Assembly: GCF_000711725.1 (NCBI RefSeq)
Contig: NZ_JONP01000010.1
Location: 124,001 to 188,000, forward strand
DNA: 64,000 bases
DNA from: Roseomonas aerilata DSM 19363
GTDB taxonomy: Bacteria > Pseudomonadota > Alphaproteobacteria > Acetobacterales > Acetobacteraceae
Direction of reading: 5' to 3'
Below are positions 1 through 64,000 of this stretch, piece by piece (the stretch's first letter is position 1; the number at the start of each line of letters is the position of its first letter). Under the pieces are notes generated by a model. That model worked only from the letters and a program-made list of their open reading frames with translations. It was not told the DNA's origin and did not search any database. The position numbers and the translations under genes are program-made.

Positions 1-1285
1 GCATCACGGCGGCGAAGCGTAGCCCGACATGGTCGTCGAGCCATAATTGGTTGGCGAGGCGGGGCTGGGGAGGCAGGACGCCGGCGTCCCGCGCCCAGCC
101 GGCGGCGAGGCCGGGGCCGAGGGCGGGGCGGATGGGAACCAGCCGGTCCGCGGTGCCGCCGGACAGGGCCTCGGGGGTGAGAACGGATTCCATGGCCTTG
201 GCGTTGATGAGGCCGCCGAGGCGGACGGCCTCGCGGATATAGCCCCTCGCATGCGGGGCGCGCTCGGTGCCGTAGGTGTCGAGGAGAGAGTCGGACGCCT
301 CTCCACGGAGGACGCGGGCGAGCTTCCAGGCGAGGTTGGCGGCATCCCGGATGCCTGCGCACATCCCCTGGCCGAGGAAGGGCGGCGTCTGGTGCGCGGC
401 GTCGCCGGCGATCAGCAGGCGGCCCCTCCGCCAGCGGCGCGCGACGGTGCTGTGGAAGGTGTAGATGGCGGAGCGCTCGATGGTCGCATCCTCGGGCGTG
501 ATCCAGCGGGCGAGGAACTGCCAGGCGGCCTCGGGGCGCGAGAGGGCGGCGAGGTCGTCCTCGTCGCGCAGCGCGATCTCCCAGCGGCGGCGGTTGCCGG
601 TGCCGCGCACGTAGGTCGCGGGGCGCCTGGGATCGCAGTGCTGGACGGAGTGGTCGCCGAGGTCGGGGCGCGGGCGGGTCAGGATGGCATCCACGACGAG
701 CCAGCGCTCGTGGAAGCCGAGATCCTCCATCGCCTCGCCGATCCAGCGGCGAACGAGGGAGCGGGCGCCGTCGCAGCCGACGACGTAGCGGGCGCGGGCC
801 TCGCCGGGCTGGCCGTTGGAGAGGTCCTCGAAGCGGAGGCGGACCGAGTCCTCGCCGGGCTCGAGGGCGAAGACCTCGGCACGGTTGCGGAGCTCGACGG
901 AGGGGAAGCGGGCGGCGCCCTCCCGCAGCACCTTCTCCAGGTCGGGCTGGTGGAAGCGGTAGGAGATGTTCCAGCCGTGCGGGCCGACCGAGGAGGGGCG
1001 GGACCAGTCGAGGAGGAGGCGGCCGCTCGCGTCCACGAAATGCATGCCGGGCGAGACATGGGTGTGCGGCAGGATGGCCTCGGCGAGGCCCATCGACTGG
1101 AAGATGCGCATTACCTCGTCGTCGAAATGGACGGCGCGGGGCAGGTGGTAGGCGGCGGCCTCTCGCTCGAGCACGAGGGTGGTCAGGCCCATGGCGCCGA
1201 GCAGGTTGGCGAGGGCGGCGCCGACGGGGCCGTAGCCGATGATGGCGACGTCGTGGACGGGCGTTTCCGGCGGGGGCGCGGTCAT
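1..1285 (-). CDS. FAD-dependent aromatic-ring monooxygenase (MhpA/PheA-like), 3' end outside window
   Basis: The reading frame opens with MTAPPPETPVHDVAII, followed by the dinucleotide-binding motif GYGPVGAALANLLG and an acidic residue ending the second strand (LVLERE). This is the Rossmann start of class A flavoprotein hydroxylases, which use FAD, NAD(P)H and O2 to hydroxylate phenolic rings. The frame stays open to the window edge and ends there in WLDDHVGLRFAAV, typical of the C-terminal half of 3-(3-hydroxyphenyl)propionate hydroxylase-like enzymes. About 428 residues are visible against a usual 500-550, so roughly 100 lie outside. The start overlaps the stop of the NTF2-like gene as ATGA, implying translational coupling. 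The substrate is not deducible. Confidence 0.88.
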   Translation of the reverse strand, partial: MTAPPPETPVHDVAIIGYGPVGAALANLLGAMGLTTLVLEREAAAYHLPRAVHFDDEVMRIFQSMGLAEAILPHTHVSPGMHFVDASGRLLLDWSRPSSVGPHGWNISYRFHQPDLEKVLREGAARFPSVELRNRAEVFALEPGEDSVRLRFEDLSNGQPGEARARYVVGCDGARSLVRRWIGEAMEDLGFHERWLVVDAILTRPRPDLGDHSVQHCDPRRPATYVRGTGNRRRWEIALRDEDDLAALSRPEAAWQFLARWITPEDATIERSAIYTFHSTVARRWRRGRLLIAGDAAHQTPPFLGQGMCAGIRDAANLAWKLARVLRGEASDSLLDTYGTERAPHARGYIREAVRLGGLINAKAMESVLTPEALSGGTADRLVPIRPALGPGLAAGWARDAGVLPPQPRLANQLWLDDHVGLRFAAVM

Positions 1286-1917
1286 GCGGCGGTCTCCAGC
1301 CAGGCCATGGCCTCGGCGCGCAACGCAGCCTCGGCGGGGCTGCCGCGGCCGGGGAGGTCGTGAGGGACGGTGCGGCCGGCCTTGCGCAGGCGCCAGGCGA
1401 TGAAGCGGTGGCCGGGGGCGTCGTCCGCCAGTTCCTCGGCGCGGATGGAAAGCTGCGCGCCGGGGATGGCCGGGGCCATGCTGTCGTGGTCGTAGAGGGC
1501 GACGCGGTCGAGCACGCGCCAGATGCCGTCCTCGCGGCGCTGGATGCGATCGAGGAAGCGTATGATGGTCTCGCCGACGACCTCCACGCCCTCCACCGTG
1601 CCGCGCATGAACAGGAGGACGTCGGTCTCGGCAACGGCGTGGGGGCCGTTCAGGGCGATGCGGGTGCCGGCCATGGCGTGCTTGGAGAAGGAGACGCTCG
1701 GGCGGGCGCGGCAGGTCTCGACGAAGCCGGCATAGGGGCCGTTGAACCAGGAGACGGCGATGTGGCCCTCCGGGTGGAAAAGATCGGCCAGGGTGTCCCA
1801 GTCGCCGCTGTCCCGGGCGAAGCCCCAGGCCTGGATGAGCCGGCGGATGGCGGCGAGATCGACCTCCTCCACCGCGGAGAGGGGTTTGCCGGGGTGGGGC
1901 ATGGGGCGAGGCCTCAT
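1282..1917 (-). CDS. NTF2-like/SnoaL-type protein
   Basis: A 211-residue soluble protein. The segment IRRLIQAWGFARDSGDWDTL, followed by LFHPEGHIAVSWFNG and the later VGETIIRFLDRIQRR, is the alpha+beta cone layout of SnoaL/ring-hydroxylating-dioxygenase-beta-like proteins. The family includes dehydratases, isomerases and non-catalytic partners, so a specific reaction cannot be assigned. It overlaps both neighbours by ATGA: its start with the stop of the Bug gene upstream, and its stop with the start of the FAD hydroxylase. That argues it acts in the same catabolic route. No signal peptide is visible, so a cytoplasmic role is likely. Confidence 0.8.
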   Translation of the reverse strand: MRPRPMPHPGKPLSAVEEVDLAAIRRLIQAWGFARDSGDWDTLADLFHPEGHIAVSWFNGPYAGFVETCRARPSVSFSKHAMAGTRIALNGPHAVAETDVLLFMRGTVEGVEVVGETIIRFLDRIQRREDGIWRVLDRVALYDHDSMAPAIPGAQLSIRAEELADDAPGHRFIAWRLRKAGRTVPHDLPGRGSPAEAALRAEAMAWLETAA

Positions 1918-2900
1918 TCGATGGGGACTTCCAGCTCCCGCACGAGGCGGCCGAGGGTGTTGCGCTCGGCCGCCAGGAGCGAGGCCAGGGCGGCCGGGCC
2001 GTCGGCGGAGACGATGGCGCCGAGTTCGTTCAGGAGGCGGGCGCGTAGCTCGGGGGCGGCCAGCACGGCGGTAGCATCGGATGCGACGCGCTCGATCACG
2101 CCCGGCGGGGTGGCGGAGGGCGCGAGGAGGGCGAACCAGCCGCCCCGGGCGAAGCCGGGGACGGTTTCGGCCACGGTAGGAATGACCTCAAGGCCGGGCA
2201 TACGATCCGCCGCAGTGATCGCCAGCGGCACCAGCGTGCCGCTGCGGACCTGGGGGGCCAGGAGCGGCGTGCCGTCGATCACGAGGTCCGTGCGGCCGGC
2301 GATGATATCTGCCACCGCGGCGGGGCTGCCGTTGTAGGGGATGTTGGCGAGGGTGATGCCGAGGCCCCGCGCGATCTCCTCCCCGGCGAAGCGGGGCAGG
2401 CTCGTCGCGCCGCTGGTGGCAAGGGTGAGGGCGCGTCCGGGCTGGCGGCCGCGGGCCGCGAGGTCGGCGAGGGAGCGCAGGCCGAGGCCGGCATGGGCCG
2501 CGAGGATGAAGGGGGTGTTCATCACGAGGGTGATGGGCGCGAGGTCGCGCGCGGGGTCGAAGGGCATGGCACGCATCAGGTGCTGGTTCAGCACGAGCGG
2601 CGAGGCCTGGGAGAAGAGGAGGACGTGGCCGTCGGCCTCTGCCCGGGCCGCGGCCTGGGCACCGATGTTGCCCGCCGCGCCGGGGCGGTTGTCCACCACC
2701 ACGGGCTGGCGCCAGCGGGCCGCCAGGCGGTCGGCAAGGAGGCGCATGGCGGTGTCCGGTGCGCTGCCGGCGGAGGCAGCGACGATCACCCGGACGGGGC
2801 GCGAGGGGAAAGTGCCGGCCTGGGCCCGCGCAGACCGCGGCCGGGTGGCCGCGCCGAGGGCCACGGCCGTGGCGAGCAAGGTCCGTCGTCCCACCGGCAT
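1914..2900 (-). CDS. Bug/TctC-family periplasmic solute-binding protein
   Basis: A 328-residue member of the tripartite tricarboxylate transporter receptor family. The start at 2900 is chosen because AGGAAAC lies just upstream and the protein then begins MPVGRRTLLATAVALGAA, a twin-arginine-like signal peptide ending at ARAQ. The core shows the family signature FPSRPVRVIVAASAGSAPD and VVVDNRPGAAGN. These receptors bind carboxylates or aromatic acids in the periplasm. No TctA/TctB membrane genes are nearby, as is usual for expanded Bug families. It is the second gene of the leftward operon (IclR, Bug, NTF2-like, hydroxylase) and probably binds the pathway's substrate (inference). Confidence 0.92.
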   Translation of the reverse strand: MPVGRRTLLATAVALGAATRPRSARAQAGTFPSRPVRVIVAASAGSAPDTAMRLLADRLAARWRQPVVVDNRPGAAGNIGAQAAARAEADGHVLLFSQASPLVLNQHLMRAMPFDPARDLAPITLVMNTPFILAAHAGLGLRSLADLAARGRQPGRALTLATSGATSLPRFAGEEIARGLGITLANIPYNGSPAAVADIIAGRTDLVIDGTPLLAPQVRSGTLVPLAITAADRMPGLEVIPTVAETVPGFARGGWFALLAPSATPPGVIERVASDATAVLAAPELRARLLNELGAIVSADGPAALASLLAAERNTLGRLVRELEVPIE

Positions 2901-3000
2901 CCGTTGTTTCCTCCCCCGCGGCTCTGCGGCCATGGGGAAGGCTATAGGGGCGGTTAGGCCCCCACCGCGAGGACGATGACGGATCTGTCCACCTGGTGAA

Positions 3001-3774
3001 CTAGCCCTCTCCGGCCGCAAGGCGAGCTTCGATGAGTGCGGCGGTTTCCTGCAGAGGTTCCAGGCATTGGCGGATGCCTTCCTCCTGCCGGACGACGCGG
3101 GCCATCCAGATGACGTTGATGCAGCCGAGGACCCGGCCGTTGAGGCGGATGGGCAGGCCGATGGAGCCGGTATGGGGCCAGGGGCGGCCGCCCTGGCGCA
3201 GGCCGTAGCCGCGGCGGCGCGTGGCGGCGAGGAGGCGGGCGACGCGGGCGGGGTCGCGCGCAGGGGCGTCGGCGGGATCGTTGGAGGCGGCGAGGAGGGC
3301 GAGGAGGGCGTCCCGCTCGGGCTCCGGCGCGAAGGCGAGGTAGGCATGGCCCACGGTGCTGGCGAGCATGGGCAGGCGGCGGCCGACCATGCCGTGGTCG
3401 ATCGATAGGGGCGCGATGCGGTGGGTGGTATCGCGGATGACCATGCGCGTGCCCTCGAGCGTCGCGACGTCGCTCGGCCAGAGGATGCGGGCGGTGAGCG
3501 CGGCGAGGGCGGGTTTGGCGACGCCGGAGATCCAGTGCTCGTCCTCGAAGCCCTCGGCCAGCTCGCGCACGCGCAGGCGGGGGATGAAGCGGTCCTCGGT
3601 GGTGCCGCGGGCGACGTAGCCATCGTCGAGGAGGGTTTGCATGATGCGGTAGACCGTGGCGCGGGAGAGGCCCGTTTCGCGCGCGAGAGTCACGACGGTC
3701 GCCGTGCCGTGCCGGTTGAGGGCCGAGAGGACCGCGAGGCCGCGGGAGAGGGCGCGGATGGGCTTCGGCTGCAT
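3001..3774 (-). CDS. IclR-family transcriptional regulator
   Basis: 257 residues from the start at 3774, which is preceded by the strong ribosome-binding site GAGGAGGAGCC; a start 17 codons upstream exists but lacks one. The N-terminal winged helix (ALSRGLAVLSALNRHGTATV...LSRATVYRIMQTL) is followed by the IclR effector domain, with the typical C-terminal segment GSIGLPIRLNGRVLGCINVI. IclR proteins commonly sense aromatic or small-acid effectors and sit beside the catabolic genes they control. Here the gene is first in the leftward operon and diverges from the HMG-CoA-lyase-like gene 78 bp away, so it probably controls both directions. Confidence 0.93.
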   Translation of the reverse strand: MQPKPIRALSRGLAVLSALNRHGTATVVTLARETGLSRATVYRIMQTLLDDGYVARGTTEDRFIPRLRVRELAEGFEDEHWISGVAKPALAALTARILWPSDVATLEGTRMVIRDTTHRIAPLSIDHGMVGRRLPMLASTVGHAYLAFAPEPERDALLALLAASNDPADAPARDPARVARLLAATRRRGYGLRQGGRPWPHTGSIGLPIRLNGRVLGCINVIWMARVVRQEEGIRQCLEPLQETAALIEARLAAGEG

Positions 3775-3852
3775 TGCTGGCTCCTCCTCCACCGGGCTTC
3801 CCGGACCCGCCGCAGGGGTGCACAAGCCTGCGGCCCCTCCCCTTCATTCGCA

Positions 3853-4830
3853 ATGGGAACCCCTGACGTGACCGACCTTCCGAGCCGCGTTTCCATCAAC
3901 GAGGAGGGCCCGCGCGAGGGCTTCCAGATCGAGAAGGGGCCGATCGCGACGGCCGACAAGGTCGCGCTGATCGAGGCGCTGGCGGCGACGGGGCTGCGGC
4001 ACATCCAGGTGGCCTCCTTCGTCAGCCCGAAGCTCGTGCCGGGCTGGGCGGATGCGGAGGCGGTGGTGGGCGGCTTCGCGCCGCGAGAGGGCGTGGACTA
4101 CACGGCGCTGTGGTTCAACGCGGCGGGGCTGGAGCGGGCGCTGGCCTTCCGCGACCGTCTGAGCGTGACGGGCTCGATCTCGCTCTCGGCCTCCGAGGCG
4201 TTTTCCCGGCGCAACCTCAACCGCGACCGGCAGGGCAATATCGAGGCGATGCGCAAGCAGACGGCGGCGCATCTGGCGGCCGGCGTGCCGGTACGGCGGC
4301 TGGGGATCATGGCAGCCTTCGGCTGCAATTTCTCGGGCGAGGTGACGCCGGCGCAGGTCTTCACGGCGATCGAGGACGGGCTCTTGATCGCGCGGGAGGC
4401 GGGCGTGACGCTGGAGCGGCTCTCGCTGGCGGATACGATGGGCTGGGCGAATCCGGTGCAGGTGGAGCGGCTGGTGGGCGAGGTGCGGTCGCGCTGGCCG
4501 GAACTGGCGCTGACGCTGCACCTCCACGACACGCGCGGCATGGCGGTGGCCAATGCGCTGGCCGCGTTGCGAATGGGGGTGGCGAGTTTCGACGCGACGG
4601 TGGGCGGGCTCGGCGGCTGCCCCTTCGCGGCGCATCCGGGCGCGCCCGGCAACATCGCGAGCGAGGAGCTCGCAATGCTCTGCGAGGAGATGGGGATCGA
4701 GACAGGCATCGAGCTCGACGCGCTGATCGAGGCGGGGCACCTGGCGGAGAGGATCGTGGGGCACCCGTTGCCGAGCGCGCTGCTGCGCGGGGGCAGCCTG
4801 CGGGCGCTGCGCGCGAAGGTGGCGGCATGA
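3853..4830 (+). CDS. hydroxymethylglutaryl-CoA lyase-like enzyme
   Basis: 325 residues of the DRE-TIM metallolyase superfamily. N-terminal INEEGPREGFQIEKG is the metal-binding/catalytic loop (the usual DGLRE-type segment). LHLHDTRGMAVANALA supplies the HxH-type metal ligands, and GLGGCPFAAHPGAPGNIASE carries the C-terminal catalytic cysteine of HMG-CoA lyases. The family cleaves 3-hydroxy-3-methylglutaryl-CoA or related 3-hydroxyacyl-CoAs to acetyl-CoA plus a ketoacid. The ATG at 3853 lacks a clear ribosome-binding site, and an in-frame GTG at 3868 is an alternative. Its stop overlaps the CoA-transferase start (ATGA). The pairing suggests activation of an acid to its CoA ester followed by retro-Claisen or aldol cleavage; the true substrate may not be HMG-CoA. 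Confidence 0.87.
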   Translation: MGTPDVTDLPSRVSINEEGPREGFQIEKGPIATADKVALIEALAATGLRHIQVASFVSPKLVPGWADAEAVVGGFAPREGVDYTALWFNAAGLERALAFRDRLSVTGSISLSASEAFSRRNLNRDRQGNIEAMRKQTAAHLAAGVPVRRLGIMAAFGCNFSGEVTPAQVFTAIEDGLLIAREAGVTLERLSLADTMGWANPVQVERLVGEVRSRWPELALTLHLHDTRGMAVANALAALRMGVASFDATVGGLGGCPFAAHPGAPGNIASEELAMLCEEMGIETGIELDALIEAGHLAERIVGHPLPSALLRGGSLRALRAKVAA

Positions 4831-6029
4831 GCGTGCGGCCGCTGGAGGGGCTGCGGGTCCTCGAATTCTCTCACACCATCATGGGGCCCTGCGCGGGGCT
4901 CATCCTCGCCGATCTCGGCGCGGAGGTGGTGAAGGTGGAGCCGGCGCCGGACGGGGACCACACGCGGCGGCTGCCCGGTTTCGCGGCGGGGTTCTTCGCG
5001 ACCTTCAACCGCAACAAGCGCTCGCTGGCCATCGATCTCAAGCAGGCGGAGGGGCGGGCGGCGGTGCACCGGCTGGTGGCCTCGGCGGACCTCGTGCTGG
5101 AGAATTACGGGCCGGGGACGATGGAGCGGCTGGGCTGCGGTTGGGGGGATCTCTCGGCGCTGAATCCGCGGCTGGTCTACCTCGCGCTAAAGGGGTTCCT
5201 CGCGGGCCCCTACGAGAACCGGCCGGCGCTGGACGAGGTCGTGCAGTTCCAGTCGGGGCTTGCCTACATGACGGGGCCGCCAGGGCAACCGCTGCGGGCG
5301 GGCGCCTCGGTCGTTGACATCATGGGCGCGGTCTTCGGCGTGACGGCGGCGCTGGCGGCGCTGCGGGAGCGGGACGTGACGGGCAAGGGGCAGCGCGTGG
5401 GCAGCGCGCTGTTCGAGTCCGCGGCCTTCCTCGTGGGCTCGCACATGGCCGGCGCAGTGGTAACGGGGAAGCCCGTGCCGCCGATGCCCGCGCGGCAGGG
5501 TGCCTGGGGGATCTACGAGCCTTTCACGGCGTCCGATGGCGGGCAGGTCTTCGTGGGGGTGACGAGCGACGCACAATGGGTACGCTTCTGCGCGGCCTTC
5601 GGGCTGGAGGAGCTGGCAGCCGATGAGCGGTTGCAGCGCAACGCGGACCGGGTGGCGGCGCGGCCCTGGCTGATCCCGCGGCTGCGCGAGGAGCTGGGGC
5701 GGCTGACGCGGGACGAGGTGGTGGCGCGCTGCGAGGAGGCGGCGATCTCATGGGCGCCGGTGGGGAAGCCTGCGGATCTTTTCACCGACCCGCACCTGCT
5801 ATCTGGCGGCGGGTTGCTGGCGACGGCCATGTCCACACTCGGCGGTGGGACGACGGAGGCACTGCTGCCCGCGCTGCCGGTGGAGATGGGCGAGGATCGC
5901 GCGCGCGCGGGGCTGCGCCGGCAGCCGCCGCGGCTGGGCGAGCATAATGCGGAGGTGCTCGGCGAGGCCGGGATCTCCGCGGAGGAGATCGCGGCGCTCG
6001 CGCAGCACGGAGTTCTCTGCGGCGGCTAG
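4827..6029 (+). CDS. CaiB/BaiF family III CoA-transferase
   Basis: 400 residues. The N-terminus PLEGLRVLEFSHTIMGPCAG and LGAEVVKVEP is the hallmark of formyl-CoA transferase/carnitine-CoA-transferase-like proteins, followed by FNRNKRSLAIDLK and YLALKGF. A conserved Asp in the stretch RPALDEVVQFQSGLAYMTG is at about the position of the family's covalent CoA-carrying Asp. The enzyme moves CoA between carboxylates. It is translationally coupled to the lyase upstream (ATGA at 4827). Its stop overlaps the convergent zinc-ribbon gene by 4 bp (CTAG at 6026-6029). Confidence 0.92.
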   Translation: MSVRPLEGLRVLEFSHTIMGPCAGLILADLGAEVVKVEPAPDGDHTRRLPGFAAGFFATFNRNKRSLAIDLKQAEGRAAVHRLVASADLVLENYGPGTMERLGCGWGDLSALNPRLVYLALKGFLAGPYENRPALDEVVQFQSGLAYMTGPPGQPLRAGASVVDIMGAVFGVTAALAALRERDVTGKGQRVGSALFESAAFLVGSHMAGAVVTGKPVPPMPARQGAWGIYEPFTASDGGQVFVGVTSDAQWVRFCAAFGLEELAADERLQRNADRVAARPWLIPRLREELGRLTRDEVVARCEEAAISWAPVGKPADLFTDPHLLSGGGLLATAMSTLGGGTTEALLPALPVEMGEDRARAGLRRQPPRLGEHNAEVLGEAGISAEEIAALAQHGVLCGG

Positions 6030-6226
6030 CCGCCGGCGATGCCCTCGATGACGATGCCGCTGCCGCCGCAGTTGGGGCACTCGGCGCCGCTCAGCTTGCC
6101 GCTACCCTGGCACTGCGGGCAGACGTTCTCGCCGGTGCCGGGGGTGCCGGGCGGGGCGTCATCGCCCGGGTTCAGCGCGCCTGTTTGCGGCGCGCCCGAT
6201 GCCTTGCCTTCATTCGCGTCGGACAT
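6026..6226 (-). CDS. small zinc-ribbon protein with DnaJ-like CxxCxGxG repeats
   Basis: A 66-residue protein started at 6226 behind CTGGAGGCCGC. The first half is Pro/Gly/Asp-rich and probably disordered. The C-terminal half carries two adjacent motifs, CPQCQGSG and CPNCGGSG, matching half of the DnaJ central zinc-finger module and so able to bind one Zn ion. Stand-alone versions occur as uncharacterised molybdenum-cofactor- or chaperone-associated proteins; no function is assigned. It overlaps the end of the CoA-transferase tail to tail. Confidence 0.72.
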   Translation of the reverse strand: MSDANEGKASGAPQTGALNPGDDAPPGTPGTGENVCPQCQGSGKLSGAECPNCGGSGIVIEGIAGG

Positions 6227-6387
6227 GCGGCCTCCAGTTCCATTGGGTTTCTGCCGTTGACAACGCCCTGGCGGAGCGGCGCGTTTCGCGGGGTGACCGC
6301 GATGCGCTGTTTCCGGCGCGCCGCGTACCTGCCCCGGCAAAGCGCCCAGAGTTCGCGCAGGCCGAAGATCAGCCCCTCGTTCTCCAT
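6172..6387 (-). CDS. possible small basic protein (71 residues)
   Basis: An open frame from ATG at 6387, preceded by AGGAAG at suitable spacing, encodes MENEGLIFGLRELWALCRGR followed by a very Arg/Lys-rich tail. It overlaps the 5' end of the zinc-ribbon gene in another frame. The overlap and basic low-complexity tail make this doubtful. The first 25 residues and the ribosome-binding site are the only support. Confidence 0.25.
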   Translation of the reverse strand: MENEGLIFGLRELWALCRGRYAARRKQRIAVTPRNAPLRQGVVNGRNPMELEAACPTRMKARHRARRKQAR

Positions 6388-6493
6388 GGTCTTCCTATCT
6401 TTGCAGTGCAGCAAAGGAGGGTTGCAACACGCTTGCGTGACAAGGCTACGCAAGTCCGCATCCGCGATCCAGCTGCGCTAGCGTCAGGTTCCG

Positions 6494-7363
6494 ATGACGG
6501 CTCGCCAAGGGCCTATGTCGGATCGTCGCGAGAAGGCCGCCGGAGACGCGGCCGGAGGAGATGGCTCGACCATGGTCCAGGTCTCGACACCGACCACCCA
6601 CCTCCATGCCCACACCGAGCCAACGGTGCGGCGGATCGGCACGGAGGATGTCTGGAGCTCGCTCTCCCAGGGATGGCGAGATTTCCTCGAGGTTCCCACG
6701 CAGCTGTTCTTCCTCGCCATCATCTATCCCGTGGTCGGGCTGGCGCTGGGCTTCACGGCGGCGGGGGAAAACCTGCTCTCGCTTATCTGGCCGCTGACCG
6801 CGGGTTTCGCGCTGCTCGGGCCGATCGCGGCGCTTGGCATCTACGAGATGAGCCGACGGCGCGAGCGCGGATCGACCGTGCACTGGACGGACGCGCTCGC
6901 GGTGTTTCGCTCGGCCGGCATAGGCTCGATCATTGGCGTGGGCCTCGTGCTGCTGGTGCTGTTCCTGGCCTGGCTGGCGGCGGCACAATGGATCTTCCAG
7001 ACGACGATCGGGCCGGACCAGCCGGCCTCCTTCGGTGAGCTCTGGCAGCGGGTCTTCCATACGCCGGAGGGCACGCGACTGATGCTCGTCGGCAACCTCA
7101 CGGGCTTCGCCTTCGCTGTTGTCGCGCTCTCCGTTAGCGTGGTGTCCATTCCGCTGCTGCTGGAGCGCGACGTTGGGACGGTGGGCGCGATACGGACTTC
7201 CGTGCGGGCGGTGGTCGCCAATCCCGTGCCGATGGCGCTCTGGGGACTGGTGGTGGCAGCACTTCTGCTGCTGGGCTCTATCCCGCTCTTCGTCGGGCTC
7301 GCGGTGGTGATGCCGGTGCTGGGGCACGCGACGTGGCATCTTTACCGGAAGGTGGTGGTTTAA
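6494..7363 (+). CDS. DUF2189-family multi-pass inner-membrane protein
   Basis: 289 residues. After a polar N-terminus come five or six hydrophobic spans: FFLAIIYPVVGLALGF, LIWPLTAGFALLGPIAAL, SIIGVGLVLLVLFLAWLAA, FAFAVVALSVSVVSIPLLL and MALWGLVVAALLLLGSIPLF. The segment GIYEMSRRRERG after the second span and PLLLERDVGTVGAIRTSVRAV are typical of DUF2189. The function is unknown. Starts at 6494, 6515 and 6572 are all in frame; 6494 is kept because a short AGG precedes it, but the start is uncertain. Confidence 0.83.
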   Translation: MTARQGPMSDRREKAAGDAAGGDGSTMVQVSTPTTHLHAHTEPTVRRIGTEDVWSSLSQGWRDFLEVPTQLFFLAIIYPVVGLALGFTAAGENLLSLIWPLTAGFALLGPIAALGIYEMSRRRERGSTVHWTDALAVFRSAGIGSIIGVGLVLLVLFLAWLAAAQWIFQTTIGPDQPASFGELWQRVFHTPEGTRLMLVGNLTGFAFAVVALSVSVVSIPLLLERDVGTVGAIRTSVRAVVANPVPMALWGLVVAALLLLGSIPLFVGLAVVMPVLGHATWHLYRKVVV

Positions 7364-7464
7364 GGCCCCTCGGGAAGGGCGCTGCTCTCTCCGGACCTCA
7401 CCCGTCGGGAGCCGGAAGCGCCCGGCCTCCCGTCGGGCTCTCGCGGGTTCGGCGATCGAGCGCC

Positions 7465-7813
7465 GCCCGCAGGTGAAGACGAAGCCGAGGATTGAGAGCC
7501 ATAGCGGCACGACCTCCACGAGGGCGAGGTCGGGGCGACGCATGCGGAAGAAGAGGACGCTCCAGGCGATGTTCAGGCCGCCATTGGCCGTGAACTCCAG
7601 AACGAGTTTGCGGCGCGCGGCGGGTTACGGCGTCGCGCGCCAGGCACGCATGCCGGCGATGGTCGTCAGAGTGAAAATCGCCGTCCAGGCCGGAGCGAAG
7701 ACCCAGTCTGGCGGCTGCCAGGAGGGTTTGCGGAGGGCGAGGTACCAGGGGCCGATCCTGGTGGCGAGCGCGCCCGCGAGGCCGACGCCAATCGCTCCCG
7801 CGGCCGCAACCAT
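7465..7813 (-). pseudogene. tspO: TspO/MBR (tryptophan-rich sensory protein) pseudogene
   Basis: Reading left from the ATG at 7813 gives GPWYLALRKPSWQPPDWVF and APAWTAIFTLTTIAGMRAWR, the conserved first half of TspO with its Trp-rich loop. A TAA codon at about 7625-7627 stops the frame. In the same frame after it come PAARRKLVLEFTANGGLNIA, then WSVLFFRMRRPDLALVEVV and PLWLSILGFVFT, clearly TspO helices 3-4. The fifth helix with the usual PYLAWVSFA motif is absent. The gene therefore carries one nonsense codon and a lost 3' end. The family binds porphyrins and affects stress and photosynthesis gene regulation. Confidence 0.82.
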
Positions 7814-8083
7814 GGCCGGGTGCTATCCCTTAGGATAGCGTCCGGCGCGTCGTGCCGGAGCCATCGAGTCGCCTTGCTGCATCATCCCGCTTCTCCGTCC
7901 GGTTCCGGCATGTCTCTGAGCTTTGAAACCATCAAGTTTTCAGGCCCGCCCCGGGTTGCGGGATCGGAGGGCTGGCCACCTTTGCTCACCAGCGCGCGTT
8001 GCCCCGCCTCCGGGAACCGATGGGCATGTGGCCGCGCCGATCTCTCCTCCCGCATCTTGTCCAAAGAGAAAGGATCGTCACGC

Positions 8084-8506
8084 ATGTTTCGTCCCACCAT
8101 GATGGCTGCGCCGTTGCTGATCGGCCTTCTTGCCCTTCCGGGTGGCGCTGCCCGGGCGCAGGATGTGGCCGCGGGCCAGCGCGTCTTCGGGCAGTGCCGT
8201 GCCTGCCACATGGTCGATGCCTCCGACCGTAACGGGGTGGGGCCGAACCTCTACGGCGTGGTTGGCCGCCGGGCCGCGTCGCGCGAGAGCTACACTCGCT
8301 ACTCCGCCAACCTGAAGCAGCTCGGTTCCGAGGGGTATGTCTGGACGGAGGAAAATCTCCGGGCGTATCTCGCAAACCCGAAGGCGGTCGCGCCGCAGGG
8401 CAGCATGGCCTATGCGGGGCTGAGGAACGAGCAGCAGCTCACGGATGTCATCGCCTACATGAAGTCCGTGACGGCGGCCGCGCCCGCCGCTGCGCCGCCG
8501 AGCTGA
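8084..8506 (+). CDS. secreted class I cytochrome c
   Basis: 140 residues. A signal peptide (LLIGLLALPGGAARA) leads to the haem motif C38-R-A-C41-H42, the short-chain motif NGVGPNLYGVVGR, and the distal ligand Met108 in QGSMAYAGL. This is the mitochondrial-like c2/c550 type that shuttles electrons in the periplasm. The start at 8084 is chosen because it begins a proper signal peptide and AAAGGA lies upstream; the open frame extends 88 codons further without coding character. It stands alone between the tspO pseudogene and a long gap. Confidence 0.93.
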   Translation: MFRPTMMAAPLLIGLLALPGGAARAQDVAAGQRVFGQCRACHMVDASDRNGVGPNLYGVVGRRAASRESYTRYSANLKQLGSEGYVWTEENLRAYLANPKAVAPQGSMAYAGLRNEQQLTDVIAYMKSVTAAAPAAAPPS

Positions 8507-9095
8507 TCGATACACCTGCCGCGGCGACAACCTGCTGTTTCTCGCAACCTGGCCCCTTCAGCCCGCGAGCACGGGCTGAACGGGCGGCTTCGTGAAGGCG
8601 GCGACGGGGCAGAACAGGCCCTCCGCCGCTGACCTCGCATCGCTGCCGCTGAACTCTTTCACGCCATTCCTGCCGGACGAGGAGCCCTCCGGACGCGAGG
8701 GCGCACGCCGCTCCCGGTGGGCAACAGCAGCTCGGCGAAGCGCGCGGGGTGGAACCGCGGGCTGATGATCCGCTCGGACCCGCTCGGCGCCGGCTGCGTG
8801 AATGCCCTGCGAGCCAGCAGTCCTCCTGGGAGGAGAGCACGCCGCGGTGGATGACGGCCGGGGGCGGCATCGGCCTGCCGCGGGACTATCCCGAGCCGAA
8901 CCAGGTGACGCAGGGACCGGGGGAGGTGCGGATGCCCCGATGCTCTCCGGCCCAGACCGGTGATCGAACCATCCCCGCCCAAGGCAACAATGTTACCCTA
9001 GCGGAACGTAATGTTAAGCATCATGATCCATCATCGTGTCTCTGGCGCCGATGGCCCTGCCTTGCGCGTCAGCATCACCGATAAGGAAACCTAGG
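8507..9095. other. 589-bp stretch without a recognisable gene
   Basis: No frame on either strand gives a family I recognise. Around 8740-8930 the plus strand has gene-like composition (for example RGLMIRSDPLGAGCVN and, in another frame, GGIGLPRDYPEPNQVTQGPG), broken by stops, so it may be the remains of an enzyme gene. The last 100 bases upstream of 9096 are less GC-rich and probably hold the promoter of the small secreted protein. Confidence 0.4.
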
Positions 9096-9437
9096 ATGCT
9101 TCGACGCTTCGTCCTCGCCGCCGCCCTGCTGGCGGTCGCTTCCGGGCCCACGCTGGCCCAGGGCTGCGACACGCGCTTCACGCTGCGCAACAACTCCGGC
9201 GCCACGGTCAACGAGTTCTATTTCGGCCCCTCCTCCCGCTCCGACTGGGGCCGCGACCGGCTGGGCGAGAACGTGGTGTCGAGCGGGCGCGCCGTGAACT
9301 ACACGCCGGGCGGCCGCGGCGGGAACTACGATTTCAAGGTCGTCTGGGCGAATGGCGAGTCCGCCGAGCTGATGCGGGTGAACATCTGCGAGACTTCGGA
9401 GATCGTGGCGACGCGCAGCGGCATCGAGGCGCGCTGA
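9096..9437 (+). CDS. small secreted protein of unknown function
   Basis: 113 residues beginning MLRRFVLAAALLAVASGPTL, a signal peptide cleaved near LAQGC. The mature part (FTLRNNSGATVNEFYFGPSS...WGRDRLGE...VVWANGE) is a compact beta-rich domain. I recall it as common in Acetobacteraceae and sometimes mislabelled argininosuccinate lyase, which it is not. Two cysteines (in GCDT and NICE) could form a disulphide. The start is set by TAAGGAAACCTAGG directly upstream. It is monocistronic and followed by a strong hairpin. Confidence 0.78.
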   Translation: MLRRFVLAAALLAVASGPTLAQGCDTRFTLRNNSGATVNEFYFGPSSRSDWGRDRLGENVVSSGRAVNYTPGGRGGNYDFKVVWANGESAELMRVNICETSEIVATRSGIEAR

Positions 9438-9453
9438 GTCGAGGGTTTCGGCT

Positions 9454-9485
9454 GGCCGGGGGAGTCCGCGAGGACCCTCCCGGCC
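9454..9485. terminator. bidirectional hairpin between convergent genes
   Basis: GGCCGGGGGAGTCC (9454-9467) and GGACCCTCCCGGCC (9472-9485) form a 14-bp stem with one G-U pair and one mismatch around a GCGA tetraloop. It lies between the end of the secreted-protein gene and the end of the GGDEF-EAL gene, where a shared terminator is expected. There is no long T tract, as is usual in this GC-rich group. Confidence 0.6.
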
Positions 9486-9503
9486 AATCTCGTTTATGGC
9501 CGC

Positions 9504-11144
9504 TCAGGCGCCGGGCGTAACCAATCCTGCCGGCAGCGGCTCCGGCCGGCCGAAGAACCAACCCTGGGCCTCCGCGCAACGCTCCGCCCGCAGGGCCGCG
9601 AGTTGCTCCGGCGTTTCCACCCCTTCGGCCACCACAGGCACGCCAAGGCCCCGGGCAAGGCCGAGGACGGCGCGGACGATGGTCGTATCCTGCGCCGAGC
9701 CGCCGCCCAGGCCGGCGACGAAGCGCCGGTCCACCTTGATCTTGTCGAAGGGAAAGGCCTGGAGCGTGGCGAGGGAGGAGTAGCCGGTACCGAAATCATC
9801 CAGCGCGATCCGCACGCCGAGAGCCCGGACCCGGCGCAGCGCGTCCAGCGCGGCCTCGGCCTCGCGGATCAGTACCCCTTCGGTGACCTCGAGTTCCAGT
9901 CGGGCGGGCGGCATGCCGGTGCGCGCCAGCACGCGCTCGACCATGGAAGCGAAGCTCGCGCCCCGCTGCACCTGGACGGGCGAGACGTTGACGGCGACGA
10001 AGAGCGGCGAGGACCAGCGGGCGGCAGAGGCACAGGCCTGTTCCAGTGCCCATTCGCCAAGCGGGCCGATGCTGCCATTCGCCTCCGCCAGCCCGATGAA
10101 GCGGTCCGGCGGCACCATGCCGCGCTCCGGGTGGCGCCACCGCATGAGCGCCTCAAAGCCAAGCACGCCACCGGTCGCGACATCGACGAGGGGCTGGTAG
10201 GCAAGCGACATCTCGCCGCGGCTGACCGCCTGGGCGAGATCGGCCTCAAGCGCCCGGCTCTCCCGTGCCTCTCGCTCCATGATGGGGTGGTAGAGGACCA
10301 CGCTGTTGCCGCCCGCATCCTGCGCCCGTTGCAGGGCGGTGCCGGCGGCGGCAAGCAGCGTGTCCGCGCCGGCCGCATCGATGTCGGAGAGCGCCACGCC
10401 GATCGAGGCACTGAGGCTGGCCGCCTCGGCGCCGGCGCCCCCAAAAGGCTTTGCCATGGCCTCCTGGAGGCGGGCGGCGAGCTGCTCGGCCCCGGAGGGC
10501 TGGTCGGCGGCCATCTGGACGATGGCGAACTCGTCCCCACCCAGCCGCGCGATGATGTCGCTGCGGCGCACCAGCCTACGCATGCGCCGCGCGAACTCGA
10601 CGAGGATCGCGTCCGCCACTGCATGGCCGTGGAGGTCGTTGACGAGCTTGAACCCGTCGATGTCGATGCAGAGCACGGCGAGCGGGGCGGAGGGACCACG
10701 TCGGCGCCCCCCGTGGGCCAACGCCTTTCCCAGCCCCTCGCGCAGCACCGCGCGGTTGGCGAGGCCGGTCAGCCCGTCGTGCTCGGCGAGGTAGCGGATG
10801 CGCTCCTCGGCGGCGTGGCGCTCAGTCACGTCCTGGCAGACGGCGTGCAGCGCGCGCACTCCTCCATCCTCGTTCTGCGGTCGCAACTCCGTCCAGATAC
10901 GCCGCTCCCGGCCGTCCGGGCTCATCGCGCGCCACTCGCAGGCCGCGGTCAGGCCCGCCAGGGCACGGCGATGGGCGGCCATGACCTTCGGCCGGTCGAA
11001 GGGATGGACAAGGGCGAGGTATTCCGCCTCCCCGGCCGGCCGCATGGCGGAGTCGGTGCCGAGGACGCGGTGCAGCTCGGGCGACCAGGTCCAGCTCCGG
11101 ACCCCAGCGGTGAGGTCGGCGCGCCAGGCGCCCAGCCGGGCCAT
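9504..11144 (-). CDS. PAS-GGDEF-EAL cyclic-di-GMP enzyme (main open frame of an H-NOX-coupled gene)
   Basis: 546 residues. Residues 1-110 form a PAS/PAC sensor (LGAWRADL...AVCQDVTERHAAEERI). The GGDEF domain follows (DGLTGLANRAVL, RLGGDEFAI) with an intact active site, then an EAL domain with FEALMRWRHPERG, DDFGTGYSS and VAEGVETPEQ intact. By sequence it could both make and break c-di-GMP; such hybrids often have one dominant activity. The frame opens at an ATG inside the word HEMARLGAW. Upstream codons in the same frame read sensibly (QPAELAAAH), showing that the true gene starts further 5' and is frameshifted (see the 5' fragment, 11147-11377). Confidence 0.88.
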   Translation of the reverse strand: MARLGAWRADLTAGVRSWTWSPELHRVLGTDSAMRPAGEAEYLALVHPFDRPKVMAAHRRALAGLTAACEWRAMSPDGRERRIWTELRPQNEDGGVRALHAVCQDVTERHAAEERIRYLAEHDGLTGLANRAVLREGLGKALAHGGRRRGPSAPLAVLCIDIDGFKLVNDLHGHAVADAILVEFARRMRRLVRRSDIIARLGGDEFAIVQMAADQPSGAEQLAARLQEAMAKPFGGAGAEAASLSASIGVALSDIDAAGADTLLAAAGTALQRAQDAGGNSVVLYHPIMEREARESRALEADLAQAVSRGEMSLAYQPLVDVATGGVLGFEALMRWRHPERGMVPPDRFIGLAEANGSIGPLGEWALEQACASAARWSSPLFVAVNVSPVQVQRGASFASMVERVLARTGMPPARLELEVTEGVLIREAEAALDALRRVRALGVRIALDDFGTGYSSLATLQAFPFDKIKVDRRFVAGLGGGSAQDTTIVRAVLGLARGLGVPVVAEGVETPEQLAALRAERCAEAQGWFFGRPEPLPAGLVTPGA

Positions 11145-11146
11145 CT

Positions 11147-11377
11147 CATGCGCGGCGGCGAGTTCCGCCGGCTGCTCTCCGCCTGTTCCAGCGCGCGGCG
11201 GGCTACGTGGAGCACGCCGTTGCCGAGCATGGCCAGCTTCTGGGCGGAGAGGTCGCGGCTGCTGACGTCGAGGCGCACGTCGAGGTCGCCCGCGGCCACC
11301 TGGCAGAGCTGCTCGCAGATCGCCTCCACCGCGGCGCGGAGAGGGACCTCCGCCGCGTCGTCGCCGGCGGAGGTCAT
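11147..11377 (-). pseudogene. 5' segment of the GGDEF-EAL gene, out of frame with the rest
   Basis: From ATG 11377, which overlaps the H-NOX stop as ATGA, the frame reads MTSAGDDAAEVPLRAAVEAI, then a HAMP-like QVAAGDLDVRLDVSSRDLS and a helix VARRALEQAE. It then loses sense. In the frame of the PAS-GGDEF-EAL protein the DNA continues QPAELAAAHEMARLGAW. Removing one AG from the GAGAG repeat (CTCTC at 11175-11179 on the plus strand) would join them as LEQAE-QPAELAAAHEMARLG. The lesion is either a real slippage mutation, a sequencing error or a phase-variable or recoding site. Confidence 0.75.
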
Positions 11378-11943
11378 GCGGCGACCTGCGCCTTCAGATC
11401 CTGCACCTCGATGGCCATGATGCACTCCGTCTCCCCCGGGCCGCCCGCCTCGAAGCGGACGCTGGTGGGCTGGCCCAGCTCCTCCCCAAGGCGGCGGGCG
11501 ACGGCCGCGTAGAGGCCGGCGAGGCGGTTCGCGGAGCGGTAGAAGACGCGGAGGCCGCCCTCCATCGGCTCGACGCGGAACTTGCGCGCGACACTGTCCC
11601 GCTGCCCGGCAGCCAGGCCGGCGGCAAGGGTGTTGTGGACTTCCGGCTGGTGCAGCAGGAAGGCGCGCACGCAGGGGCGATGGGCGAAGAAGGCGGGGAA
11701 CATCTCGCGCGAGCGTCGTAGGAAGAAGGGGGCGAAAGCCTCGAAGGCCTCGTCCTCGGACATGCCGAAATGAAGGCAGGCGGCGTCGAGCAGCCGGCGA
11801 CATGCGGCATCGGCATAGCCGGCGTTGATGCGGAAGCTTTCCTCGGCGTCGAAGCCGGCGGCGAGGAGGACCTCCCTACGGGCGCCGGGCCCGCCTACCT
11901 CCTCGATAAAGGCGCTCAGCACATAGGGTACCCAGCCGATCAT
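11374..11943 (-). CDS. H-NOX (HNOB) haem nitric-oxide/oxygen-binding sensor
   Basis: 189 residues aligning over their length with H-NOX proteins: MIGWVPYVLSAFIEEVGG at the N-terminus, the helical FEAFAPFFLRRSREMFPAFF, and EVHNTLAAG carrying the candidate proximal haem ligand His103. The C-terminal strands end in ECIMAIEVQDL. The usual YxSxR haem-propionate motif is here Y135-R-S137-A-N139-R140: Tyr and Ser are kept but Arg is replaced by Asn, with an Arg one place later. H-NOX proteins sense NO and commonly control an adjacent c-di-GMP enzyme or kinase. The 4-bp overlap with the GGDEF-EAL gene fits that role. Confidence 0.86.
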   Translation of the reverse strand: MIGWVPYVLSAFIEEVGGPGARREVLLAAGFDAEESFRINAGYADAACRRLLDAACLHFGMSEDEAFEAFAPFFLRRSREMFPAFFAHRPCVRAFLLHQPEVHNTLAAGLAAGQRDSVARKFRVEPMEGGLRVFYRSANRLAGLYAAVARRLGEELGQPTSVRFEAGGPGETECIMAIEVQDLKAQVAA

Positions 11944-12177
11944 CGGCGCGAACTCCGGCGTAGCGGGGGGGTGCCGGTTGCAGCCGGCAGCCCCCCTCGT
12001 GCGATCGAGCTTACGGCCATTCGCCTACCGGGCGGTTAAGCGCTTCGGTTTGATCATGTAACATTCCCGCACCGGCTTCTCATGCTCCAGGGCTTCCCGG
12101 CAGGGTTTCGCGGGGCAAGGATGACGGTTCCGCGCGGGGCGGCCAGGGTTCTCCGCACGATGGAGGGAGGACGAGCC

Positions 12178-13071
12178 ATGATCCTGCAACGCCAGGAGGA
12201 CGTGACGCCCGCGGTGCTCGAGGTGATGGAGCGCACGCATGATCCGCGCATACGGGAGATCATGGTTTCCCTCATCCGCCATCTCCACAGCTTCGTGCGT
12301 GACGTGCGGTTGACGGAGGCGGAGTTCCGGGCGGCGAACGCCATCCTGAACGAGATCGGGCAGCTGACGACGGAAACGCACAACGAGATGGTGCTCATGT
12401 GCGGCTCGCTTGGCGTGTCCTCGCTCGTCTGCCTGCTGAACAACGGGGACAACGGGAACACCGAGACCTCGCAGTCACTGCTCGGGCCGTTCTGGCGATT
12501 GAACTCGCCGCGGGTGGAGAATGGCGGCACGCTGCTGCGATCCCCGACGCCGGGGGAGCCGCTGTTCATGACCGGCTTCGTGCAGGATACCGAGGGGCGG
12601 CCGATCGCGGGGGCGGAGGTGGATGTTTGGCACTCCTCCCCCGTCGGACTCTACGAGAACCAGGATCCGGACCAGGCGGACATGAACCTCCGCGGCAAGT
12701 TCACGACGGATGCGGAGGGGCGGTTCTGGTTCCGGTCGATCAAGCCCGCAGGTTATCCGATCCCTACGAACGGCGTGGTCGGGCGGCTGCTGGCGATTCA
12801 GGACCGGCATCCCTTCCGGCCCGCGCATGTGCATGCGCTGGTCTTCAAAGAGGGGTTCAAGACGCTGACCTCGCAGGTCTATGTCGATGACGACCCCTAT
12901 CTCGAGACAGACGTGCAGTTCGGTGTCACCCGGGCGCTGATCGGGGATTACGTGCGCCACGAGGAGCCGCACCCGACGGCGGCGGATGTGGCGGGGCCCT
13001 GGTACTCGCTCGACTACACCTTCACGATGGAGCCGGGCGAGGCGGTGCTGCCGCGGCCGCCGATCAAGTAG
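12178..13071 (+). CDS. intradiol ring-cleavage dioxygenase (catechol/hydroxyquinol 1,2-dioxygenase family)
   Basis: 297 residues from ATG 12178, preceded by GGAGGACGAGCC. An N-terminal helical dimerisation domain (residues 1-100; IREIMVSLIRHLHSFVRDVR) precedes the beta-sandwich catalytic domain. The Fe(III) ligands are visible as Tyr159 (GLYENQD), Tyr193 (AGYPIPT), His217 and His219 (RPAHVHALVF). These enzymes cleave catechols or hydroxyquinol between the hydroxyls to give muconate- or maleylacetate-type acids. It stands alone, divergent from the H-NOX gene. With the hydroxylases elsewhere in the window it supports an aromatic-degrading lifestyle. Confidence 0.93.
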   Translation: MILQRQEDVTPAVLEVMERTHDPRIREIMVSLIRHLHSFVRDVRLTEAEFRAANAILNEIGQLTTETHNEMVLMCGSLGVSSLVCLLNNGDNGNTETSQSLLGPFWRLNSPRVENGGTLLRSPTPGEPLFMTGFVQDTEGRPIAGAEVDVWHSSPVGLYENQDPDQADMNLRGKFTTDAEGRFWFRSIKPAGYPIPTNGVVGRLLAIQDRHPFRPAHVHALVFKEGFKTLTSQVYVDDDPYLETDVQFGVTRALIGDYVRHEEPHPTAADVAGPWYSLDYTFTMEPGEAVLPRPPIK

Positions 13072-13077
13072 GCGGCG

Positions 13078-13344
13078 TCAGCGGGACTGGTCGGGGGTGG
13101 GGCGCTGGGCGGTGCCCATGCCCGGCCCCGGCGCGCGCTCCCCGCCTGAGGTCGCGGGGGAAGCCGCCGGAGTCGCGACGGGCGTGCGCGTGGCGGCGGG
13201 TCCCTGCCCCATCGTCCGGGTCTCGCGGCCGGGGGTGATGATGCTGGTGGGCGGGCCGCCCTCCGCCAGCCGGGCCGGGGTCTGGGCCCCAGCCGCCGTG
13301 GCGAGGAGAAGCGGCGCCAAGCCGAGGAGAGTCCGCATCGTCAT
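13078..13344 (-). CDS. small secreted Pro/Thr-rich protein
   Basis: 88 residues. MTMRTLLGLAPLLLATAAGA is a signal peptide. The rest (PVATPAASPATSGGERAPGP) is low-complexity Pro/Ala/Thr/Gly with no cysteines. Its ATG overlaps the stop of the molybdenum hydroxylase large subunit (ATGA at 13341-13344), so it is translated as the third gene of that operon. A periplasmic role linked to the oxidoreductase is possible but unsupported. It converges on the dioxygenase gene with a 6-bp gap. Confidence 0.62.
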   Translation of the reverse strand: MTMRTLLGLAPLLLATAAGAQTPARLAEGGPPTSIITPGRETRTMGQGPAATRTPVATPAASPATSGGERAPGPGMGTAQRPTPDQSR

Positions 13345-15626
13345 GCTCCCGCCAGCGCGGCCTTCACGCGCTCGGCCGTGAAGGGGCCCCGGCGCAGGCG
13401 CGCGCCGGTGGCGTCGAATACCGCGTTGGCGATGGCGGCGCCGGCGGTGCGCACGGCGGGCTCCCCTGCCCCGGTCGGGCGGATGTCGGGGCGGTTGATG
13501 AGGACCACCTCCACCACCTCCGGCGCCTCGGTGATGTCGAGGATGGGGTAGGTGTTCCAGTCCACGCTCGTCACGTTGTTGCGGTCGAAGGTGACCTCCT
13601 CGTGCAGGGCGCGACTGGTGCCGTAGATGACGGCGTTCTCGACGCAGCGGCGCAGCCCGTCGGGGTTGATGATCAACCCGCAGTCCTGGCCGACGACCAT
13701 GCGCTTGATGCGGATGGCGCCGGTCCCGCGGTTAACCTCCACTTCCGCGACGAGGCCGACGACGGTGCCGTCGCGCCGGGCGAGGGAGACGCCGCGGCCG
13801 CGGGCGATTTCGCCGGTCGTGTTGCGAGGTCCGGCGGGGCGGGGCTGCCAGCCGGCCTTCTCCGTGATGGCGCGGAGGATGGCGATGTCGCGCTCCTCGC
13901 GCAGGTGGCGCAGGCGGAACTCGACGGGATCGGCGCCTGTCGCGGCGGCCAGTTCGTCCACGAAGCTCTCGGCCGCGAAAATCAGCTCCGGGCCGAGTGG
14001 GTCGCGCAGGTGGGAGGTGCGGAGGGGCGAGGCCCGGTCCAGCAGCGGGGGGATGGTCTCCCAGGCCATGGTGCGCGCGGGGAAGGCGTAGGGCTCTGTC
14101 GGCACGAAGTCGCCGGGGAAGAGGTAGGTGTCCTGCGGGTTCAGGCCGCCGCCCATGGACTGGCTGGCGAGGCTGTCGCGCGGGTCGGCCTCGCTGGTCG
14201 CGATGTTGGTGCGGGAGAAGGCTTTCGAGCTGAACTCGATCCCCGTTACGCGGCCCTGCTCGTCGAGGCCGGCGCGGACGCGCTGGACGGAGGCGGGGCT
14301 CTTCGTGTCCCAGCCATGGCCCTCGTGGCGCATGTACTGGACGCGCACGGGCTTGCCCAATTCGCGGGAGAGGAAGACGGCGTCGAAGGGCGTGTCGCCG
14401 GCGTCGTTGCGGCCGTAGGAGCCGGGGCCGGTGACCCAGACCGTGTGGACGGTCTCCGGCGGCACGCCGAGGAACTTCGCGACGCCGTCCCGCACGGCAT
14501 GGGGCTTCTGCGAGCCGGTCCAGACGCGCACGCCCTCGGGGCGCACATCGGCCAGGGCGCAGCCGGGCCCCATGCTGCTGTGGGAGTGGAAGGGCCACTC
14601 GTACTCGGCGGAGATGACGCGGGCGGCGCCGGCAATGGCGGCCGCGGCGTCACCCTGCTGCATGGGGACGCCGCGCTTGGTCACGGGGGCGTTGCGGATG
14701 TGGTCGTAGATGGCCGCCTGTTCCGGGAAGGGCGGCGGTGTGGCCGACCAATCGACCTTCAGCACCTCGGCGGCGCGGATCGCGTCCCACTCGCGCGGCG
14801 CGGCGACGGCGAGGAAGCCGTCCTTCCAGACCACGCGGGCATTGGGGATGGCGGACACCGAGGATTCGTCCACAGCGGTCGGCTTCGCGCCGGCGACGGG
14901 CGGGCGGATCATGCGGGCGTGCAGCATGCCGGGCAGGCGGATATCGGTGACGTAATCGTGGCGCGCGAAAGCCTTGTCGGCGATATCGCGGCGCGGGGCG
15001 GCGGTGCCGACCACCTTGTAGTCGGCGATGGGCTTGGTCCGCGCGCGGCCCTCCACGTTGAGGTCGTTGCCGTAGCGGCCGTTCCACTTCACCTCGGCGT
15101 CCAGGCGGCGGTCGCCGATCAGCTCGCCATAGGTCACGCGGCGATCGGGCTGGGCGGCAACCGAGATGGTGCCGTCGCTGACGCGCAGGGCGTCGGGCGG
15201 GACGCCAAGGCGGGCGGCGGCCATCTCCAGCAGTAGCAGCCGCGCCTCGGCGGCGGCGTTGCGGAGGGGGACCGCGCCCTGTGAGACGCCGGAGGCGTTG
15301 CTGGCGCCGCCCTGGTTCACGGTCCGCGCGGTATCGCCCATGACGACCTTCACGCGGTCAGCGGGGAGGTCGAGTTCCTCGGCGACGATCTGGGCGACGG
15401 CAACGTCGAGGCCCTGGCCGCCGTCGATCTTGCCAAAGAAGGCGGTGGCGGTGCCGTCGGCGTGGACCGCGATGTAGGAGGCGAGTTGGCCGGGCGGCGG
15501 CAGGGGAGAAATGGGCGCCGCCTGCGCGGCCGTGCCCTGCGCGAGCGCGTCGGGGCCCCGAACGGCGACGACGAGCGCGCCCATGGCGGCGCTGAGGGCG
15601 GTGCGGCGGGAGAGCTGGATGGTCAT
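13341..15626 (-). CDS. molybdopterin-binding large subunit of a xanthine-oxidase-family hydroxylase (isoquinoline/aldehyde oxidoreductase type)
   Basis: 761 residues from ATG 15626 (GAGGAG upstream). The N-terminus MTIQLSRRTALSAAMGALV is a twin-arginine signal peptide. The body shows the IorB-like layout: FGKIDGGQGLDVAVAQIVAE, WPFHSHSSMGPGCALADVRP, TGSQKPHAVRDGVAKFLGVP, and the C-terminal catalytic-Glu region TGAGEPAVRTAGAAIANA. Family members hydroxylate N-heterocycles or aldehydes using water, via Mo-pterin-cytosine-dinucleotide. Together with the 2Fe-2S subunit and probably a cytochrome c acceptor it would form a periplasmic enzyme. Confidence 0.92.
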   Translation of the reverse strand: MTIQLSRRTALSAAMGALVVAVRGPDALAQGTAAQAAPISPLPPPGQLASYIAVHADGTATAFFGKIDGGQGLDVAVAQIVAEELDLPADRVKVVMGDTARTVNQGGASNASGVSQGAVPLRNAAAEARLLLLEMAAARLGVPPDALRVSDGTISVAAQPDRRVTYGELIGDRRLDAEVKWNGRYGNDLNVEGRARTKPIADYKVVGTAAPRRDIADKAFARHDYVTDIRLPGMLHARMIRPPVAGAKPTAVDESSVSAIPNARVVWKDGFLAVAAPREWDAIRAAEVLKVDWSATPPPFPEQAAIYDHIRNAPVTKRGVPMQQGDAAAAIAGAARVISAEYEWPFHSHSSMGPGCALADVRPEGVRVWTGSQKPHAVRDGVAKFLGVPPETVHTVWVTGPGSYGRNDAGDTPFDAVFLSRELGKPVRVQYMRHEGHGWDTKSPASVQRVRAGLDEQGRVTGIEFSSKAFSRTNIATSEADPRDSLASQSMGGGLNPQDTYLFPGDFVPTEPYAFPARTMAWETIPPLLDRASPLRTSHLRDPLGPELIFAAESFVDELAAATGADPVEFRLRHLREERDIAILRAITEKAGWQPRPAGPRNTTGEIARGRGVSLARRDGTVVGLVAEVEVNRGTGAIRIKRMVVGQDCGLIINPDGLRRCVENAVIYGTSRALHEEVTFDRNNVTSVDWNTYPILDITEAPEVVEVVLINRPDIRPTGAGEPAVRTAGAAIANAVFDATGARLRRGPFTAERVKAALAGA

Positions 15627-15637
15627 GGCGCGGCTCC

Positions 15638-16102
15638 TCACGCGAGGCTCGCCGCGCGCTTGACGGCGCGCAGGATGGCCATGTGGGTGCCGCAGCGGCA
15701 TTTGAGGCCGGTGAGGGCCTCGCGGATCTGGTCCTCGCTCGGGTCCTTGTTGTCCCGCAGGAAGGCGGCGGCAGTCATCATCCAGCCGTTGATGCAGTAG
15801 CCGCATTGCGGCACCTGCTCGTCGATATAGGCGGTCTGGATGGGGTGCGGGTGCTCGGGCGTGCCGAGGCCGGCGAGCGTCGTCACCTGCTTGCCCTCGA
15901 CGGCGGCGGTGGGGGTGACGCAGGAGCGGGTGGGCGTGCCGTCCACATGCACCGTGCAGGCGCCGCACTGCGCCAGGCCGCAGCCGAACTTCGGGTTGTT
16001 CAGGCCGAGGTCGTCGCGGAGCGCGTAGAGTAGCGGCATCTCCGGATCGACCGTGACGGTCTGGTCCTTCCCGTCCACGCGGAAGGTGATGCTGGTTTGC
16101 AT
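15638..16102 (-). CDS. 2Fe-2S small subunit of the molybdenum hydroxylase
   Basis: 154 residues from ATG 16102, behind AGAGGG. The first [2Fe-2S] cluster is held by CGLAQCGACTVHVDG plus the later SCVTP Cys. The second is in the helical domain, with QCGYCINGWMM and LKCRCGTHM. It passes electrons from the Mo site to an external acceptor. The large-subunit gene starts 11 bp downstream, and the pair is a clear operon. No signal peptide is present, consistent with hitch-hiker export alongside the Tat-signal-bearing large subunit. Confidence 0.95.
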   Translation of the reverse strand: MQTSITFRVDGKDQTVTVDPEMPLLYALRDDLGLNNPKFGCGLAQCGACTVHVDGTPTRSCVTPTAAVEGKQVTTLAGLGTPEHPHPIQTAYIDEQVPQCGYCINGWMMTAAAFLRDNKDPSEDQIREALTGLKCRCGTHMAILRAVKRAASLA

Positions 16103-16236
16103 GGAGCGTCCCTCTACCCTCGTTTGCACGTTCGCCGCGCCTTGTCGGCGGAAAGCCTGGACCCGGCGGCGGCGAGGCACAAGCGGTCTCGCGGGCGGCC
16201 GGGCGCGCGGCCGGGCGGCGCGTGCTAGGGACGGGC

Positions 16237-17703
16237 ATGCAGCCGCCCCAGACGCCCCCTTCCGCCGCCTCCGGCGCGCCCGCCGAGGCGCGCTTCGTCA
16301 GGGGATCCACGCTCCGGCACGTGCTGGTGATGGGTAGCACCGGGGCGGTGGGGCTCATCGCGGTCTTCGCGGTGGACCTGCTGGGGCTCTTCTATCTCTC
16401 GCGACTTGGCGAGCAGCCGGTCGCGGCGGCGGTGGGCTTCGCCGGGGCCGTCGGGTTCTTCCAGATCGGGGTGGGGATCGGGCTGTCGATCGGGCTGGGC
16501 GCCGTCGTGTCGCGGGCGATCGGCGCGGGGGAGATGGCGTCGGCGCGGCGGATCGCGGCCTCGGGGCTGACGGTCATGACGGCCGTCATGGTGCTGATCG
16601 GCCTGGCCACGGCGCTGGCGGCCGATACGGTGCTCGGCTGGCTGGGCGCGACGGGGGAGGTTCACCGGCTGGCGGCGCGCTACCTTGTTATTGTCTCGCC
16701 CTCGGTGCCGCTGCTCGGGCTGGGGATGGGTCTTTCCGCCCTCCTGCGCTCGGTTGGCGACGCGCGGCGGGCGATGAACGTCACCCTCTTCGCTGCATTG
16801 GCGACGGCAGTGCTGGATCCATTGCTGATCTTCGCCCTTGGCCTCGGGCTGGAGGGGGCGGCGATCGGAGCGGTGCTCTCGCGCCTCGGGCTGGCGTGGC
16901 TGGCCTGGCACGGGGCGGTGCGGCGGCACGGGCTGGTGGGAGGGTTGGAGGCAGGGGCACTGGTGACGGACGCGCGGCGGTTGATGACCGTGGCGGCGCC
17001 CGCGGTGTTGACGAACCTCGCCACCCCCGTGGGGTCGGCCTGGGTGACGCAGGCCATTGCCGGCTTCGGCTCCGCGGCCATCGCGGGGCAGGCGACGATC
17101 GAGCGCCTTTCGCCGGTCGCCTTCGGCATCGTCTATGCGCTGAGCGGCGCGGTGGGGCCGATCATGGCGCAGAACCTCGGCGCGGGTCGGATGGACCGGG
17201 TGCGCGCCACGCTGCGGGACAGCATGCTGGTGGTGCTTGGCGCGGTGCTGGCGGCCTGGGGGGCGCTATGGGCCCTCCAGGACGTCATCGTCGCGGCCTT
17301 CTCGGCGGCCGGCGAGACAGCGGCGCTCATCCGGCTGTTCTGCAACCTGCTGGCTGGCGGGTTCCTGTTCACGGGCGGGCTCTTCGTGGCGAACGCGGCC
17401 TTCAACAACCTGGGCTACCCGCTGCTTTCCACCGCCTTCAACTGGGGGCGGGCGACATTAGGCACGATCCCCTTCGTCGCGCTCGGGCTTCCCTACGGAC
17501 CGGGGGGTGTGCTGATCGGGCAGATGGCGGCGGCCGCGGTCTTCGGCACGGCGGCGGCGCTGGTCGCCTTTCGCGTGGTCGGCCGCCTGCGGGCGACGGA
17601 CGCGGAGGACGCAGCGGGGGTAGAGCTGGCGCCGGCGGGTTCCGGCGCGCCGGCGGTGGCCGCGCTGGCGGCGCGGGCGGGCCGCGGGAGGATGGGCACC
17701 TAG
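16237..17703 (+). CDS. MATE-family multidrug/organic cation exporter
   Basis: 488 residues with about 12 membrane spans in two homologous halves (FAVDLLGLFYLSRLGEQPVA...VGIGLSIGLGAVVSRAIG; then PAVLTNLATPVGSAWVTQAI...IVYALSGAVGPIMAQNLGAG). These match the MatE repeats of Na+- or H+-driven antiporters. The C-terminal 40 residues are a polar Ala/Gly tail. ATG 16237 is preferred over a GTG 15 bp upstream. It diverges from the molybdenum hydroxylase operon with about 130 bp between; a functional link is not established. Confidence 0.9.
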   Translation: MQPPQTPPSAASGAPAEARFVRGSTLRHVLVMGSTGAVGLIAVFAVDLLGLFYLSRLGEQPVAAAVGFAGAVGFFQIGVGIGLSIGLGAVVSRAIGAGEMASARRIAASGLTVMTAVMVLIGLATALAADTVLGWLGATGEVHRLAARYLVIVSPSVPLLGLGMGLSALLRSVGDARRAMNVTLFAALATAVLDPLLIFALGLGLEGAAIGAVLSRLGLAWLAWHGAVRRHGLVGGLEAGALVTDARRLMTVAAPAVLTNLATPVGSAWVTQAIAGFGSAAIAGQATIERLSPVAFGIVYALSGAVGPIMAQNLGAGRMDRVRATLRDSMLVVLGAVLAAWGALWALQDVIVAAFSAAGETAALIRLFCNLLAGGFLFTGGLFVANAAFNNLGYPLLSTAFNWGRATLGTIPFVALGLPYGPGGVLIGQMAAAAVFGTAAALVAFRVVGRLRATDAEDAAGVELAPAGSGAPAVAALAARAGRGRMGT

Positions 17704-18003
17704 CTTGAGCCGGCCCGCCGAGGCTGATCTTCTTCCGCCCATGAACCAGCCCGACGAGACCGCCACGGGGGGAACGGGATAGCGGAATTTCCCGTGGCGG
17801 CGCTGCGCAGTATGGACCTGCTCGTGCCGAACCTGGCGGCGGAGCAGCTTCTACACGCCGAGCCGGGGGCGCAGCGGCACCACGCCCTGCCCGCCACCCC
17901 ATCGATGGTCGAGTGCAACACTTATCCGAATTTTTCGATCCCGCCGCGCATCCAAAGTCTTTCTCGACCGTAACGGAAGCGGGCTTGGAGTTGATGGCCT
18001 GGC
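17704..18003. other. 300-bp gap, nothing recognised
   Basis: No frame shows coding character or a known motif. The last 80 bases are less GC-rich (ACTTATCCGAATTTTTCG) and may hold a promoter for the small gene at 18004. Confidence 0.4.
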
Positions 18004-18189
18004 ATGGCTGGAACGGAAGCGAGCGTCGACCGGGACTGGACCGTGGAGGCGGTGGTCCGTCTCTATGGCGAGTTCGGCGCGGTCGAGCACTCCATCCGGC
18101 AAATGCACCTGCTGATGGAGCGCGGTGAGGACGCGCAGGCCGCCCTTTGGGTCGAGATCGCCTTCGCCATCGTCGAGCGCGGGCGCTGA
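18004..18189 (+). CDS. hypothetical 61-residue protein
   Basis: Reads MAGTEASVDRDWTVEAVVRL and continues as an amphipathic helical protein (HSIRQMHLLMERGEDAQAAL, VEIAFAIVERGR). The regular helix heptads and balanced charge look like a real protein and not a GC-rich shadow frame. No family is recognised. Support is composition only; a weak GGAG lies 16 bp upstream. Confidence 0.42.
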   Translation: MAGTEASVDRDWTVEAVVRLYGEFGAVEHSIRQMHLLMERGEDAQAALWVEIAFAIVERGR

Positions 18190-18239
18190 GGACCGGCCAC
18201 CCCTGCCGAGGGATCGGCGGGATGGACGATCCCCATTCC

Positions 18240-18467
18240 TCAGCGGCGGAAGGAGGCGACCCTCCGTTCGGGCTCCTTGCAGGTGCGCAGTTCCAACTCT
18301 TTCCGCCGGGCTGCCTGATAGGCGTCCTCGGCGCACCGGAAGCCGGTGCCGAAGCTGACGGAAAGCCCGCCGTCATTCGCCAGACGCCAGCGCCACTTGT
18401 TCGCGCCGGAGCCCCCCCGTTCCACCACGATCCTGACCTCATCGAGGCCTCGATCTCCACCCCTCAT
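18240..18467 (-). CDS. hypothetical 75-residue protein, possibly DUF1508/YegP-like
   Basis: From ATG 18467, preceded by AAAGGGGGA, it reads MRGGDRGLDEVRIVVERGG, then NKWRWRLANDGGLSVSFGTG and FRCAEDAYQAARR. The pattern 'W-x-WRL...G...G-x-GF-x-x-AEDAY-x-AAR' resembles the small beta-beta-beta-alpha unit of YegP-type proteins, without enough length to be sure. An upstream GTG at 18506 is a less likely start. Confidence 0.5.
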   Translation of the reverse strand: MRGGDRGLDEVRIVVERGGSGANKWRWRLANDGGLSVSFGTGFRCAEDAYQAARRKELELRTCKEPERRVASFRR

Positions 18468-18608
18468 CGACACCCATCCCCCTTTGTACTGGGATATCCC
18501 CTGCACCTCACTAACTCGTGATCAGAGGTTATCACAAGATTATTTTTAGGGGCCGGGCGGTCGATTTACCGGCATTCACGAGGGGTGTGACATTGGTGCG
18601 CAGGCGCG

Positions 18609-18920
18609 GTGTCGGCCAGCGGACCTCAGGATCAGGGGCGGGTTACCGGCACGACTTGCGTTACCTGCAGCGCGGTGCCGGGCGGCACCTTTGGCGCCAG
18701 CTTCTTTCTCAGCGACAGGCGGAGCTTCTTCACCATCATCGATGAGAATTTCTCCTCCATCACGCTGAACACGGCGATGGATGCCATTGCGGACGGCCGC
18801 CAGATCTGCGCGGGCGGAAACACCCCGCCGACTTTCGCGCCGAAGCCAGCTTCCTTTGCCCTGTTCGGCCTCGGCCTGCCGGGCATGGGTCTGGTGCAGC
18901 GGCATCGCAGCAGCAACTGA
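18609..18920 (+). pseudogene. C-terminal remnant of a PEP-CTERM-sorted exported protein
   Basis: The last 24 residues, PKPASFALFGLGLPGMGLVQ then RHR, reproduce the PEP-CTERM sorting tail: a PEP-like triplet, a hydrophobic span and an Arg-rich end. The second residue is Lys instead of Glu (PKP, not PEP). Upstream, TTCVTCSAVPGGTFGASFFL and ENFSSITLNTAMDAIADGRQ look like part of an extracellular beta-rich domain, but no signal peptide precedes it. It is either a truncated gene or one whose 5' end has decayed. PEP-CTERM proteins are processed by exosortase, which is not in this window. Confidence 0.55.
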
Positions 18921-19150
18921 TCCGCTCCCCTCCGGCGGGTCAGTTCTCCGGGGGCAGCTCTCGAAAGAGGGCCGTCCCAACTGTTTTTATCTCTCTTGCC
19001 CCCTGCCCTGCCCGCTTGGGCGGGGCGCGGTGTTCAGGGCCCTTGCACCCTAACGCATGGGCACCCTAGGATAGTTGCGCGCGCAACTTTTGTCGGGTTC
19101 TTCGGCGGCGATGCCCAGGCTCCCGCCGGTGAACCAGGAGTTCGGACAGC

Positions 19151-20776
19151 GTGAGCATGAACGAGCGGCCGCAGATCCTGCCCGTCCTTATCGTCGGCGG
19201 TGGCCCGGTGGGGCTGACGCTCGCCGCGCTGCTCGGGGAGCAGGGTGTGGCGGCGACGGTGAGCGAGGCTGACGAGGGCTACTGCACCGGCAGTCGCGCG
19301 ATCTGCATCTCGCGCCGCTCGCTGGAGATCCTGGGCTGGGCGGGCATCGACCGACCGGTGGTGGAGAAGGGCCTCGGTTGGACCTCGGGGCGCAGCTTCT
19401 ACCGGACGAAGGAGGTGCTGCACTTCCGCATGCCCTCCGGACCGGACGATCGCTTCGCGCCCATGGTCAACATCCAGCAGTATTACGTGGAACGGTACGC
19501 GCACGAGGCCGCGCTGCGGGGCGGCGCGACCGTGCACTGGTCCACGCGCGTGGTCGGGCTGCGCCAGCACGATGACCATGTGGAGGTGGAGTTGCAGCCG
19601 GCGGAGGGCGAGCCCTTCGTCCTGCGCGCATGCTGGGTGGTCGCCTGCGACGGTGGCCGCAGCACGACTCGCGACCTGCTCGGCGTGAAGCTGGAAGGCG
19701 TGCAGTACGAGGGCCGCTATGTGATCGTCGATATCGAGCAGGAGACGAGCCGGCCGGTGGAGCGGCTTGCCTGGTTCGATCCTCCCTCCAACCCCGGTTC
19801 GACCATCCTGATGCACCGCCAGCCCGACAATGTCTGGCGCATCGACTACCAGTTGCGGGACGATGAGGATCCCGAGGAGGCGATCAGGCCTGAGAGGGTG
19901 CTGCCGCGGGTGAGGAGCCACCTGGAGATGATCGGCGAGACGGCGCCGTGGAAGCCGCTCTGGATTTCCATCTACAACGCGAAATGCCTCACCCTCGGCG
20001 ACTACCGGCAGGGGCGCGTGCTCTTCGCCGGGGATGCGGCGCATCTCGTGCCGATCTTCGGCGTGCGGGGGCTCAATTCCGGACTCGATGATGTCGGGAA
20101 TCTCGCCTGGAAGCTCGCGCGCGTGCTCGACGGGCGCGCCGGGGAGGCCTTGCTGCGCAGCTACACGGAGGAGCGGCTTCACGCCGCGCGCGAAAACATC
20201 GCCTATGGCGCGAAGAGCACCGAGTTCATGGCGCCACCGGACTTTGCCTTCCGCCTGATGCGCGACGCGGTGCTGCGCTTGTCGGTGGGGGACGAGACGG
20301 TGCGCTCCCTCATCAACCCTCGGCAGTCGGCACCGGTCGGCTATGTGAACTCCTCCCTGCGCGAGGTCGATGACGACGCCGGGCGACTGGGCCGATCCGC
20401 CCTGCCCGGCCTGCCGGCACCCGACGCACCGCTCGCCTCGGCCGAGGGATGGCAGCATCTGAGCGAGGCCTTCGGTCGGAACTTCGTGCTGCTGCGCTTC
20501 GCGGCCGATGCGCCCTTTGTGGGATCGCCGCGCTACAAAGGGCTGACGGAGCTGACGCTGCTGCCCGCCGGCAATGTACCGCGGCCCAGCTGCCCCGTTG
20601 ATGCCGAGGGGTTGGCGCGGGAGCGCTATGGCGCACCGGAGGGCGCGGCCTGGCTCATCCGGCCCGACGGCTACGTTCTCGCGCGCTGGGCCAACCCCGA
20701 CCCGTCGGTGCTGGCAGCGGTGCTGGACCGACACCTCGGCGCGCCGCTGCGCCTCACCGCCAGCGAAGCGGCCTGA
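19151..20776 (+). CDS. FAD-dependent aromatic hydroxylase (3-(3-hydroxyphenyl)propionate hydroxylase-like)
   Basis: 541 residues, full length for the family. VLIVGGGPVGLTLAALLGEQ binds the ADP of FAD. ACWVVACDGGRSTTRDLLG is the DG motif, and GRVLFAGDAAHLVPIFGVRG is the GD motif contacting ribityl and NAD(P)H. A thioredoxin-like C-terminal domain ends in AAWLIRPDGYVLARW. GTG 19151 is chosen for its AGGAG at 19136-19140; ATG 19157 is the alternative. It begins an operon with a DUF2783-like protein, an amidohydrolase/decarboxylase and a Bug binding protein, suggesting hydroxylation coupled to decarboxylation of a carboxylated ring. Confidence 0.92.
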   Translation: MSMNERPQILPVLIVGGGPVGLTLAALLGEQGVAATVSEADEGYCTGSRAICISRRSLEILGWAGIDRPVVEKGLGWTSGRSFYRTKEVLHFRMPSGPDDRFAPMVNIQQYYVERYAHEAALRGGATVHWSTRVVGLRQHDDHVEVELQPAEGEPFVLRACWVVACDGGRSTTRDLLGVKLEGVQYEGRYVIVDIEQETSRPVERLAWFDPPSNPGSTILMHRQPDNVWRIDYQLRDDEDPEEAIRPERVLPRVRSHLEMIGETAPWKPLWISIYNAKCLTLGDYRQGRVLFAGDAAHLVPIFGVRGLNSGLDDVGNLAWKLARVLDGRAGEALLRSYTEERLHAARENIAYGAKSTEFMAPPDFAFRLMRDAVLRLSVGDETVRSLINPRQSAPVGYVNSSLREVDDDAGRLGRSALPGLPAPDAPLASAEGWQHLSEAFGRNFVLLRFAADAPFVGSPRYKGLTELTLLPAGNVPRPSCPVDAEGLARERYGAPEGAAWLIRPDGYVLARWANPDPSVLAAVLDRHLGAPLRLTASEAA

Positions 20777-20787
20777 GGGTCGCCGAC

Positions 20788-20973
20788 GTGGAAGCCGAGG
20801 ATCTGGACCGCTCCTACACCGCGCTCTGCGAAGCTATGGGGCGCGTCGGCGAAGGGAAGGCGTCCTTGCTGCTCGCGATGGTCAGCCTTGCGCTCATCGC
20901 CCGGCAGGGTTCGGCGGACGATGTGCTGCCGATCATCGAGAGTGCCGCAACAAGCATCGGGGAAACGCCGTGA
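20788..20973 (+). CDS. small DUF2783-like protein
   Basis: 61 residues starting at GTG 20788, 11 bp after the hydroxylase. EDLDRSYTALCEAMGRVGEG then SLALIARQGSADDVLPIIES is an all-helical pattern like DUF2783. From family knowledge that domain recurs between FAD hydroxylases and amidohydrolases in alphaproteobacteria, the same order as here. Its stop overlaps the next start (GTGA at 20970-20973). The function is unknown; the fixed position suggests an accessory subunit. Confidence 0.62.
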   Translation: MEAEDLDRSYTALCEAMGRVGEGKASLLLAMVSLALIARQGSADDVLPIIESAATSIGETP

Positions 20974-21953
20974 CTGGTCCACGCATCGACGTTCATCACC
21001 ATATCCTGCCCGCGCACTATGTGGAGACCGTGGGGCCGGGCCCGATTGGTTCCCAGGGTTCCTCCGGCCGCGTGCCGGCCTGGAGCCTGGAGGGCGCGAT
21101 CGGGTTGATGGACGAGGCGGGCATCTCGACCGCCATCACCTCGGTCACGGCGCCGGGCGTCGCGACGCTGAGCGCGCGCGGCGCGGCCGCGCTTGCCCGC
21201 TGGTGCAATGACTACGCGGCGCGCATGGTGCGCGACCGGCCCTCCCGCTTCGGCATGTTCACCTGCCTGCCGATGCAGGCCATCGACACCGCCATCGCCG
21301 AGGCGGTGCGCGGCTTCGACGAGTTGGGGGCGGACGGCGTGTGCCTCCTGTCGAACTACGAGGGGCGCTACCTCGGCGAGGGGGTTTTCCGGCCGCTCTA
21401 CGAGGAGCTGGACCGGCGCGCGGCCGTGGTCTTCGTGCACCCGACATCGCCGGCGCAGCTCGTCAGCGCGGGTGGGCTCTCCGCCTCCACGCTCGAATTT
21501 CCATTCGACACGACGCGCGCCATCGCATCGCTGATCTTCTCCGGCGTCACGCGCGACTACCCGTCGATCCGCTGGATCCTCTCCCATGCCGGCGGGGCCA
21601 TGCCCTATCTGGCCGGGCGGGTGGAATGGCTGACGCGCAACAACCCGGCGCTGCGCGAGCGCATTCCCGAGGGCTTCGCGCAGGCAATGGCGCCGCTCTT
21701 TTTCGATTGCGCGCTCTCGGCCGATGCCGTGCATTTCGCGGCGCTGCGCGCGCTCGTTCCCGACAGCCAGATCCTGTTTGGGACCGACTATCCTTTCGGC
21801 CCGGCAGGGCAGATGGCCGGGACGGTGGAGGCTCTCGCGGAACTCGGACTGCCCGCGGAGACGCTCGATGCCATCGACGGGGGAAATGCGCTGCGGCTTT
21901 TCCCGCGGCTGGCCGCCCTGCTCTCCCCTGCCGCGGAGGTGCATCATGGTTAA
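20970..21953 (+). CDS. amidohydrolase-2 family decarboxylase (ACMSD/6-methylsalicylate decarboxylase type)
   Basis: 327 residues with GTG start coupled to the preceding gene. Metal ligands are visible: His9 and His11 in RIDVHHHILPAHY, the His in VVFVHPTSPAQL, the His in WILSHAGGAMPYLAG, and the Asp in ILFGTDYPFGP. This order is the ACMSD-like branch of the amidohydrolase superfamily, whose members mostly decarboxylate aromatic or muconate-type acids using Zn or Mn. In this operon it could decarboxylate the ring before or after hydroxylation (inference). Its end overlaps the Bug gene by 8 bp. Confidence 0.87.
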   Translation: MTGPRIDVHHHILPAHYVETVGPGPIGSQGSSGRVPAWSLEGAIGLMDEAGISTAITSVTAPGVATLSARGAAALARWCNDYAARMVRDRPSRFGMFTCLPMQAIDTAIAEAVRGFDELGADGVCLLSNYEGRYLGEGVFRPLYEELDRRAAVVFVHPTSPAQLVSAGGLSASTLEFPFDTTRAIASLIFSGVTRDYPSIRWILSHAGGAMPYLAGRVEWLTRNNPALRERIPEGFAQAMAPLFFDCALSADAVHFAALRALVPDSQILFGTDYPFGPAGQMAGTVEALAELGLPAETLDAIDGGNALRLFPRLAALLSPAAEVHHG

Positions 21954-22926
21954 CGCTGCCCAGCTCGGCCGGCGGGCGGCGCTCGGGCTGCTCGGGGGCG
22001 CGCTCCTGCGGCAGGGCGCCCGCGCGCAGGGTGCTTATCCCACGAGGCCGGTTCGGATCGTGGTGCCCTTCCCGCCCGGTGGCGGCAACGACATCGTGGC
22101 GCGGCTGATCGGCGAATATCTGGCGCCTCAGCTCGGGCAGCCGGTGGTGATCGACAACCGCTCCGGCGCGGGCGGGAATATCGGCACCGATCTTGTCGCC
22201 AAGTCGCCGGCGGACGGCTACACGCTGCTGCACGTCGCCAATACTGTCGTGATGAACCCCTATCTCTACCGACGCCTGCCCTTCGACGTGCAGAAGGACC
22301 TGGAGCCGGTGGCGCTGCTGGCCACGACGCCGATCCTACTGCTGGCCGGGCGCGATTCCGGCATCGGAAGCCTGGAGGCGTTGCTGCGGCGCGGACGGGA
22401 GCGGGGCAATCCGCTGACCTATGCGACGCCTGGGAACGGCACGCCGCACCACTTTGCGATGGAGCTGCTGAAGGCGCGCAGCGGGATGGAGCTGCTGCAC
22501 GTGCCCTATCGCGGCACCGGGCAGGCGATCACGGACGTGCTCGCGGGGCGCGTTCCCGTGCTCGTCGCGACGCCTTCCACGGTGATCGAGTTCGTGGCCA
22601 ACGGGCAACTGCTGCCGCTGGCCACGATGGAACCCGCGCGGTCGGACACGGCGCCGAATGTTCCGGCTGTTGCGGAATTCCTGCCGGGCTTCGAGGTGAC
22701 TATCTGGCACGGGCTGATGGGGCCGGCCGGCATGCCGGCCGAGGTGGTGGGAAGGCTCGACGGCGCGCTGAGAATGGCGCTCGAGGATCAGTCGTACAGG
22801 GCGCGGCTCGCTGCGGTGGGCTTCGCGCCGAGGCTGGAGCCGGCGGCGGCGATGTCCGCGCGCATTGCCGCCGACCTGCGGACCTGGGGCGACGTGGCGG
22901 CGAAGGCCGGCATCGTGGCCGAGTGA
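21946..22926 (+). CDS. Bug/TctC-family periplasmic solute-binding protein
   Basis: 326 residues. The start at 21946 sits behind GGAGGT inside the end of the amidohydrolase gene. The signal peptide QLGRRAALGLLGGALLRQGA has a twin-arginine pair. The family motifs are YPTRPVRIVVPFPPGGGNDI, PVVIDNRSGAGGNIG and the ligand loop YATPGNGTPHHFAMELL. It is the last gene of the hydroxylase operon and so probably binds that pathway's aromatic acid. Confidence 0.93.
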   Translation: MVNAAQLGRRAALGLLGGALLRQGARAQGAYPTRPVRIVVPFPPGGGNDIVARLIGEYLAPQLGQPVVIDNRSGAGGNIGTDLVAKSPADGYTLLHVANTVVMNPYLYRRLPFDVQKDLEPVALLATTPILLLAGRDSGIGSLEALLRRGRERGNPLTYATPGNGTPHHFAMELLKARSGMELLHVPYRGTGQAITDVLAGRVPVLVATPSTVIEFVANGQLLPLATMEPARSDTAPNVPAVAEFLPGFEVTIWHGLMGPAGMPAEVVGRLDGALRMALEDQSYRARLAAVGFAPRLEPAAAMSARIAADLRTWGDVAAKAGIVAE

Positions 22927-22936
22927 GCAGCCGCGT

Positions 22937-23410
22937 TCAGGAGGTCTCCGCCATGCCCGACCGTGCGAGCGCGTCGTCGATCACCCGGTCGAGCAGGCGG
23001 CCGAGCGACGCCCGCTCCTCCGCGCTGAGACCGCCGAAGATGATGCCGTTCTGGCGCTCGATCATGGCCATCGCCCTCGCCCAGCGCCTCTCGCCGTGAG
23101 GGGTCAGGGTGAGCACGACGCTCCGGGCATCCTCCGTGGAGATGCGCTTGAGCACGAGCGACTGCTCGACGAGCGACTGGGCCGCGCGGCTCGCCTGGGC
23201 CTTGTTGAGGTTCGCGCGCCGGGCGAGGTCCTGCACGGAAAGGGGCGCGAAGCTGCCGATCGCCGCGAGGCAGCGGCCCTCGCCGAGCGGCAGGCCGACC
23301 TCCGCGAGATAGGCCGCCTCGCTCTCGCGGTCGGTCAGCTTGTGGACGCGGTGGAGCCGATAGGTCAGCGCGGTTTCGAGCGAGAACTGCGTCTCGGACT
23401 TGCGGGGCAT
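22937..23410 (-). CDS. MarR-family transcriptional regulator
   Basis: 157 residues. The winged helix-turn-helix reads PLSVQDLARRANLNKAQASR, then LVLKRISTEDARSVVLTLTP, with the DxR wing signature. N- and C-terminal helices form the dimer interface. MarR proteins are usually repressors released by phenolic ligands. It sits tail to tail with the Bug gene and head to head with the ThDP-enzyme gene 146 bp away, which is its most likely target; control of the hydroxylase operon is also plausible. Confidence 0.92.
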   Translation of the reverse strand: MPRKSETQFSLETALTYRLHRVHKLTDRESEAAYLAEVGLPLGEGRCLAAIGSFAPLSVQDLARRANLNKAQASRAAQSLVEQSLVLKRISTEDARSVVLTLTPHGERRWARAMAMIERQNGIIFGGLSAEERASLGRLLDRVIDDALARSGMAETS

Positions 23411-23556
23411 CGGCCGTGGGATTCCTGTGCCTGGTCAGCCTTCGGTTGGGAAAGGCCCGGGACCGCCCCCTGCCTGGGCCGTGCTTATCGCCTCGTGCCG
23501 CGGCGGTCCACCGGCTGGGCGCTCACACGGACAGGTGGTGGCAAGAGGGAGAAGAG

Positions 23557-25167
23557 ATGAAGGTCGCATCCGCCGTGGCCCTGGCCCTGATGGATCATGG
23601 GGTCCGTACCCTCTTCGGGGTTGCGGGGGATACGAATCTCCCGGTCATCGACAGCTTCTGCCGCGAGCATTCCGGCACCTATGTCGCCGCCGGGCACGAA
23701 GCGGGGGCGGTTCTCATGGCGCTCGGCTTCTCGGCCGTGAGCGGGGAGGTAGGGGTCGCGACCGTCACGCGCGGGCCGGGGCTCACCAATGCCTTTACGG
23801 CACTCACGGAAGGTGTGCGCGGCTCCACGCCGATGGTCCTCGTCTGCGGCGATTCGCCGTCTGGGGACGTGACGCATCCGCAGGAGATCGACCACCGCGA
23901 GGTCGCCGCGTGCAGCGGTGCGGGGTTTGTGGGGGTGCTCTCGCCGGCTTCGGCCCTCGGCGACGTGGCGCGCGCCTTTCGCCGCAGTATCGTCGAGCGA
24001 CGGCCCATCGTGCTGAACATCCCGAAGGACCTGCTCGGGCAGGAGGTGGCTTATGGCCGCAAGGTGCACCGGATCCCGGTGGACCGGGCGGTCGTGCCCG
24101 CCAGCCCGGACCTGGACGACGCGGTGGGCATCATCGCCGCCGCCAAGCGGCCGATCGTCCTGGCCGGGCACGGGGCGATCGGCGCCGAGGCGAAGGCGGC
24201 GCTCCTGCGGCTCGCGGCGCGCATGGACGCCTTCCTGGCGACGACGCTGCGGGCGAAGGATCTTTTCGCCGGCGAGCGCTTTGACATCGGCATCTTCGGC
24301 AGCCTGAGCACGGATGCCGCCGTGGAGGTCATCATCGAGAGCGATTGCGTGGTCGCCTTCGGCGCCTCGCTGAATCGCTTCACCACCGGCCACGGCAAGC
24401 TGCTCTCGGGCAAGCGGGTGGTGCAGGTGGATCTCTCGCCGGCCGCGATCGACCGGCACCTCTCGCCGGGCGTGGCCGTAGTGGGGGATGCCGCACTGAC
24501 GGCGGACGCGATCCTGCACTGGCTCGACGAGGCGGAAGTTTCGCCTTCGGGGTTCAGGAGCGGGGCGCGCGTGGCGGAGGAGCGGCCCCAACCAGCGCAG
24601 CCCGGCGGGGCGGAGGGCACAGTCCATATCACGACGGCGCTGAAGCGGCTGGACGCCGCGCTTCCGGCGGACCGGATCCTCGTCACCGATGGGGGGCGGT
24701 TCATGGCCGAGGCCTGGAAGCACATGCATGTTCCCGGCCCCGCCGCCTTCGTGAAGACAACGCATTTCGGCGCGGTCGGCATGGGCATGCCCTATGCGAT
24801 TGGGGCCGCGGCGGCGAAGCGGGATAGGCCGGTAATCCTCGTGGCGGGCGACGGAGGCTTCATGCTGGGCGGGCTGTCCGAGTTCAACTCGGCGGTACGG
24901 GACCGCTCCAACATCATCGTGGTCCTCTGCAATGACGGGAGCTACGGCGCCGAATACGTCCAGCTCGCGGACCAGGGGATCGATCCGGGAATCATGACCT
25001 TCCGCTGGCCGGAGTTCGCGGGGGTGGCGCAGGCGCTGGGCGGCATGGGCTTCACCGTGCGGTCCGAAGCGGAACTCGAAGGGGTGATCGCGCGGCTTCC
25101 CGGGCTCCAGGGGCCCGTACTGATCGATATCAAGATCGATCCGGACAGGGTTCCGCCGCTGCACTGA
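23557..25167 (+). CDS. thiamine-diphosphate-dependent enzyme, acetolactate synthase/benzoylformate decarboxylase superfamily
   Basis: 536 residues from ATG 23557, behind AGAGGGAGAAGAG. The pyrimidine-binding domain carries the activating Glu48 (AAGHEAGAVLMALG). A central domain follows, and the PP domain carries GDGGFMLGGLSEFN ending in NDGSYGAEYVQL (GDG at about residue 431), which binds Mg-ThDP. It is catabolic-like in length and lacks an associated small ilvN subunit, so it is probably a 2-oxoacid decarboxylase or carboligase and not the biosynthetic enzyme. It diverges from the marR gene. Confidence 0.88.
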   Translation: MKVASAVALALMDHGVRTLFGVAGDTNLPVIDSFCREHSGTYVAAGHEAGAVLMALGFSAVSGEVGVATVTRGPGLTNAFTALTEGVRGSTPMVLVCGDSPSGDVTHPQEIDHREVAACSGAGFVGVLSPASALGDVARAFRRSIVERRPIVLNIPKDLLGQEVAYGRKVHRIPVDRAVVPASPDLDDAVGIIAAAKRPIVLAGHGAIGAEAKAALLRLAARMDAFLATTLRAKDLFAGERFDIGIFGSLSTDAAVEVIIESDCVVAFGASLNRFTTGHGKLLSGKRVVQVDLSPAAIDRHLSPGVAVVGDAALTADAILHWLDEAEVSPSGFRSGARVAEERPQPAQPGGAEGTVHITTALKRLDAALPADRILVTDGGRFMAEAWKHMHVPGPAAFVKTTHFGAVGMGMPYAIGAAAAKRDRPVILVAGDGGFMLGGLSEFNSAVRDRSNIIVVLCNDGSYGAEYVQLADQGIDPGIMTFRWPEFAGVAQALGGMGFTVRSEAELEGVIARLPGLQGPVLIDIKIDPDRVPPLH

Positions 25168-25178
25168 CAGGCAGCACG

Positions 25179-25204
25179 GCCGGGAGGAGGCACTCCCTCC
25201 CGGC
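25179..25204. terminator. bidirectional hairpin between convergent genes
   Basis: A perfect 9-bp stem GCCGGGAGG/CCTCCCGGC with an 8-base loop lies between the ThDP-enzyme stop (25167) and the cyanase stop (25212), the expected place for a shared terminator. No T tract follows. Confidence 0.6.
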
Positions 25205-25211
25205 GCTCTCC

Positions 25212-25658
25212 TCAGTAGCGCTTGTAGGGAAGGAACTTGCCGGACATGGTGATCCGCACGCGGTCTCCCTTCTGGTCGGGCTGGCGTTCGAGCTTCATGT
25301 CGTAGTCGATGGCCGACATGATGCCGTCGCCGAACTCCTCGTGGATCATCTCCTTCCAGGTGGTGCCGTAGACAAGGATCAGCTCGTAGAAGCGGTAGAT
25401 GAGCGGGTCGGTCGGCGGCATCGGCTGGGCGCCGCGATAGGGGATCTCGCAGAGGGTCGCCGTTTCCTCCTCGTCGAGGCCGAAGAGCTCGGCGATGCGC
25501 TCGGCGTGGTGGGGCTCGGCGCTCATCTGGCCCATGCAGAGGGCACAGGTCCAGACAGGGCTCATGCCGATGCGGGCGGCGACATCGGTCCATTTGAGGC
25601 CCCTGCCCTTCTTGATCCGGAGGATCTTGCGCCCGAGCTCGGTCTTGGCGTCGTTCAT
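25212..25658 (-). CDS. cynS: cyanate hydratase (cyanase)
   Basis: 148 residues. The N-terminal helix-turn-helix-like domain is followed by the signature PLIYRFYELILVYGTTWKEM and EEFGDGIMSAIDYDM. Catalytic Arg89, Glu92 and Ser115 correspond to Arg96/Glu99/Ser122 of the E. coli enzyme. It converts cyanate plus bicarbonate to ammonia and CO2, acting as a decamer in the cytoplasm. The second ATG (25658) is preferred because AGGGA is properly spaced from it; 25664 also starts in frame. No carbonic anhydrase or cyanate transporter is adjacent; a gamma carbonic anhydrase lies 37 kb away. Confidence 0.96.
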   Translation of the reverse strand: MNDAKTELGRKILRIKKGRGLKWTDVAARIGMSPVWTCALCMGQMSAEPHHAERIAELFGLDEEETATLCEIPYRGAQPMPPTDPLIYRFYELILVYGTTWKEMIHEEFGDGIMSAIDYDMKLERQPDQKGDRVRITMSGKFLPYKRY

Positions 25659-25815
25659 CGTCATTCCCTGTGCGGCGGGGTGGTTGATGCGGAGCGGTCC
25701 GCGCGGCGCTGCGGCTCTCCAGCATCAGGCGTGCCACCGCGCCCGGTGGCATCATGGGGGAGCGCCGGCGGGCAGCGCGCCTGTCCGGCCAGGGTGACCT
25801 TCACCTCGCCGGGCC

Positions 25816-26118
25816 TTGGTGATGAACTCGGCGACCTTGGAGGACGCCGGGACCGAGCTGGGCAAGGCCGTGGCGCCTCAACCGAGCCCTGAAAGGAGCA
25901 AGGTTCTCTGCGTGATGCTGGAGGAGGCGGCGCGGATCCAGCTGCTCGCCGAGGCGGTCGGCGGGACGGCGCCAGAGTTCCCGGCTGAAGACGTGTCGCG
26001 CCTGCGGCGCAATCTTCTCTCGCCGGAGCAGTTCGTGGTGAACTTCGCCTTTCTTGCCGGGCGGGCGGAAGGAGGGCCGTTGCCGGCCGCCCTCGCCACC
26101 CCATCCACTCGGGGCTGA
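25816..26118 (+). CDS. hypothetical ~100-residue protein
   Basis: Starts at GTG 25816 or ATG 25819. The middle reads SKVLCVMLEEAARIQLLAEA and FPAEDVSRLRRNLLSPEQFV, a plausible small helical protein. No family is recognised, and the start lacks a convincing ribosome-binding site. It lies between cynS and the large sensor gene. Confidence 0.35.
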   Translation: MVMNSATLEDAGTELGKAVAPQPSPERSKVLCVMLEEAARIQLLAEAVGGTAPEFPAEDVSRLRRNLLSPEQFVVNFAFLAGRAEGGPLPAALATPSTRG

Positions 26119-26263
26119 GGGCGCGCGGCCGGCGGAAGCCGCGTGCTAACCTTGTGTTCACCTCGCCTGGAATATCAGGAGCTTGGTGGTCGAGTGGGAC
26201 TGCCGCCGCTGGCTGGCGCCTCCCCCGGTCCAGACGGGCAGGTGACGGGGACGGGAGCCCCGT

Positions 26264-29200
26264 ATGCCGACCCTCTTGTCCAGCGCCGGCCATCCCGCCC
26301 CTCTGAAGCGACCTTTCGGTGGCAAGGACCTGCGTGAGGAGCGGCGCCCGCGGGTGCTGCGCGCCCTGCTTGGCGCGGTGCTCGGGGTCTCCATTGCGCT
26401 TGCGACCGTGGCCTATCTGAAGTCCGGGCGCGAGGCGGCGCTGCGCGACGCCGAGCGCGAGGTGCAGAACCTCGCCCTTGTGCTGGGAAACTGGTTCGAG
26501 GACGGGTTTCGCTCGATCGAGCAGCTCGAGCTTGGCATCGCCGAATGGGTGCATGCCCAGGGCGTGAGCACGCCGGGCGAGTTCCACGACCGGCTCGCTA
26601 CGCCTGAAACCTATGACATGCTGCGCCGCAGCGTTTCGGCAGCACCGCGGATCGAGCGCTTCTTCCTCATCGACCACCAGGGCCAGCTCGTCGCCAACTC
26701 AGCCGCCTTCCCCGCGCCGGACATCAACGTGCTGGGCCGCGACTACTTCGAGGCCCTTCGATCGGGCGTGGGGCCTGATACCGTGCTGAGCTCCCCGGCG
26801 CGGAGCTACAACGATGGGCGCTGGTCCGTCTTCGTGGCGCATCGCCTTCTCACCGAGGATGGAAGGTTCCTCGGCGTGATCGGAGCCGCCATTGATCTGC
26901 GGCGCTTGGAGGGCTTCTTCGCCAAGCTCGCGCTCGGGGCGGGCAGTTCCATCACCCTTGCCCACCGCGACGCCGTTCTGCTCGCGCGGCATCCCTGGCT
27001 GGAGGATCGCATCGGCGGGTCGCTCGCCACCAGCGAGACCTTCACGCGGGTCCTTCCGGCGACGAGCTTCGGTTCCTTCCGCAGTATCAGCACGCTGGAT
27101 GGGATCGAGCGTGTCTTCGGGCTCAAGGCGCTCGACGAGTATCCGCTCGTGGTCGTGGCCACCCGGTCCGCGAAGGAGGTGCTCGCCGCCTGGCGGAGCG
27201 AGGCGCGCCGGCTGGTGGCCACCGTGGGCCTGGTGGAAGTGCTGATCATTCTCGGCGTGCTCCTCTTCGGACGGCTCGCGGGTCAGCGGGCCGCGGTTCG
27301 GAGGCTGGAGGCCGAGCGCGGGGCGGCCGAGTCCCGGATTGCCATCGCCGAGCGCGACGCAGCCTTCAGTGCCGTGTTCCACACAGGAGCGGCGGGCATC
27401 ACCGAGTTGGACGTCACCACCGGACGCTACTTACGCGTGAACCAGCGGTTCTGCGACCTTGTTGGCCGTAGCGAGGCAGAGCTGACCGGCGGGCTGGGGC
27501 CGGGCGACATCCTGCATCCCGAGGATCGGGAGAGGTTCAGGGACCTGGTCCGGCCGGCGCATCTGACTAGTAGCGGCTGGGATGGGGAGATCCGGTATGT
27601 CCGGCCCGACGGCGAGATTACCTGGGCACGGCTGAGCGCCGGCGTCTCGGCGCGCGATCAGGATGGTCAGGCGCTGCGCTGCATCGGCGTGACGCAGGAC
27701 GTGACCGAGGCCAGGCAGGCTTCCGAGCGCCTGCGCGAGAGCGAGGCCTTGCTGCGGATCGGCCAGCGCGCCGGGCGCATCGGCAGCTTCAGCCGCGACA
27801 TCGCCACGGGCGCGCTTCGCTGCAGCCATGAGACGCGGGAGATGTTCGGCCTGCCCGTCGGGCACGATCCTATCTCCACTGAGGTCTGGATGGCCACGGT
27901 CGTTCCCGAGGACCGGGAGAGGCTGACCGCGGCGATCGCGGACGCCATCGACAGCGGCGCCCCGGAGATTGCCGCGGACTACCGGATGCTTCGCGCCACC
28001 GACGGCAGCCTGCGCCACATCGAGATGCGGGCAAGTTACAAGTTCGGGCCGGATGGACGCCCGGTGAGCTCGGTCGGCGTCGCGATCGACGTGACGGAGC
28101 GCAAGGAGGCGGAGGAACGGCTCCGCGCGAGCGAGAGCTTCCTGCGCCTGAGCATGGAGGTCGGACGCATCGGCTGCTTCACGCGGGACTTCAGCACGCG
28201 CGCCTTGATCTGCGGCCCGGAGACCCGCGCCTTGCTCGGCTTGCCACCGGGGGACGAGCCCGTGACCGAGGCAACCTGGCTCGCGACGGTTGCGCAGGAG
28301 GACCGCGCGGACCTGATCGCGAAGGTGGCGGACGCCCAGGCGCGGCAGCTACCCGGCGTGGCCCTCCAGTACCGCATCCGCCTGCCGGACACGGGCGAGT
28401 TGCGGCACATCGACGCACGGGGCCGCTACGAGTACGACAGCGAGGGGCGGCCGCTCAGCTCGGTGGGAGTGGTCATCGACGTCACGGAGCAGCGCCAAAC
28501 GGAGGCGCGGATCGCGCATCTGGCGCGCCACGACCCTCTCACGGACCTTCCGAACCGCGTGCTGTTCGGGGAGAGGCTGGACGGAGCTCTCGCCCGGGCG
28601 CGGCGTGGCGAGGGGTTCGCAGTGCTCTGCATCGACCTCGACCGCTTCAAGGAGGTGAACGACACGCTGGGCCATCCCGCGGGCGACCTTCTTCTCCGCG
28701 AGGTGACGGCAAGGCTGAGGGCGGAGCTGCGCGATACCGACACGCTGGCCCGGCTTGGAGGGGACGAATTCGCCATTATCCAGCCGAGCGTGGACCAGCC
28801 GCGGGACGCGACCGCCCTCGCCCGCCGGCTGGTCGAGGTGATCGACATGCCTTTCAGCCTCGACGGTCACCAGGTCGTGGTTGGGACCAGCATCGGCATC
28901 GCGGTGGCGCCGGTGGACGCGATGGAACGCGACGCCTTGCTCAAGGCTGCGGACATGGCGCTTTACGGCGCCAAGGCTGCGGGACGTGGGCGCTGGCGCT
29001 TCTTCGAGCCCGAGATGGACGCCCGCATGCAGTTGCGGCGGACGGTGGAGCTCGACCTGCGGCGAGCCCTGGTCGCCGGGGAGTTCGAGCTGCACTACCA
29101 GCCAATCATGGAGGTGGTCAGCCGGCGGGTCCTCGGCTTGGAGGCGCTGATCCGCTGGCGGCACCCCGGGCGCGGGCTCGTGCTGCCCGACGCCTTCATC

Positions 29201-29878
29201 CCGCTGACGGAGGAGATCGGTCTGATCGTGCCGCTGGGCGAGTGGGTGCTGAACCGCGCCTGCGCGGAGGCGGTGACCTGGGTCGGCGGACCGAAGGTGG
29301 CCGTGAACCTCTCTCCCGCCCAGTTCGCCAGTCGGCGTTTGGTGGATACCGTTGCGGCAGCACTCAACGAGTCCGGCCTTGAACCGGGCCGCCTGGAACT
29401 GGAGATCACCGAGGCGGTAATGCTGCAGGACACCGAGGCGACGCTGGCCACGCTGCACCGGCTGAAGGCGCTCGGCGTCCGCGTCGCGATGGACGATTTC
29501 GGCACTGGCTACTCGTCACTGAGCTATCTCCAGCGCTTTCCCTTCGACAAGGTGAAGATCGACCGCAGCTTCACGCGCGGGCTGGATCTCTCGCGGCAGA
29601 GCAACGCCATCGTGAGGGCCATGACCGATCTCTGCGCCGGGCTCGACATGATCACGACCGCCGAGGGCGTGGAAACCGCCGAGCAGTTCAGTGCCCTCCA
29701 GCGGAAAGGATGCAACGAGGCTCAGGGCTACCTCTTCAGCAAGCCCCTTCCTGCGGCAGAGATACCGGCCCTTTTGGAGCGGCTGAACCGGCAGGCTGCG
29801 GGGCTTGCCGAAGCGTCGTCGGACATGGGCGAGACCATCCTAGGACCGCACAGGTCCGGGAACACGCAAGCAGCTTGA
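26264..29878 (+). CDS. membrane-anchored multi-PAS GGDEF-EAL protein
   Basis: 1204 residues. A first membrane span near 33-52 (VLRALLGAVLGVSIALATVA) precedes an extracytoplasmic dCache-like sensor (about 55-315; FFLIDHQGQLVANS, VFVAHRLLTEDGRFLGVIGA). The second span is near 318-340. Three PAS/PAC units follow (about 365-755), each ending in a variant of VTEARQ, VTERKE or VTEQRQ. GGDEF has RLGGDEFAI at about 832-836. EAL has LEALIRWRHPGRG at about 959, MDDFGTGYSS and TAEGVETAEQ. All active-site motifs are intact, so dual c-di-GMP turnover is possible. It is monocistronic. Confidence 0.95.
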   Translation: MPTLLSSAGHPAPLKRPFGGKDLREERRPRVLRALLGAVLGVSIALATVAYLKSGREAALRDAEREVQNLALVLGNWFEDGFRSIEQLELGIAEWVHAQGVSTPGEFHDRLATPETYDMLRRSVSAAPRIERFFLIDHQGQLVANSAAFPAPDINVLGRDYFEALRSGVGPDTVLSSPARSYNDGRWSVFVAHRLLTEDGRFLGVIGAAIDLRRLEGFFAKLALGAGSSITLAHRDAVLLARHPWLEDRIGGSLATSETFTRVLPATSFGSFRSISTLDGIERVFGLKALDEYPLVVVATRSAKEVLAAWRSEARRLVATVGLVEVLIILGVLLFGRLAGQRAAVRRLEAERGAAESRIAIAERDAAFSAVFHTGAAGITELDVTTGRYLRVNQRFCDLVGRSEAELTGGLGPGDILHPEDRERFRDLVRPAHLTSSGWDGEIRYVRPDGEITWARLSAGVSARDQDGQALRCIGVTQDVTEARQASERLRESEALLRIGQRAGRIGSFSRDIATGALRCSHETREMFGLPVGHDPISTEVWMATVVPEDRERLTAAIADAIDSGAPEIAADYRMLRATDGSLRHIEMRASYKFGPDGRPVSSVGVAIDVTERKEAEERLRASESFLRLSMEVGRIGCFTRDFSTRALICGPETRALLGLPPGDEPVTEATWLATVAQEDRADLIAKVADAQARQLPGVALQYRIRLPDTGELRHIDARGRYEYDSEGRPLSSVGVVIDVTEQRQTEARIAHLARHDPLTDLPNRVLFGERLDGALARARRGEGFAVLCIDLDRFKEVNDTLGHPAGDLLLREVTARLRAELRDTDTLARLGGDEFAIIQPSVDQPRDATALARRLVEVIDMPFSLDGHQVVVGTSIGIAVAPVDAMERDALLKAADMALYGAKAAGRGRWRFFEPEMDARMQLRRTVELDLRRALVAGEFELHYQPIMEVVSRRVLGLEALIRWRHPGRGLVLPDAFIPLTEEIGLIVPLGEWVLNRACAEAVTWVGGPKVAVNLSPAQFASRRLVDTVAAALNESGLEPGRLELEITEAVMLQDTEATLATLHRLKALGVRVAMDDFGTGYSSLSYLQRFPFDKVKIDRSFTRGLDLSRQSNAIVRAMTDLCAGLDMITTAEGVETAEQFSALQRKGCNEAQGYLFSKPLPAAEIPALLERLNRQAAGLAEASSDMGETILGPHRSGNTQAA

Positions 29879-30145
29879 GTAGCGGCGGGCCGCCAGCGTC
29901 GGACGATTGGCCAAGCGCTTTATCGAAGACGGCGTCCCGTACGGGACACAAGGACATCGGTGGATTGGATGTTGGCGCTACTGCCCAGGTCCACGCCTTA
30001 GGGTGCGACGTTGCCGGAGCTTTTCCAAGCGACTCCTCCGTTCCATCATTGCTCGAGACATCCCGTAAGGGAGCGGTGTGCACCGACGGGATGCATGATG
30101 ACGACAGAGGCAATGGACGCGGCCGATCCTGCCTGGGGTGGTTGG
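29879..30145. other. gap before an IS3 orfA remnant
   Basis: No gene is recognised. It probably includes the outer end of the decayed insertion element that follows; no clear terminal inverted repeat could be paired by eye. Confidence 0.35.
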
Positions 30146-30290
30146 ATGTCACGCCAGCGCAAGCACGATGCGGTGCTGCGGCTGCTTCGGGGGAAGAGTC
30201 TGGCGACGGTCTCGCGGGCGCTGGGTGTGACCGCGGCGACCCTGAGCAGCTGGCGCGACGCCTTCCTGTCAGCCGGCGACGCGATCAAGA
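30146..30290 (+). pseudogene. truncated IS3-type transposase orfA
   Basis: The frame reads MSRQRKHDAVLRLLRGKSLA then VSRALGVTAATLSSWRDAFL, the helix-turn-helix N-terminus of an IS3-family OrfA (HTH_Tnp_1 type). It breaks down after SAGDA, where the intact protein would continue through a leucine-zipper helix. No orfB follows; instead a Bug gene starts about 215 bp later. This is a dead remnant of an insertion sequence. Confidence 0.72.
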
Positions 30291-30506
30291 GGCTGGATGA
30301 TCTCGTCCAGGTACCGGAAGCCGCGATAGGGACTGGACGAGCTCGTCATGCGGGGCAGGTTGTTACTGCTCTGGCAGGTCTCCAACCCGGCAGACCAACA
30401 CGGCCCCTTGTTCGTTGGACCGCTCTAAATTACCGTCCCGTCAGAACTGCCAGCGATGGCCGGCGCACGCGCGCAGAACCTGCGGCGCGATTGAGGAAAC
30501 CAAGGA

Positions 30507-31517
30507 ATGTGCAGCAACAGCCCTGCGGTGCGCCCGCTGTCCCGTCGTCTGGTCCTCGGTGCCGGGATGGGCGCCGGGCTCAGCTCCGGCCTCGCCCTGC
30601 CCGCTGGCGCGCAGGCGCCATGGCCGAGCCGCCCGATCACGCTGGTGGTGGGCTTCCCGCCTGGCGGCCAGACCGATTTCGCGGCCCGCATGGTGCAGCC
30701 GGGCCTCGGCACCGCCCTGGGCCAGACCGTGGTGATTGAGAACCGCGGCGGCGCCGGCGGCAATCTCGGTACGGAGGCGGTGATGCGCGCCCGGCCGGAC
30801 GGCTACACGCTGCTCGCGGGCAATTCGAGCCCGATGGCCATCAATCCTCACACCTTCCCGAACATGACCATCAACCCGCTTGACATGGTCCCGATCGGGC
30901 TGTCGCTGCAGAGTTCCATGGTGCTCTGCGTGCATCCCTCCGTGCCTGCCACGAACGTCGAGGAATTCGCCGCCTGGGTGAAGGCTCAGCGCAATGGCGT
31001 GAACTACGGCACCCCGGCCGCCGGCAGCCTCTCCCACTGCGCGATGGAGCTGTTCCGCAGCCGCATCGGCAGCCCCGCGATGGAGAGCGTACCCTATCGC
31101 GGCAGCGGCCCCGCCATCCAGGACTTCATTGCCAACCGCTTCAGCGCAATGTTCGACGGCGCCTCCGTCGTGGCGCCCTTCGTCAAGGCGGGGCAGCTGC
31201 GCGCCATCCTCGTCACCGGCGCGAACCGCTCCCCCGCCTTCCCGGATGTAGCGACCTCCGCCGAGCAGGGGCTGAACGACTTCACCTTCACGGCCTGGAT
31301 CGGCCTTTTCGCACCGCGTGGCACGCCGGACGACGTTATCCGCAAGATTTACGCCGCACAGAGCACCGCCCTTCAGGACGCGACGCTGCGCGAGCGGATC
31401 ACCAGCCAGGGCGACGAGCCCGGCAGCGGCACCACCGAGGAATTCGCCGCCATGGTTCGCCGCGACCACGCCCTTTGGGGCGAGGTGGTACGCGCGAACA
31501 ACATCACTGCGAGCTGA
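30507..31517 (+). CDS. Bug/TctC-family periplasmic solute-binding protein
   Basis: 336 residues. The signal peptide contains SRRLVLGAGMGAGLSSGLAL. Family motifs: WPSRPITLVVGFPPGGQTDF, TVVIENRGGAGGNLG, YGTPAAGSLSHCAMELF and SVPYRGSGPAIQDF. Codon use in the second half is slightly less GC-extreme than its neighbours. It lies between an IS3 remnant and mannonate dehydratase; a sugar-acid ligand is conceivable from that context but untested. Confidence 0.92.
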   Translation: MCSNSPAVRPLSRRLVLGAGMGAGLSSGLALPAGAQAPWPSRPITLVVGFPPGGQTDFAARMVQPGLGTALGQTVVIENRGGAGGNLGTEAVMRARPDGYTLLAGNSSPMAINPHTFPNMTINPLDMVPIGLSLQSSMVLCVHPSVPATNVEEFAAWVKAQRNGVNYGTPAAGSLSHCAMELFRSRIGSPAMESVPYRGSGPAIQDFIANRFSAMFDGASVVAPFVKAGQLRAILVTGANRSPAFPDVATSAEQGLNDFTFTAWIGLFAPRGTPDDVIRKIYAAQSTALQDATLRERITSQGDEPGSGTTEEFAAMVRRDHALWGEVVRANNITAS

Positions 31518-31999
31518 CGGTCCGGGCTGCAGGACGGAACGCCAGACTTCACTCCCGACGTGCCGCTGCGTGGCGATTTTCGCCTCGCCGTCACGGGCAT
31601 GACTGACGACCGGCAGCCCGGCGGCCGTTCCGCCCGGCATCAGCGTCATCGTGAGGTACCTGCGCGCGCCGCCATTGGCATAGGCGATGCGCGGGTTCGC
31701 TGAGCAGGATCGCCACTCGATCCGATGCGCCTTGTGGCCAGACAACGTGCCAATGCCCCATGGACCGTTCGCAGAAGCTGCCCTAGCGCCTTCTCCCGAC
31801 AGCACGGGAGCGCCTGGCCGCCGGGTTATTCCCCGCCAGGGCTCGCGCGGTTGTCGCATGCCCGCGCGGCGTGGATGAGGCCGGCCGATCAACGCGCAGG
31901 CGGGCTTCCGCGCCGCACCCGACACTTATCGCCGCCCGCTCACGCCCGTCGCCCGCGTCGCTGCGGGGGGCTGAAGCCCTTTCCTGAAGGATCGCATCG
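31518..31999. other. 482-bp stretch without a recognised gene
   Basis: On the minus strand a gene-like run RIAYANGGARRYLTMTLMPG followed by TAAGLPVVSHARDGEAKIAT is present (about 31570-31690) without start, stop or recognised family, so it may be a gene fragment. The right part presumably holds the promoter of the mannonate dehydratase gene. Confidence 0.35.
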
Positions 32000-33196
32000 A
32001 TGGAAGAAACCTGGCGCTGGTTCGGCCCCGACGATGCAGTCCGGCTGGACCATATCCGGCAGGCAGGCGCACACGGAATCGTCACCTCCTTGCACCACAT
32101 TCCCTATGGCGAGGTCTGGAGCATCGAGGAAATCGAGCGGCGCAAGGCCATTCTCGCGCAGAACCCCTCGCTCGGCCTCCACTGGCGCGTGGTCGAAAGC
32201 CTGCCGGTGCACGAGAAAATCCGGCGCGGCGACGCCGACTGCGCGCCGCTCTTTCAGAACTACCGTCAGTCCATGCGCAACCTCGCGGCCTGCGGGGTGA
32301 CGAACATCTGCTACAACTTCATGCCGGTGCTCGACTGGACACGGACGGAACTTCGCCATCCGCTGCCTGGCGGCGGCACGGCGCTGCGCTTCAACGCGCA
32401 CGAGTATGTCGGCTTCGACGTCTTCATCCTGGAACGCCCCGGCGCGGACGAAGGCGTACCGGAAACGCTGCTTGCTCGCGCGAAGACCTGGGTAGAGGAG
32501 GCCAGCGAGGAGCAGAAAGAGACGCTGCTCGCCTCGATCATGGCGGGGCTGCCCGGCGCCTATGAGCGCTACGACGTGGCGGGGCTTCGCCAGATCCTCG
32601 CCGCCTACGGAGAGATGACGCCAGCGGATCTGAAGGCGAACCTGCGGCGCTTTCTTGAAGAGATCATCCCCACGGCTGAAGAACTCGGCATCACCATGGG
32701 CATGCATCCCGACGACCCGCCACGCCCGCTTTTCGGCCTGCCGCGCATCGTCTCGACGGAAGAGGACATCGCTGACCTCCTCGCCATGGTCGACAGCCCC
32801 TCCAACGGGCTCACGCTCTGCACGGGCTCGCTTGGCGCGCATCCCGCAAGCGACCTCCCGCGCATTGCCGTGCGCTTTGCGGAGCGCATCCACTTTGCCC
32901 ACCTTCGCAACGTCGCGAAGGAGCCGGACGGTTCCTTCATGGAGGCGGACCATCTTGGCGGTGACACGGACATGGTTGCGGTAGTGGAGGCGCTGCTCAC
33001 GGAAGGAAAGCGGCGCCGCGATGAAGGACGGGCAGACTGGCGCATCCCTTTCCGCCCGGATCACGGGCATGAGCTAGCGGACGACCTCGGGAAGCCAACC
33101 TTTCCCGGCTATCCGTTGATCGGCCGTTTGCGCGGTCTGGCCGAGCTTCGCGGGGTCATGACGGCCATCGCCCGGCTAAAGGACCTGCCGCTTTAA
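32000..33196 (+). CDS. uxuA: mannonate dehydratase
   Basis: 398 residues, the standard UxuA length. MEETWRWFGPDDAVRLDHIR and GAHGIVTSLHHIPYGEVW are the family N-terminus. CYNFMPVLDWTRTEL, GMHPDDPPRPLFGLPRIVST, CTGSLGAHP and RPDHGHELADD carry the metal-binding His, Cys and Asp set of this TIM-barrel enzyme. It dehydrates D-mannonate to 2-keto-3-deoxygluconate in hexuronate catabolism. No uxuB or uxaC is in the window. A broken GntR regulator gene lies immediately downstream. Confidence 0.96.
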   Translation: MEETWRWFGPDDAVRLDHIRQAGAHGIVTSLHHIPYGEVWSIEEIERRKAILAQNPSLGLHWRVVESLPVHEKIRRGDADCAPLFQNYRQSMRNLAACGVTNICYNFMPVLDWTRTELRHPLPGGGTALRFNAHEYVGFDVFILERPGADEGVPETLLARAKTWVEEASEEQKETLLASIMAGLPGAYERYDVAGLRQILAAYGEMTPADLKANLRRFLEEIIPTAEELGITMGMHPDDPPRPLFGLPRIVSTEEDIADLLAMVDSPSNGLTLCTGSLGAHPASDLPRIAVRFAERIHFAHLRNVAKEPDGSFMEADHLGGDTDMVAVVEALLTEGKRRRDEGRADWRIPFRPDHGHELADDLGKPTFPGYPLIGRLRGLAELRGVMTAIARLKDLPL

Positions 33197-33463
33197 CGCT
33201 GATACGCGGCAGGGGGTCCGGTAGGATTCACGCGACCTTCGCACAGGGATCGGGCCCAGGGTGGGGATGCGCTGCGGCATCCCGATGCGGAGATCATGGT
33301 GCCACCACCCCCAGATGTGGTGCCGAGAGGCGCCGTCGAGATCGACCGGGCCACGCCCGAGTTCGCGACCGGGCGGTAGCACGTGACTTCGCGTCGCGGA
33401 TGGGCCGAGCGGGCGCTCGCGGAGCAGCCTCTGCCGGAACGCGCCAGGCCTCGCCGCCGAACC

Positions 33464-33760
33464 GCGCCAGGGCGCCTGTGTCCACCACGTGCTGGACGCA
33501 GTTGCGCAGGTGCTCGGCCAGTGCTTGGCCGCCGGTGGCACCGTCACGTGCCAGGGCGCTGTCCAGCAAGCGCCGGTGCTCCGCCGCTGCCGCCTCTCCG
33601 CGGAACACCACGGCGACGATCTGGTAGCGCAGGTACCGGTCGTAGATGGCCGCGTGCGCCCGCAACAGCAGCTTCAATCCGCAGGCCGCGATCAGCGCGC
33701 GGTGGGACTCCCGATCAACCTCTTGGACCGGCTCGCCCAGCCATGAGATCGAGGCACCAC
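33464..33760 (-). pseudogene. C-terminal (FCD) half of a GntR/FadR-type regulator
   Basis: SWLGEPVQEVDRESHRALIA, then LLLRAHAAIYDRYLRYQIVA and EHRRLLDSALARDGATGGQA, is the helical FCD effector domain with its metal-ligand Asp/His spacing. The DNA-binding winged helix that should precede it is absent. Upstream the DNA changes to a UvrD-type helicase fragment. It probably regulated the adjacent uxuA before being cut. Confidence 0.72.
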
Positions 33761-33769
33761 GTCGCATCA

Positions 33770-34260
33770 GCCCGGATCCGTGCGCCGGCCAGTTCTGCAC
33801 CCGGCAGCAGGCCGGCGGAGCGTGAAGCCTCAGCGGCTGGCGGCGATAGTGTCGTGAAGACGCTTCCCGTCGCGATATCAACCATGCCGGCGGCCCCCAT
33901 CAGCAAGGCGCGGGCGTCTCGCTGACCGAGGATGGCAAAGCCTCGCGGCAGGCCAGGGATGCTGGCAGCGTCCGCGACCATGAGCCGCGCCATGACGGCG
34001 TGGAAGGTGCCGACCCAGCGCGGCGTCCGTGCCGGCCCGAGCAGGGCGGCGAGCCGGTCGCGCATCTCGCCGGCGGCGCTCGTGGTGAAGGTGATGCAGA
34101 GCAGGCGCTCGGGCGCCTCACCCTGCAGGATGAGGTCGGCCACACGCCGGATCAGCGTCTCGGTCTTGCCTGAGCTCGCCCCTGCCAGGACCAGGAGCGG
34201 CGCCGGCGTGGTCGCGGCCGCGCGCTGGGCCGGGTTCAGGCGCTCAAGGTGAGGCGGCAT
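33770..34260 (-). pseudogene. N-terminal fragment of a UvrD/Rep-type helicase
   Basis: From ATG 34260: LERLNPAQRAAATTPAPLLV is motif Q, LAGASSGKTETLIRR is the Walker A box (GASSGKT, residues 27-33), and LLCITFTTSAAGEMRDRLAA is motif Ia, followed by WVGTFHAVMARLM. All later motifs (DExx, III-VI) are missing: only about 150 residues of a normal 600-700 remain before the frame enters the GntR fragment. It overlaps the metallopeptidase gene by 17 bp, so it was once part of that operon. Confidence 0.78.
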
Positions 34261-34690
34261 CGAGGAACACCGGTCGTGCGGAGAGGTCCACCTTGATGCC
34301 TGCCTCTTGCAAGGAGGGCAGCAGGGTCGCGGAGGGTAGGCGCAGGTAGCGCTCAAGGAGTTGCAGGTAGAGGCCCATGAAGCGCGGTCCGTGACCGTCC
34401 GTGTCGCCCTCGGCCGTGCTGGTCATGGCATGGGCCAGCTCGTGCAGGAGGATCCAGGACGGCAGCGCCTCGGGCAGCCGCAGGCGCAACCTCGTGGCAT
34501 CCGCCTGCCGGACGCTGGCCTGCGCCGGCAGCCGCTCCACCTTGGGTGGCCAGCGCAGGCCCATCTCGGCCCAGATGGCGTCCACCATGGCCTGGGCGAC
34601 CGAAAAGGGGATGGGGTCCGGCGCGTGGGGCGCCACCACCCGGTCCTCCCAAGCATAGACCCGCGCGCGCTGCCGATCGCGCTCGCTCAT
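34244..34690 (-). CDS. SprT-like/metzincin-type zinc metallopeptidase-like protein
   Basis: 148 residues. LPSWILLHELAHAMTSTAEG contains HELAH, and after a short spacer DGHGPRFMGLYLQLLERYL provides a third histidine in HGPxF, a zinc-binding pattern seen in SprT-like and plasmid/phage-borne small peptidases. No signal peptide. Its start overlaps the stop of the DUF2786-type gene (ATGA at 34687-34690). Context with a UvrD fragment suggests a former plasmid or phage module. Confidence 0.72.
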   Translation of the reverse strand: MSERDRQRARVYAWEDRVVAPHAPDPIPFSVAQAMVDAIWAEMGLRWPPKVERLPAQASVRQADATRLRLRLPEALPSWILLHELAHAMTSTAEGDTDGHGPRFMGLYLQLLERYLRLPSATLLPSLQEAGIKVDLSARPVFLDAASP

Positions 34691-35412
34691 CCCTCCAGCC
34701 GGTCCTGCGCCGTGCCGCCCACCGGGCGCTGGAGATTGACCCGCTCGCCCGCGGCATAGCCGTGCTGGTAGGCGCCGTTCAAGCGAATGCTGGCGCCACG
34801 CTGGGCGACAAGCCGCACCGCGGCCGTGCGGAAGGCCTCCTCCACCACGCTGTGCTTGACGAGGATGAGGGCCGTGCCGCTCGAGCGCTGCGCCGCCACC
34901 TCGGCCTGCCTGGCGGCGTGCATCGCCTCCAGCCGCTCGGCGAGGCGGCTGGCCATACCGTGGGCAAAGCTGGTGGAGGCCTGCCGCAGCGGGATCCCTC
35001 GCAGCGCGGGGCGCTGTGCCCGAAAACGCAGCACCTCCTGGGCGATGCCGCGGTCGATCACCGCGAAGAGGTAAACGGCCATGGAGGTGTCCGGCTCGAA
35101 GCCGAAGAAGACGTAGCGGGGCCGGTCTTCGTCGCGGGCGAGCCAGACCTTGCAGTCACAGAAGCGAGCGATGGCGGGCACGCAGCCGTCGATGGGCCGG
35201 CGCTGACGGCCGGGCAGCGGCACCTCCACCTGCACGCAGGGCTCGGCCCGGAGGTCGACCTCGGCCATGCTCAGCGCGTAGCGCTCCAGCAGGCGGCCGA
35301 CCATCTCGGCCGCGGCCAGCGCCTCGGCCTCGGTGCAGCCGTTCGAGACGGTCTTCTCGGAAAGGGCGCGGATGCGCGCCTTGACGCGCGTGAGTTCAGT
35401 GGTCTGGCTCAG
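34687..35412 (-). CDS. DUF2786/DUF7168-type protein, probable CTG start
   Basis: The frame contains RIRALSEKTVSNGCTEAEAL then EMVGRLLERYALSMAEVDLR, the N-terminal DUF2786 domain. A C-terminal DUF7168-like part follows (CVPAIARFCDCKVWLARDED, YVFFGFEPDTSMAVYLFAVI). The first ATG in frame (35304) would remove the DUF2786 start. The homologous N-terminus points to CTG at 35412 (then SQTTELTRVK), where relatives have ATG; there is no good ribosome-binding site. Either a CTG start or a start-codon mutation is implied. Such genes are typical of plasmids and integrated elements. Confidence 0.68.
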   Translation of the reverse strand: MSQTTELTRVKARIRALSEKTVSNGCTEAEALAAAEMVGRLLERYALSMAEVDLRAEPCVQVEVPLPGRQRRPIDGCVPAIARFCDCKVWLARDEDRPRYVFFGFEPDTSMAVYLFAVIDRGIAQEVLRFRAQRPALRGIPLRQASTSFAHGMASRLAERLEAMHAARQAEVAAQRSSGTALILVKHSVVEEAFRTAAVRLVAQRGASIRLNGAYQHGYAAGERVNLQRPVGGTAQDRLEG

Positions 35413-35716
35413 GGTAAGGCACCGGGCGGTTGGTTCAGACAGCCGAGGCTAACACTGCACTCCCGTGAGCCCCACCACCGATCCTCCATGTCGCCCCCTG
35501 GCGTCCTGCCCTCGGTGCGCAAGCGCTTCGGCAGATTTGCGCCCATTTCAGCCATCTGCCTGATGTTGCCGCTTTTCTGAAAGCGGACTTGATCACCCGG
35601 ACGGTGCCCTGTGGACGACCAGGGTGGAGAGGGAACTCTCGCTGATCTGACGGCACCGTCGCCGTATCGCTCGATCCGAGGCGTACCGGCTCTGCCATCG
35701 GCGGCGCGACGACCGT
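35413..35716. other. 304-bp gap, nothing recognised
   Basis: Lies between the DUF2786-type gene and a lysR gene that is transcribed toward it. No coding motif or terminator-like hairpin was found by eye. Confidence 0.35.
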
Positions 35717-36613
35717 TCAGCCCAGCCGGGCCTGCAAGTCGTCGAGCAGCCACGTACCCGCTCGCCCGAGCGGACGGTCGCGCCTGTGCGCCGCGTAGAT
35801 CGTGAGCGCCCCGGGATCTGGCACGGGGTCGTCCTGAATGATCAGATGCTGGAGCCGCCCGTTCTCCAGGAATGGCCTGACGAGGTGCTCGGGCATCCGG
35901 CACCAGCCTAGCCCGGCTAGCAGGAAGTCGAGGCGTCGGCCGAGCTCCACAAAGCGCCATGTCTTGACCCCGATGATGCCGTAGCTGGGCGCCCCAGGCG
36001 CGAAGGGGTCGGACAGCACCAGCTGGACGTGCTCATACAGATCTTCCCGTGTCACGGGCCGATTGAGTCTCCCCAGGGGGTGATCGGGCGACACGACGGA
36101 GATCAGCGTTTCGGCAAGCAGAGGAACCGCGAGGAGGTCGTCCGGCACCCCCGACAGCAGAATGCACAGGGCGAGGGCCACCTCGCCCCTGCGTAGACGC
36201 CGCTCGGCACCGCCCAGCCCCTCCGTCGAGAAGCTCACCGGCAGGTTCGGGAACTTATCGCGAAGTGCTCGCAGGCTATCGATGAAGGGTGCGGTGGGAG
36301 CCAGCGGGTCGATGGCAACCGCCAGCTCTGGCTCGACACCGTCGCGCATGCCTGCCGCCATGTCCTCGAACCTGGCGGCACCGGCGAGCACGACCCGTGC
36401 CTGGCTGATCAGGCTACGCCCCGCATCCGTGACCAGGGGCCGATGACCGGAGCGATCGAAGAGCAATACGCCTTGAACGCCCTCCAGCGTGGCAACGGTC
36501 TGGCTGATCGCTGATTGGGCGCGGGCGAGCTTGCGACCCGCCGCCGAGAAGCTGCCCTCATCGGCGATCGCCACCAGTACCCGAAGCTGGTCCAGCGTGA
36601 GGTTACCGATCAC
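35717..36613 (-). CDS. LysR-family transcriptional regulator (divergent from azoR)
   Basis: 298 residues. The helix-turn-helix is TLDQLRVLVAIADEGSFSAA then LARAQSAISQTVATLEGVQG, followed by the LysR effector-binding domain (ELAVAIDPLAPTAPFIDSLR, ISVVSPDHPLGRL). It diverges from an azoreductase gene with a 95-bp shared upstream region. This LysR/azoR arrangement usually means quinone- or azo-compound-responsive control. Confidence 0.92.
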   Translation of the reverse strand: MIGNLTLDQLRVLVAIADEGSFSAAGRKLARAQSAISQTVATLEGVQGVLLFDRSGHRPLVTDAGRSLISQARVVLAGAARFEDMAAGMRDGVEPELAVAIDPLAPTAPFIDSLRALRDKFPNLPVSFSTEGLGGAERRLRRGEVALALCILLSGVPDDLLAVPLLAETLISVVSPDHPLGRLNRPVTREDLYEHVQLVLSDPFAPGAPSYGIIGVKTWRFVELGRRLDFLLAGLGWCRMPEHLVRPFLENGRLQHLIIQDDPVPDPGALTIYAAHRRDRPLGRAGTWLLDDLQARLG

Positions 36614-36708
36614 CCATCGCCCTCGCTTATGAACATCATCGGATCTTTATCACTCCCGGGGAGGGGGCGGAATGATCAGGTTCTCGCTCACCAACAAGGA
36701 CCTCCTCC

Positions 36709-37323
36709 ATGACCACCCTCCTCGTCGTCGAGACCAGCCCACGCGGCACCCACTCGATCTCCCGCAATCTCACCCGTCGCTTCGTCGATCGTTGGCAGGC
36801 TGCCCACCCTGAAGGAAGGGTGGTCGACCGCGACCTGATGGAGACGGACTTGCCGTTCGTGAACGCGCCCTGGCTCCAGGCCTACTTCACGCCGCCCGAG
36901 ATGCATTCGGCCGAGATGAAGGAAGTGCTGCGGCTATCGGACGAACTCGTCCGGGAGCTCTTATCCGCTGACCACCTCGTCATCGCGACCCCCGTCTACA
37001 ACTACAACGTCCCGGCGGCCCTGAAGGCGTGGATCGACCACATCGTGCGCAAGGGGATCACGCTGGGGGTGAACGGCGAGGGTCTCCTCACCGGCAAGAA
37101 GGCGACGATCCTGCTCGCCTCCGGCGGCGTCTACACCGAGGGATCGCCAATCCGCGACCGGGATATCGCGACCCAGTACCTGCGCCTCATCCTCGGTGTA
37201 CTGGGCATCACCGACGTCACTTTCGTCGCCGCTGGCAACGCCAAGGCTGTCGACCTTGGCGAGATTGGGCGGGAGGACTTCCTCAATCGGTTCCAGGAGC
37301 AGATCCAGGCTGCGGCGGCTTGA
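36709..37323 (+). CDS. azoR: FMN-dependent NADH:quinone/azoreductase
   Basis: 204 residues, full length. The flavodoxin-like FMN site is [20 protein letters not shown] at the N-terminus, then [20 protein letters not shown] and [15 protein letters not shown]. It reduces quinones and azo bonds by two electrons using NADH, protecting against electrophilic quinones. It is preceded by AAGGACCTCCTCC and diverges from lysR. Confidence 0.94.
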
Positions 37324-37522
37324 GCACTTTGTTCGATCCGGGCTTTTGCGAGGCTCGGTGACGGGTCGAACTCGGCGCTCAAAGATTGGCAGATCGGCGG
37401 CTTATCCGGTTCGGTCGCTCCAGGGCGGAAGTTGCGCATCCGGCAAGCTTCGCCCGTCGGCTCTGCGCCCGTTTCGGCCGAATGACCTCTCTTGTCAGCT
37501 CCGCCGAAGCGGACGTCGTCCT

Positions 37523-38425
37523 TCAGCGGGCGGCTGGCCTGGATCGCGCGACGAAGCCCAGAAAGGTCCTGAAGGCCGAGGACATCTGGCGCCGGGTGGG
37601 ATAGTACAGGAACCAACTCGGCAAGACCGGGCACCACTCCTCCAGCACCGGCACGAGCCCGCCGGACGCGATGACAGGCCGCGCATACTCCTCTGGCAGC
37701 CGGACCAGGCCCACGCCGTCCAGCCCGGCGCGCATCGCCACGTGCGGATCGTTCACCGTCAGCGGCCCCTCCGGCGTGATGGTCACCGCCCGACCATCCC
37801 TCGCGAACTCCCAGGGGAAGATGCTGCCGCCTGGAAAGCGGTGCCGAATGCAGGCATGGCGCAACAGGTCCTCGGGCTGCCCGGGCGTCCCGCACCGAAG
37901 CAGGTAGTCCGGCGCCCCGAGCACAAGGTAGCGCATCGGCCCGCCCAGCGGGACCGCGACCATGTCGCGTGCCAGGTCCTCGCCGAAGCGCACGCCGGCA
38001 TCGAACCCGTGCTCCACGATGTCCACCCGCGCGGCGTCGCTGATCAGCTCCAGCGACACGTCCGGATTGGCCGCAAGGAACGGCCGCGCGAGAGGCGCCA
38101 AGCGGAACTCCAGCGCGGGGATCGGCGCGTTGATGCGGACTGTCCCGGTGGGACGGTCGCGGAAGTCGTTGACCATGTCCACCGCTGCGGCAATGTTGTC
38201 CAGCGCGGGCTGAAGACGCTCAAGCAGCCGCTGCCCGGCCTCAGTCGGGGAAACGCTGCGGGTCGTGCGGTGAAGCAGCCGCACGCCCATGCGCTCCTCG
38301 AGGTTCCGCATGGTGAGGCTGAGCGCCGAGACGGAGAGGCCGCGTTCCTCTGCCGCCTTCCGGAAGCTCCGCGCCCGGGCGATGGCCGCGAAGGCCTCCA
38401 ACTCGGCCAGGTTCCGCGACTTCAT
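37523..38425 (-). CDS. LysR-family regulator (divergent from an SDR gene)
   Basis: 300 residues from ATG 38425 (GGAAAG upstream; a start 22 codons earlier lacks one). ELEAFAAIARARSFRKAAEE then SVSALSLTMRNLEERMGVRL is the HTH, with the CrgA/DsdC-type effector domain behind (TGTVRINAPIPALEFRLAPL, ISDAARVDIVEHGFDAGVRF). It diverges from the SDR gene with 104 bp between and probably regulates it. Confidence 0.92.
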   Translation of the reverse strand: MKSRNLAELEAFAAIARARSFRKAAEERGLSVSALSLTMRNLEERMGVRLLHRTTRSVSPTEAGQRLLERLQPALDNIAAAVDMVNDFRDRPTGTVRINAPIPALEFRLAPLARPFLAANPDVSLELISDAARVDIVEHGFDAGVRFGEDLARDMVAVPLGGPMRYLVLGAPDYLLRCGTPGQPEDLLRHACIRHRFPGGSIFPWEFARDGRAVTITPEGPLTVNDPHVAMRAGLDGVGLVRLPEEYARPVIASGGLVPVLEEWCPVLPSWFLYYPTRRQMSSAFRTFLGFVARSRPAAR

Positions 38426-38529
38426 TGTTGAGCTTTCCTTCACGCGCCGGGAAGAGAAATCCAGCTTATCGAACAGTCTGGCCCGGGACAAAACGCGGCC
38501 ACTTCCACCTCATCGAACCGGAGTCAGTC

Positions 38530-39279
38530 GTGGACATCACCGGCAACACCATCCTCATCACCGGCGGCGGCACGGGCATCGGCCGCGGCCTTGCCGAGGC
38601 CCTCCACGCCGCGGGCAACACCGTCATCATCGCCGGGCGTCGCCGCACGCCTTTGGAGGCCGTCGCGACGGCACATCCCGGCATGCACCTCGCCACCCTC
38701 GACATCGACGACGCCGCCGCGATCCGCGATTTCGCCGCGCACATCGCGGCCGCACACCCCGCCCTGAACGTCCTCATCAACAACGCCGGCATCATGCGCG
38801 TGGAGGAGGTGCTCACCGGCCCGGACGCCCTCGCCACTGCCGAGGCCACGATCACCACCAACCTTCTGGGCCCGATCCGCCTGACGTCCGCTCTGCTGCC
38901 GCACCTTGTGGCGCAGCCGAAGGCCGCGGTGGTGAACGTCTCCTCCGGCCTGGCCTTCGTGCCGCGCGCGGACACGCCGACCTACTCGGCGACCAAGGCC
39001 GCGATCCACTCCTACAGCATGTCCCTGCGCCACCAGCTTCGGAACACCGCTGTGCAGGTGATTGAGCTGGCACCGCCTCTGGTGGCTACAGACCTCACGC
39101 CCGGCCAGCGCGACAACCCACGTGCACTCCCGCTGGAAAGCTTCATTCAGGAAAGCATGGCCCTTCTTGCAGCCGATCCGAACGCCGCTGAGATCCTGGT
39201 CGAGCGCGTGCTGGCGCAGCGAACCGCCGAGGCCACCGGCCGCTTCGTGGCAGTCTTTGAAATGATCAACCCGCGCTGA
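38530..39279 (+). CDS. short-chain dehydrogenase/reductase (DltE-like)
   Basis: 249 residues from GTG 38530, preceded by CGGAG. ILITGGGTGIGRGLAEAL is the NAD(P) motif, LINNAGIM the NNAG motif, and NVSSGLAFVPRADTPTYSAT then K the Ser-Tyr-Lys active site. This matches the DltE-type classical SDR subgroup often found next to a LysR gene, as here. The substrate is unknown. Confidence 0.91.
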   Translation: MDITGNTILITGGGTGIGRGLAEALHAAGNTVIIAGRRRTPLEAVATAHPGMHLATLDIDDAAAIRDFAAHIAAAHPALNVLINNAGIMRVEEVLTGPDALATAEATITTNLLGPIRLTSALLPHLVAQPKAAVVNVSSGLAFVPRADTPTYSATKAAIHSYSMSLRHQLRNTAVQVIELAPPLVATDLTPGQRDNPRALPLESFIQESMALLAADPNAAEILVERVLAQRTAEATGRFVAVFEMINPR

Positions 39280-39331
39280 CGCGCAAGCGGCGTGATCCCG
39301 GCGAAAGACGCCGGGCGCGGACTAGCACCCC

Positions 39332-39370
39332 ATGGCAGCTTTCCAGACCATCGCGCCGGAAAGCTGCCAT
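39332..39370. repeat. perfect 13-bp inverted repeat
   Basis: ATGGCAGCTTTCC (39332-39344) and GGAAAGCTGCCAT (39358-39370) are exact reverse complements around a 13-base spacer. It lies downstream of the SDR stop and before the broken ABC permease. There is no T tract. It could be a terminator, a protein-binding dyad or the relic of an element end. Confidence 0.7.
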
Positions 39371-39410
39371 CCGCTATCAGCCAGCTTCGCTCATCTCTAC
39401 GTTGCCGTGG

Positions 39411-39596
39411 TCAGGCACGGATCGCGGCCAAGCTCTCCGCGCTGGCCGAGCCGGACTCGCCCGCGAGGACGTCCGCCGCGTCGCCTGGTAGAAGCTGAGG
39501 CAGAAGAAAGCGGAGCATAACAATTCCGAGGGTCGCCGGCACCGCCTGAAGGGCGGTCCGGCGCAGCGTCGCGCCCATGCGAGCGAGGGCGATCAT
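39411..39596 (-). pseudogene. N-terminal stub of a dipeptide-type ABC permease
   Basis: MIALARMGATLRRTALQAVP then TLGIVMLRFLLPQLLPGDAA is the first span and following loop of a DppB-type permease. The frame stops at residue 61 (SLAAIRA) and no further permease sequence follows. It begins next to the decayed binding-protein gene, so this is the remains of an operon. Confidence 0.72.
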
Positions 39597-40541
39597 GCGT
39601 CCACGTACGCGTCTGCTAGACTGGCCTCCACCCCGTTGGCGGTGAGGGAGTGGCCGTGCGCCCGCTTGTTGCTGATCGTCAGGAAGACGGGCGAGGCAAG
39701 ATTGATGACCGGCACGTCGCGCCCGACGATCCCCTGGACCTCGCGGAACAGCCTGACGCGGCGGCTGGCATCGTTCTCGATCGCCGCCTGCTCCAGCAGG
39801 CGGTCCACCTCCGGGTTGCTGTAGCCGGAGCCATTGGAGAAGGGCACGCCTTTGATGAAGTTCTTTGACCAGTAGATGCGCTGCACCCCGACGGTAGGGT
39901 CGAACTTGAACAGGAAGGGGCCGGTGCCGATCGGCGCGGCGTTATTCGGACTGGAGAGGGGATCCGCGCCCTCATAGACATGGCGCGGCAGAATAGGTGT
40001 CTCGCTGCCGGCCAGCGCGGATCAGGTAGGGCGCGGGCCGCTCCAGCCGCAGCACGGCAGTCGGGGGGTCCGGCGTCTGCACCTCAGCCAGGTTCGCGAA
40101 GGTGCTGCGCCCTTGGGGGTGCATGCGCTTGAGGAGCAGCAGTGAGAAGGCCACGTCCGCCGAGGTGAAGTCCCGGCCATCGTGCCACTTCACGCCCGGC
40201 CGCAGCTTGAAGGTGTAGGTCAGGCCGCCCGGTGCGATGGTCCAGTCGGTCGCGAGCACGGACTTCGGCGTCAGATTGAAGTCGTACTGCAAGAGGCCCT
40301 CCGTCACCTTTTCGGACACGCTCAGCGCCGGGGTGACAACGGTGGTGGCGGCGACGAGCGCGGTGGGCTCGCTCGTCAGCACGAAGGTCAACGTGCCGCC
40401 GCGGCGTGGTCCGCCCTGCGCGCGGCTGCTGTGAGGAACCATAAACAGACCAGAAGCCAGGAGGCCGAAGCCACGGCGCGGAAGGAGGACGGACGAAAGG
40501 GACGGCCTGGATGGCGCCTCCGGATGCTGGCGGGCGGGCAA
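39593..40541 (-). pseudogene. family-5 (dipeptide/oligopeptide) ABC solute-binding protein, broken
   Basis: The 5' part (40541-39972) has a signal peptide and GGTLTFVLTSEPTALVAATT, then FKLRPGVKWHDGRDFTSADV, typical of SBP_bac_5. After APYLIRAGRQR it shifts frame: the DNA continues as LPRHVYEGADPLSS and PIGTGPFLFKFDPTVGVQRI in another frame. It then jumps to KNFIKGVPFSNGSGYSNPEV and the C-terminus. About 200 central residues are missing. At least one frameshift and one internal deletion are therefore present. Confidence 0.82.
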
Positions 40542-40638
40542 GCCGCGATCAGCTTGCCGGCAGCGATCCCCCGCCTAATCCACGCGACAAGTTCAGTAGA
40601 TTTCGATATTCACAGTCATGGAAGAGATATTGCGGGGG

Positions 40639-41934
40639 TCACCCCCGGTTTGCCGCTGCATCCCTCAGGAAGGCCAGCGTCGCGTGCCAGCTTGCCTCGC
40701 TCGCATAGGCGTTGGCAGCGGCCGTTCCGCCCCCTGTGGCAACGATGCCGCTGACCGGATGCGGCCAGGTGATGTGAGTCGTGGGCTGATAGGGATGGCT
40801 GATGGCGTGCCCCGCACCCTCGAAAGCGAGATGCGCGTGCGGCCAGGGATGGTTCGCGGCGGTCAGCGCCTCCTCCACCATCTCGGCGTAGCGCGTGCTC
40901 GGCCAGGAGCCGTCATCCGTGCCGGAGATCGTCAGCACCGGCCCGCGGATGCGCTCCACGGGGATACGGGCGCGCGCCACCGCCTCGGCATCCTCCAGCG
41001 CCGTCCTCACACCGTGGGCGTGGCGGCGCGGCGGCTCTCCATCGTCGTAGGGACTCCAGCTGGCCATCCGGTTGTTCTCCCAGACATGCGGGACCGGCCG
41101 GCCTTCCAGCGTCCAGGCATGGCCGTCCCGCCCGCCCTGCGCCGGATCGGCCGCGCTCATCGCTCCGTGCACCACCGCTCCCGGCACATAGGCAACCACG
41201 GCCGAGACCCGTTCCGGGAAGGTCGCACCGAGCAGCAGCGCCAGTTCCCCACCGCGCGACTGCCCGGATACTGCGAGGAAGCCGCCCGGCGGCGACGCCG
41301 CAGCGCGAAGCCAGTCGATCCCGCGCGCGAACATCTCCAACGGTGTGTTCGAGATGTAGCGCGGCAAGCCCGGCGCGCCGAAGTAGCCCAGTGCCAACGC
41401 GGCAAAGCCGTGGGATGCCAGCAGCGCCGCCCTCGGCTCATTGACGCCGCCCCCTGATCCGTAGAGCACGACCACGGCGGGATGCGGCCCCTCCCCCGCC
41501 GGCATGAAGAGCGTGCCGACGAGGTCGTCCTCCCGCAACTCGCGCCGCGTCACACCGGACGCGGCGAAGCGCGCGGTCATGGCCGCCTCGGCGCGCCACT
41601 CCCCGGCCTCGGCGGTCAGCCGCGCGTGCACGGGGTTGGCCGCGAGCGGTCCGGTGGCATCGGCCGGAGAGGCGGCCGCCACCTTCTGCTGCGACCAGAC
41701 GAGCCCCATGGGCGAGACGCCGGCATAGCCCTCCGTCGGCGCGTCACGGGTGGTGTCCACCACGCCTTCGGAATCGGCCAGGAAGGTGGCGCCCCCGGCC
41801 CAGCGGCCGCCATCCGGCCAGTCGGTGGCGATGGAGACGTGCACAGGGGCTCCGGGCGGGGCGCCCTCCACCCGGATGCGGCGCGGCACGTCCAGCAGCG
41901 CGTCCGTCGGCTCCACGGTCAGGCGCACCGTCAC
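40639..41934 (-). CDS. alpha/beta hydrolase of the acyl-CoA thioesterase/BAAT family
   Basis: 431 residues from GTG 41934, which overlaps the binding-protein stop (GTGA). The N-terminal 130 residues form the beta-sandwich of BAAT/acyl-CoA thioesterases (LTVEPTDALLDVPRRIRVEG). The C-terminal alpha/beta hydrolase has nucleophile Ser in SGQSRGGELALLLG, Asp in ISGTDDGSWP and His in FEGAGHAISHPY. Likely reactions are thioester or amide hydrolysis. Its coupling to a dipeptide-type binding protein suggests it processes an imported conjugate; neither is proven. Confidence 0.86.
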   Translation of the reverse strand: MTVRLTVEPTDALLDVPRRIRVEGAPPGAPVHVSIATDWPDGGRWAGGATFLADSEGVVDTTRDAPTEGYAGVSPMGLVWSQQKVAAASPADATGPLAANPVHARLTAEAGEWRAEAAMTARFAASGVTRRELREDDLVGTLFMPAGEGPHPAVVVLYGSGGGVNEPRAALLASHGFAALALGYFGAPGLPRYISNTPLEMFARGIDWLRAAASPPGGFLAVSGQSRGGELALLLGATFPERVSAVVAYVPGAVVHGAMSAADPAQGGRDGHAWTLEGRPVPHVWENNRMASWSPYDDGEPPRRHAHGVRTALEDAEAVARARIPVERIRGPVLTISGTDDGSWPSTRYAEMVEEALTAANHPWPHAHLAFEGAGHAISHPYQPTTHITWPHPVSGIVATGGGTAAANAYASEASWHATLAFLRDAAANRG

Positions 41935-43520
41935 GCCTCCCGCCGCACCATCTGCGCCGCCGTGCGGTCCGAGACGAGGGGCGAGACGGTGAGGCCGCGC
42001 CGAGCCGCCCAGAGGTTGCGGAAGTGGTAGACGGGGATGATCCCCGCCTCCCCCATCACCAGCCGGGCGGACTCCCGCAGTATGGCTTCGCGCTTCGCGT
42101 CGTCCAGCTCCTGGACCGCCGCTTCCAGCAGCCGGTCCGCCTCCGGGCTCGCATAGCGACCCCAGTTGGAGGCACCCCGCCCCTTGGCGGGATCGTAGGA
42201 GCCGATGACGTTGACGAGGGCATAAGAGGCCTCGCCCGTCCCGTTGCCCCAAGTGAGCACAGACATGGCGAATTGCCCGGCGGAGGCGCGGCCGGAGAAG
42301 GTGGCCCAGGGCATGTTCTCCACCGTCGTCCGCACCCCGATCCGGGTCCAGGCCTGCGCCACCGCCTGCGCCGTTTCGGGGCCGCGGACGTAGCGGTCCG
42401 TCGGGACGTGCACGGCCAGGCGGAACCCGTCCGGGAAGCCGGCCTCAGCCAGCAGGCGCCGCGCCGCCTCCGGATCCGCCGCCGGCACGGTAAGGGCGGG
42501 CTCGTAGCCGAAGGAGCCTTCCGGCATCCACTGCGCCGCCGGCACCGCCTGGCCCTGCAGCAGCCGGTCCGAGAGGGCACGCCGGTCGAGCGAGAGGGAG
42601 AGGGCTCGGCGCACCCGCGCGTCGCTCAACGGGTTCCGCGTGAGGGCCGAGCCATCGGCCGCGCGCACGAACTCGTTCGGCTCGGGCGAGGCGTTGGGCA
42701 TCAGCAGCAGCACGCGCAGCCCGGGATGGGCGAAGAGCGCCACGTCCTGTCGCCGGCGGATGTTGTCCACGTCGGCCACCGAGACGCGCTCGATCACGTC
42801 CACGTCGCCCGAGAGCAGCGCCGCGGTGCGGGCGGCGGCGTTGGGGATCAGCCGGATCGTCACCTCGGCCCAATCTGGACGCCCGCCCCAGTATTCCTCG
42901 TTGCGGCGGAAAACGATGCGATCCCCCGGTGTGTAGGAGACGAAGCGATAGGGGCCAGTGCCGACCGCTGCTTTGCCCGAGTTGAAGTCGGTGCTCGTCG
43001 CCCCCTCAGTCGCGTGGCGGGCGACGATGGAGACGGAGGCGAAGTTCAGCGGCGTGAGCGGGGCAGGGCCGTGGGTGCGGACGATTAGCCGGTGCGGGTC
43101 CGGCGCCTCCAGCCCCGCGATCTCCCGCAGATAGCCGCCGAAGGAGGAGGAGGAACCGGGCACGTCCGGCGCGCGGCGGAAGGAGAAGATCGCATCCTCC
43201 GCCGTGAAGGGCCGACCGTCGTGCCAGCGCACGTCGTCGCGCAGAACGAACTCCCAGGTGATGGGATTCAGCAGCTTCCAGGAGCGAGCGAGGCCGGGCC
43301 GCAGCGTGCCGTCGTGGTTCTCCACCAGGAAGTCGAAGGCGTGCAGGTTGACGGAGCGGTCGCCGCCGAAGTTGTTCAACTGCGGATCGATGGAGGAGAC
43401 GGGATCGCCGAAAGCGATCGTCAGCCGGTCCTCGGGCGCCGGGCGGGCGCCCTGGGCCCGGGCCGTGCCGGCCAGCGTCGGCAGGGCAAGAAGGGTAGAC
43501 AGGGCGCGGCGGGAGATCAT
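41931..43520 (-). CDS. family-5 ABC solute-binding protein (peptide/nickel/opine type)
   Basis: 529 residues, full length. The signal peptide MISRRALSTLLALPTLAGTA ends at ARAQG. The SBP_bac_5 signature is visible: WEFVLRDDVRWHDGRPFTAE, AVGTGPYRFVSYTPGD, NEEYWGGRPDWAEVTIRLIP, and the C-terminal ALVNVIGSYDPAKG. It binds peptides or similar amphipathic solutes in the periplasm. No intact permease or ATPase genes are near; the closest is the decayed permease stub at 39411. It is translationally coupled to the BAAT-type hydrolase. Confidence 0.92.
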   Translation of the reverse strand: MISRRALSTLLALPTLAGTARAQGARPAPEDRLTIAFGDPVSSIDPQLNNFGGDRSVNLHAFDFLVENHDGTLRPGLARSWKLLNPITWEFVLRDDVRWHDGRPFTAEDAIFSFRRAPDVPGSSSSFGGYLREIAGLEAPDPHRLIVRTHGPAPLTPLNFASVSIVARHATEGATSTDFNSGKAAVGTGPYRFVSYTPGDRIVFRRNEEYWGGRPDWAEVTIRLIPNAAARTAALLSGDVDVIERVSVADVDNIRRRQDVALFAHPGLRVLLLMPNASPEPNEFVRAADGSALTRNPLSDARVRRALSLSLDRRALSDRLLQGQAVPAAQWMPEGSFGYEPALTVPAADPEAARRLLAEAGFPDGFRLAVHVPTDRYVRGPETAQAVAQAWTRIGVRTTVENMPWATFSGRASAGQFAMSVLTWGNGTGEASYALVNVIGSYDPAKGRGASNWGRYASPEADRLLEAAVQELDDAKREAILRESARLVMGEAGIIPVYHFRNLWAARRGLTVSPLVSDRTAAQMVRREA

Positions 43521-43580
43521 GCGAAAGTCCTCGGGTGCTACCGGACGGGCAGGTGCTTAACGCCCTGCCCGCCCCGTTCG

Positions 43581-44345
43581 TCAGGCAGCGCTGTTGACGC
43601 GCTCGATCGCCACGTCGCGACCGCCGCGGATCTCGTAGAGCTCGAAGTCGCGGGCCGCGAGGCTGCCATCCGGCTTGAAGTCCACGGATGAGCTGGCGCC
43701 GTCGTAGGACAGGGTCTTGCCGGCCTTCAGCGCGGCCAATCCCTCCTCCAGGTTCGTCACTCGCTCGCCTGGGCCGTTCGCCACGCGTGGATTGGCAGCC
43801 TTCACGGCGTCCGCCGCGTCCGTACCGGCCGCGGCCATGGCGAGGAGGAGGACGTTGATCTGGTCGAAGCCGGCACAGCCGTAGGGCTTCTGCACCTCTC
43901 CGTCTGGCATCGCGCCAACGAAGCAAAGATAGGCGTCGTAGGCGCCACTGCCGACTGGCGGCACGGGCAGGCCGTGCAGGATGCCCTCCGCCGCGTGTCC
44001 GACCGCCTGCTTGAACTGTGGCCCGACGGCGAAGGACAGGGTGAGCACCTTGCCCTGGTAGCCAGCACGGAAAATGCCGCGGTAGATCGCGGTGAAATCG
44101 GTGACGTAGCCCGGGATGAACACCGCCTGTGGGTTGCCGCGGAGCAGCCGGTCCACCTCGGCGCGATAGCTCGGCTGGCTGGTGTTGTAGAAGAACGGCT
44201 CGTTCGCCAGCTTGCCCCCCGCCGTTTCCAGTGCGCTGCGGAAGCTGGCGGCGAGGGTGGTGGAGAAGTCGTTGTTCGGCCCGGCCGCCGCGATCCCCGT
44301 CAGGCCGCGCTTCACCGCCAGCCGCGCCAGCGCCGAGGTGGCGTG
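43581..44345 (-). pseudogene. C-terminal two-thirds of a LivK-type branched-chain amino-acid/aromatic ABC binding protein
   Basis: ARLAVKRGLTGIAAAGPNND then FSTTLAASFRSALETAGG, AVFIPGYVTDFTAIYRGIFR and CAGFDQINVLLLAMAAAG belong to Peripla_BP_6 proteins. The signal peptide and first lobe are missing. The frame begins exactly where the C-terminus of an FAD protein ends, so two truncated genes are joined. It has an in-frame ATG at 44315 but cannot give a complete binding protein. Confidence 0.78.
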
Positions 44346-44349
44346 CCAA

Positions 44350-44755
44350 GGTCTCGCATTGACGCCGTATGTCGGGAACGGCCGTCATCTCCCAGAACGC
44401 TCCCTTGGTTATTGGCCCAACCGCGAAAGCCCGGCGTGAGATGCCTCCATCGCGGCCGCGCAGGGCGCAGTTCCCCGTTACGTCCAATCCTAGGCGAAAG
44501 GGATCGGGACGAGCGATCCCGCGCGCGAGCAGGTTACGCGCGAGCGGATGGCTGCCTCGGTCGTAGTCGGCGCTCGGCCCGGAACAGTTGATGACGCGCG
44601 CCGCCACCAGTTTAATAGGCCCTGCCGCGGCCGAACTGGCCACCGCGCTCGGTGAGGATGACTTGTGTCGAACTGGGGCAGTGACGAAGCAGGTGGAGCG
44701 CGAGTAACGTTCCGCTAAAGCCCGCGCCGATAACCGCGATGGTGGTGGACGTCAC
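44350..44755 (-). pseudogene. FAD/NAD(P)-binding protein (HI0933/PF13454-like) with a large internal deletion
   Basis: From GTG 44755 the frame reads VTSTTIAVIGAGFSGTLLAL then LHLLRHCPSSTQVILTERGG, a complete FAD-binding N-terminus, and stops after QFGRGRAY. Immediately beyond, in another frame, comes KLVAARVINCSGPSADYDRG followed by PFRLGLDVTGNCALRGRDGG and AVGPITKGAFWEMTAVPDIR, the C-terminus of the same family. About 300 residues between are deleted, and the last few are lost at the junction with the LivK-like fragment. Confidence 0.8.
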
Positions 44756-44907
44756 GCTTCCTGCTCACCCCCAGTGTCCAGGCGACCTAAGTTCGGCATC
44801 CCTGCCCTCGCAACGTCAACTACGAGCACGTGAGGGCTCTCACGCCAGCCTGGCCGTGCCACGGCGCGGCAGAAGAACGATCCAGCCGGGAAGGCGAGCA
44901 GGATATT

Positions 44908-45129
44908 TCAGAGCTCGCGAGTTCGCTTGGTAACCCCGAACCCGTTCAGCTGCTCGCCCAGGTCGATGTTGGTAAGGACAACCTGGCAAGGCTCCGCGCC
45001 TTCGAGGTACTCCAACGCGGCGGCTGCATTCTCAGCCATCTGCACGATATAGCTTGCGTCCTCCAGCGCCCGGAGCGTCACGTCCAGCACAAGTTCATCA
45101 TCGTCGAGAACAAGGACGTCGCACGTCAT
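44908..45129 (-). pseudogene. truncated response-regulator receiver domain lacking the phospho-acceptor Asp
   Basis: From ATG 45129: MTCDVLVLDDDELVLDVTLR has the acidic pair of a CheY-like fold, and CQVVLTNIDLGEQLNGF is the strand that should carry the phosphorylated Asp. Where relatives read T-D-I, this has T-N-I, so the acceptor is Asn. The frame stops after KRTREL at 73 residues; a complete receiver needs about 115-120. The signalling surface after helix 3 is missing. Confidence 0.68.
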
Positions 45130-45231
45130 TCGGTCTGCCGTTCCAGTTCTAAAGTAAGCGCGGCAGTCCCGCTGCGGCCGCAACGCTTACCTTAGCCTCT
45201 TGCCGGTTCCGGACTGCACTACCGCTCCGAT

Positions 45232-45558
45232 TTATCGCCTCTCGGTCGTCAGCAACCCGAACACGAAGCCGACCGCTCCAGCGATCAGAAGGGCCGGTAG
45301 TGGATGCTGGTGGAGAGCTGCGCGGGCGGCTCCTCCTGCCTGATTGGCCTGGACGGCTGTGTGACCGTGAATCGCGGTGTCCGTCCCATCAGGGGAGATA
45401 AAGCCTGTGGCGCCGCCTTTGTGAACGGGATCGGAGGCGGGAAAGGTGTCCTCCACCCCTTTGTCGACCTTGGCCTCGTGAGTTGCTCCGGGCTTCAGAT
45501 CTGAAACCCAGTGCCCGGTCTCCTCGTCGCGCTTCTGGTCGGTACGGTCCTTGTCCAT
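45232..45558 (-). CDS. small membrane-anchored protein (ElaB/DUF883-like tail)
   Basis: 108 residues from ATG 45558. A polar charged N-terminus (MDKDRTDQKRDEETGHWVSD) with FPASDPVHKGG leads to one C-terminal membrane span and basic end (LPALLIAGAVGFVFGLLTTE-RR). This matches the tail of DUF883/ElaB/YqjD-type inner-membrane proteins, some of which bind ribosomes or respond to stress. The role here is unknown. Confidence 0.7.
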   Translation of the reverse strand: MDKDRTDQKRDEETGHWVSDLKPGATHEAKVDKGVEDTFPASDPVHKGGATGFISPDGTDTAIHGHTAVQANQAGGAARAALHQHPLPALLIAGAVGFVFGLLTTERR

Positions 45559-45839
45559 AGTCAGTGTCCTGATCCATCTCTGTGAAAGCCGGTCACAGCG
45601 CCCATGGGAGCTGCGGCTCATCGAAGGATGAAGCGCAGAAGACGGGAACAGAGTTCCACCTGAGGCCAGCGCCTCGATGCCGGGGATCCGCTCCTGCCCC
45701 TGGGGCACCAGATAGGTTCGGATGGCCGACTGTATCCTGCTCTGGGGTGACCTCCCTGTCCTGAGCATGCAATCCAAGCACGGGTACAGACTTCCTGTTC
45801 GAAGGGCGGTTACCGTAGGAGGCCAAACAGCACTGAAAT

Positions 45840-45867
45840 TTGCAAATTGCCGCTTCTCCACTATATG
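45840..45867 (+). promoter_or_regulatory. possible sigma-70-type promoter for the LLM monooxygenase operon
   Basis: TTGCAA (45840-45845), a 16-base spacer and TATATG (45862-45867) lie in an unusually AT-rich patch. If used, transcription would start near 45874, very close to the ATG at 45884, which would favour a start codon further downstream for the following gene (for example TTG 45968). Confidence 0.4.
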
Positions 45868-45883
45868 TGACCGTGGAAACGTA

Positions 45884-47317
45884 ATGCGGGCATTAGACCG
45901 GCTTCGAGAGAGCCAGATATCCGCCGCCGCCGGTTTTCCGGCCCGGCCTTCCATCGGATTGCGCCCCTTGCCTTCCAAGCGCCAGATCAGCCTCGGCCTC
46001 TTTCTCTTCGCCAGCGGCCACCATGTCGCCGGTTGGCGCTGCCCAGGCGCGCAGTCGGACGCCACCTTCAATCCATCATTCATGGCAGACATGGCGCGCA
46101 AGGCCGAGGCCGCGTGCTTCGACATGGTCTTCCTAGCCGACAACAACTGCATCCAGCAGGACGACTGGTTGGCCGTGCGGCGCATGGCAAGGCCCAACAT
46201 CTTCGAGCCGGTCGCCCTGCTCTCGGCGCTGTCCATGGTGACGCGGCGCATCGGCCTCGTGGCTACCGGGTCCACCACCTACTCCGAACCTTACCACATC
46301 GCCCGCTCTTTCGGGACGTTGGATTACCTCTCCAACGGGCGCGCCGGCTGGAACATCGTCACCACCTCCAACTCGCTCGAGGCATGGAACTTCGGCCGGG
46401 AAAGCCACCCCGCCCATGCCGACCGCTACAAGCGTGCTGCCGAGTTCGTGGAGGTGACCAAGGGCCTTTGGGACAGCTTCGAGGACGACGCCTTCATCCG
46501 CGACAAGGAGAGCGGCATCTACTTCGATGCTTCGAAGCTGCACGTCCTCCATCACAAGGGCGAGCATTTCTCGGTCCGCGGCCCGCTGAACCTAGGACGC
46601 CCGCCGCAGGGCCATCCCGTCCTGGTCCAGGCCGGCGGCTCTGACGCAGGGCGCGACCTCGCGGCTCGCACGGCCGAGGTGATCTTCGCGGTGAACCAGG
46701 CCCTGCCGGACGCACAGGCCTTCTACGCCGACGTGAAGGCGCGGGTGGCTGCCCACGGCCGTGATGCCGACCTGGTGAAGGTCATGCCCGGCTTCTTCCC
46801 TGTCGTCGGCCGCACCCGCACGGAAGCGGAGGACCACATGGCGGAGTTGCAGAGGCTGCTGCATCCGGATGTCGGCCTTTCGCTCCTCTCTTTCCTCACC
46901 GGCGGCTTCGACCTCTCCGGCTATGACGTGGACGGCCCGCTGCCCGACCTGCCGGATACCGACGTTGGCAAGGCGCGCATAAAGGTGATCGCGGACCTCG
47001 CCAAGCGCGAGAACCTCAGCATCCGGCGCCTGTACGAGCGCATCGCCGTCTCACGCGGCCACCACATGATCGTGGGCAGCGCCACCGAGGTCGCCGACCG
47101 TATGGAGGAGTGGTTCGAGGGTAAGGCGGCCGACGGCTTCAACGTCATGCCGCCGACCTTTCCCGCGGGCCTGGACGCCTTCGCCAGCCTCGTGGTGCCG
47201 GAGCTTCAGCGCCGCGGCCTGTTCCGGACCGGCTATGCCGGCACCACCCTCCGCGAACACCTCGGCCTGCCGCGCCCCGCCCATCTGAGCCGCGGGCAGG
47301 TGGCTCTCCCCGCCTGA
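45884..47317 (+). CDS. LLM-class flavin-dependent monooxygenase (NtaA/SnaA/DszA family)
   Basis: About 477 residues from ATG 45884; TTG 45968 gives a protein beginning LPSKRQISLGLFLFASGHHV, close to where relatives start. Family motifs: FLADNNCIQQDD, TGSTTYSEPYHIARSFGTLD, SNGRAGWNIVTTSNSLEAWN, HPVLVQAGGSDAGRDLAA and DGFNVMPPTFPAGLDAF. These FMNH2-dependent monooxygenases oxidise chelators, dibenzothiophene sulfones, alkanesulfonates and similar. Reduced flavin must come from a separate reductase, which is not adjacent. A Bug gene follows 22 bp downstream, and they form an operon. Confidence 0.92.
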   Translation: MRALDRLRESQISAAAGFPARPSIGLRPLPSKRQISLGLFLFASGHHVAGWRCPGAQSDATFNPSFMADMARKAEAACFDMVFLADNNCIQQDDWLAVRRMARPNIFEPVALLSALSMVTRRIGLVATGSTTYSEPYHIARSFGTLDYLSNGRAGWNIVTTSNSLEAWNFGRESHPAHADRYKRAAEFVEVTKGLWDSFEDDAFIRDKESGIYFDASKLHVLHHKGEHFSVRGPLNLGRPPQGHPVLVQAGGSDAGRDLAARTAEVIFAVNQALPDAQAFYADVKARVAAHGRDADLVKVMPGFFPVVGRTRTEAEDHMAELQRLLHPDVGLSLLSFLTGGFDLSGYDVDGPLPDLPDTDVGKARIKVIADLAKRENLSIRRLYERIAVSRGHHMIVGSATEVADRMEEWFEGKAADGFNVMPPTFPAGLDAFASLVVPELQRRGLFRTGYAGTTLREHLGLPRPAHLSRGQVALPA

Positions 47318-47339
47318 CACCCGCTGCAGGAGTACCGCA

Positions 47340-48311
47340 ATGACCTACTGCCTGCGCCGTCGCATGGCTCTTGGCCTGATCGCGGCACCCGCCCTCGCCC
47401 GGGCCGCGCGCGCTGCCGGGTGGGTGCCGGACCGCCCTGTCAGGATCATTGTTCCCTTCCCGCCCGGCGGCGGGCTTGATCTGGTCGGCCGCGTGCTGGC
47501 CGACACGATGGCCTCGGAACTCGGCCAACCCGTCGTGGTGGACAACAGGGCTGGCGCCGCCGGCGCGCTCGGCATTGAGCAGGTATATCAGGCGGCGCCA
47601 GACGGCTACACGCTCGGCATCACCAGCTCGGGCAACATCACCATCGGCCCGCTCCTGCGCCGGACGCCCTATCAGCCGATGGCGCTCACCCATGTGTCGC
47701 GCCTCACGACCAGTCCGTTGATGCTCGTTGCGCGCAAGGGCTCGCCGGTGGCGGATCTGGATGCCTTTCTCGCCTGGATGCGCGCAAAGCCCGAGGAGGT
47801 ACGCTTCGCCTCCGCCGGTATCGGCTCCAGCACCCATCTGTCGCTCGAGCTGCTGAACATCCGTCTCGGCACGAGGACGATGAATGTGCCCTATCGAGGC
47901 ACCACGCCGATGCTGACCGACCTTGCCGCCGGCATCGTCGATGTGGCCTTCGCCGACGCGACGGGCTGGCCATTGGTCGAGCAAGGCGCACTCCGCCTGC
48001 TGGCTGTGTCCTCCGGTGAGGCTTGGGCGCGCAGCCCCCAGACGCCGACCCTCGACAGCCGGCTGGGCGAGTTCCGCGTGACCAACTGGTACGGGCTGGT
48101 TGCCCCGCCGAATCTTCCCGCACCGATCCTGGCGAGGTTCGAGGCAGAGGTGGCGCAGGCCCTCGCGCTGCCCAAGGTGCAGCAGGCTTATGCAACCTCC
48201 GGCTTCACGGCCTTGCCACTACCACGAGCGCAGTTCCACCCGTTCCTGGAAAGCGAGATCAAGCTCTGGGACAGCGTGATCGAGACGGCGAAGATCGAGA
48301 AGGAAAGTTAG
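47340..48311 (+). CDS. Bug/TctC-family periplasmic solute-binding protein
   Basis: 323 residues, started behind CAGGAG. Signal peptide CLRRRMALGLIAAPALARAA. Family motifs: VPDRPVRIIVPFPPGGGLDL, PVVVDNRAGAAGALG, RFASAGIGSSTHLSLELLN and NVPYRGTTPMLTDLAAG. It is the second gene of an operon with the LLM monooxygenase, so its ligand is probably that enzyme's substrate (inference). Its 3' end overlaps the edge of the broken FAD monooxygenase by 4 bp. Confidence 0.93.
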   Translation: MTYCLRRRMALGLIAAPALARAARAAGWVPDRPVRIIVPFPPGGGLDLVGRVLADTMASELGQPVVVDNRAGAAGALGIEQVYQAAPDGYTLGITSSGNITIGPLLRRTPYQPMALTHVSRLTTSPLMLVARKGSPVADLDAFLAWMRAKPEEVRFASAGIGSSTHLSLELLNIRLGTRTMNVPYRGTTPMLTDLAAGIVDVAFADATGWPLVEQGALRLLAVSSGEAWARSPQTPTLDSRLGEFRVTNWYGLVAPPNLPAPILARFEAEVAQALALPKVQQAYATSGFTALPLPRAQFHPFLESEIKLWDSVIETAKIEKES

Positions 48312-48789
48312 AAGCAAAGCGGGGCAGCGAGGAGGCGTACCGTGCTGACTTCCAACCGTGGACCGGCCTCCAGACGAGATCCCTCTGCCTGCGGGGGATT
48401 GTGTTGCATGCGCTCCGCCGTGGCGCCAAACGACCGGAGCTGTGCGCCCAGAAGGCGCTCCGTCTCGCTCTGCGGCACCATCAGCGCGAAGTTGTAGGCG
48501 CTGGCGATGTCACAGAACCTGGCGATGTCACAGAACTCGGTGCGGGTCAGCACGGCCGCGCGGCTGCGGATGGACGCGGCATGCACCCGGTGCCCGATCC
48601 GCAGGAAAGCGTCCGAGCAGCCAGCCGGTCCAGCAGTTCCAGCGTGCGGCTCCAGACGACGATCGCCCGGGAGGTCTCGGCCGGGTGCGCGCTGCCGTCG
48701 ATGATCCGGACGAGAAGGCCGTAGCGCGCCAGCTCGGACGCCATGGGCAGGCCGACCGGCCCGGCACCGACAATTAAGATGGGTGACAT
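48308..48789 (-). pseudogene. N-terminal fragment of an FAD-dependent monooxygenase, frameshifted
   Basis: From ATG 48789: SPILIVGAGPVGLPMASELA then RYGLLVRIIDGSAHPAETSR and RTLELLDRLAA are the FAD-binding start of a class A hydroxylase. The coding sense then moves one frame (CSDAFLRIGHRVHAASIRSR, ASAYNFALMVPQSETERLLG), consistent with loss of one base in the GGC run around 48620. An 18-bp tandem duplication sits inside it (48501-48536). The gene ends after about 160 residues of a normal 500, at the end of the Bug gene. Confidence 0.82.
48501..48536. repeat. 18-bp perfect tandem duplication
   Basis: CTGGCGATGTCACAGAAC occurs twice in direct succession (48501-48518 and 48519-48536). Read on the minus strand it repeats the residues EFCDIA/RFCDIA inside the broken FAD monooxygenase. 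Relatives have one copy, so this is a recent slippage duplication in a non-functional gene. Confidence 0.85.
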
Positions 48790-48856
48790 GAGGGAGGTCC
48801 TCCGTTTGGTGCCCCGTCCGCGGGAAGAGGGCGCTCCCCCTTCCCGCGGCCTCTTC

Positions 48857-51800
48857 TCAGAACCGGTAGGCCGCGCGGGCGAGACCGGCGTGGGAGTTGT
48901 AGCCGTCACCGACCGCGGCGCTGTACTGCACGCGCAGGTCCCAGTTGGACGTGGTGAGCAGCTCCGCACCAAGGGTGAACTTGCCCAGCACGTCCGGGAT
49001 GGGCGTGCTAGCCCGGAAGCCTCGGCTTGCCGGCTGGCTGGCGAGGCGGGCCGTTGCCGCCCAATCCCCGTTCGCGCCCAGCTCGACACCGACGCTGGCG
49101 AAGGGGCGGAGCACCGTCGCCTCGCCCAGCCGGACACGCCCACCCACCTCCACGGCAGGCACCGCGGTGAAGGTCGTGGCACCCTGGGAAGCAACGGCGA
49201 GGTTGAAGGGCGCGGCCCCGCTCTCCGTGTAGCCGCCGCTGCGGACGTGGTTCAGGTGCAGGTCCACCCGCGGCTGCACATACCAGCCCGCCGCCTCGCC
49301 CCCGAAGGGCACCTGGTAGGCCAGCCGCGCGTGGGCGCCGACATGCCAGGCATCCGGCTTGGCCCTCGCGGTGCCCTGGAAGCTGCCGGCGGTGACGGAA
49401 CGCTGGCTCTCGTACCAGCCGTATCCGGCATCGACGGCGCCCGAGACCTGCCACGGGCCCGCCTGGTAGCGTAGCAGGGCGCCGAGCAGCGCGCTGTCGC
49501 CGCTGACCTTGGAGGAGCCCGCATCGCCCCGGAACACGCTGCTCTGGTAGGCGATGGAGCCGCCGACGAACCAGCCCGGCGCGATCTGCACCTGCCCGCC
49601 GGTCTGCATCGTCCAGGACGTCGCCTTGTAGCCGAGCGCGCCGCCGGTGCTGTCCTGGGTCGCCGTGCTGCCGAAGGCGCGCGCCCAGCCGCAGCTCGCC
49701 TCGTCCTGGCTGATGCCGGCGCCCTCGAAGGTGGCGCAGTCGTTCAGCATGTTGGTGCTGAAGTCGCGGCTGCTGGCGAAGCGGGAGGCCGAGATCGCCC
49801 CCACCGTCTGCCCGGACAGGCTGTTCAGCGCCTGCCCGTAGCCAGCGCCGTCGCGCACCCCGGCAAGCGCCGTGAAACCGGCGTTCAGGTTGGCGCCGCC
49901 GTTCCACAGCTCCTGCAGGTGAGCGGCAACGGCCCGCTGGTTGGCGCCGAGCCCGGCAGCCTGGCCCGTGAACTCGGCCCGGGGCTGGACCAGCAGGCTG
50001 TTGCCGGCCTGCCGGGCGTCGAAGGCGAAGAGATGCGTCCGGGTCGAGGTCAGGGAAGGATCGGGCGTCACGCCCTCGGTCGCGGTCAGCACCGTAACTG
50101 CGCGGTTGGCCAGCGCCGCCGGGTGCAGCTCCAGCATGCCGCCCAAGCGGACGCTGCCCTGAACATCGATCCGGTCCGAGGCGCCCGTGCCGTGGTTCGT
50201 GTCCAGAACCAAGCGGCCGGTCGGACCCTGAACCAGGTTGCCGCTCATTGCCGTGGCGGCGATCGCGCCGGTGCCGCCGACGTTCACGGTCCCGTTGTTG
50301 GTCAGTGTCCCCGCGCCGTAGTTGTTGACTGGCCCCTGGTTGATCGTCGCACCGGCGTCGTTGAGGACGTTGCCGCCACCGCCGCCGTTGCCGAGGCTGA
50401 TGCTGCCGGTGATCGTGCCGCCGGACTGGTTGTGGATATTGGTCCAGCCCCCGGTGCTGTACACCGCCGTGCCCCCCGCCCCGGTCTTGCCCAGCGAGGT
50501 GATGGTTCCTCCGTTGGTGATCTGGTTCGAGGTCGTGGTGTCCACCGGGGCCTGGGCGCTCGGCCCGCCGACGACGTAGATGCCCGCGCCGTACCCGTCG
50601 TTGGCGCTGAAGTTGGTCCCGCCCTGGACAGTCCCCCCGGTGAGGACGTTGACGGCGATGGCAGAGCCGCCGGTCAGGTTGCCTGGACGTCCGGAGCCCG
50701 GAGCCGGCGCGACGGGTTGCCCCACACTCTCGGCGAAGATGCCGGGCGAGGCCGCGCCGCCCGCCAGCACCTGGCCGCTGACGTTGACGGCCACGGTGCC
50801 GCCGGCGCCGGTCCCGCCCGCCCAGCCGTCATTGGCGCCGAAGCCGCTGGTGGTGACACGCCCGCCCCCGCCACCGATGCTCTGGGCCAGGATCACCGGC
50901 GTGTTGCCCGCCGCCGTCGAGAGCGTGGCGCCCGGGTTCACCATGACGGAGACCGGCCCGCCGTTGCCGTCGTGGTTGGACGTGGGCGTGAAGCCCGCGC
51001 GCTGCGCCGTCAGCCCGGTGTCGCCGGCCAGACCGCCGCCGCCGCCGATGCTCTGCGCCAGCACGGCGACGCCGCCGGTGCCGGTGGTGGTGATGCTGGC
51101 CGGCGGCGGCGTCGGCACCTGGGCTGTCGGGGCGGTGCCCACCGTCACAGAGACCGAATTGGCGTTGCCGGTCATCATGCCTGTGCCGAAGGGATTGGCG
51201 CTGTTGTTCGGCGTGCCGCCGAGCACCAGACCGCCGCCGCCGCCGATGCTCTGCACCAGGATGCCGTAGGCGTTCCGCCCCATCGTCGCGATGCTGCCGG
51301 TGCTGGTGACGGAGACCGCGCCGGCGGTGCCGCCATCCCTGGCATTGCCGCTGGCGCCACCGATGGTGAGATTGATCCCGTAGCTGCCGCCGGTGGCCAC
51401 CGCCTTGCCGCCGTTGTTGTCCTCGTTGTCGGAGGACCGGGTCCGCACCATCCCGCCGCCACCCTGGATGCTCTGCGCCAGGATGCCGATCGCGTCGTGG
51501 CTGCGCGTCTCGATGCTGCCGCTGTTGGTGACGGTGACCGTTCCCGCCGTGCCGCCGCCGCCGCCATTGGCGCCGATGGAGATCGGCACGCTGAGGACCG
51601 AGTTGTCGCTGTTGTCCTCTGGCTTCACCTTGGCGGCAGAGGTTCCGGCGATGCCGCCGCCCCCCGCGATGCTCTGCGCCACGATGCCGAGCGACTGGCC
51701 GCCGATGGTGGTGATGCCGCCGTAGTTGTTCACCGTGACGTTGGCGCCGTTGCCGCCGCCGCCGCCATTGCCGCCGACACCGATCGCGCCCTGCACGTCG

Positions 51801-54800
51801 CCGCTGGTGGTCGAGGAGAGGGCCGCGCCGCCATTGCCGCCGCCACCGCCGATGGCCTGCGCGAGGATGCCGTCCGACATGGGGCCGACCGTGCCGATGC
51901 GGCCGTAATTGTCCACGGCCACGTTGCCGGCCGCCCCGCCGCTGCCGCCCCGGCCGCCGACGCCGACATTGACGGTAATGGAGGTCGCGTCGCTGCTGTC
52001 GTCGCTCTCGCCGGTGTTGCCGCCGAGGTTCTCCAGCGCGTCGCCGTCATCGGCCGCGTCACCGAGGCGGGGTGCCGAGGCCGGCGCGCCGGTCACGAGG
52101 CTGGTCGCCAGCGCGGCGAGCGCCTGGACCGAGTTGTACTGGTTGAGGCTGGAGCTGCCGCCGCTGGCCATGGCGGCGGCGATCCGAGCATAGGCGCTGT
52201 CCAGTGTCGCCGCAGTGCCCGTGCCGCCGTCGGTGGAGGAGGTCTGGTGGCCGATGGTGCTGGCCGCCTTGCCGCCCTGGCCGCCGCCACCAGCAATGCT
52301 CTGCGCCACGACACCGGGCGCCGAGGCGCCGAAGGTGACGATGGCGCTGCCCTGCTTCGTGGTCACGTGAACAGAGTCGCTGTTCAGCCCGGTCCAGGTG
52401 GAGCCACCAGTCCCGCTGTTGGCACCGACGTTCAGCGTGGCGCTGTAGGTGCCGCTGGACGTGCCCGCCGCGCCGCCGCCGCGGCCACCACCGCCGCCCA
52501 CCGCCTGGGCCATGATGCCCACTGCGCCGTCGCCCAGCGTCAGGATGGCACCGTTGTTGGTGGCGACCACCTGGCGGCCGTCGCCGCCGCCCTGCCCCTG
52601 GCCGCCCATGTTGAGGGTGACGCTCACATTGGACGCGTCGTCGCCGGTCGCCTTGCCCTGGCCATCCCCGGTGCCGCCCGCGCCGCCGCCGCCGCCGATG
52701 CTCTGCGCCAGCACGCCGTCCGCGGACTCGCCGCTGGTGATGATCAGCCCGTTGTTGCCGACCGTCACGGTATTGCCGGAACCGCCGCCGCCGCCGCTGC
52801 CGCCGAAGCTGACCGTTCCCGTGAGGTTGAAGGTGCTGCTGCCCTGGGCACTGGCATGGGCAGAGGAGTCGCCGCCCGCACCGCCGCCGCCGCCGATGCT
52901 CTGCGCCACCAGCGCGGCCGCTCCGGACCCGCGGGTTGCGAGCAGGCCGCTGTTGTCCAACGTGACGGGGCCGCCTGCGCCACCGGCCCCGCCGCTTCCG
53001 GCAAGGCTGACACTGAGCGCGACCGTAGGAATTTCGCCGTTGTCAGGAACGGAATATGCCGTGGCCTTGGAGGCGGCGGCGCCGCCGAGGCCGCCACCCG
53101 CGCCGATGCTCTGCGCCACGATGCCGAAGCTGTCATGGCCGGCCGTGACAATCGCTCCGCTGTTGGTGGTGCTCGCACCCGGCGCGAAGCCGATGGAACC
53201 GCCATCGCCGCCGCCGCTGCCCGTACCGCCGAGCGCGACGGAGGCGCTGCCGGCGACGCCCGTGCTGCGGCTGTAGGCAGAGCCACCTGAGCCGCCACCG
53301 CCGCCGATGCTCTGGAGCAGCATGCCAGGGGAGTGGGCACCCTGCGTGCTTACGGTTCCGGCGCTGGTCGCCTGGATGGCGCCGCCGTTCCCGCCCCCTG
53401 CTCCCTGGCCACCGACCACCAGGTTCAGGAAGGCGCCCGAGCCCGAGGCGTCGCCGCCCGACCCGCCCCCGCCGCCGACGCTCTGCGCCGCCATGCCCGA
53501 GGAGAGCTCGGCCGTGGTGCGGATCGTGCCACCATAGTTCAGGATGATGTTGCCGCCGTTGCCGCCGATCGCGCCGGCCCCGCCGACCGCGAGCCAGCCG
53601 CGGTCATTGCCACCGGAGCCACCGCCGCCGCCGATGCTCTGCGCGAGGATGCCCGGCGAATTCGTGCTGCCGGTGCTGATCGACCCGCGCCCGGAGACGC
53701 TGATGGCGCTGCCGTTGCCACCGGAGGCACCTTCGCCGCCGGTAGCACCCCAGCCGCCGCCGGTGCCGCCGTTCTGGCCAGTGCCGCCGAAGGATTGCGC
53801 CAGAATGCCCGGCGCGTGATCAGCACTCTCCGTCGTCAAAGAACCGTCGTTGACGATGGTGATCATGCCGCCATTCCCGCCGCGGCCAGAGTTGCCACCC
53901 GACGCCCAGCCGCTTTCATCAGCGCCGAGCCCGCCGATCCCGCCGAAGGATTGGACCCAGATGGCCGGGGTGAAGTACCTGCCGAGCTGGACGTTCACGC
54001 TGCTCTGATTGGTGACCGTGACATTGAGGGCCCCGCCGTCTCCCGCAGCACCGCCATCGCCGCCGCTGCCGCCGTCCGTCTTGCTGGAGCCGGTCCCGCC
54101 GTTCCCGCCATTGCCGCCGGCGCTGACGATCCGTACGCCGGCACCGGGCGAGACGGATGACGGGCCAACGGTCGGAGGGCTATTGGCGAAGAACTGAGTG
54201 TACGCGGTGATCGAGGTACCGAGATTGACGGTGACTGTGCCGCCGGAGCCGGGCAACGCGCTGTTATTCGCATCGGTCGTCGCGCCGTCGACGCCCTGCT
54301 TGGCATAGTCGGTCACATGCGGGTGGCCGCTGCCGCCGTTCCCCGCGATCGACTGGGCCAGGATGCCTGTCTGGATGGATTGGATCGCGCCGACCTGGCC
54401 GGAATTGGTTTCCGCCTGGTTCGGATTGGCATAGGCATTGATCGTGATGTCGCCACCATTGGCGCCGGGCTGGGATACGCCGGGCAGGCCGCCCTGGGTG
54501 GGAACGCCGCCGCCGCCGCCATTGCCGCCGCCGGAGTAGACCTGGACAGCCGGGGCATCGGCCGCCGGATTGCCGTACTGGTCGATGCCGCTGATGACCT
54601 GGACGTTGGAGCCCTGCGGCATGGTCACGGTGATGCTGCCCGCCGCCCCGGCAGCACCGCCGCTGCCGGCGCTCAGGTTCGGCACCGGAGCGACGGCGTT
54701 GTTGCTGGCATCGGTTCCGTCGCTGCCGCTGCCGGCTTGCGTCGCCAGCGCCACGCCCGGCGTACTTCCAGCGGCGTAGTAGAGACCGCCGGTGCCGGGG

Positions 54801-55105
54801 ACCTGGCTGAGGTCGATGTCGATAGACGTCCCGGCTGTGCCAGGATTGCCGTTGCGGCCCGGCTTGTCGAAGTCGGGGGTGGTGGGCGCTGGACCGTTGG
54901 GCGCCGTGTTGGAGAAGGAGCAGCCGCCGTAGGAGATGTCCCCGCAGGTCGTCTGCGTCTGCGCGTGGGCGGGCTGCCCACCCAGGACCAGCGCGAGCGC
55001 GGCCACGGCGGAGCAAGAGGAGAGGAGCCGCACGCGGTTCGAGACCGGCGGTGACCCACGGAATGTGGGTTGGGGCGAGCGGTGAGCGAGCGGCGCGGCG
55101 GTCAT
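48857..55105 (-). CDS. large autotransporter (type Va) with glycine-rich repeat passenger
   Basis: 2082 residues. The extended signal peptide ends near AHAQTQ (SCSAVAALALVLGGQPAHA). The passenger (about 50-1750) is built of some 15-18 degenerate repeats of about 60-110 residues. Each combines a strand run such as GTVTVTNSGSIETRSHDAIG with LAQSIGGGGG-like loops, expected to form a beta-helix or beta-roll. The last ~290 residues are the beta-barrel (SCGWARAFGSTATQDSTGGA, GGQVQIAPGWFVGGSIAYQS) ending in AAYRF, the C-terminal Phe needed for BAM insertion. It likely acts in surface adhesion or aggregation. It lies downstream of, and in line with, a winged-helix/TPR regulator. Confidence 0.95.
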   Translation of the reverse strand: MTAAPLAHRSPQPTFRGSPPVSNRVRLLSSCSAVAALALVLGGQPAHAQTQTTCGDISYGGCSFSNTAPNGPAPTTPDFDKPGRNGNPGTAGTSIDIDLSQVPGTGGLYYAAGSTPGVALATQAGSGSDGTDASNNAVAPVPNLSAGSGGAAGAAGSITVTMPQGSNVQVISGIDQYGNPAADAPAVQVYSGGGNGGGGGVPTQGGLPGVSQPGANGGDITINAYANPNQAETNSGQVGAIQSIQTGILAQSIAGNGGSGHPHVTDYAKQGVDGATTDANNSALPGSGGTVTVNLGTSITAYTQFFANSPPTVGPSSVSPGAGVRIVSAGGNGGNGGTGSSKTDGGSGGDGGAAGDGGALNVTVTNQSSVNVQLGRYFTPAIWVQSFGGIGGLGADESGWASGGNSGRGGNGGMITIVNDGSLTTESADHAPGILAQSFGGTGQNGGTGGGWGATGGEGASGGNGSAISVSGRGSISTGSTNSPGILAQSIGGGGGSGGNDRGWLAVGGAGAIGGNGGNIILNYGGTIRTTAELSSGMAAQSVGGGGGSGGDASGSGAFLNLVVGGQGAGGGNGGAIQATSAGTVSTQGAHSPGMLLQSIGGGGGSGGSAYSRSTGVAGSASVALGGTGSGGGDGGSIGFAPGASTTNSGAIVTAGHDSFGIVAQSIGAGGGLGGAAASKATAYSVPDNGEIPTVALSVSLAGSGGAGGAGGPVTLDNSGLLATRGSGAAALVAQSIGGGGGAGGDSSAHASAQGSSTFNLTGTVSFGGSGGGGGSGNTVTVGNNGLIITSGESADGVLAQSIGGGGGAGGTGDGQGKATGDDASNVSVTLNMGGQGQGGGDGRQVVATNNGAILTLGDGAVGIMAQAVGGGGGRGGGAAGTSSGTYSATLNVGANSGTGGSTWTGLNSDSVHVTTKQGSAIVTFGASAPGVVAQSIAGGGGQGGKAASTIGHQTSSTDGGTGTAATLDSAYARIAAAMASGGSSSLNQYNSVQALAALATSLVTGAPASAPRLGDAADDGDALENLGGNTGESDDSSDATSITVNVGVGGRGGSGGAAGNVAVDNYGRIGTVGPMSDGILAQAIGGGGGNGGAALSSTTSGDVQGAIGVGGNGGGGGNGANVTVNNYGGITTIGGQSLGIVAQSIAGGGGIAGTSAAKVKPEDNSDNSVLSVPISIGANGGGGGTAGTVTVTNSGSIETRSHDAIGILAQSIQGGGGMVRTRSSDNEDNNGGKAVATGGSYGINLTIGGASGNARDGGTAGAVSVTSTGSIATMGRNAYGILVQSIGGGGGLVLGGTPNNSANPFGTGMMTGNANSVSVTVGTAPTAQVPTPPPASITTTGTGGVAVLAQSIGGGGGLAGDTGLTAQRAGFTPTSNHDGNGGPVSVMVNPGATLSTAAGNTPVILAQSIGGGGGRVTTSGFGANDGWAGGTGAGGTVAVNVSGQVLAGGAASPGIFAESVGQPVAPAPGSGRPGNLTGGSAIAVNVLTGGTVQGGTNFSANDGYGAGIYVVGGPSAQAPVDTTTSNQITNGGTITSLGKTGAGGTAVYSTGGWTNIHNQSGGTITGSISLGNGGGGGNVLNDAGATINQGPVNNYGAGTLTNNGTVNVGGTGAIAATAMSGNLVQGPTGRLVLDTNHGTGASDRIDVQGSVRLGGMLELHPAALANRAVTVLTATEGVTPDPSLTSTRTHLFAFDARQAGNSLLVQPRAEFTGQAAGLGANQRAVAAHLQELWNGGANLNAGFTALAGVRDGAGYGQALNSLSGQTVGAISASRFASSRDFSTNMLNDCATFEGAGISQDEASCGWARAFGSTATQDSTGGALGYKATSWTMQTGGQVQIAPGWFVGGSIAYQSSVFRGDAGSSKVSGDSALLGALLRYQAGPWQVSGAVDAGYGWYESQRSVTAGSFQGTARAKPDAWHVGAHARLAYQVPFGGEAAGWYVQPRVDLHLNHVRSGGYTESGAAPFNLAVASQGATTFTAVPAVEVGGRVRLGEATVLRPFASVGVELGANGDWAATARLASQPASRGFRASTPIPDVLGKFTLGAELLTTSNWDLRVQYSAAVGDGYNSHAGLARAAYRF

Positions 55106-55394
55106 GGTCTTCTCTCAGGGCGAGGGGCTTTGGGCCTGCCAGCGACGGGCTGGCCATGGGCTGCCTCGTACCGGTAGCCTTCGCCGCAAGTCCTGAAATC
55201 ATGCCGAAGGATCAGCGAAACTTAGATGTGCCGCAGCGCGGGCAGCCCGCCTTCCCGGGCCCCGCTCCTTCAGGAACTGGTCAGGGCTCCTTGAGAAGTG
55301 CGCGGGCGGTGCAGCATCGCGCCCGGCTGACAGGCGCGCTGGATCGAGGCTCGCGGCGGTCCACGCGCTCGTCGAGTTGCTCGTCAGCCCCCGG
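55106..55394. other. 289-bp leader between regulator and autotransporter
   Basis: Non-coding by inspection. It is the upstream region of the autotransporter gene and includes a less GC-rich patch (ATCATGCCGAAGGATCAGCG around 55199). No CCGAA repeats with 11-bp phasing like those upstream of the regulator were seen here. Confidence 0.4.
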
Positions 55395-56960
55395 TCAGAG
55401 CGAGTTGCTGCTCTCCAGCGGCCGACCTACGGCAACGGAGCCGGCCGCCTCGACGGCGGACCGGAACCGCTCGAAGTCAGCATCGTAGCGGAAGAAGTAG
55501 CTGCCGGTGTGGTTGCGGGGTGTCCCCTCACCCTGCAGACGGACGAGATCCCGCAGCGCCAGTCGCGCCTTGTCTATCTGCCCAAGCTCTGTGAGCGCGA
55601 CGACAAGCGAAAGGTAGCAAGGGGCGTAGTCGGGTAGCCGGGCGGCGCACCACTGCAGTTCGACTAGCGCTTCCTCGACACGCCCCGCTAACACGAGCAC
55701 GCGCCCCAGGACCGCGCGGAACCCGGGCCGAGAGTAGGTATCGAGCGCCAGCCCCTGACGCAGGATGCCCACGGCCTCCTCCGCATGCCCGCAGGTGGCC
55801 AGCACGTCGGCACAGTCCGCGCGCGTCGCGACGTAGACCGGTCGGTCGGTGCGCAGCGCCGCCCTGGCGACGCTCACCGCTTCCTCCCAGCGCTGGTGCA
55901 GGAGCAGTACGAACGCGAGGCGGCCGAGGCAGAGCGGCGAATCCGGAGCCAGCTCCACCGCGCGCCGCGCGTGCTGCAAGGCCAGATCCCGTGCCGCCTG
56001 CCCGCCGGGTTGGCCCCAGCCATGGGTAATGGCGCGCTGCACTGCATACGCCTGCCAAGCATGAGCGGCCGCATAGTCCGGATCAGCGGCTATCGCGCGG
56101 TCGAACATCTCCCGCGAGATCTGGGTGTCCGCCTCGGTGCTGCGCAGGTGGTGTTCCTTGCCGAGCAAGTAGTAATCCCGGGCCGTCCTCTCTGCAGGCT
56201 GCTTGACGGTGGCGCGTCGCAGGCTTTCTCGGTTGATCTGACGGTCGATCTCCGCCGCGAAGCTTAGCAGCGCCTCCTCCGGCGGCTCCGGCCCGTCCTC
56301 GTGCGGCCATTCCAGGCGGTCGCCCCAAATGGTGGCACCCGCCGCGTCCTCCAGCCGAACCGTGCTGCGCCACTTCGTCACCGCCGAACGCACCGCCACG
56401 TGGAGGTGATAGCCGTTGGCCGCAGGGACCTCCACACTTCTCAGAACCCGCAGGTGTTCGAAGGTGGCGAGAACTGCGGTGATCTCCACAGTCATTGTGT
56501 CGGCCACGTGCAGTTCCACGGACCTCGCGTCGAGAGCCTCGACCGGGTGCACAAAGACGACGTCATGGGTTGATGAAGGTGCCGAGCGCAAAGCGGGCAC
56601 CACCGGCTCCGCGGAACCGGTGCCGGCTGATTGCTCCTTCCGCACCTCGGCCGCGAGAATATAGCCCCGCCGTGGGACGGTGCGGAGCACCGCCGTGGCG
56701 CTCTCTCCGAAGGCCTTCCGAAGTTCGCTTATGCACTGGGTCAGGCTGTCGTCCGTCACCACCATGCCCGGCCAGAGCGCGTCCAGCAGCTCCACCCGGC
56801 TCATCAGGCGGGCGGGTCGCTCCAACAAATGCACGAGTAGCCCGAAGGCCTTCGGGCGAAGGGAGAGTTCCACCTCACCGGGGCCAAGCAGCGTCCCGCG
56901 TACCGTGTCCAGGACGAATCCCTCAAAGCGGTAAGCCACGCCCTGATCCACAGCCGTCAT
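55395..56960 (-). CDS. OmpR-type winged-helix regulator with TPR domain (CadC/HilA-like, soluble)
   Basis: 521 residues from ATG 56960 (a TTG seven codons upstream is an alternative). Residues 1-110 are a Trans_reg_C winged helix: YRFEGFVLDTVRGTLLGPGE, LSLRPKAFGLLVHLLERPAR, LMSRVELLDALWPGMVVTDD, RTVPRRGYILAAEV. There is no receiver domain and no obvious membrane span. Residues about 260-490 are TPR-like helices (AAIAADPDYAAAHAWQAYAV, HARRAVELAPDSPLCLGRLA, ARLPDYAPCYLSLVVALTEL). The arrangement resembles HilA/CadC-type activators that control surface structures, and the adjacent autotransporter is the probable target. Confidence 0.9.
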   Translation of the reverse strand: MTAVDQGVAYRFEGFVLDTVRGTLLGPGEVELSLRPKAFGLLVHLLERPARLMSRVELLDALWPGMVVTDDSLTQCISELRKAFGESATAVLRTVPRRGYILAAEVRKEQSAGTGSAEPVVPALRSAPSSTHDVVFVHPVEALDARSVELHVADTMTVEITAVLATFEHLRVLRSVEVPAANGYHLHVAVRSAVTKWRSTVRLEDAAGATIWGDRLEWPHEDGPEPPEEALLSFAAEIDRQINRESLRRATVKQPAERTARDYYLLGKEHHLRSTEADTQISREMFDRAIAADPDYAAAHAWQAYAVQRAITHGWGQPGGQAARDLALQHARRAVELAPDSPLCLGRLAFVLLLHQRWEEAVSVARAALRTDRPVYVATRADCADVLATCGHAEEAVGILRQGLALDTYSRPGFRAVLGRVLVLAGRVEEALVELQWCAARLPDYAPCYLSLVVALTELGQIDKARLALRDLVRLQGEGTPRNHTGSYFFRYDADFERFRSAVEAAGSVAVGRPLESSNSL

Positions 56961-56985
56961 TCCCTCGCCCTGGCGAAGCAATTAA

Positions 56986-57023
56986 CCGAAAGAGTCCCGA
57001 ATGAATTCCGAACTGTTTCTGAA
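56986..57023. promoter_or_regulatory. phased CCGAA direct repeats (11-bp period), candidate operator
   Basis: CCGAA occurs at 56986-56990, 56997-57001 and 57008-57012, with CTGAA at 57019-57023: four units exactly 11 bp apart, 26-63 bp upstream of the regulator's ATG. Direct repeats with 11-bp spacing are the known recognition format of OmpR/PhoB-type winged helices, the DNA-binding fold of the gene just downstream. Autoregulation is the simplest reading. Confidence 0.6.
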
Positions 57024-57056
57024 GGTTCTTGTACCATAAACCTTAACTGCCGGACA

Positions 57057-57076
57057 CATACAAACATTTCTGTATG
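57057..57076. promoter_or_regulatory. short dyad upstream of the regulator gene
   Basis: CATACA (57057-57062), an 8-base spacer and TGTATG (57071-57076) form a perfect 6-bp inverted repeat in an AT-rich patch about 100 bp upstream of the regulator start. It could be a second regulator's site or part of an extended promoter. Confidence 0.4.
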
Positions 57077-57183
57077 CGTCAGGACGGGCCAAGTCATTGC
57101 ATTTGCTGCATCTATATGGCTCCAGCGTTCGTCGGAGCGAGCCCTGGCGGAGGGAGGATTAACGAGAAGCGGGGGGGGGTTCC

Positions 57184-58164
57184 TCAGATACCTAGAGTGG
57201 CGACGAGCGTTGCGTACCGCTCCTGCTCCTGACGCATAAAAGTCCGGAGCGCCGCCGGAGAACCACCCGCCGGTTCGGCGCCCAGCAGTGCCAGACGCTC
57301 ACGCGTCTCCAAGGTCGCGAGGGTCGTGCGTGCGGCCTCGTTCAGTTCCTCGACAGCACCGGGCGGCGTCCCGGCGGGCGCGAGCAGGCAGCCCCAGGAC
57401 GTACCGCCGTAGCCGGGGAACCCGCCTTCCACGACGGTGGGCAGGTCTGGCAGCAGGAGGGTGCGCTCCGGCGAGGCCACGGCGATGGCACGCAGCATCC
57501 CAGCCAGGACGTGGGGCCGGACAGCCGCATAGGCGTCGAACATCATGGAGGTCCGGCCCATCAGCAGGTCGGCATGGGCTGCCGTGGAGCCGCGATAGGA
57601 AACGTGCTCCATCTCGACCCCAGCTCGGCGCAGCAAATCCGCGGCGAAAAGGTGTGGGTTCGACCCGATCCCGGACGAGGCATAGGCGGCGCGGCCATCT
57701 TGCCCTCGGGCCCAGGCAAGAAAACTGGGCAGTTGCTGGGCGGAGTGCGAGGAGGGAACCACCATGACGATCTGCACCGTCGTCGTCAGGATCACCGGCA
57801 CGAAGTCTTGCAAGGGATCAAAGGGAAGCGCTGGAAACAGCGCGGCATTGACGACGTGCGACGAGGCGACGAGGGCCAGGGTGTGCCCATCAGGCCTGGA
57901 CCTTGCGACGACCTCCGTGCCGATGATGCCCGACGCCCCTGGCCGGTTCTCGACCAGGACGGGCTGGCCGAGCTGGGTGTGTAGCCCTCCCGCGATCAGC
58001 CGCGCCGTGGCGTCGGAGGCCCCGCCCGCTGTGTACGGCACCACGATCCGGATAGGACGTTCCGGCTTCCAGGCGGCTTGTCCCCGTGCGGCCCGCGTGA
58101 TTGCGGGCGCGGCCAGGAGGGTGGAAGCGGCCAGGAGGGCGCGGCGGGCCACGGGCTGCGGCAT
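57184..58164 (-). CDS. Bug/TctC-family periplasmic solute-binding protein
   Basis: 326 residues. Signal peptide PVARRALLAASTLLAAPAIT. Family motifs: WKPERPIRIVVPYTAGGASD, PVLVENRPGASGIIG, AYASSGIGSNPHLFAADLL and HVSYRGSTAAHADLLMG. An enolase-superfamily fragment lies 18 bp upstream in the same direction, so the two formed an operon before the IS5 insertion; a sugar-acid or lactone ligand is plausible from that. Confidence 0.93.
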   Translation of the reverse strand: MPQPVARRALLAASTLLAAPAITRAARGQAAWKPERPIRIVVPYTAGGASDATARLIAGGLHTQLGQPVLVENRPGASGIIGTEVVARSRPDGHTLALVASSHVVNAALFPALPFDPLQDFVPVILTTTVQIVMVVPSSHSAQQLPSFLAWARGQDGRAAYASSGIGSNPHLFAADLLRRAGVEMEHVSYRGSTAAHADLLMGRTSMMFDAYAAVRPHVLAGMLRAIAVASPERTLLLPDLPTVVEGGFPGYGGTSWGCLLAPAGTPPGAVEELNEAARTTLATLETRERLALLGAEPAGGSPAALRTFMRQEQERYATLVATLGI

Positions 58165-58182
58165 CCTGCGCCTCCCTCGCGC

Positions 58183-58552
58183 TCAGTAGGCCAGCTTCAC
58201 CGGAAACCAGCCCGGGCGCCGGTCGTCAAGGTAGGCGCCCTCGATCCGCGTCACGGACCAGCGCTCCACGGCCGCCTCCTTAACCGTGACTCCGAGGCCT
58301 GGTCCGGCCGGCACCGCGAAGCAGCTCTCATCCAAGGCGAAGCCCTCCTCGATGATGTCACCGGAGAGGTGCGAATGCTCCGTATCCAAGAAGATCGTCA
58401 TGTTCGGAATCGCCGCAGCGAGGTGCAGGCAGGCCGATTGCGGCAGTCCCAGTTCGCCGCCGGAGTGCAGCGTGACCGGGATGCCGACCGCCTCGCAGAC
58501 CGCAGCCTGCTTGACAACCTGCCAGAGGCCGCCCGCCTCGTGCGGGTCTACG
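58183..58552 (-). pseudogene. C-terminal fragment of a mandelate racemase/muconate-lactonizing-type enolase superfamily enzyme
   Basis: The open frame reads VDPHEAGGLWQVVKQAAVCE, VGIPVTLHSGGELGLPQSAC, HLAAAIPNMTIFLDTEHSHL and CFAVPAGPGLGVTVKEAAVE: the end of the barrel (with the HSGGELG strand) and the C-terminal cap of an MR/MLE enzyme. The capping domain and the metal ligands are missing. Upstream sequence changes abruptly at about 58553 into an IS5-type element, which cut the gene. Confidence 0.8.
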
Positions 58553-59050
58553 GCCCGCTAGCGCCTGAACTGCTGGGCTGAGTGGGCGTTCTCCGGCATT
58601 TCGGAGGGTGCGATGGCGCTGACGGACGAGCGGTGGACGGTGCTGGAGCCCTTGGTCGAGGCTTGCCCCCGCACGCCAGGGTTCCGCCCCGGCACCTGCG
58701 GCGGACCATCGGCGCGATCCTCTGACGGCACAACAACGGCGCGAAATGGCGAGCCCTCCTCTTGGAGGAAGGCCCTTGGTGGATGGCGGCGCAGACCTCC
58801 ATTCGGTGGTCTCGCCTGGGTGTCTGAGAACGTCTGCTCACCCTGGCGTAGGAGGGAGGTGTCAGGCCCGGCATGACCTTCCTCGTCGGCACCTCGATCC
58901 TGGCGCACGCCAAGGCAGCAGGGGCAGCCAAAAAGGCGCGACAGCGCGGGCTGCGCCGTCGCCTTCTCCCTCGCGCCGGGACAGGCGCACGAGTTGCCTC
59001 ACGCCGTCCCCTCCTAGTAGCCCTTCCTGGCGTGCCGTCCTCCGCTAGCT
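58553..59050 (+). mobile_element. decayed IS5-family insertion sequence
   Basis: From ATG 58613: MALTDERWTVLEPLVEACPR, the N-terminus of an IS5/IS427-type transposase. After a frameshift near 58680 the correct frame continues HLRRTIGAIL-stop-RHNNGAKWRA, EGPWWMAAQTSIRWSRLGV-stop-ERLLTLA-stop and GMTFLVGTSILAHAKAAGAA. Stops are TGA at 58723 and 58825 (Trp codons in relatives) and TAG at 58849 (Gln). The DDE motif reads LVGTS where LDGT is usual, so a catalytic Asp is Val. The 3' half is missing. It is clearly inactive and not transcribed as a unit. Confidence 0.8.
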
Positions 59051-59059
59051 CGTAAAGGG

Positions 59060-59791
59060 TCAGACCTGCCGCATCCCGCCATCGACACAGAGTTCAGCGC
59101 CCGCGATGAAGCTCGCCTCGTCGCTGAGGAGAAACAGCGCTGCCGCCGCAACTTCCTCCGGGCGTGCCATTCGGCCGAGTGGGATCTGCCCAATCAGCGC
59201 CGCGCGCACCTCATCCGTCGTGGCCGCCATCATCGCCGTGTTCGTGGGGCCTGGGCTGACGACGTTCACGCGGATGCCGCGCGGCGCCAGTTCCGCGGTC
59301 CAGGTGCGCGCGTAGGAACGCAGGGCCGCCTTGGTGGCGGCATAGGTGCCGTAGTGGGGAATGCCCGCCATGTCCGCGATCGACCCGATGAGCACGACCG
59401 AGCCGCCCTGGTCCATGGCGCCGACGGCCGCACGGAAAGCGAGAACGGGGCCGCGCACATTGATCAGGAAGTGGCGATCAACGTGCTCCGGCGTCTCCTC
59501 GGCCAGCAGCGCCGGTTCGGAGATCCCGGCATTGAGTACCAGCGCGTCGATACGGCCATGCGTGTCCCGCACCGCGGTGACGGCCGCCGCCACGTCCTGC
59601 GCCACGCTGGCGTCCGCGACGAGGCCGCGTGCCCCCCGGCCGATTGTGGTGGCGGCCATCTCCACCGTTTCGGCACGACGCCCGGTGAGAAAGACCGCCG
59701 CACCCTCGGCTGCCAGCCGCTCGGCGGTGGCAAGGCCGATGCCGCTCGCGCCACCCACCACCAGGGCAACCTTGTTCAACATCCGCGCCAT
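59060..59791 (-). CDS. short-chain dehydrogenase/reductase
   Basis: 243 residues. VALVVGGASGIGLATAERLA is the cofactor motif, LVLNAGISEPALLAEE the NAG motif, SVVLIGSIADMAGIPHYGTY then AATK the Ser-Tyr-Lys triad, and SPGPTNTAMM the PG motif; the end SFIAGAELCVDGGM is classical. It is preceded by CAGGAGACGACG. It diverges from a HxlR-type regulator with 83 bp between, which probably represses it and responds to an electrophile or quinone. Confidence 0.93.
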   Translation of the reverse strand: MARMLNKVALVVGGASGIGLATAERLAAEGAAVFLTGRRAETVEMAATTIGRGARGLVADASVAQDVAAAVTAVRDTHGRIDALVLNAGISEPALLAEETPEHVDRHFLINVRGPVLAFRAAVGAMDQGGSVVLIGSIADMAGIPHYGTYAATKAALRSYARTWTAELAPRGIRVNVVSPGPTNTAMMAATTDEVRAALIGQIPLGRMARPEEVAAAALFLLSDEASFIAGAELCVDGGMRQV

Positions 59792-59820
59792 CGTCGTCTC
59801 CTGTTCTTCAGCGATGGCGG

Positions 59821-59876
59821 CCTAGATATATGGAGTGTATCTGGTAGCAAGAACGCACTTTGGATAGCCTAGATAT
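59821..59876. promoter_or_regulatory. 9-bp direct repeats in the SDR/hxlR divergent promoter
   Basis: CCTAGATAT occurs at 59821-59829 and 59868-59876, 47 bp apart, flanking the AT-rich intergenic region. One copy is just upstream of the SDR ribosome-binding site and the other overlaps the regulator's start codon. This is the placement expected of operator sites for a HxlR autorepressor. Confidence 0.5.
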
Positions 59877-60267
59877 GGCCGATGATACCGACCTGGAAGC
59901 ACTCTCCTCCTGCGCGCTGTCCGCTATGGCGCGCGTGCGACCGGTGCTCGACAAGATCGCGGACAAGTGGACCATTCTGATCCTGACGGTGCTCTGCCCG
60001 AGGCCTTCTCGTTTCAACGAGATCAAGCGGCGCCTCGATGGCATCACCCACAAAGCCCTCGCGGACGCGCTGAAGCGCCTGGAGCGGAACGGGCTGGTAA
60101 CGCGGACAGTGCTGCCGACGGCGCCGATCGGCGTGGAATACGCCATCACGCCGCTGGGGCACTCGCTGCGTCAGCCCTTTGAGGCGCTCTGCGGCTGGGC
60201 ACTTGCGCATGGCGACGCGATCAATAACGCCAGCACTGCATATGACCGTGCCAGAGAGGCCGAGTAG
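59875..60267 (+). CDS. HxlR-family transcriptional regulator
   Basis: 130 residues from ATG 59875 (TTG 59860 is an alternative). VLDKIADKWTILILTVLCPR then PSRFNEIKRRLDGITHKALA, DALKRLERNGLVTRTVLPTA and VEYAITPLGHSLRQPFEALC is the complete HxlR winged helix. The usual N-terminal Cys is present in SSCALSAMARV, giving a possible redox or electrophile sensor. It diverges from the SDR gene. Confidence 0.92.
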   Translation: MADDTDLEALSSCALSAMARVRPVLDKIADKWTILILTVLCPRPSRFNEIKRRLDGITHKALADALKRLERNGLVTRTVLPTAPIGVEYAITPLGHSLRQPFEALCGWALAHGDAINNASTAYDRAREAE

Positions 60268-60433
60268 GCTCCAAGGGAGATATCGCGGCTATAGACTGAT
60301 GCGGATGCTGACCACTCAAGCTGTTGAACCTATCCCGCCGCGTCATGGCTGCCTGCTTGGACGCTGCACCTGGAAGCAGACGTTTCGCCATCGGCCAAAC
60401 CCGGCCATGATGGCTCAGCGCCCTGAGCACCCA

Positions 60434-61288
60434 TCACGTGACCCGTAGCATCATCGTCCGGACAGCCAATTCGAGTGCCCGTGCCGCGGCGCTCGCAGCG
60501 GAGGAACTGGTGCGGGCAAACATTACGATCTCCGATGGTGGCAGGTCGGGAAGACCGAAGCGTGGTCCGACATCGCTCATCCCTCCCGAGGCTACGGCCC
60601 CCATCGGAGCGACGCCGAGACCCGCTCTCACCGCAGCCAGGAGGGCAGTGCAACTTCCCCCGACGAAGGCCGCCCGCCACGGCCGGTGAACCGCCTCGAG
60701 GCGCCTGATGGCCATGGCTCTAACCCCACATGGCGCCTCGAGCGTGACAAGCGGTACGGCGAGGTCCGGTGCCATTACACCTTCATCAGCGGATCGCCAG
60801 CCCAGAGGGTCTGTGCCCAGCACCTCGCCGTCCGCGCCGCCCGCTTCCCGCCGGACGATGACAGCGTCTAGTTCACCATCGTCGAACAACGCACGGACGT
60901 GTTGGGACAGTCCGATGCGCAGCTCAATCGCACTTCTCGGCGGAAGTGCCGCGCGAACATGGCGAATGACGTGCTCCAGCCCTGCCCCCAGCGCGTGATC
61001 GCTCGCCCCTATGGTGAACCGTGTCCTCGGCCCTTCGTCGAAGCGCGCGGCTTCGTCATGCGCAGCCATCAATGCGCGCGCTTTGGCAAGGAATGCCAAA
61101 CCGTCCTCAGTTGGTCGAACGAAGCGGGGCGTGCGTTCCAGGAGCTTTCGGCCAAGGGTCGTTTCCAACCCCTTAAGGCGAGCGCTGACGACCGGCTGCA
61201 CGGTGCCCGCCGCTTCCGCTGCCCGGGTCAGGTTCCCGAACTCCACCGCGAGGATGAACAGACGGACTGAGGCAAGGTCGAGCATCAT
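60434..61288 (-). CDS. LysR-family regulator (divergent from a tautomerase)
   Basis: 284 residues. LASVRLFILAVEFGNLTRAA then AGTVQPVVSARLKGLETTLG is the HTH, followed by the effector domain (TRFTIGASDHALGAGLEHVI, LDAVIVRREAGGADGEVLG). The helix-turn-helix motif is somewhat unusual (Val-Gln-Pro-Val-Val) but complete. It diverges from a tautomerase gene, and the shared upstream region holds a clear LysR-type dyad at 61297. Confidence 0.92.
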   Translation of the reverse strand: MMLDLASVRLFILAVEFGNLTRAAEAAGTVQPVVSARLKGLETTLGRKLLERTPRFVRPTEDGLAFLAKARALMAAHDEAARFDEGPRTRFTIGASDHALGAGLEHVIRHVRAALPPRSAIELRIGLSQHVRALFDDGELDAVIVRREAGGADGEVLGTDPLGWRSADEGVMAPDLAVPLVTLEAPCGVRAMAIRRLEAVHRPWRAAFVGGSCTALLAAVRAGLGVAPMGAVASGGMSDVGPRFGLPDLPPSEIVMFARTSSSAASAAARALELAVRTMMLRVT

Positions 61289-61296
61289 ATTGATTC

Positions 61297-61323
61297 GCTA
61301 TGATCACCAGCGCACATCATAGC
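61297..61323. promoter_or_regulatory. LysR-type dyad operator between lysR and tautomerase
   Basis: GCTATGAT (61297-61304) and ATCATAGC (61316-61323) are a perfect 8-bp inverted repeat with an 11-base spacer, the interrupted dyad format (T-N11-A) recognised by LysR proteins. It lies 9 bp upstream of the lysR start and 60 bp upstream of the tautomerase ATG. Confidence 0.72.
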
Positions 61324-61382
61324 ATTCCGCCCTGATTGAAACAGAGCCAAGTCTCCTCCGCATCAGTGCCGAGGAGGTTTCC

Positions 61383-61787
61383 ATGCCCATGATCACCGTC
61401 CGCTACGTTACCGCATCGCCGCGCGCCGGAATCAGCGCCGATATCGCCAAGCTGGTGACCCGGCTCGGGGCCGAGCAGCTCAACAAGGACTCCAAAGTCA
61501 CCGCCGTTCTAGTTGAGGAGGCCGATCCACAGGGATGGTTCATCGCCGGAAAGCACCCGACCGATGAGGGGCTTTCGGCGTTCTGGCTGGACATCAAGAT
61601 CACTGCTGGGACCAACACGAAAGCTGAGACTACGGCCTTTGTTCGTGCGGCCTTTATCGAGATGGAGGAGTTGATCGGCCCTTTGCACGAGGAGTCCTAC
61701 GTACTGGTGCATGCGGCTGATAGCGACGCCTACGGCTACGGTGGCCGCACTCAGAATGGTCGATGGGCCGTGGCCAACCCCGGATAG
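61383..61787 (+). CDS. tautomerase-superfamily protein (4-oxalocrotonate tautomerase-like)
   Basis: 134 residues starting MPMITVRYVTASPRAGISAD. After Met removal Pro is the N-terminal residue, the general base of the superfamily. The beta-alpha-beta unit and C-terminal LIGPLHEESYVLVHAADSDA then YGYGGRTQ fit a fused or extended tautomerase. Its likely reaction is keto-enol isomerisation of an oxo-acid. Expression is probably controlled by the divergent LysR via the dyad at 61297. Confidence 0.85.
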   Translation: MPMITVRYVTASPRAGISADIAKLVTRLGAEQLNKDSKVTAVLVEEADPQGWFIAGKHPTDEGLSAFWLDIKITAGTNTKAETTAFVRAAFIEMEELIGPLHEESYVLVHAADSDAYGYGGRTQNGRWAVANPG

Positions 61788-62035
61788 CACAGGAGACAAG
61801 GACTCCGAGCCAAGCGCCTCTCCGTTCCTGAGAACTCCGGACAAGCGACTGGGCTTGACCGGTCAGCTTATGGCATCCACAGCCTGCGCCGGACCCTGGC
61901 GGTCGCTACCACGCCGGCCGGCCAGGACATGGCCGCCTTTCTCATCAGGGAGGGCTTGGCCGTGGTCTGCCGGGCCGAGAGCCGCGGATGGGCGGGGGCC
62001 TGGCGAGCGTGTGGCGGACGGGTGGTTCTGGGACC

Positions 62036-62239
62036 TTAGCCTGCTGCGAACCACTGCCGGTGCTGCCGAACGTAGCCAAGGTGCGGATGCAGGGCCGGGT
62101 CGGCGGGCAAGTGGATGCGGCTCATCTGCCGCTCGAACGGGACGCGCAGCTCGGCGGGCACGCGGTTGTGCGCGACGTGCCATCCGTCTGCCGGGCGCGA
62201 GCGACTGGTGGCTCGTGGCCCTTCATGTAAATCTCGCAT
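62036..62239 (-). CDS. possible small protein of unknown family (67 residues)
   Basis: MRDLHEGPRATSRSRPADGW then AHNRVPAELRVPFERQMSRI and PALHPHLGYVRQHRQWFAAG. The composition looks protein-like in its second half but no family is recognised, and several in-frame Met codons precede it. The flanking 61788-62035 shows only a short plus-strand run (AVATTPAGQDMAAFLIREGL) that may be a gene fragment. Confidence 0.3.
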   Translation of the reverse strand: MRDLHEGPRATSRSRPADGWHVAHNRVPAELRVPFERQMSRIHLPADPALHPHLGYVRQHRQWFAAG

Positions 62240-62328
62240 CAACATTAGCATGGAGATCGCACTGGGGTGTTCCGTGGACTTCCCCGAGGGTGCCGCCACC
62301 CCCATTACCGGGTAGCACGATTTCCGGG

Positions 62329-62859
62329 TCAGTCCAGCCGCCGTAGCTCAACCGAGAAGCGGCGCCAGTTGGCAACGTAGCGCGCCGCCGATTCAAGGAG
62401 TGTCGCTTCCATCGCGGGGTCGAGCGCGCGCACGACCCTGGCCGGGGCACCGACGATGAGGGAGAAGTCCGGGAATTCCTTCCCCTCCGTCACCAGCGCA
62501 TTGGCGCCGACAATGCAGCAGCGCCCGATCCGTGCCTTGTTCAGCACCGTGGCGCCCATGCCGATCAGCGAGCGGTCACCTACTGTGCAGCCGTGCAGGA
62601 TGGCGTGGTGGCCGACCGTTACGTCGGCTCCGATGGTGAGCGGCGCGCCAGGGTCGGAGTGCAGCATGGCGCCTTCCTGGATATTGGTGCGCGCGCCGAT
62701 CGCGATACGCGTGTTGTCTCCGCGCGCCACGGCGCCGAACCAGAAGCTGACATCCTCCTCCAGGGAGACGTCGCCGATGACCTGCGCGTCCGGCGCGATC
62801 CAGAACCGGCCCGCCTCCGGCAGCGTCGGTGCCGCCCCGTCCAGCGCGTAAAGTGCCAT
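62329..62859 (-). CDS. gamma-class carbonic anhydrase-like protein
   Basis: 176 residues from ATG 62859 (GGGAGGG upstream at good spacing; 62865 is an alternative). The left-handed beta-helix hexapeptide repeats (IAPDAQVIGDVSLEEDVSFW, IGADVTVGHHAILHGCTVGD) carry the zinc/iron histidines His67 (LHSDPG), His84 or His85 and His89. It is trimeric by family. The members of this YrdA/PaaY-like group may be carbonic anhydrases or CoA-thioesterase-linked proteins. A Bug fragment ends 27 bp upstream in the same direction. Confidence 0.88.
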   Translation of the reverse strand: MALYALDGAAPTLPEAGRFWIAPDAQVIGDVSLEEDVSFWFGAVARGDNTRIAIGARTNIQEGAMLHSDPGAPLTIGADVTVGHHAILHGCTVGDRSLIGMGATVLNKARIGRCCIVGANALVTEGKEFPDFSLIVGAPARVVRALDPAMEATLLESAARYVANWRRFSVELRRLD

Positions 62860-62886
62860 GTCCATCCCTCCCTGAGGTGCGTTCGC

Positions 62887-63061
62887 CTACTCGATCACGA
62901 TCTTCCCACGCTCCGCGACGCCTTTCCACTTCGCCTGCTCCGCCTTCAGGAAGGCCGCGAACTCGGCGGGCCCCTCGGCAAGCGGCGTGGTGGCCTGCTC
63001 TTCGAAGCGGGCGCGAACGGTCGGGTCGCGTATCGCCTCCCCGAAGGCGGCGTAGAGGGTC
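62887..63061 (-). pseudogene. C-terminal fragment of a Bug/TctC solute-binding protein
   Basis: Reading left from the IS3 end: TLYAAFGEAIRDPTVRARFE then EQATTPLAEGPAEFAAFLKA and KWKGVAERGKIVIE-stop, exactly the last 57 residues of a Bug protein. The rest lies beyond, or was lost to, the insertion sequence. It shows the original gene order was Bug followed by gamma carbonic anhydrase. Confidence 0.82.
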
Positions 63062-63087
63062 TGACCCTGTCCCCGAAGTACCCTCGC

Positions 63088-63963
63088 TCATGAGCAGAGT
63101 CGGTCTTCTGTATGCCCCTGCTTGGGGCGGGTTGCAAAGGCTGCTGGGGTGAGCCCGTCGAGGCTCGTGTGTGGGCATTCGGCGTTGTAGTCGAGCCTCC
63201 ATGCTTCGATGATCCGGCGTGCCGCGGCCAAGCTGCTGAACAGGTGCTCGTTCAGGCACTCGTCCCGAAGCTGACCGTTGAAGCTTTCCACGAACCCATT
63301 CTGCTGCGGCTTGCCGGGCGCGATGTAATGCCACAGCACCGACCGCTCCTCCTTCCAGCGCAGGATGGCGTGCGACGTCAGCTCCGTGCCGTTGTCGCTG
63401 ACAACCATGGCCGGTCGGCCACCGCGCAGCTCGACAATGCGGTCCAGTTCGCGGCCGACTCGCAGGCCGGACAGCGATGTGTCCACGACCAGGCCGGGGC
63501 ATTCGCGGGTGAAGTCGTCCACCTCGGGCGAACCTCTTGGTTCGACCACGGCCAGCACCCGGAACCGGCGTCCGCTGGACAGCGCGTCGGACACGAAGTC
63601 GAGCGACCAGCGCTGGTTCGCCGCGTCCGGCAGCGCCATGGGCGAGCGCGTGCCCAGGGCTCGCTTGCGGCCACCCCGCTTGCGCACGCCAAGCTTCTCC
63701 TCGCGGTAAAGCCGGAACAGCTTCTTGTGGTTCAGCCGCAAGCCCTGCCGCGCCAGCAAGATGTGCAGCCGCCGGTAGCCGAAACGGCGCCGCTCACCAG
63801 CCAGCAGACGCAACCTGGCACGGATCTCGCCGTCCCCGGGCCGCTTGGACGTATACCGGTAAGTCTTCGGTTCCAGCCCGACCAACGCGCACGCCCGGTG
63901 CTGCGAGTAGCCCTTCTGCTCAATCGCCCAGGTCACGGCCGTGCGCCGCAAGCCAGGCGTCAA
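63088..63963 (-). CDS. IS3-family transposase OrfB (DDE integrase core)
   Basis: 291 residues. HTH_21-like N-terminus ([40 protein letters not shown]). The rve core has Asp in [11 protein letters not shown], Asp in [12 protein letters not shown] and Glu in [15 protein letters not shown], and C-terminal [19 protein letters not shown]. Between FRVLAVV and DDFTREC, normally adjacent, there are eight extra residues (EPRGSPEV) encoded by a 24-bp in-frame insert containing CGAACC-AAGA-GGTTCG. It begins at TTG overlapping the orfA stop (TTGA), the arrangement used for -1 frameshifting to an OrfAB fusion. Confidence 0.93.
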
Positions 63964-64000
63964 AAGTTTCTTGCCAGCATCTCCTTCAGCGTCGCCACGT
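63960..64000 (-). CDS. IS3-family OrfA, C-terminal codons only
   Basis: The frame [12 protein letters not shown]-stop ends in the helix typical of the OrfA C-terminus. The stop TGA (63962-63960) overlaps the OrfB TTG, and the AAACTTTTGA stretch just before it is a plausible -1 slippery site. The remainder is outside the window. Confidence 0.7.

Follow-up and report, generated by a model that had tools for sequence, protein, structure and literature searches.

In the 64,000-nucleotide stretch of Roseomonas aerilata DNA analysed here (the window), a group A FAD hydroxylase and the 61-residue protein encoded directly after it probably form an aromatic hydroxylase of the MhaAB kind, in which the small protein would act as a coupling subunit, expression would be controlled by MarR, a Bug receptor would serve uptake, and the product would be of the homogentisate type. 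The earlier note had described four genes as an operon adjoined by a MarR gene and a ThDP-enzyme gene, and both neighbours are present (Table 1). All four genes are real and lie on the forward strand, and the three large ones have the domains named for them (Pfam). The GTGA overlap at 20970-20973 and the 8-bp overlap at 21946-21953 are as described, but a supposed 11-bp overlap is an 11-bp gap between the hydroxylase stop and the small gene (20777-20787), because the first ATG, GTG or TTG of the small gene is the GTG at 20788. From this spacing, we infer that the four genes form one transcription unit; the sole terminator-like site lies 5' of the operon, at 18674, and shuffles average 2.1 such sites. 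Roseomonas sp. KE2513 has an overlapping gene order identical to that of the window. A catabolic operon next to a MarR gene holds as the probable reading; its enzymes are a FAD hydroxylase of aromatic type and an amidohydrolase of the ACMSD superfamily, and it further encodes a Bug receptor and a small protein linked with the hydroxylase.

Table 1. Features of the locus, with positions in the window.
Feature	Position	Strand	Evidence
Aromatic hydroxylase of group A type (FAD, clade A), 541 aa	19151-20776	+	FAD_binding_3, Rng_hyd_C, NF006002, motifs, tree
Putative coupling subunit, 61 aa, 6.3 kDa, GTG start, divergent DUF2783/MhaB-like	20788-20973	+	synteny, hhalign chain, fusions, model
Amidohydro_2/ACMSD-superfamily enzyme, 327 aa, lineage-specific addition	20970-21953	+	Pfam, profile matches
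Bug/TctC periplasmic solute receptor, 326 aa	21946-22926	+	TctC domain, Bug27 match
MarR-family regulator, convergent	22937-23410	-	MarR_2
ThDP-dependent enzyme, adjoins, not a conserved part	23557-25167	+	TPP_enzyme N/M/C
Candidate MarR operator GTTGCGCGCGCAAC	19074-19087	.	63 bp 5' of hydroxylase start codon

The hydroxylase matches FAD_binding_3 (E = 1.1e-63) and Rng_hyd_C (4.8e-7) in Pfam and NF006002 in NCBIfam (649 bits against a cut-off of 416), carries the GxGxxG, DG and GD motifs, and has the length of the large (~550 aa) group A FAD flavoproteins. In the tree it belongs to a clade (clade A) separate from a sister clade with DUF2783 partners, and it is 41% identical to the hydroxylase in the homogentisate cluster of its own genome. 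That genome holds 20 hydroxylase-like matches; the three best (window, C12 and C23) are the three for which a partner was detected, by the DUF2783 profile or by searching with the small protein. We compared the loci of the best 80 of 127 hydroxylase relatives: a small gene is found in all 80, a MarR gene in 66, a Bug gene in 12 and an amidohydrolase gene in just one, which argues against the four genes as a single conserved pathway.

In each of these best 80 loci, a gene for 57-80 aa lies 3' of the hydroxylase (in L088 and L097, two of the 80, by tblastn only), and between the window and KE2513 the small ORF shows dN = 0.007 and dS = 0.19 (dN/dS ~0.04). The low dN relative to dS and the ubiquity of the homologue mark it as a real gene. 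A chance ORF or translational spacer, which its non-ATG start and lack of Pfam and NCBIfam matches might have suggested, has next to no chance of being correct, contradicted as it already is by this conservation and by the fused forms described below.

The label 'DUF2783-like' given to the small protein holds at the profile level but not in direct searches. Unlike DUF2783 members, it matches no Pfam family even at E ≤ 1 (the DUF2783 cut-off of 25 bits is not reached); BLAST against the genome's own DUF2783 protein gave nothing meaningful, and nothing useful came from NCBIfam, PDB sequences or PDB folds. In hhalign, however, the small proteins match a set of intermediates (96.8%, E = 2.7e-10), which in turn match DUF2783 (94.7%, E = 6.2e-8); two intermediates reach 18.5 and 21.8 of the required 25 bits in Pfam DUF2783. 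Aligned directly, the small proteins and DUF2783 gave 40.5% and a score of 26.2, whereas none of 50 column shuffles exceeded 13.7 (local alignments; one global-mode shuffle gave an artefactual 124 over one column). L146 (a fusion with a spurious ORF) and L254 were dropped from these profile sets, and L159 and L160 were placed in the DUF2783 set. With Pfam DUF2783 (PF10932) the protein has in common its length, a near-gapless profile alignment and a position after the same kind of flavoprotein, as DUF2783 genes follow the sister hydroxylase clade.

The association with the hydroxylase extends to gene fusions. In 249 genomes of the same family (Acetobacteraceae), the small protein found its own copy and five weak matches (E = 6e-4 to 0.01), four of them directly 3' of a hydroxylase (G015, G069, G106, G213) and the fifth (G239) containing stops. 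In 6 of 20 same-family loci, from three genera, the hydroxylase C-terminus carries the small domain as a fusion (L144, for example), and a search of the 249 genomes with a fused domain returned 19 places: the same 6 fusions including the query, 12 ORFs directly following a hydroxylase, and one further match in G186. No small gene was recognised for three HmgA-adjacent hydroxylases of the sister clade (L237, L244, L158), so the partner can be missing from the adjacent position. Since the two proteins are fused in some related bacteria, the small one is probably a helper subunit of the adjacent hydroxylase. Its role had been called unknown, yet its kind agrees with the 60-aa coupling protein MhaB, as described in the relevant passages of PMC3053370. 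Given the DUF2783 chain, the MhaB parallel and the fusions, the protein most likely serves a group A flavin hydroxylase as its coupling subunit.

Tables in two reviews classify MhaAB differently: Table 1 of PMC10816480 has MhaB (6 kDa) under its reductase column, and Table 1 of PMC6165268 puts the enzyme under group D. The corresponding reading, a small protein that is a flavin reductase-like second component, is very improbable here. The large protein has FAD_binding_3 with the motifs given above, as well as matches to monooxygenases of that type, rather than the features of a two-component group D enzyme, and the small one is modelled as three helices (pLDDT 93.5) with no match of note in the PDB. 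At 61 aa, it also falls short of the size of a flavin reductase. If P. putida U MhaA is of this kind too, both listings are contradicted by the domains that these relatives contain.

The regulator adjoining the operon (MarR_2, 1.5e-10 in Pfam) appears to have a matching site. GTTG-N6-CAAC occurs once in the window, 5' of the hydroxylase, and among the best 80 loci it takes this position in 63 of the 66 with MarR and in none of the nine without (Fisher 1.8e-9, a value that is too small because related loci are not independent; five loci cut by contig ends were set aside). Of the nine, three (L085, L100, L120) each contain one copy of the site with a single mismatch. In all 20 loci outside clade A, neither the motif nor a MarR homologue was found near the hydroxylase. 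The longer form GTTGC-N4-GCAAC showed no enrichment across the genome, with 4 sites versus 3 for the reversed control, and the case for a candidate MarR operator is therefore made by position and by co-occurrence with MarR.

The neighbourhoods of relatives favour homogentisate, whereas no linkage was seen to the salicylates and resorcylates suggested earlier as substrates. Of the 20 fetched sister-clade loci (all places of a second hydroxylase at E ≤ 1e-100; three at 34-35% identity were left out), 8 have HmgA (homogentisate dioxygenase) close by. HmgA also lies beside the sister-clade hydroxylase in the genome's own cluster and in L158, at most ~6 kb from an intermediate-clade hydroxylase in L143 and L150, and after the clade A hydroxylase in 5 of the best 80 loci. 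These five clade A loci hint at hydroxyphenylacetate as the substrate. Among term-matched papers, the passages on a 4-hydroxyphenylacetate 1-hydroxylase route to homogentisate name no gene, and a JMP134 homogentisate paper does not mention mhaA or mhaB.

There is a substantial, though smaller, chance that the clade A hydroxylase and its subunit work as proposed but that their substrate has nothing to do with homogentisate, the linkage being a later recruitment. In 75 of the best 80 loci (some contigs are cut), no HmgA lies 6 kb or less from the end of the hydroxylase, and the five linked loci form one subclade in the tree, so the link arose once in clade A and need not hold for the window, where neither HmgA nor FahA has a match in the 64 kb. 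The genome already has a homogentisate cluster with an MhaAB-like pair, on contig C12, leaving the window pair free to act on something else; likewise, 17 of 22 tested clade A genomes without HmgA linkage also have a sister-clade hydroxylase. Against this, the five HmgA-linked genomes lack a sister-clade hydroxylase at E ≤ 1e-70 (one 34% match in G365), as though clade A took its place. The Fisher value for this difference is 0.003, but shared descent inflates its significance, and of the five genomes three are MAGs; the 27 genomes were picked from the 80 loci to include all five linked ones. In addition, two further hydroxylase clades with small partners are found near HmgA.

The Bug receptor matches TctC (3.1e-63, Pfam) and Bug27 (212 bits), with an export signal recognised by eye only. 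It is 38% identical to the Bug protein of the genome's own homogentisate cluster, and a Bug gene follows the hydroxylase/small pair within 900 bp in 11 of the best 80 loci, and in L046.

The amidohydrolase can be placed in the ACMSD superfamily (PF04909), with which it shares a domain (Amidohydro_2, 3.4e-35, Pfam) and metal-site motifs (an N-terminal D-x-H-x-H, HP, SHAGG and GTDYP). Its best profile matches are PDB 2f6k (203 bits), ACMSD (140), LigW (130) and gamma-resorcylate decarboxylase (107); the nearest solved relative, 2f6k, is titled merely a metal-dependent hydrolase, and the assignment stays at the superfamily level. Because the superfamily includes decarboxylases such as the last two, and because KE2513 keeps the same gene order, one could imagine that Bug imports a carboxylated phenol of the salicylate or resorcylate type, which the amidohydrolase decarboxylates and the flavoprotein then hydroxylates. 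This pathway is unlikely given the single co-occurrence among the best 80 loci. Moreover, the N-terminus RIDVHHHILP aligns with KIDIHSHILP of human ACMSD, whereas the LigW and resorcylate decarboxylase matches begin only at about profile position 42; in those two enzymes, Glu replaces the first His. Relatives of 45-49% identity accompany LigA/LigB-like genes instead (L191-L195, L255), with L196 elsewhere. In 398 genomes of the phylum, only its own copy was found at E ≤ 1e-75, and the neighbourhoods seen on plasmids were mixed. The amidohydrolase may add a lineage-specific step before or after hydroxylation. The ThDP gene was rejected as a pathway part, with a homologue ≤6 kb from the hydroxylase in just 4 of the best 80 loci and with no further copy of the operator motif in the window.

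For the MhaAB-like reading, an aromatic acid would be captured in the periplasm by Bug and, by binding MarR at GTTG-N6-CAAC, would allow expression of the operon. The flavoprotein would reduce its own FAD and hydroxylate the ring, while the small helical subunit, docked on its C-terminal side, would couple NAD(P)H oxidation to this step. The reaction would most likely yield a para-hydroquinone of the homogentisate type, for cleavage by enzymes encoded elsewhere.

MhaAB is the 3-hydroxyphenylacetate 6-hydroxylase of P. putida U, with mhaAB proposed in Paraburkholderia xenovorans LB400; MhaA (AAY16572) has 566 aa, its partner MhaB has 60, and in LB400 the pair adjoins hmgA1 (PMC3053370, in part). 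As in the passages of PMC3053370 and PMC10983741 describing MhaAB, a ~550-aa FAD hydroxylase precedes a ~60-aa protein, and relatives of the window pair adjoin hmgA. The likeness to P. putida U MhaA/MhaB is drawn from published description and the DUF2783 link. Unlike MhaAB, the window pair forms a separate clade, has a small protein below Pfam DUF2783 detection and comes with MarR and its candidate operator; the locus lacks hmgA, whose presence does not strictly define the type, and adds the amidohydrolase and Bug.

More speculatively, DUF2783 and its hidden relatives may be a coupling-subunit family for a group A hydroxylase subfamily, sometimes present as a C-terminal domain, with clade A a distinct enzyme, possibly a 4-hydroxyphenylacetate 1-hydroxylase. 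Group A flavin hydroxylases are usually treated as single-component, and such a family would bring an accessory-subunit design into the group and give a protein family of 'unknown function' a testable role as a flavin hydroxylase subunit or domain. MhaAB-kind pairs were already known; new here are the candidate operator, a ready reporter toward the inducer and hence the substrate, and the natural fusions, which offer the putative complex as a single chain for expression and structure work. A similar arrangement is listed for B. diazoefficiens in part of PMC6710368, where bll2330-bll2329-bsl2328 encode a VOC protein, an FAD oxidoreductase and a DUF2783 protein; the last two share one operon, like the hydroxylase/small pair, but that operon (compared by description) is listed under the NnrR regulon and has another partner gene.

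The operon in the window probably encodes a variant of an MhaAB kind of hydroxylase (3-hydroxyphenylacetate 6-hydroxylase with the small coupling protein MhaB), in which the putative coupling subunit has diverged and the further genes are lineage-specific additions. The MhaAB class is already known. As far as the open-licence literature shows, the hidden family link of the small protein, its natural fusions and a candidate operator seem to be new. At the second and third junctions of the four-gene run we found the 4-bp and 8-bp overlaps that the earlier note had claimed. The 11-bp overlap it placed at the first junction is instead an 11-bp gap between hydroxylase and small gene, since the first start codon of the latter is a GTG.

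Positions of features in the window and at two loci (L126, L127) elsewhere in the same genome
Feature	Position	Strand	Remark
Candidate operator	19074-19087		GTTGCGCGCGCAAC
Hydroxylase gene	19151-20776	+	
Small gene	20788-20973	+	first start codon GTG at 20788
Amidohydrolase gene	20970-21953	+	
Bug receptor gene	21946-22926	+	
MarR gene	22937-23410	convergent	3' of the four-gene run
ThDP enzyme gene	23557-25167		beyond the MarR gene
Second small catabolic operon	2-2900	-	FAD_binding_3 monooxygenase, SnoaL_4 protein, Bug receptor
Other Bug-type receptors	1914-2900; 30567-31517; 47340-48311; 57184-58164		
Short ORF	18675-18920		
Match to hydroxylase N-terminus	48622-48780	-	53 residues, 49% identity
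Long ORF	48857-55006	-	2049 aa
L126	C12:160000-176000		hydroxylase, DUF2783, metallo-beta-lactamase-fold protein, HmgA, FahA, Bug, maleylacetoacetate isomerase-like (MaiA-like); divergent MarR-like gene
L127	C23:33000-49000		third hydroxylase-DUF2783-metallo-beta-lactamase set

When one genome per species was scanned, hydroxylase relatives turned up in 127 stretches, of which the best 80 were kept (58-96% identity; mainly Burkholderiales, judged from titles). By script, a small gene of 57-80 aa lies 3' of the hydroxylase in 78 of these 80 best loci, overlapping the hydroxylase gene in 69 and sitting beyond its end in 9; in loci L088 and L097 it was recovered by tblastn. A MarR gene is near the hydroxylase in 66 of the 80, HmgA (homogentisate dioxygenase) comes after it in 5, and 4 loci have a ThDP homologue. 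In 11 loci a Bug receptor is encoded no more than 900 bp downstream, and one is also present in L046, the Roseomonas sp. KE2513 locus, which is the only one of the 80 with the amidohydrolase. In the Pararoseomonas indoligenes locus (L047), a convergent MarR gene stands immediately 3' of the small gene, with neither amidohydrolase nor Bug gene between them. Thus, the conserved core is hydroxylase plus small protein, usually with MarR and sometimes with Bug; the amidohydrolase was either gained by the Roseomonas lineage or else lost from L047. KE2513 is the nearest named relative of the locus, with 93-100% identity in all six proteins, hydroxylase through ThDP enzyme, and comparison with it indicates purifying selection on all four operon genes (dN/dS about 0.11 for the hydroxylase, 0.04 for the small gene, 0.16 for the amidohydrolase and 0.10 for Bug).

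The small protein matched no Pfam or NCBIfam family. The strain's own genome (6.43 Mb; window on contig C10) holds two DUF2783 genes, each directly 3' of a hydroxylase that shares 43% identity with the one in the window. With hhalign, the small proteins of the window hydroxylase's clade (clade A; n=79) aligned to same-family (Acetobacteraceae) intermediates (n=11) at 96.8% probability (E 2.7e-10, score 54.7; 50 column shuffles scored at most 14.9), and the intermediates to DUF2783 proteins (n=19) at 94.7% (6.2e-8). Compared directly, clade A and DUF2783 reached no more than 40.5% (score 26.2; the highest of 50 column shuffles scored 13.7 and a reversed profile 10.0). Two intermediates matched Pfam DUF2783 under its 25-bit cut-off (18.5 and 21.8 bits).

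The strongest case for the small protein as part of the enzyme comes from fusions. Among 20 loci fetched from same-family genomes, six (L141, L142, L144, L146, L147, L155), representing five genomes and three genera, encode hydroxylases of 596-630 aa in which the small domain forms the C-terminus (profile E 2e-13 to 1e-18, 21 proteins), and no separate small gene was recognised downstream of the hydroxylase in these six. When one fused domain was used as query against 249 same-family genomes, it found 19 places in 18 genomes: the six fusions (query included), 12 stand-alone ORFs, all directly following a previously located hydroxylase place, and one further place in G186. The tree groups all six fusions on one branch, adjacent to L148.

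AlphaFold predicted three helices for the small protein (3-20, 22-38, 43-57; pLDDT 93.5); against PDB folds this model gave one meaningless match (E 6.8) and none with Z of at least 2. The hydroxylase model was weaker (pLDDT 77), and its best PDB matches were flavoprotein monooxygenases, among them RslO9, PieE and 2-hydroxybiphenyl 3-monooxygenase (TM about 0.5-0.6). Its GxGxxG, DG and GD motifs, which mark group A, are invariant across 24 aligned rows; the DG motif serves both FAD and NAD(P)H. One review places the MhaAB enzyme under group D (PMC6165268), and another gives MhaB as a reductase component (PMC10816480). PMC3053370 describes MhaB as a 60-aa coupling protein and mentions an earlier annotation of LB400 MhaA as an MhpA-type hydroxylase.

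Conversion of hydroxyphenylacetate to homogentisate is the favoured founding chemistry, and we assign it to the window pair with modest confidence. Among 20 fetched places of the sister clade, 18 have DUF2783 and 8 have HmgA adjoining or close; in L250 HmgA lies at the locus edge, 5.6 kb away. No small gene was recognised between the hydroxylase and the directly following HmgA in L237 and L244, whose genomes carry another hydroxylase copy with DUF2783, nor in L158, a further sister-clade row in which HmgA adjoins the hydroxylase. L245 has another DUF2783 match, weaker than the first, some 2.2 kb downstream, and the small ORF of L254, as called, resembles two partial repeats of the motif. HmgA also lies within about 6 kb in two intermediate-clade loci (L143, L150) and downstream in five clade A loci that form one subclade of the tree (L065, L071, L078, L093, L099). 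The clade A genomes behind 27 of the 80 loci were searched for a sister-clade hydroxylase, which turned up in 17 of the 22 lacking HmgA linkage and in none of the five HmgA-linked ones (one 34% match, G365). It looks as if clade A replaces the sister-clade hydroxylase in these five, but three of them are MAGs and the five share descent.

The window has no hmg genes, and the strain's genome holds an MhaAB-like pair apart from the window's. At L126, where names come partly from sequence only and the metallo-beta-lactamase-fold protein from Pfam, the homogentisate cluster is likely MhaAB plus hmg. The set at L127 is flanked by two Bug receptors, with a likely Rieske oxygenase system, judged by sequence, nearby.

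The variant operon adjoins a MarR regulator and is probably under its control. The candidate operator is the sole GTTG-N6-CAAC site in the window. Of the 66 loci with MarR, 63 carry this motif no more than 250 bp upstream of the hydroxylase and the remaining three have paired versions with one mismatch. None of the nine loci that lack MarR carries it; L085, L100 and L120, which belong to these nine, each show a single site with one mismatch. These counts exclude five loci cut by contig ends, all without the motif. The association gave a Fisher value of 1.8e-9, which is too small because the loci share descent; the background was 10 sites per 1.21 Mb. The motif is present twice in many loci, the copies being spaced by about 28 bp. 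Loci of other hydroxylase clades from the same family (n=20) showed no such motif close to the hydroxylase and no MarR homologue, and a related pattern was not enriched genome-wide (4 sites vs. 3 control).

The amidohydrolase family profile matched PDB 2f6k best (203 bits), followed by ACMSD (140 bits) and LigW (130 bits). The protein retains H9, H11, H157, H206 and D273; its relatives in L191-L195 have Gln at 9 and lie in other operons, and that of L196 is located elsewhere. LigB and LigA beside the relative are Pfam-confirmed in L195 and Bosea L255 and judged by sequence to have counterparts in L191-L194; the arrangement is a probable meta-cleavage operon. Decarboxylation by the window enzyme is a guess, because the best profile match is titled only metal-dependent hydrolase and the relatives lie in other operons. 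The window Bug is 38% identical to the homogentisate-cluster Bug, so their ligands may differ.

Five Bug-type receptors, including the operon's, lie in the 64 kb. A second small catabolic operon occupies the start of the window; none of its genes was called DUF2783-like. The long minus-strand ORF had no Pfam match at E 1e-5. The match to the hydroxylase N-terminus may be what is left of a lost copy, and the short ORF at 18675, whose C-terminus by eye resembles a PEP-CTERM-type sorting tail, is possibly a gene remnant.
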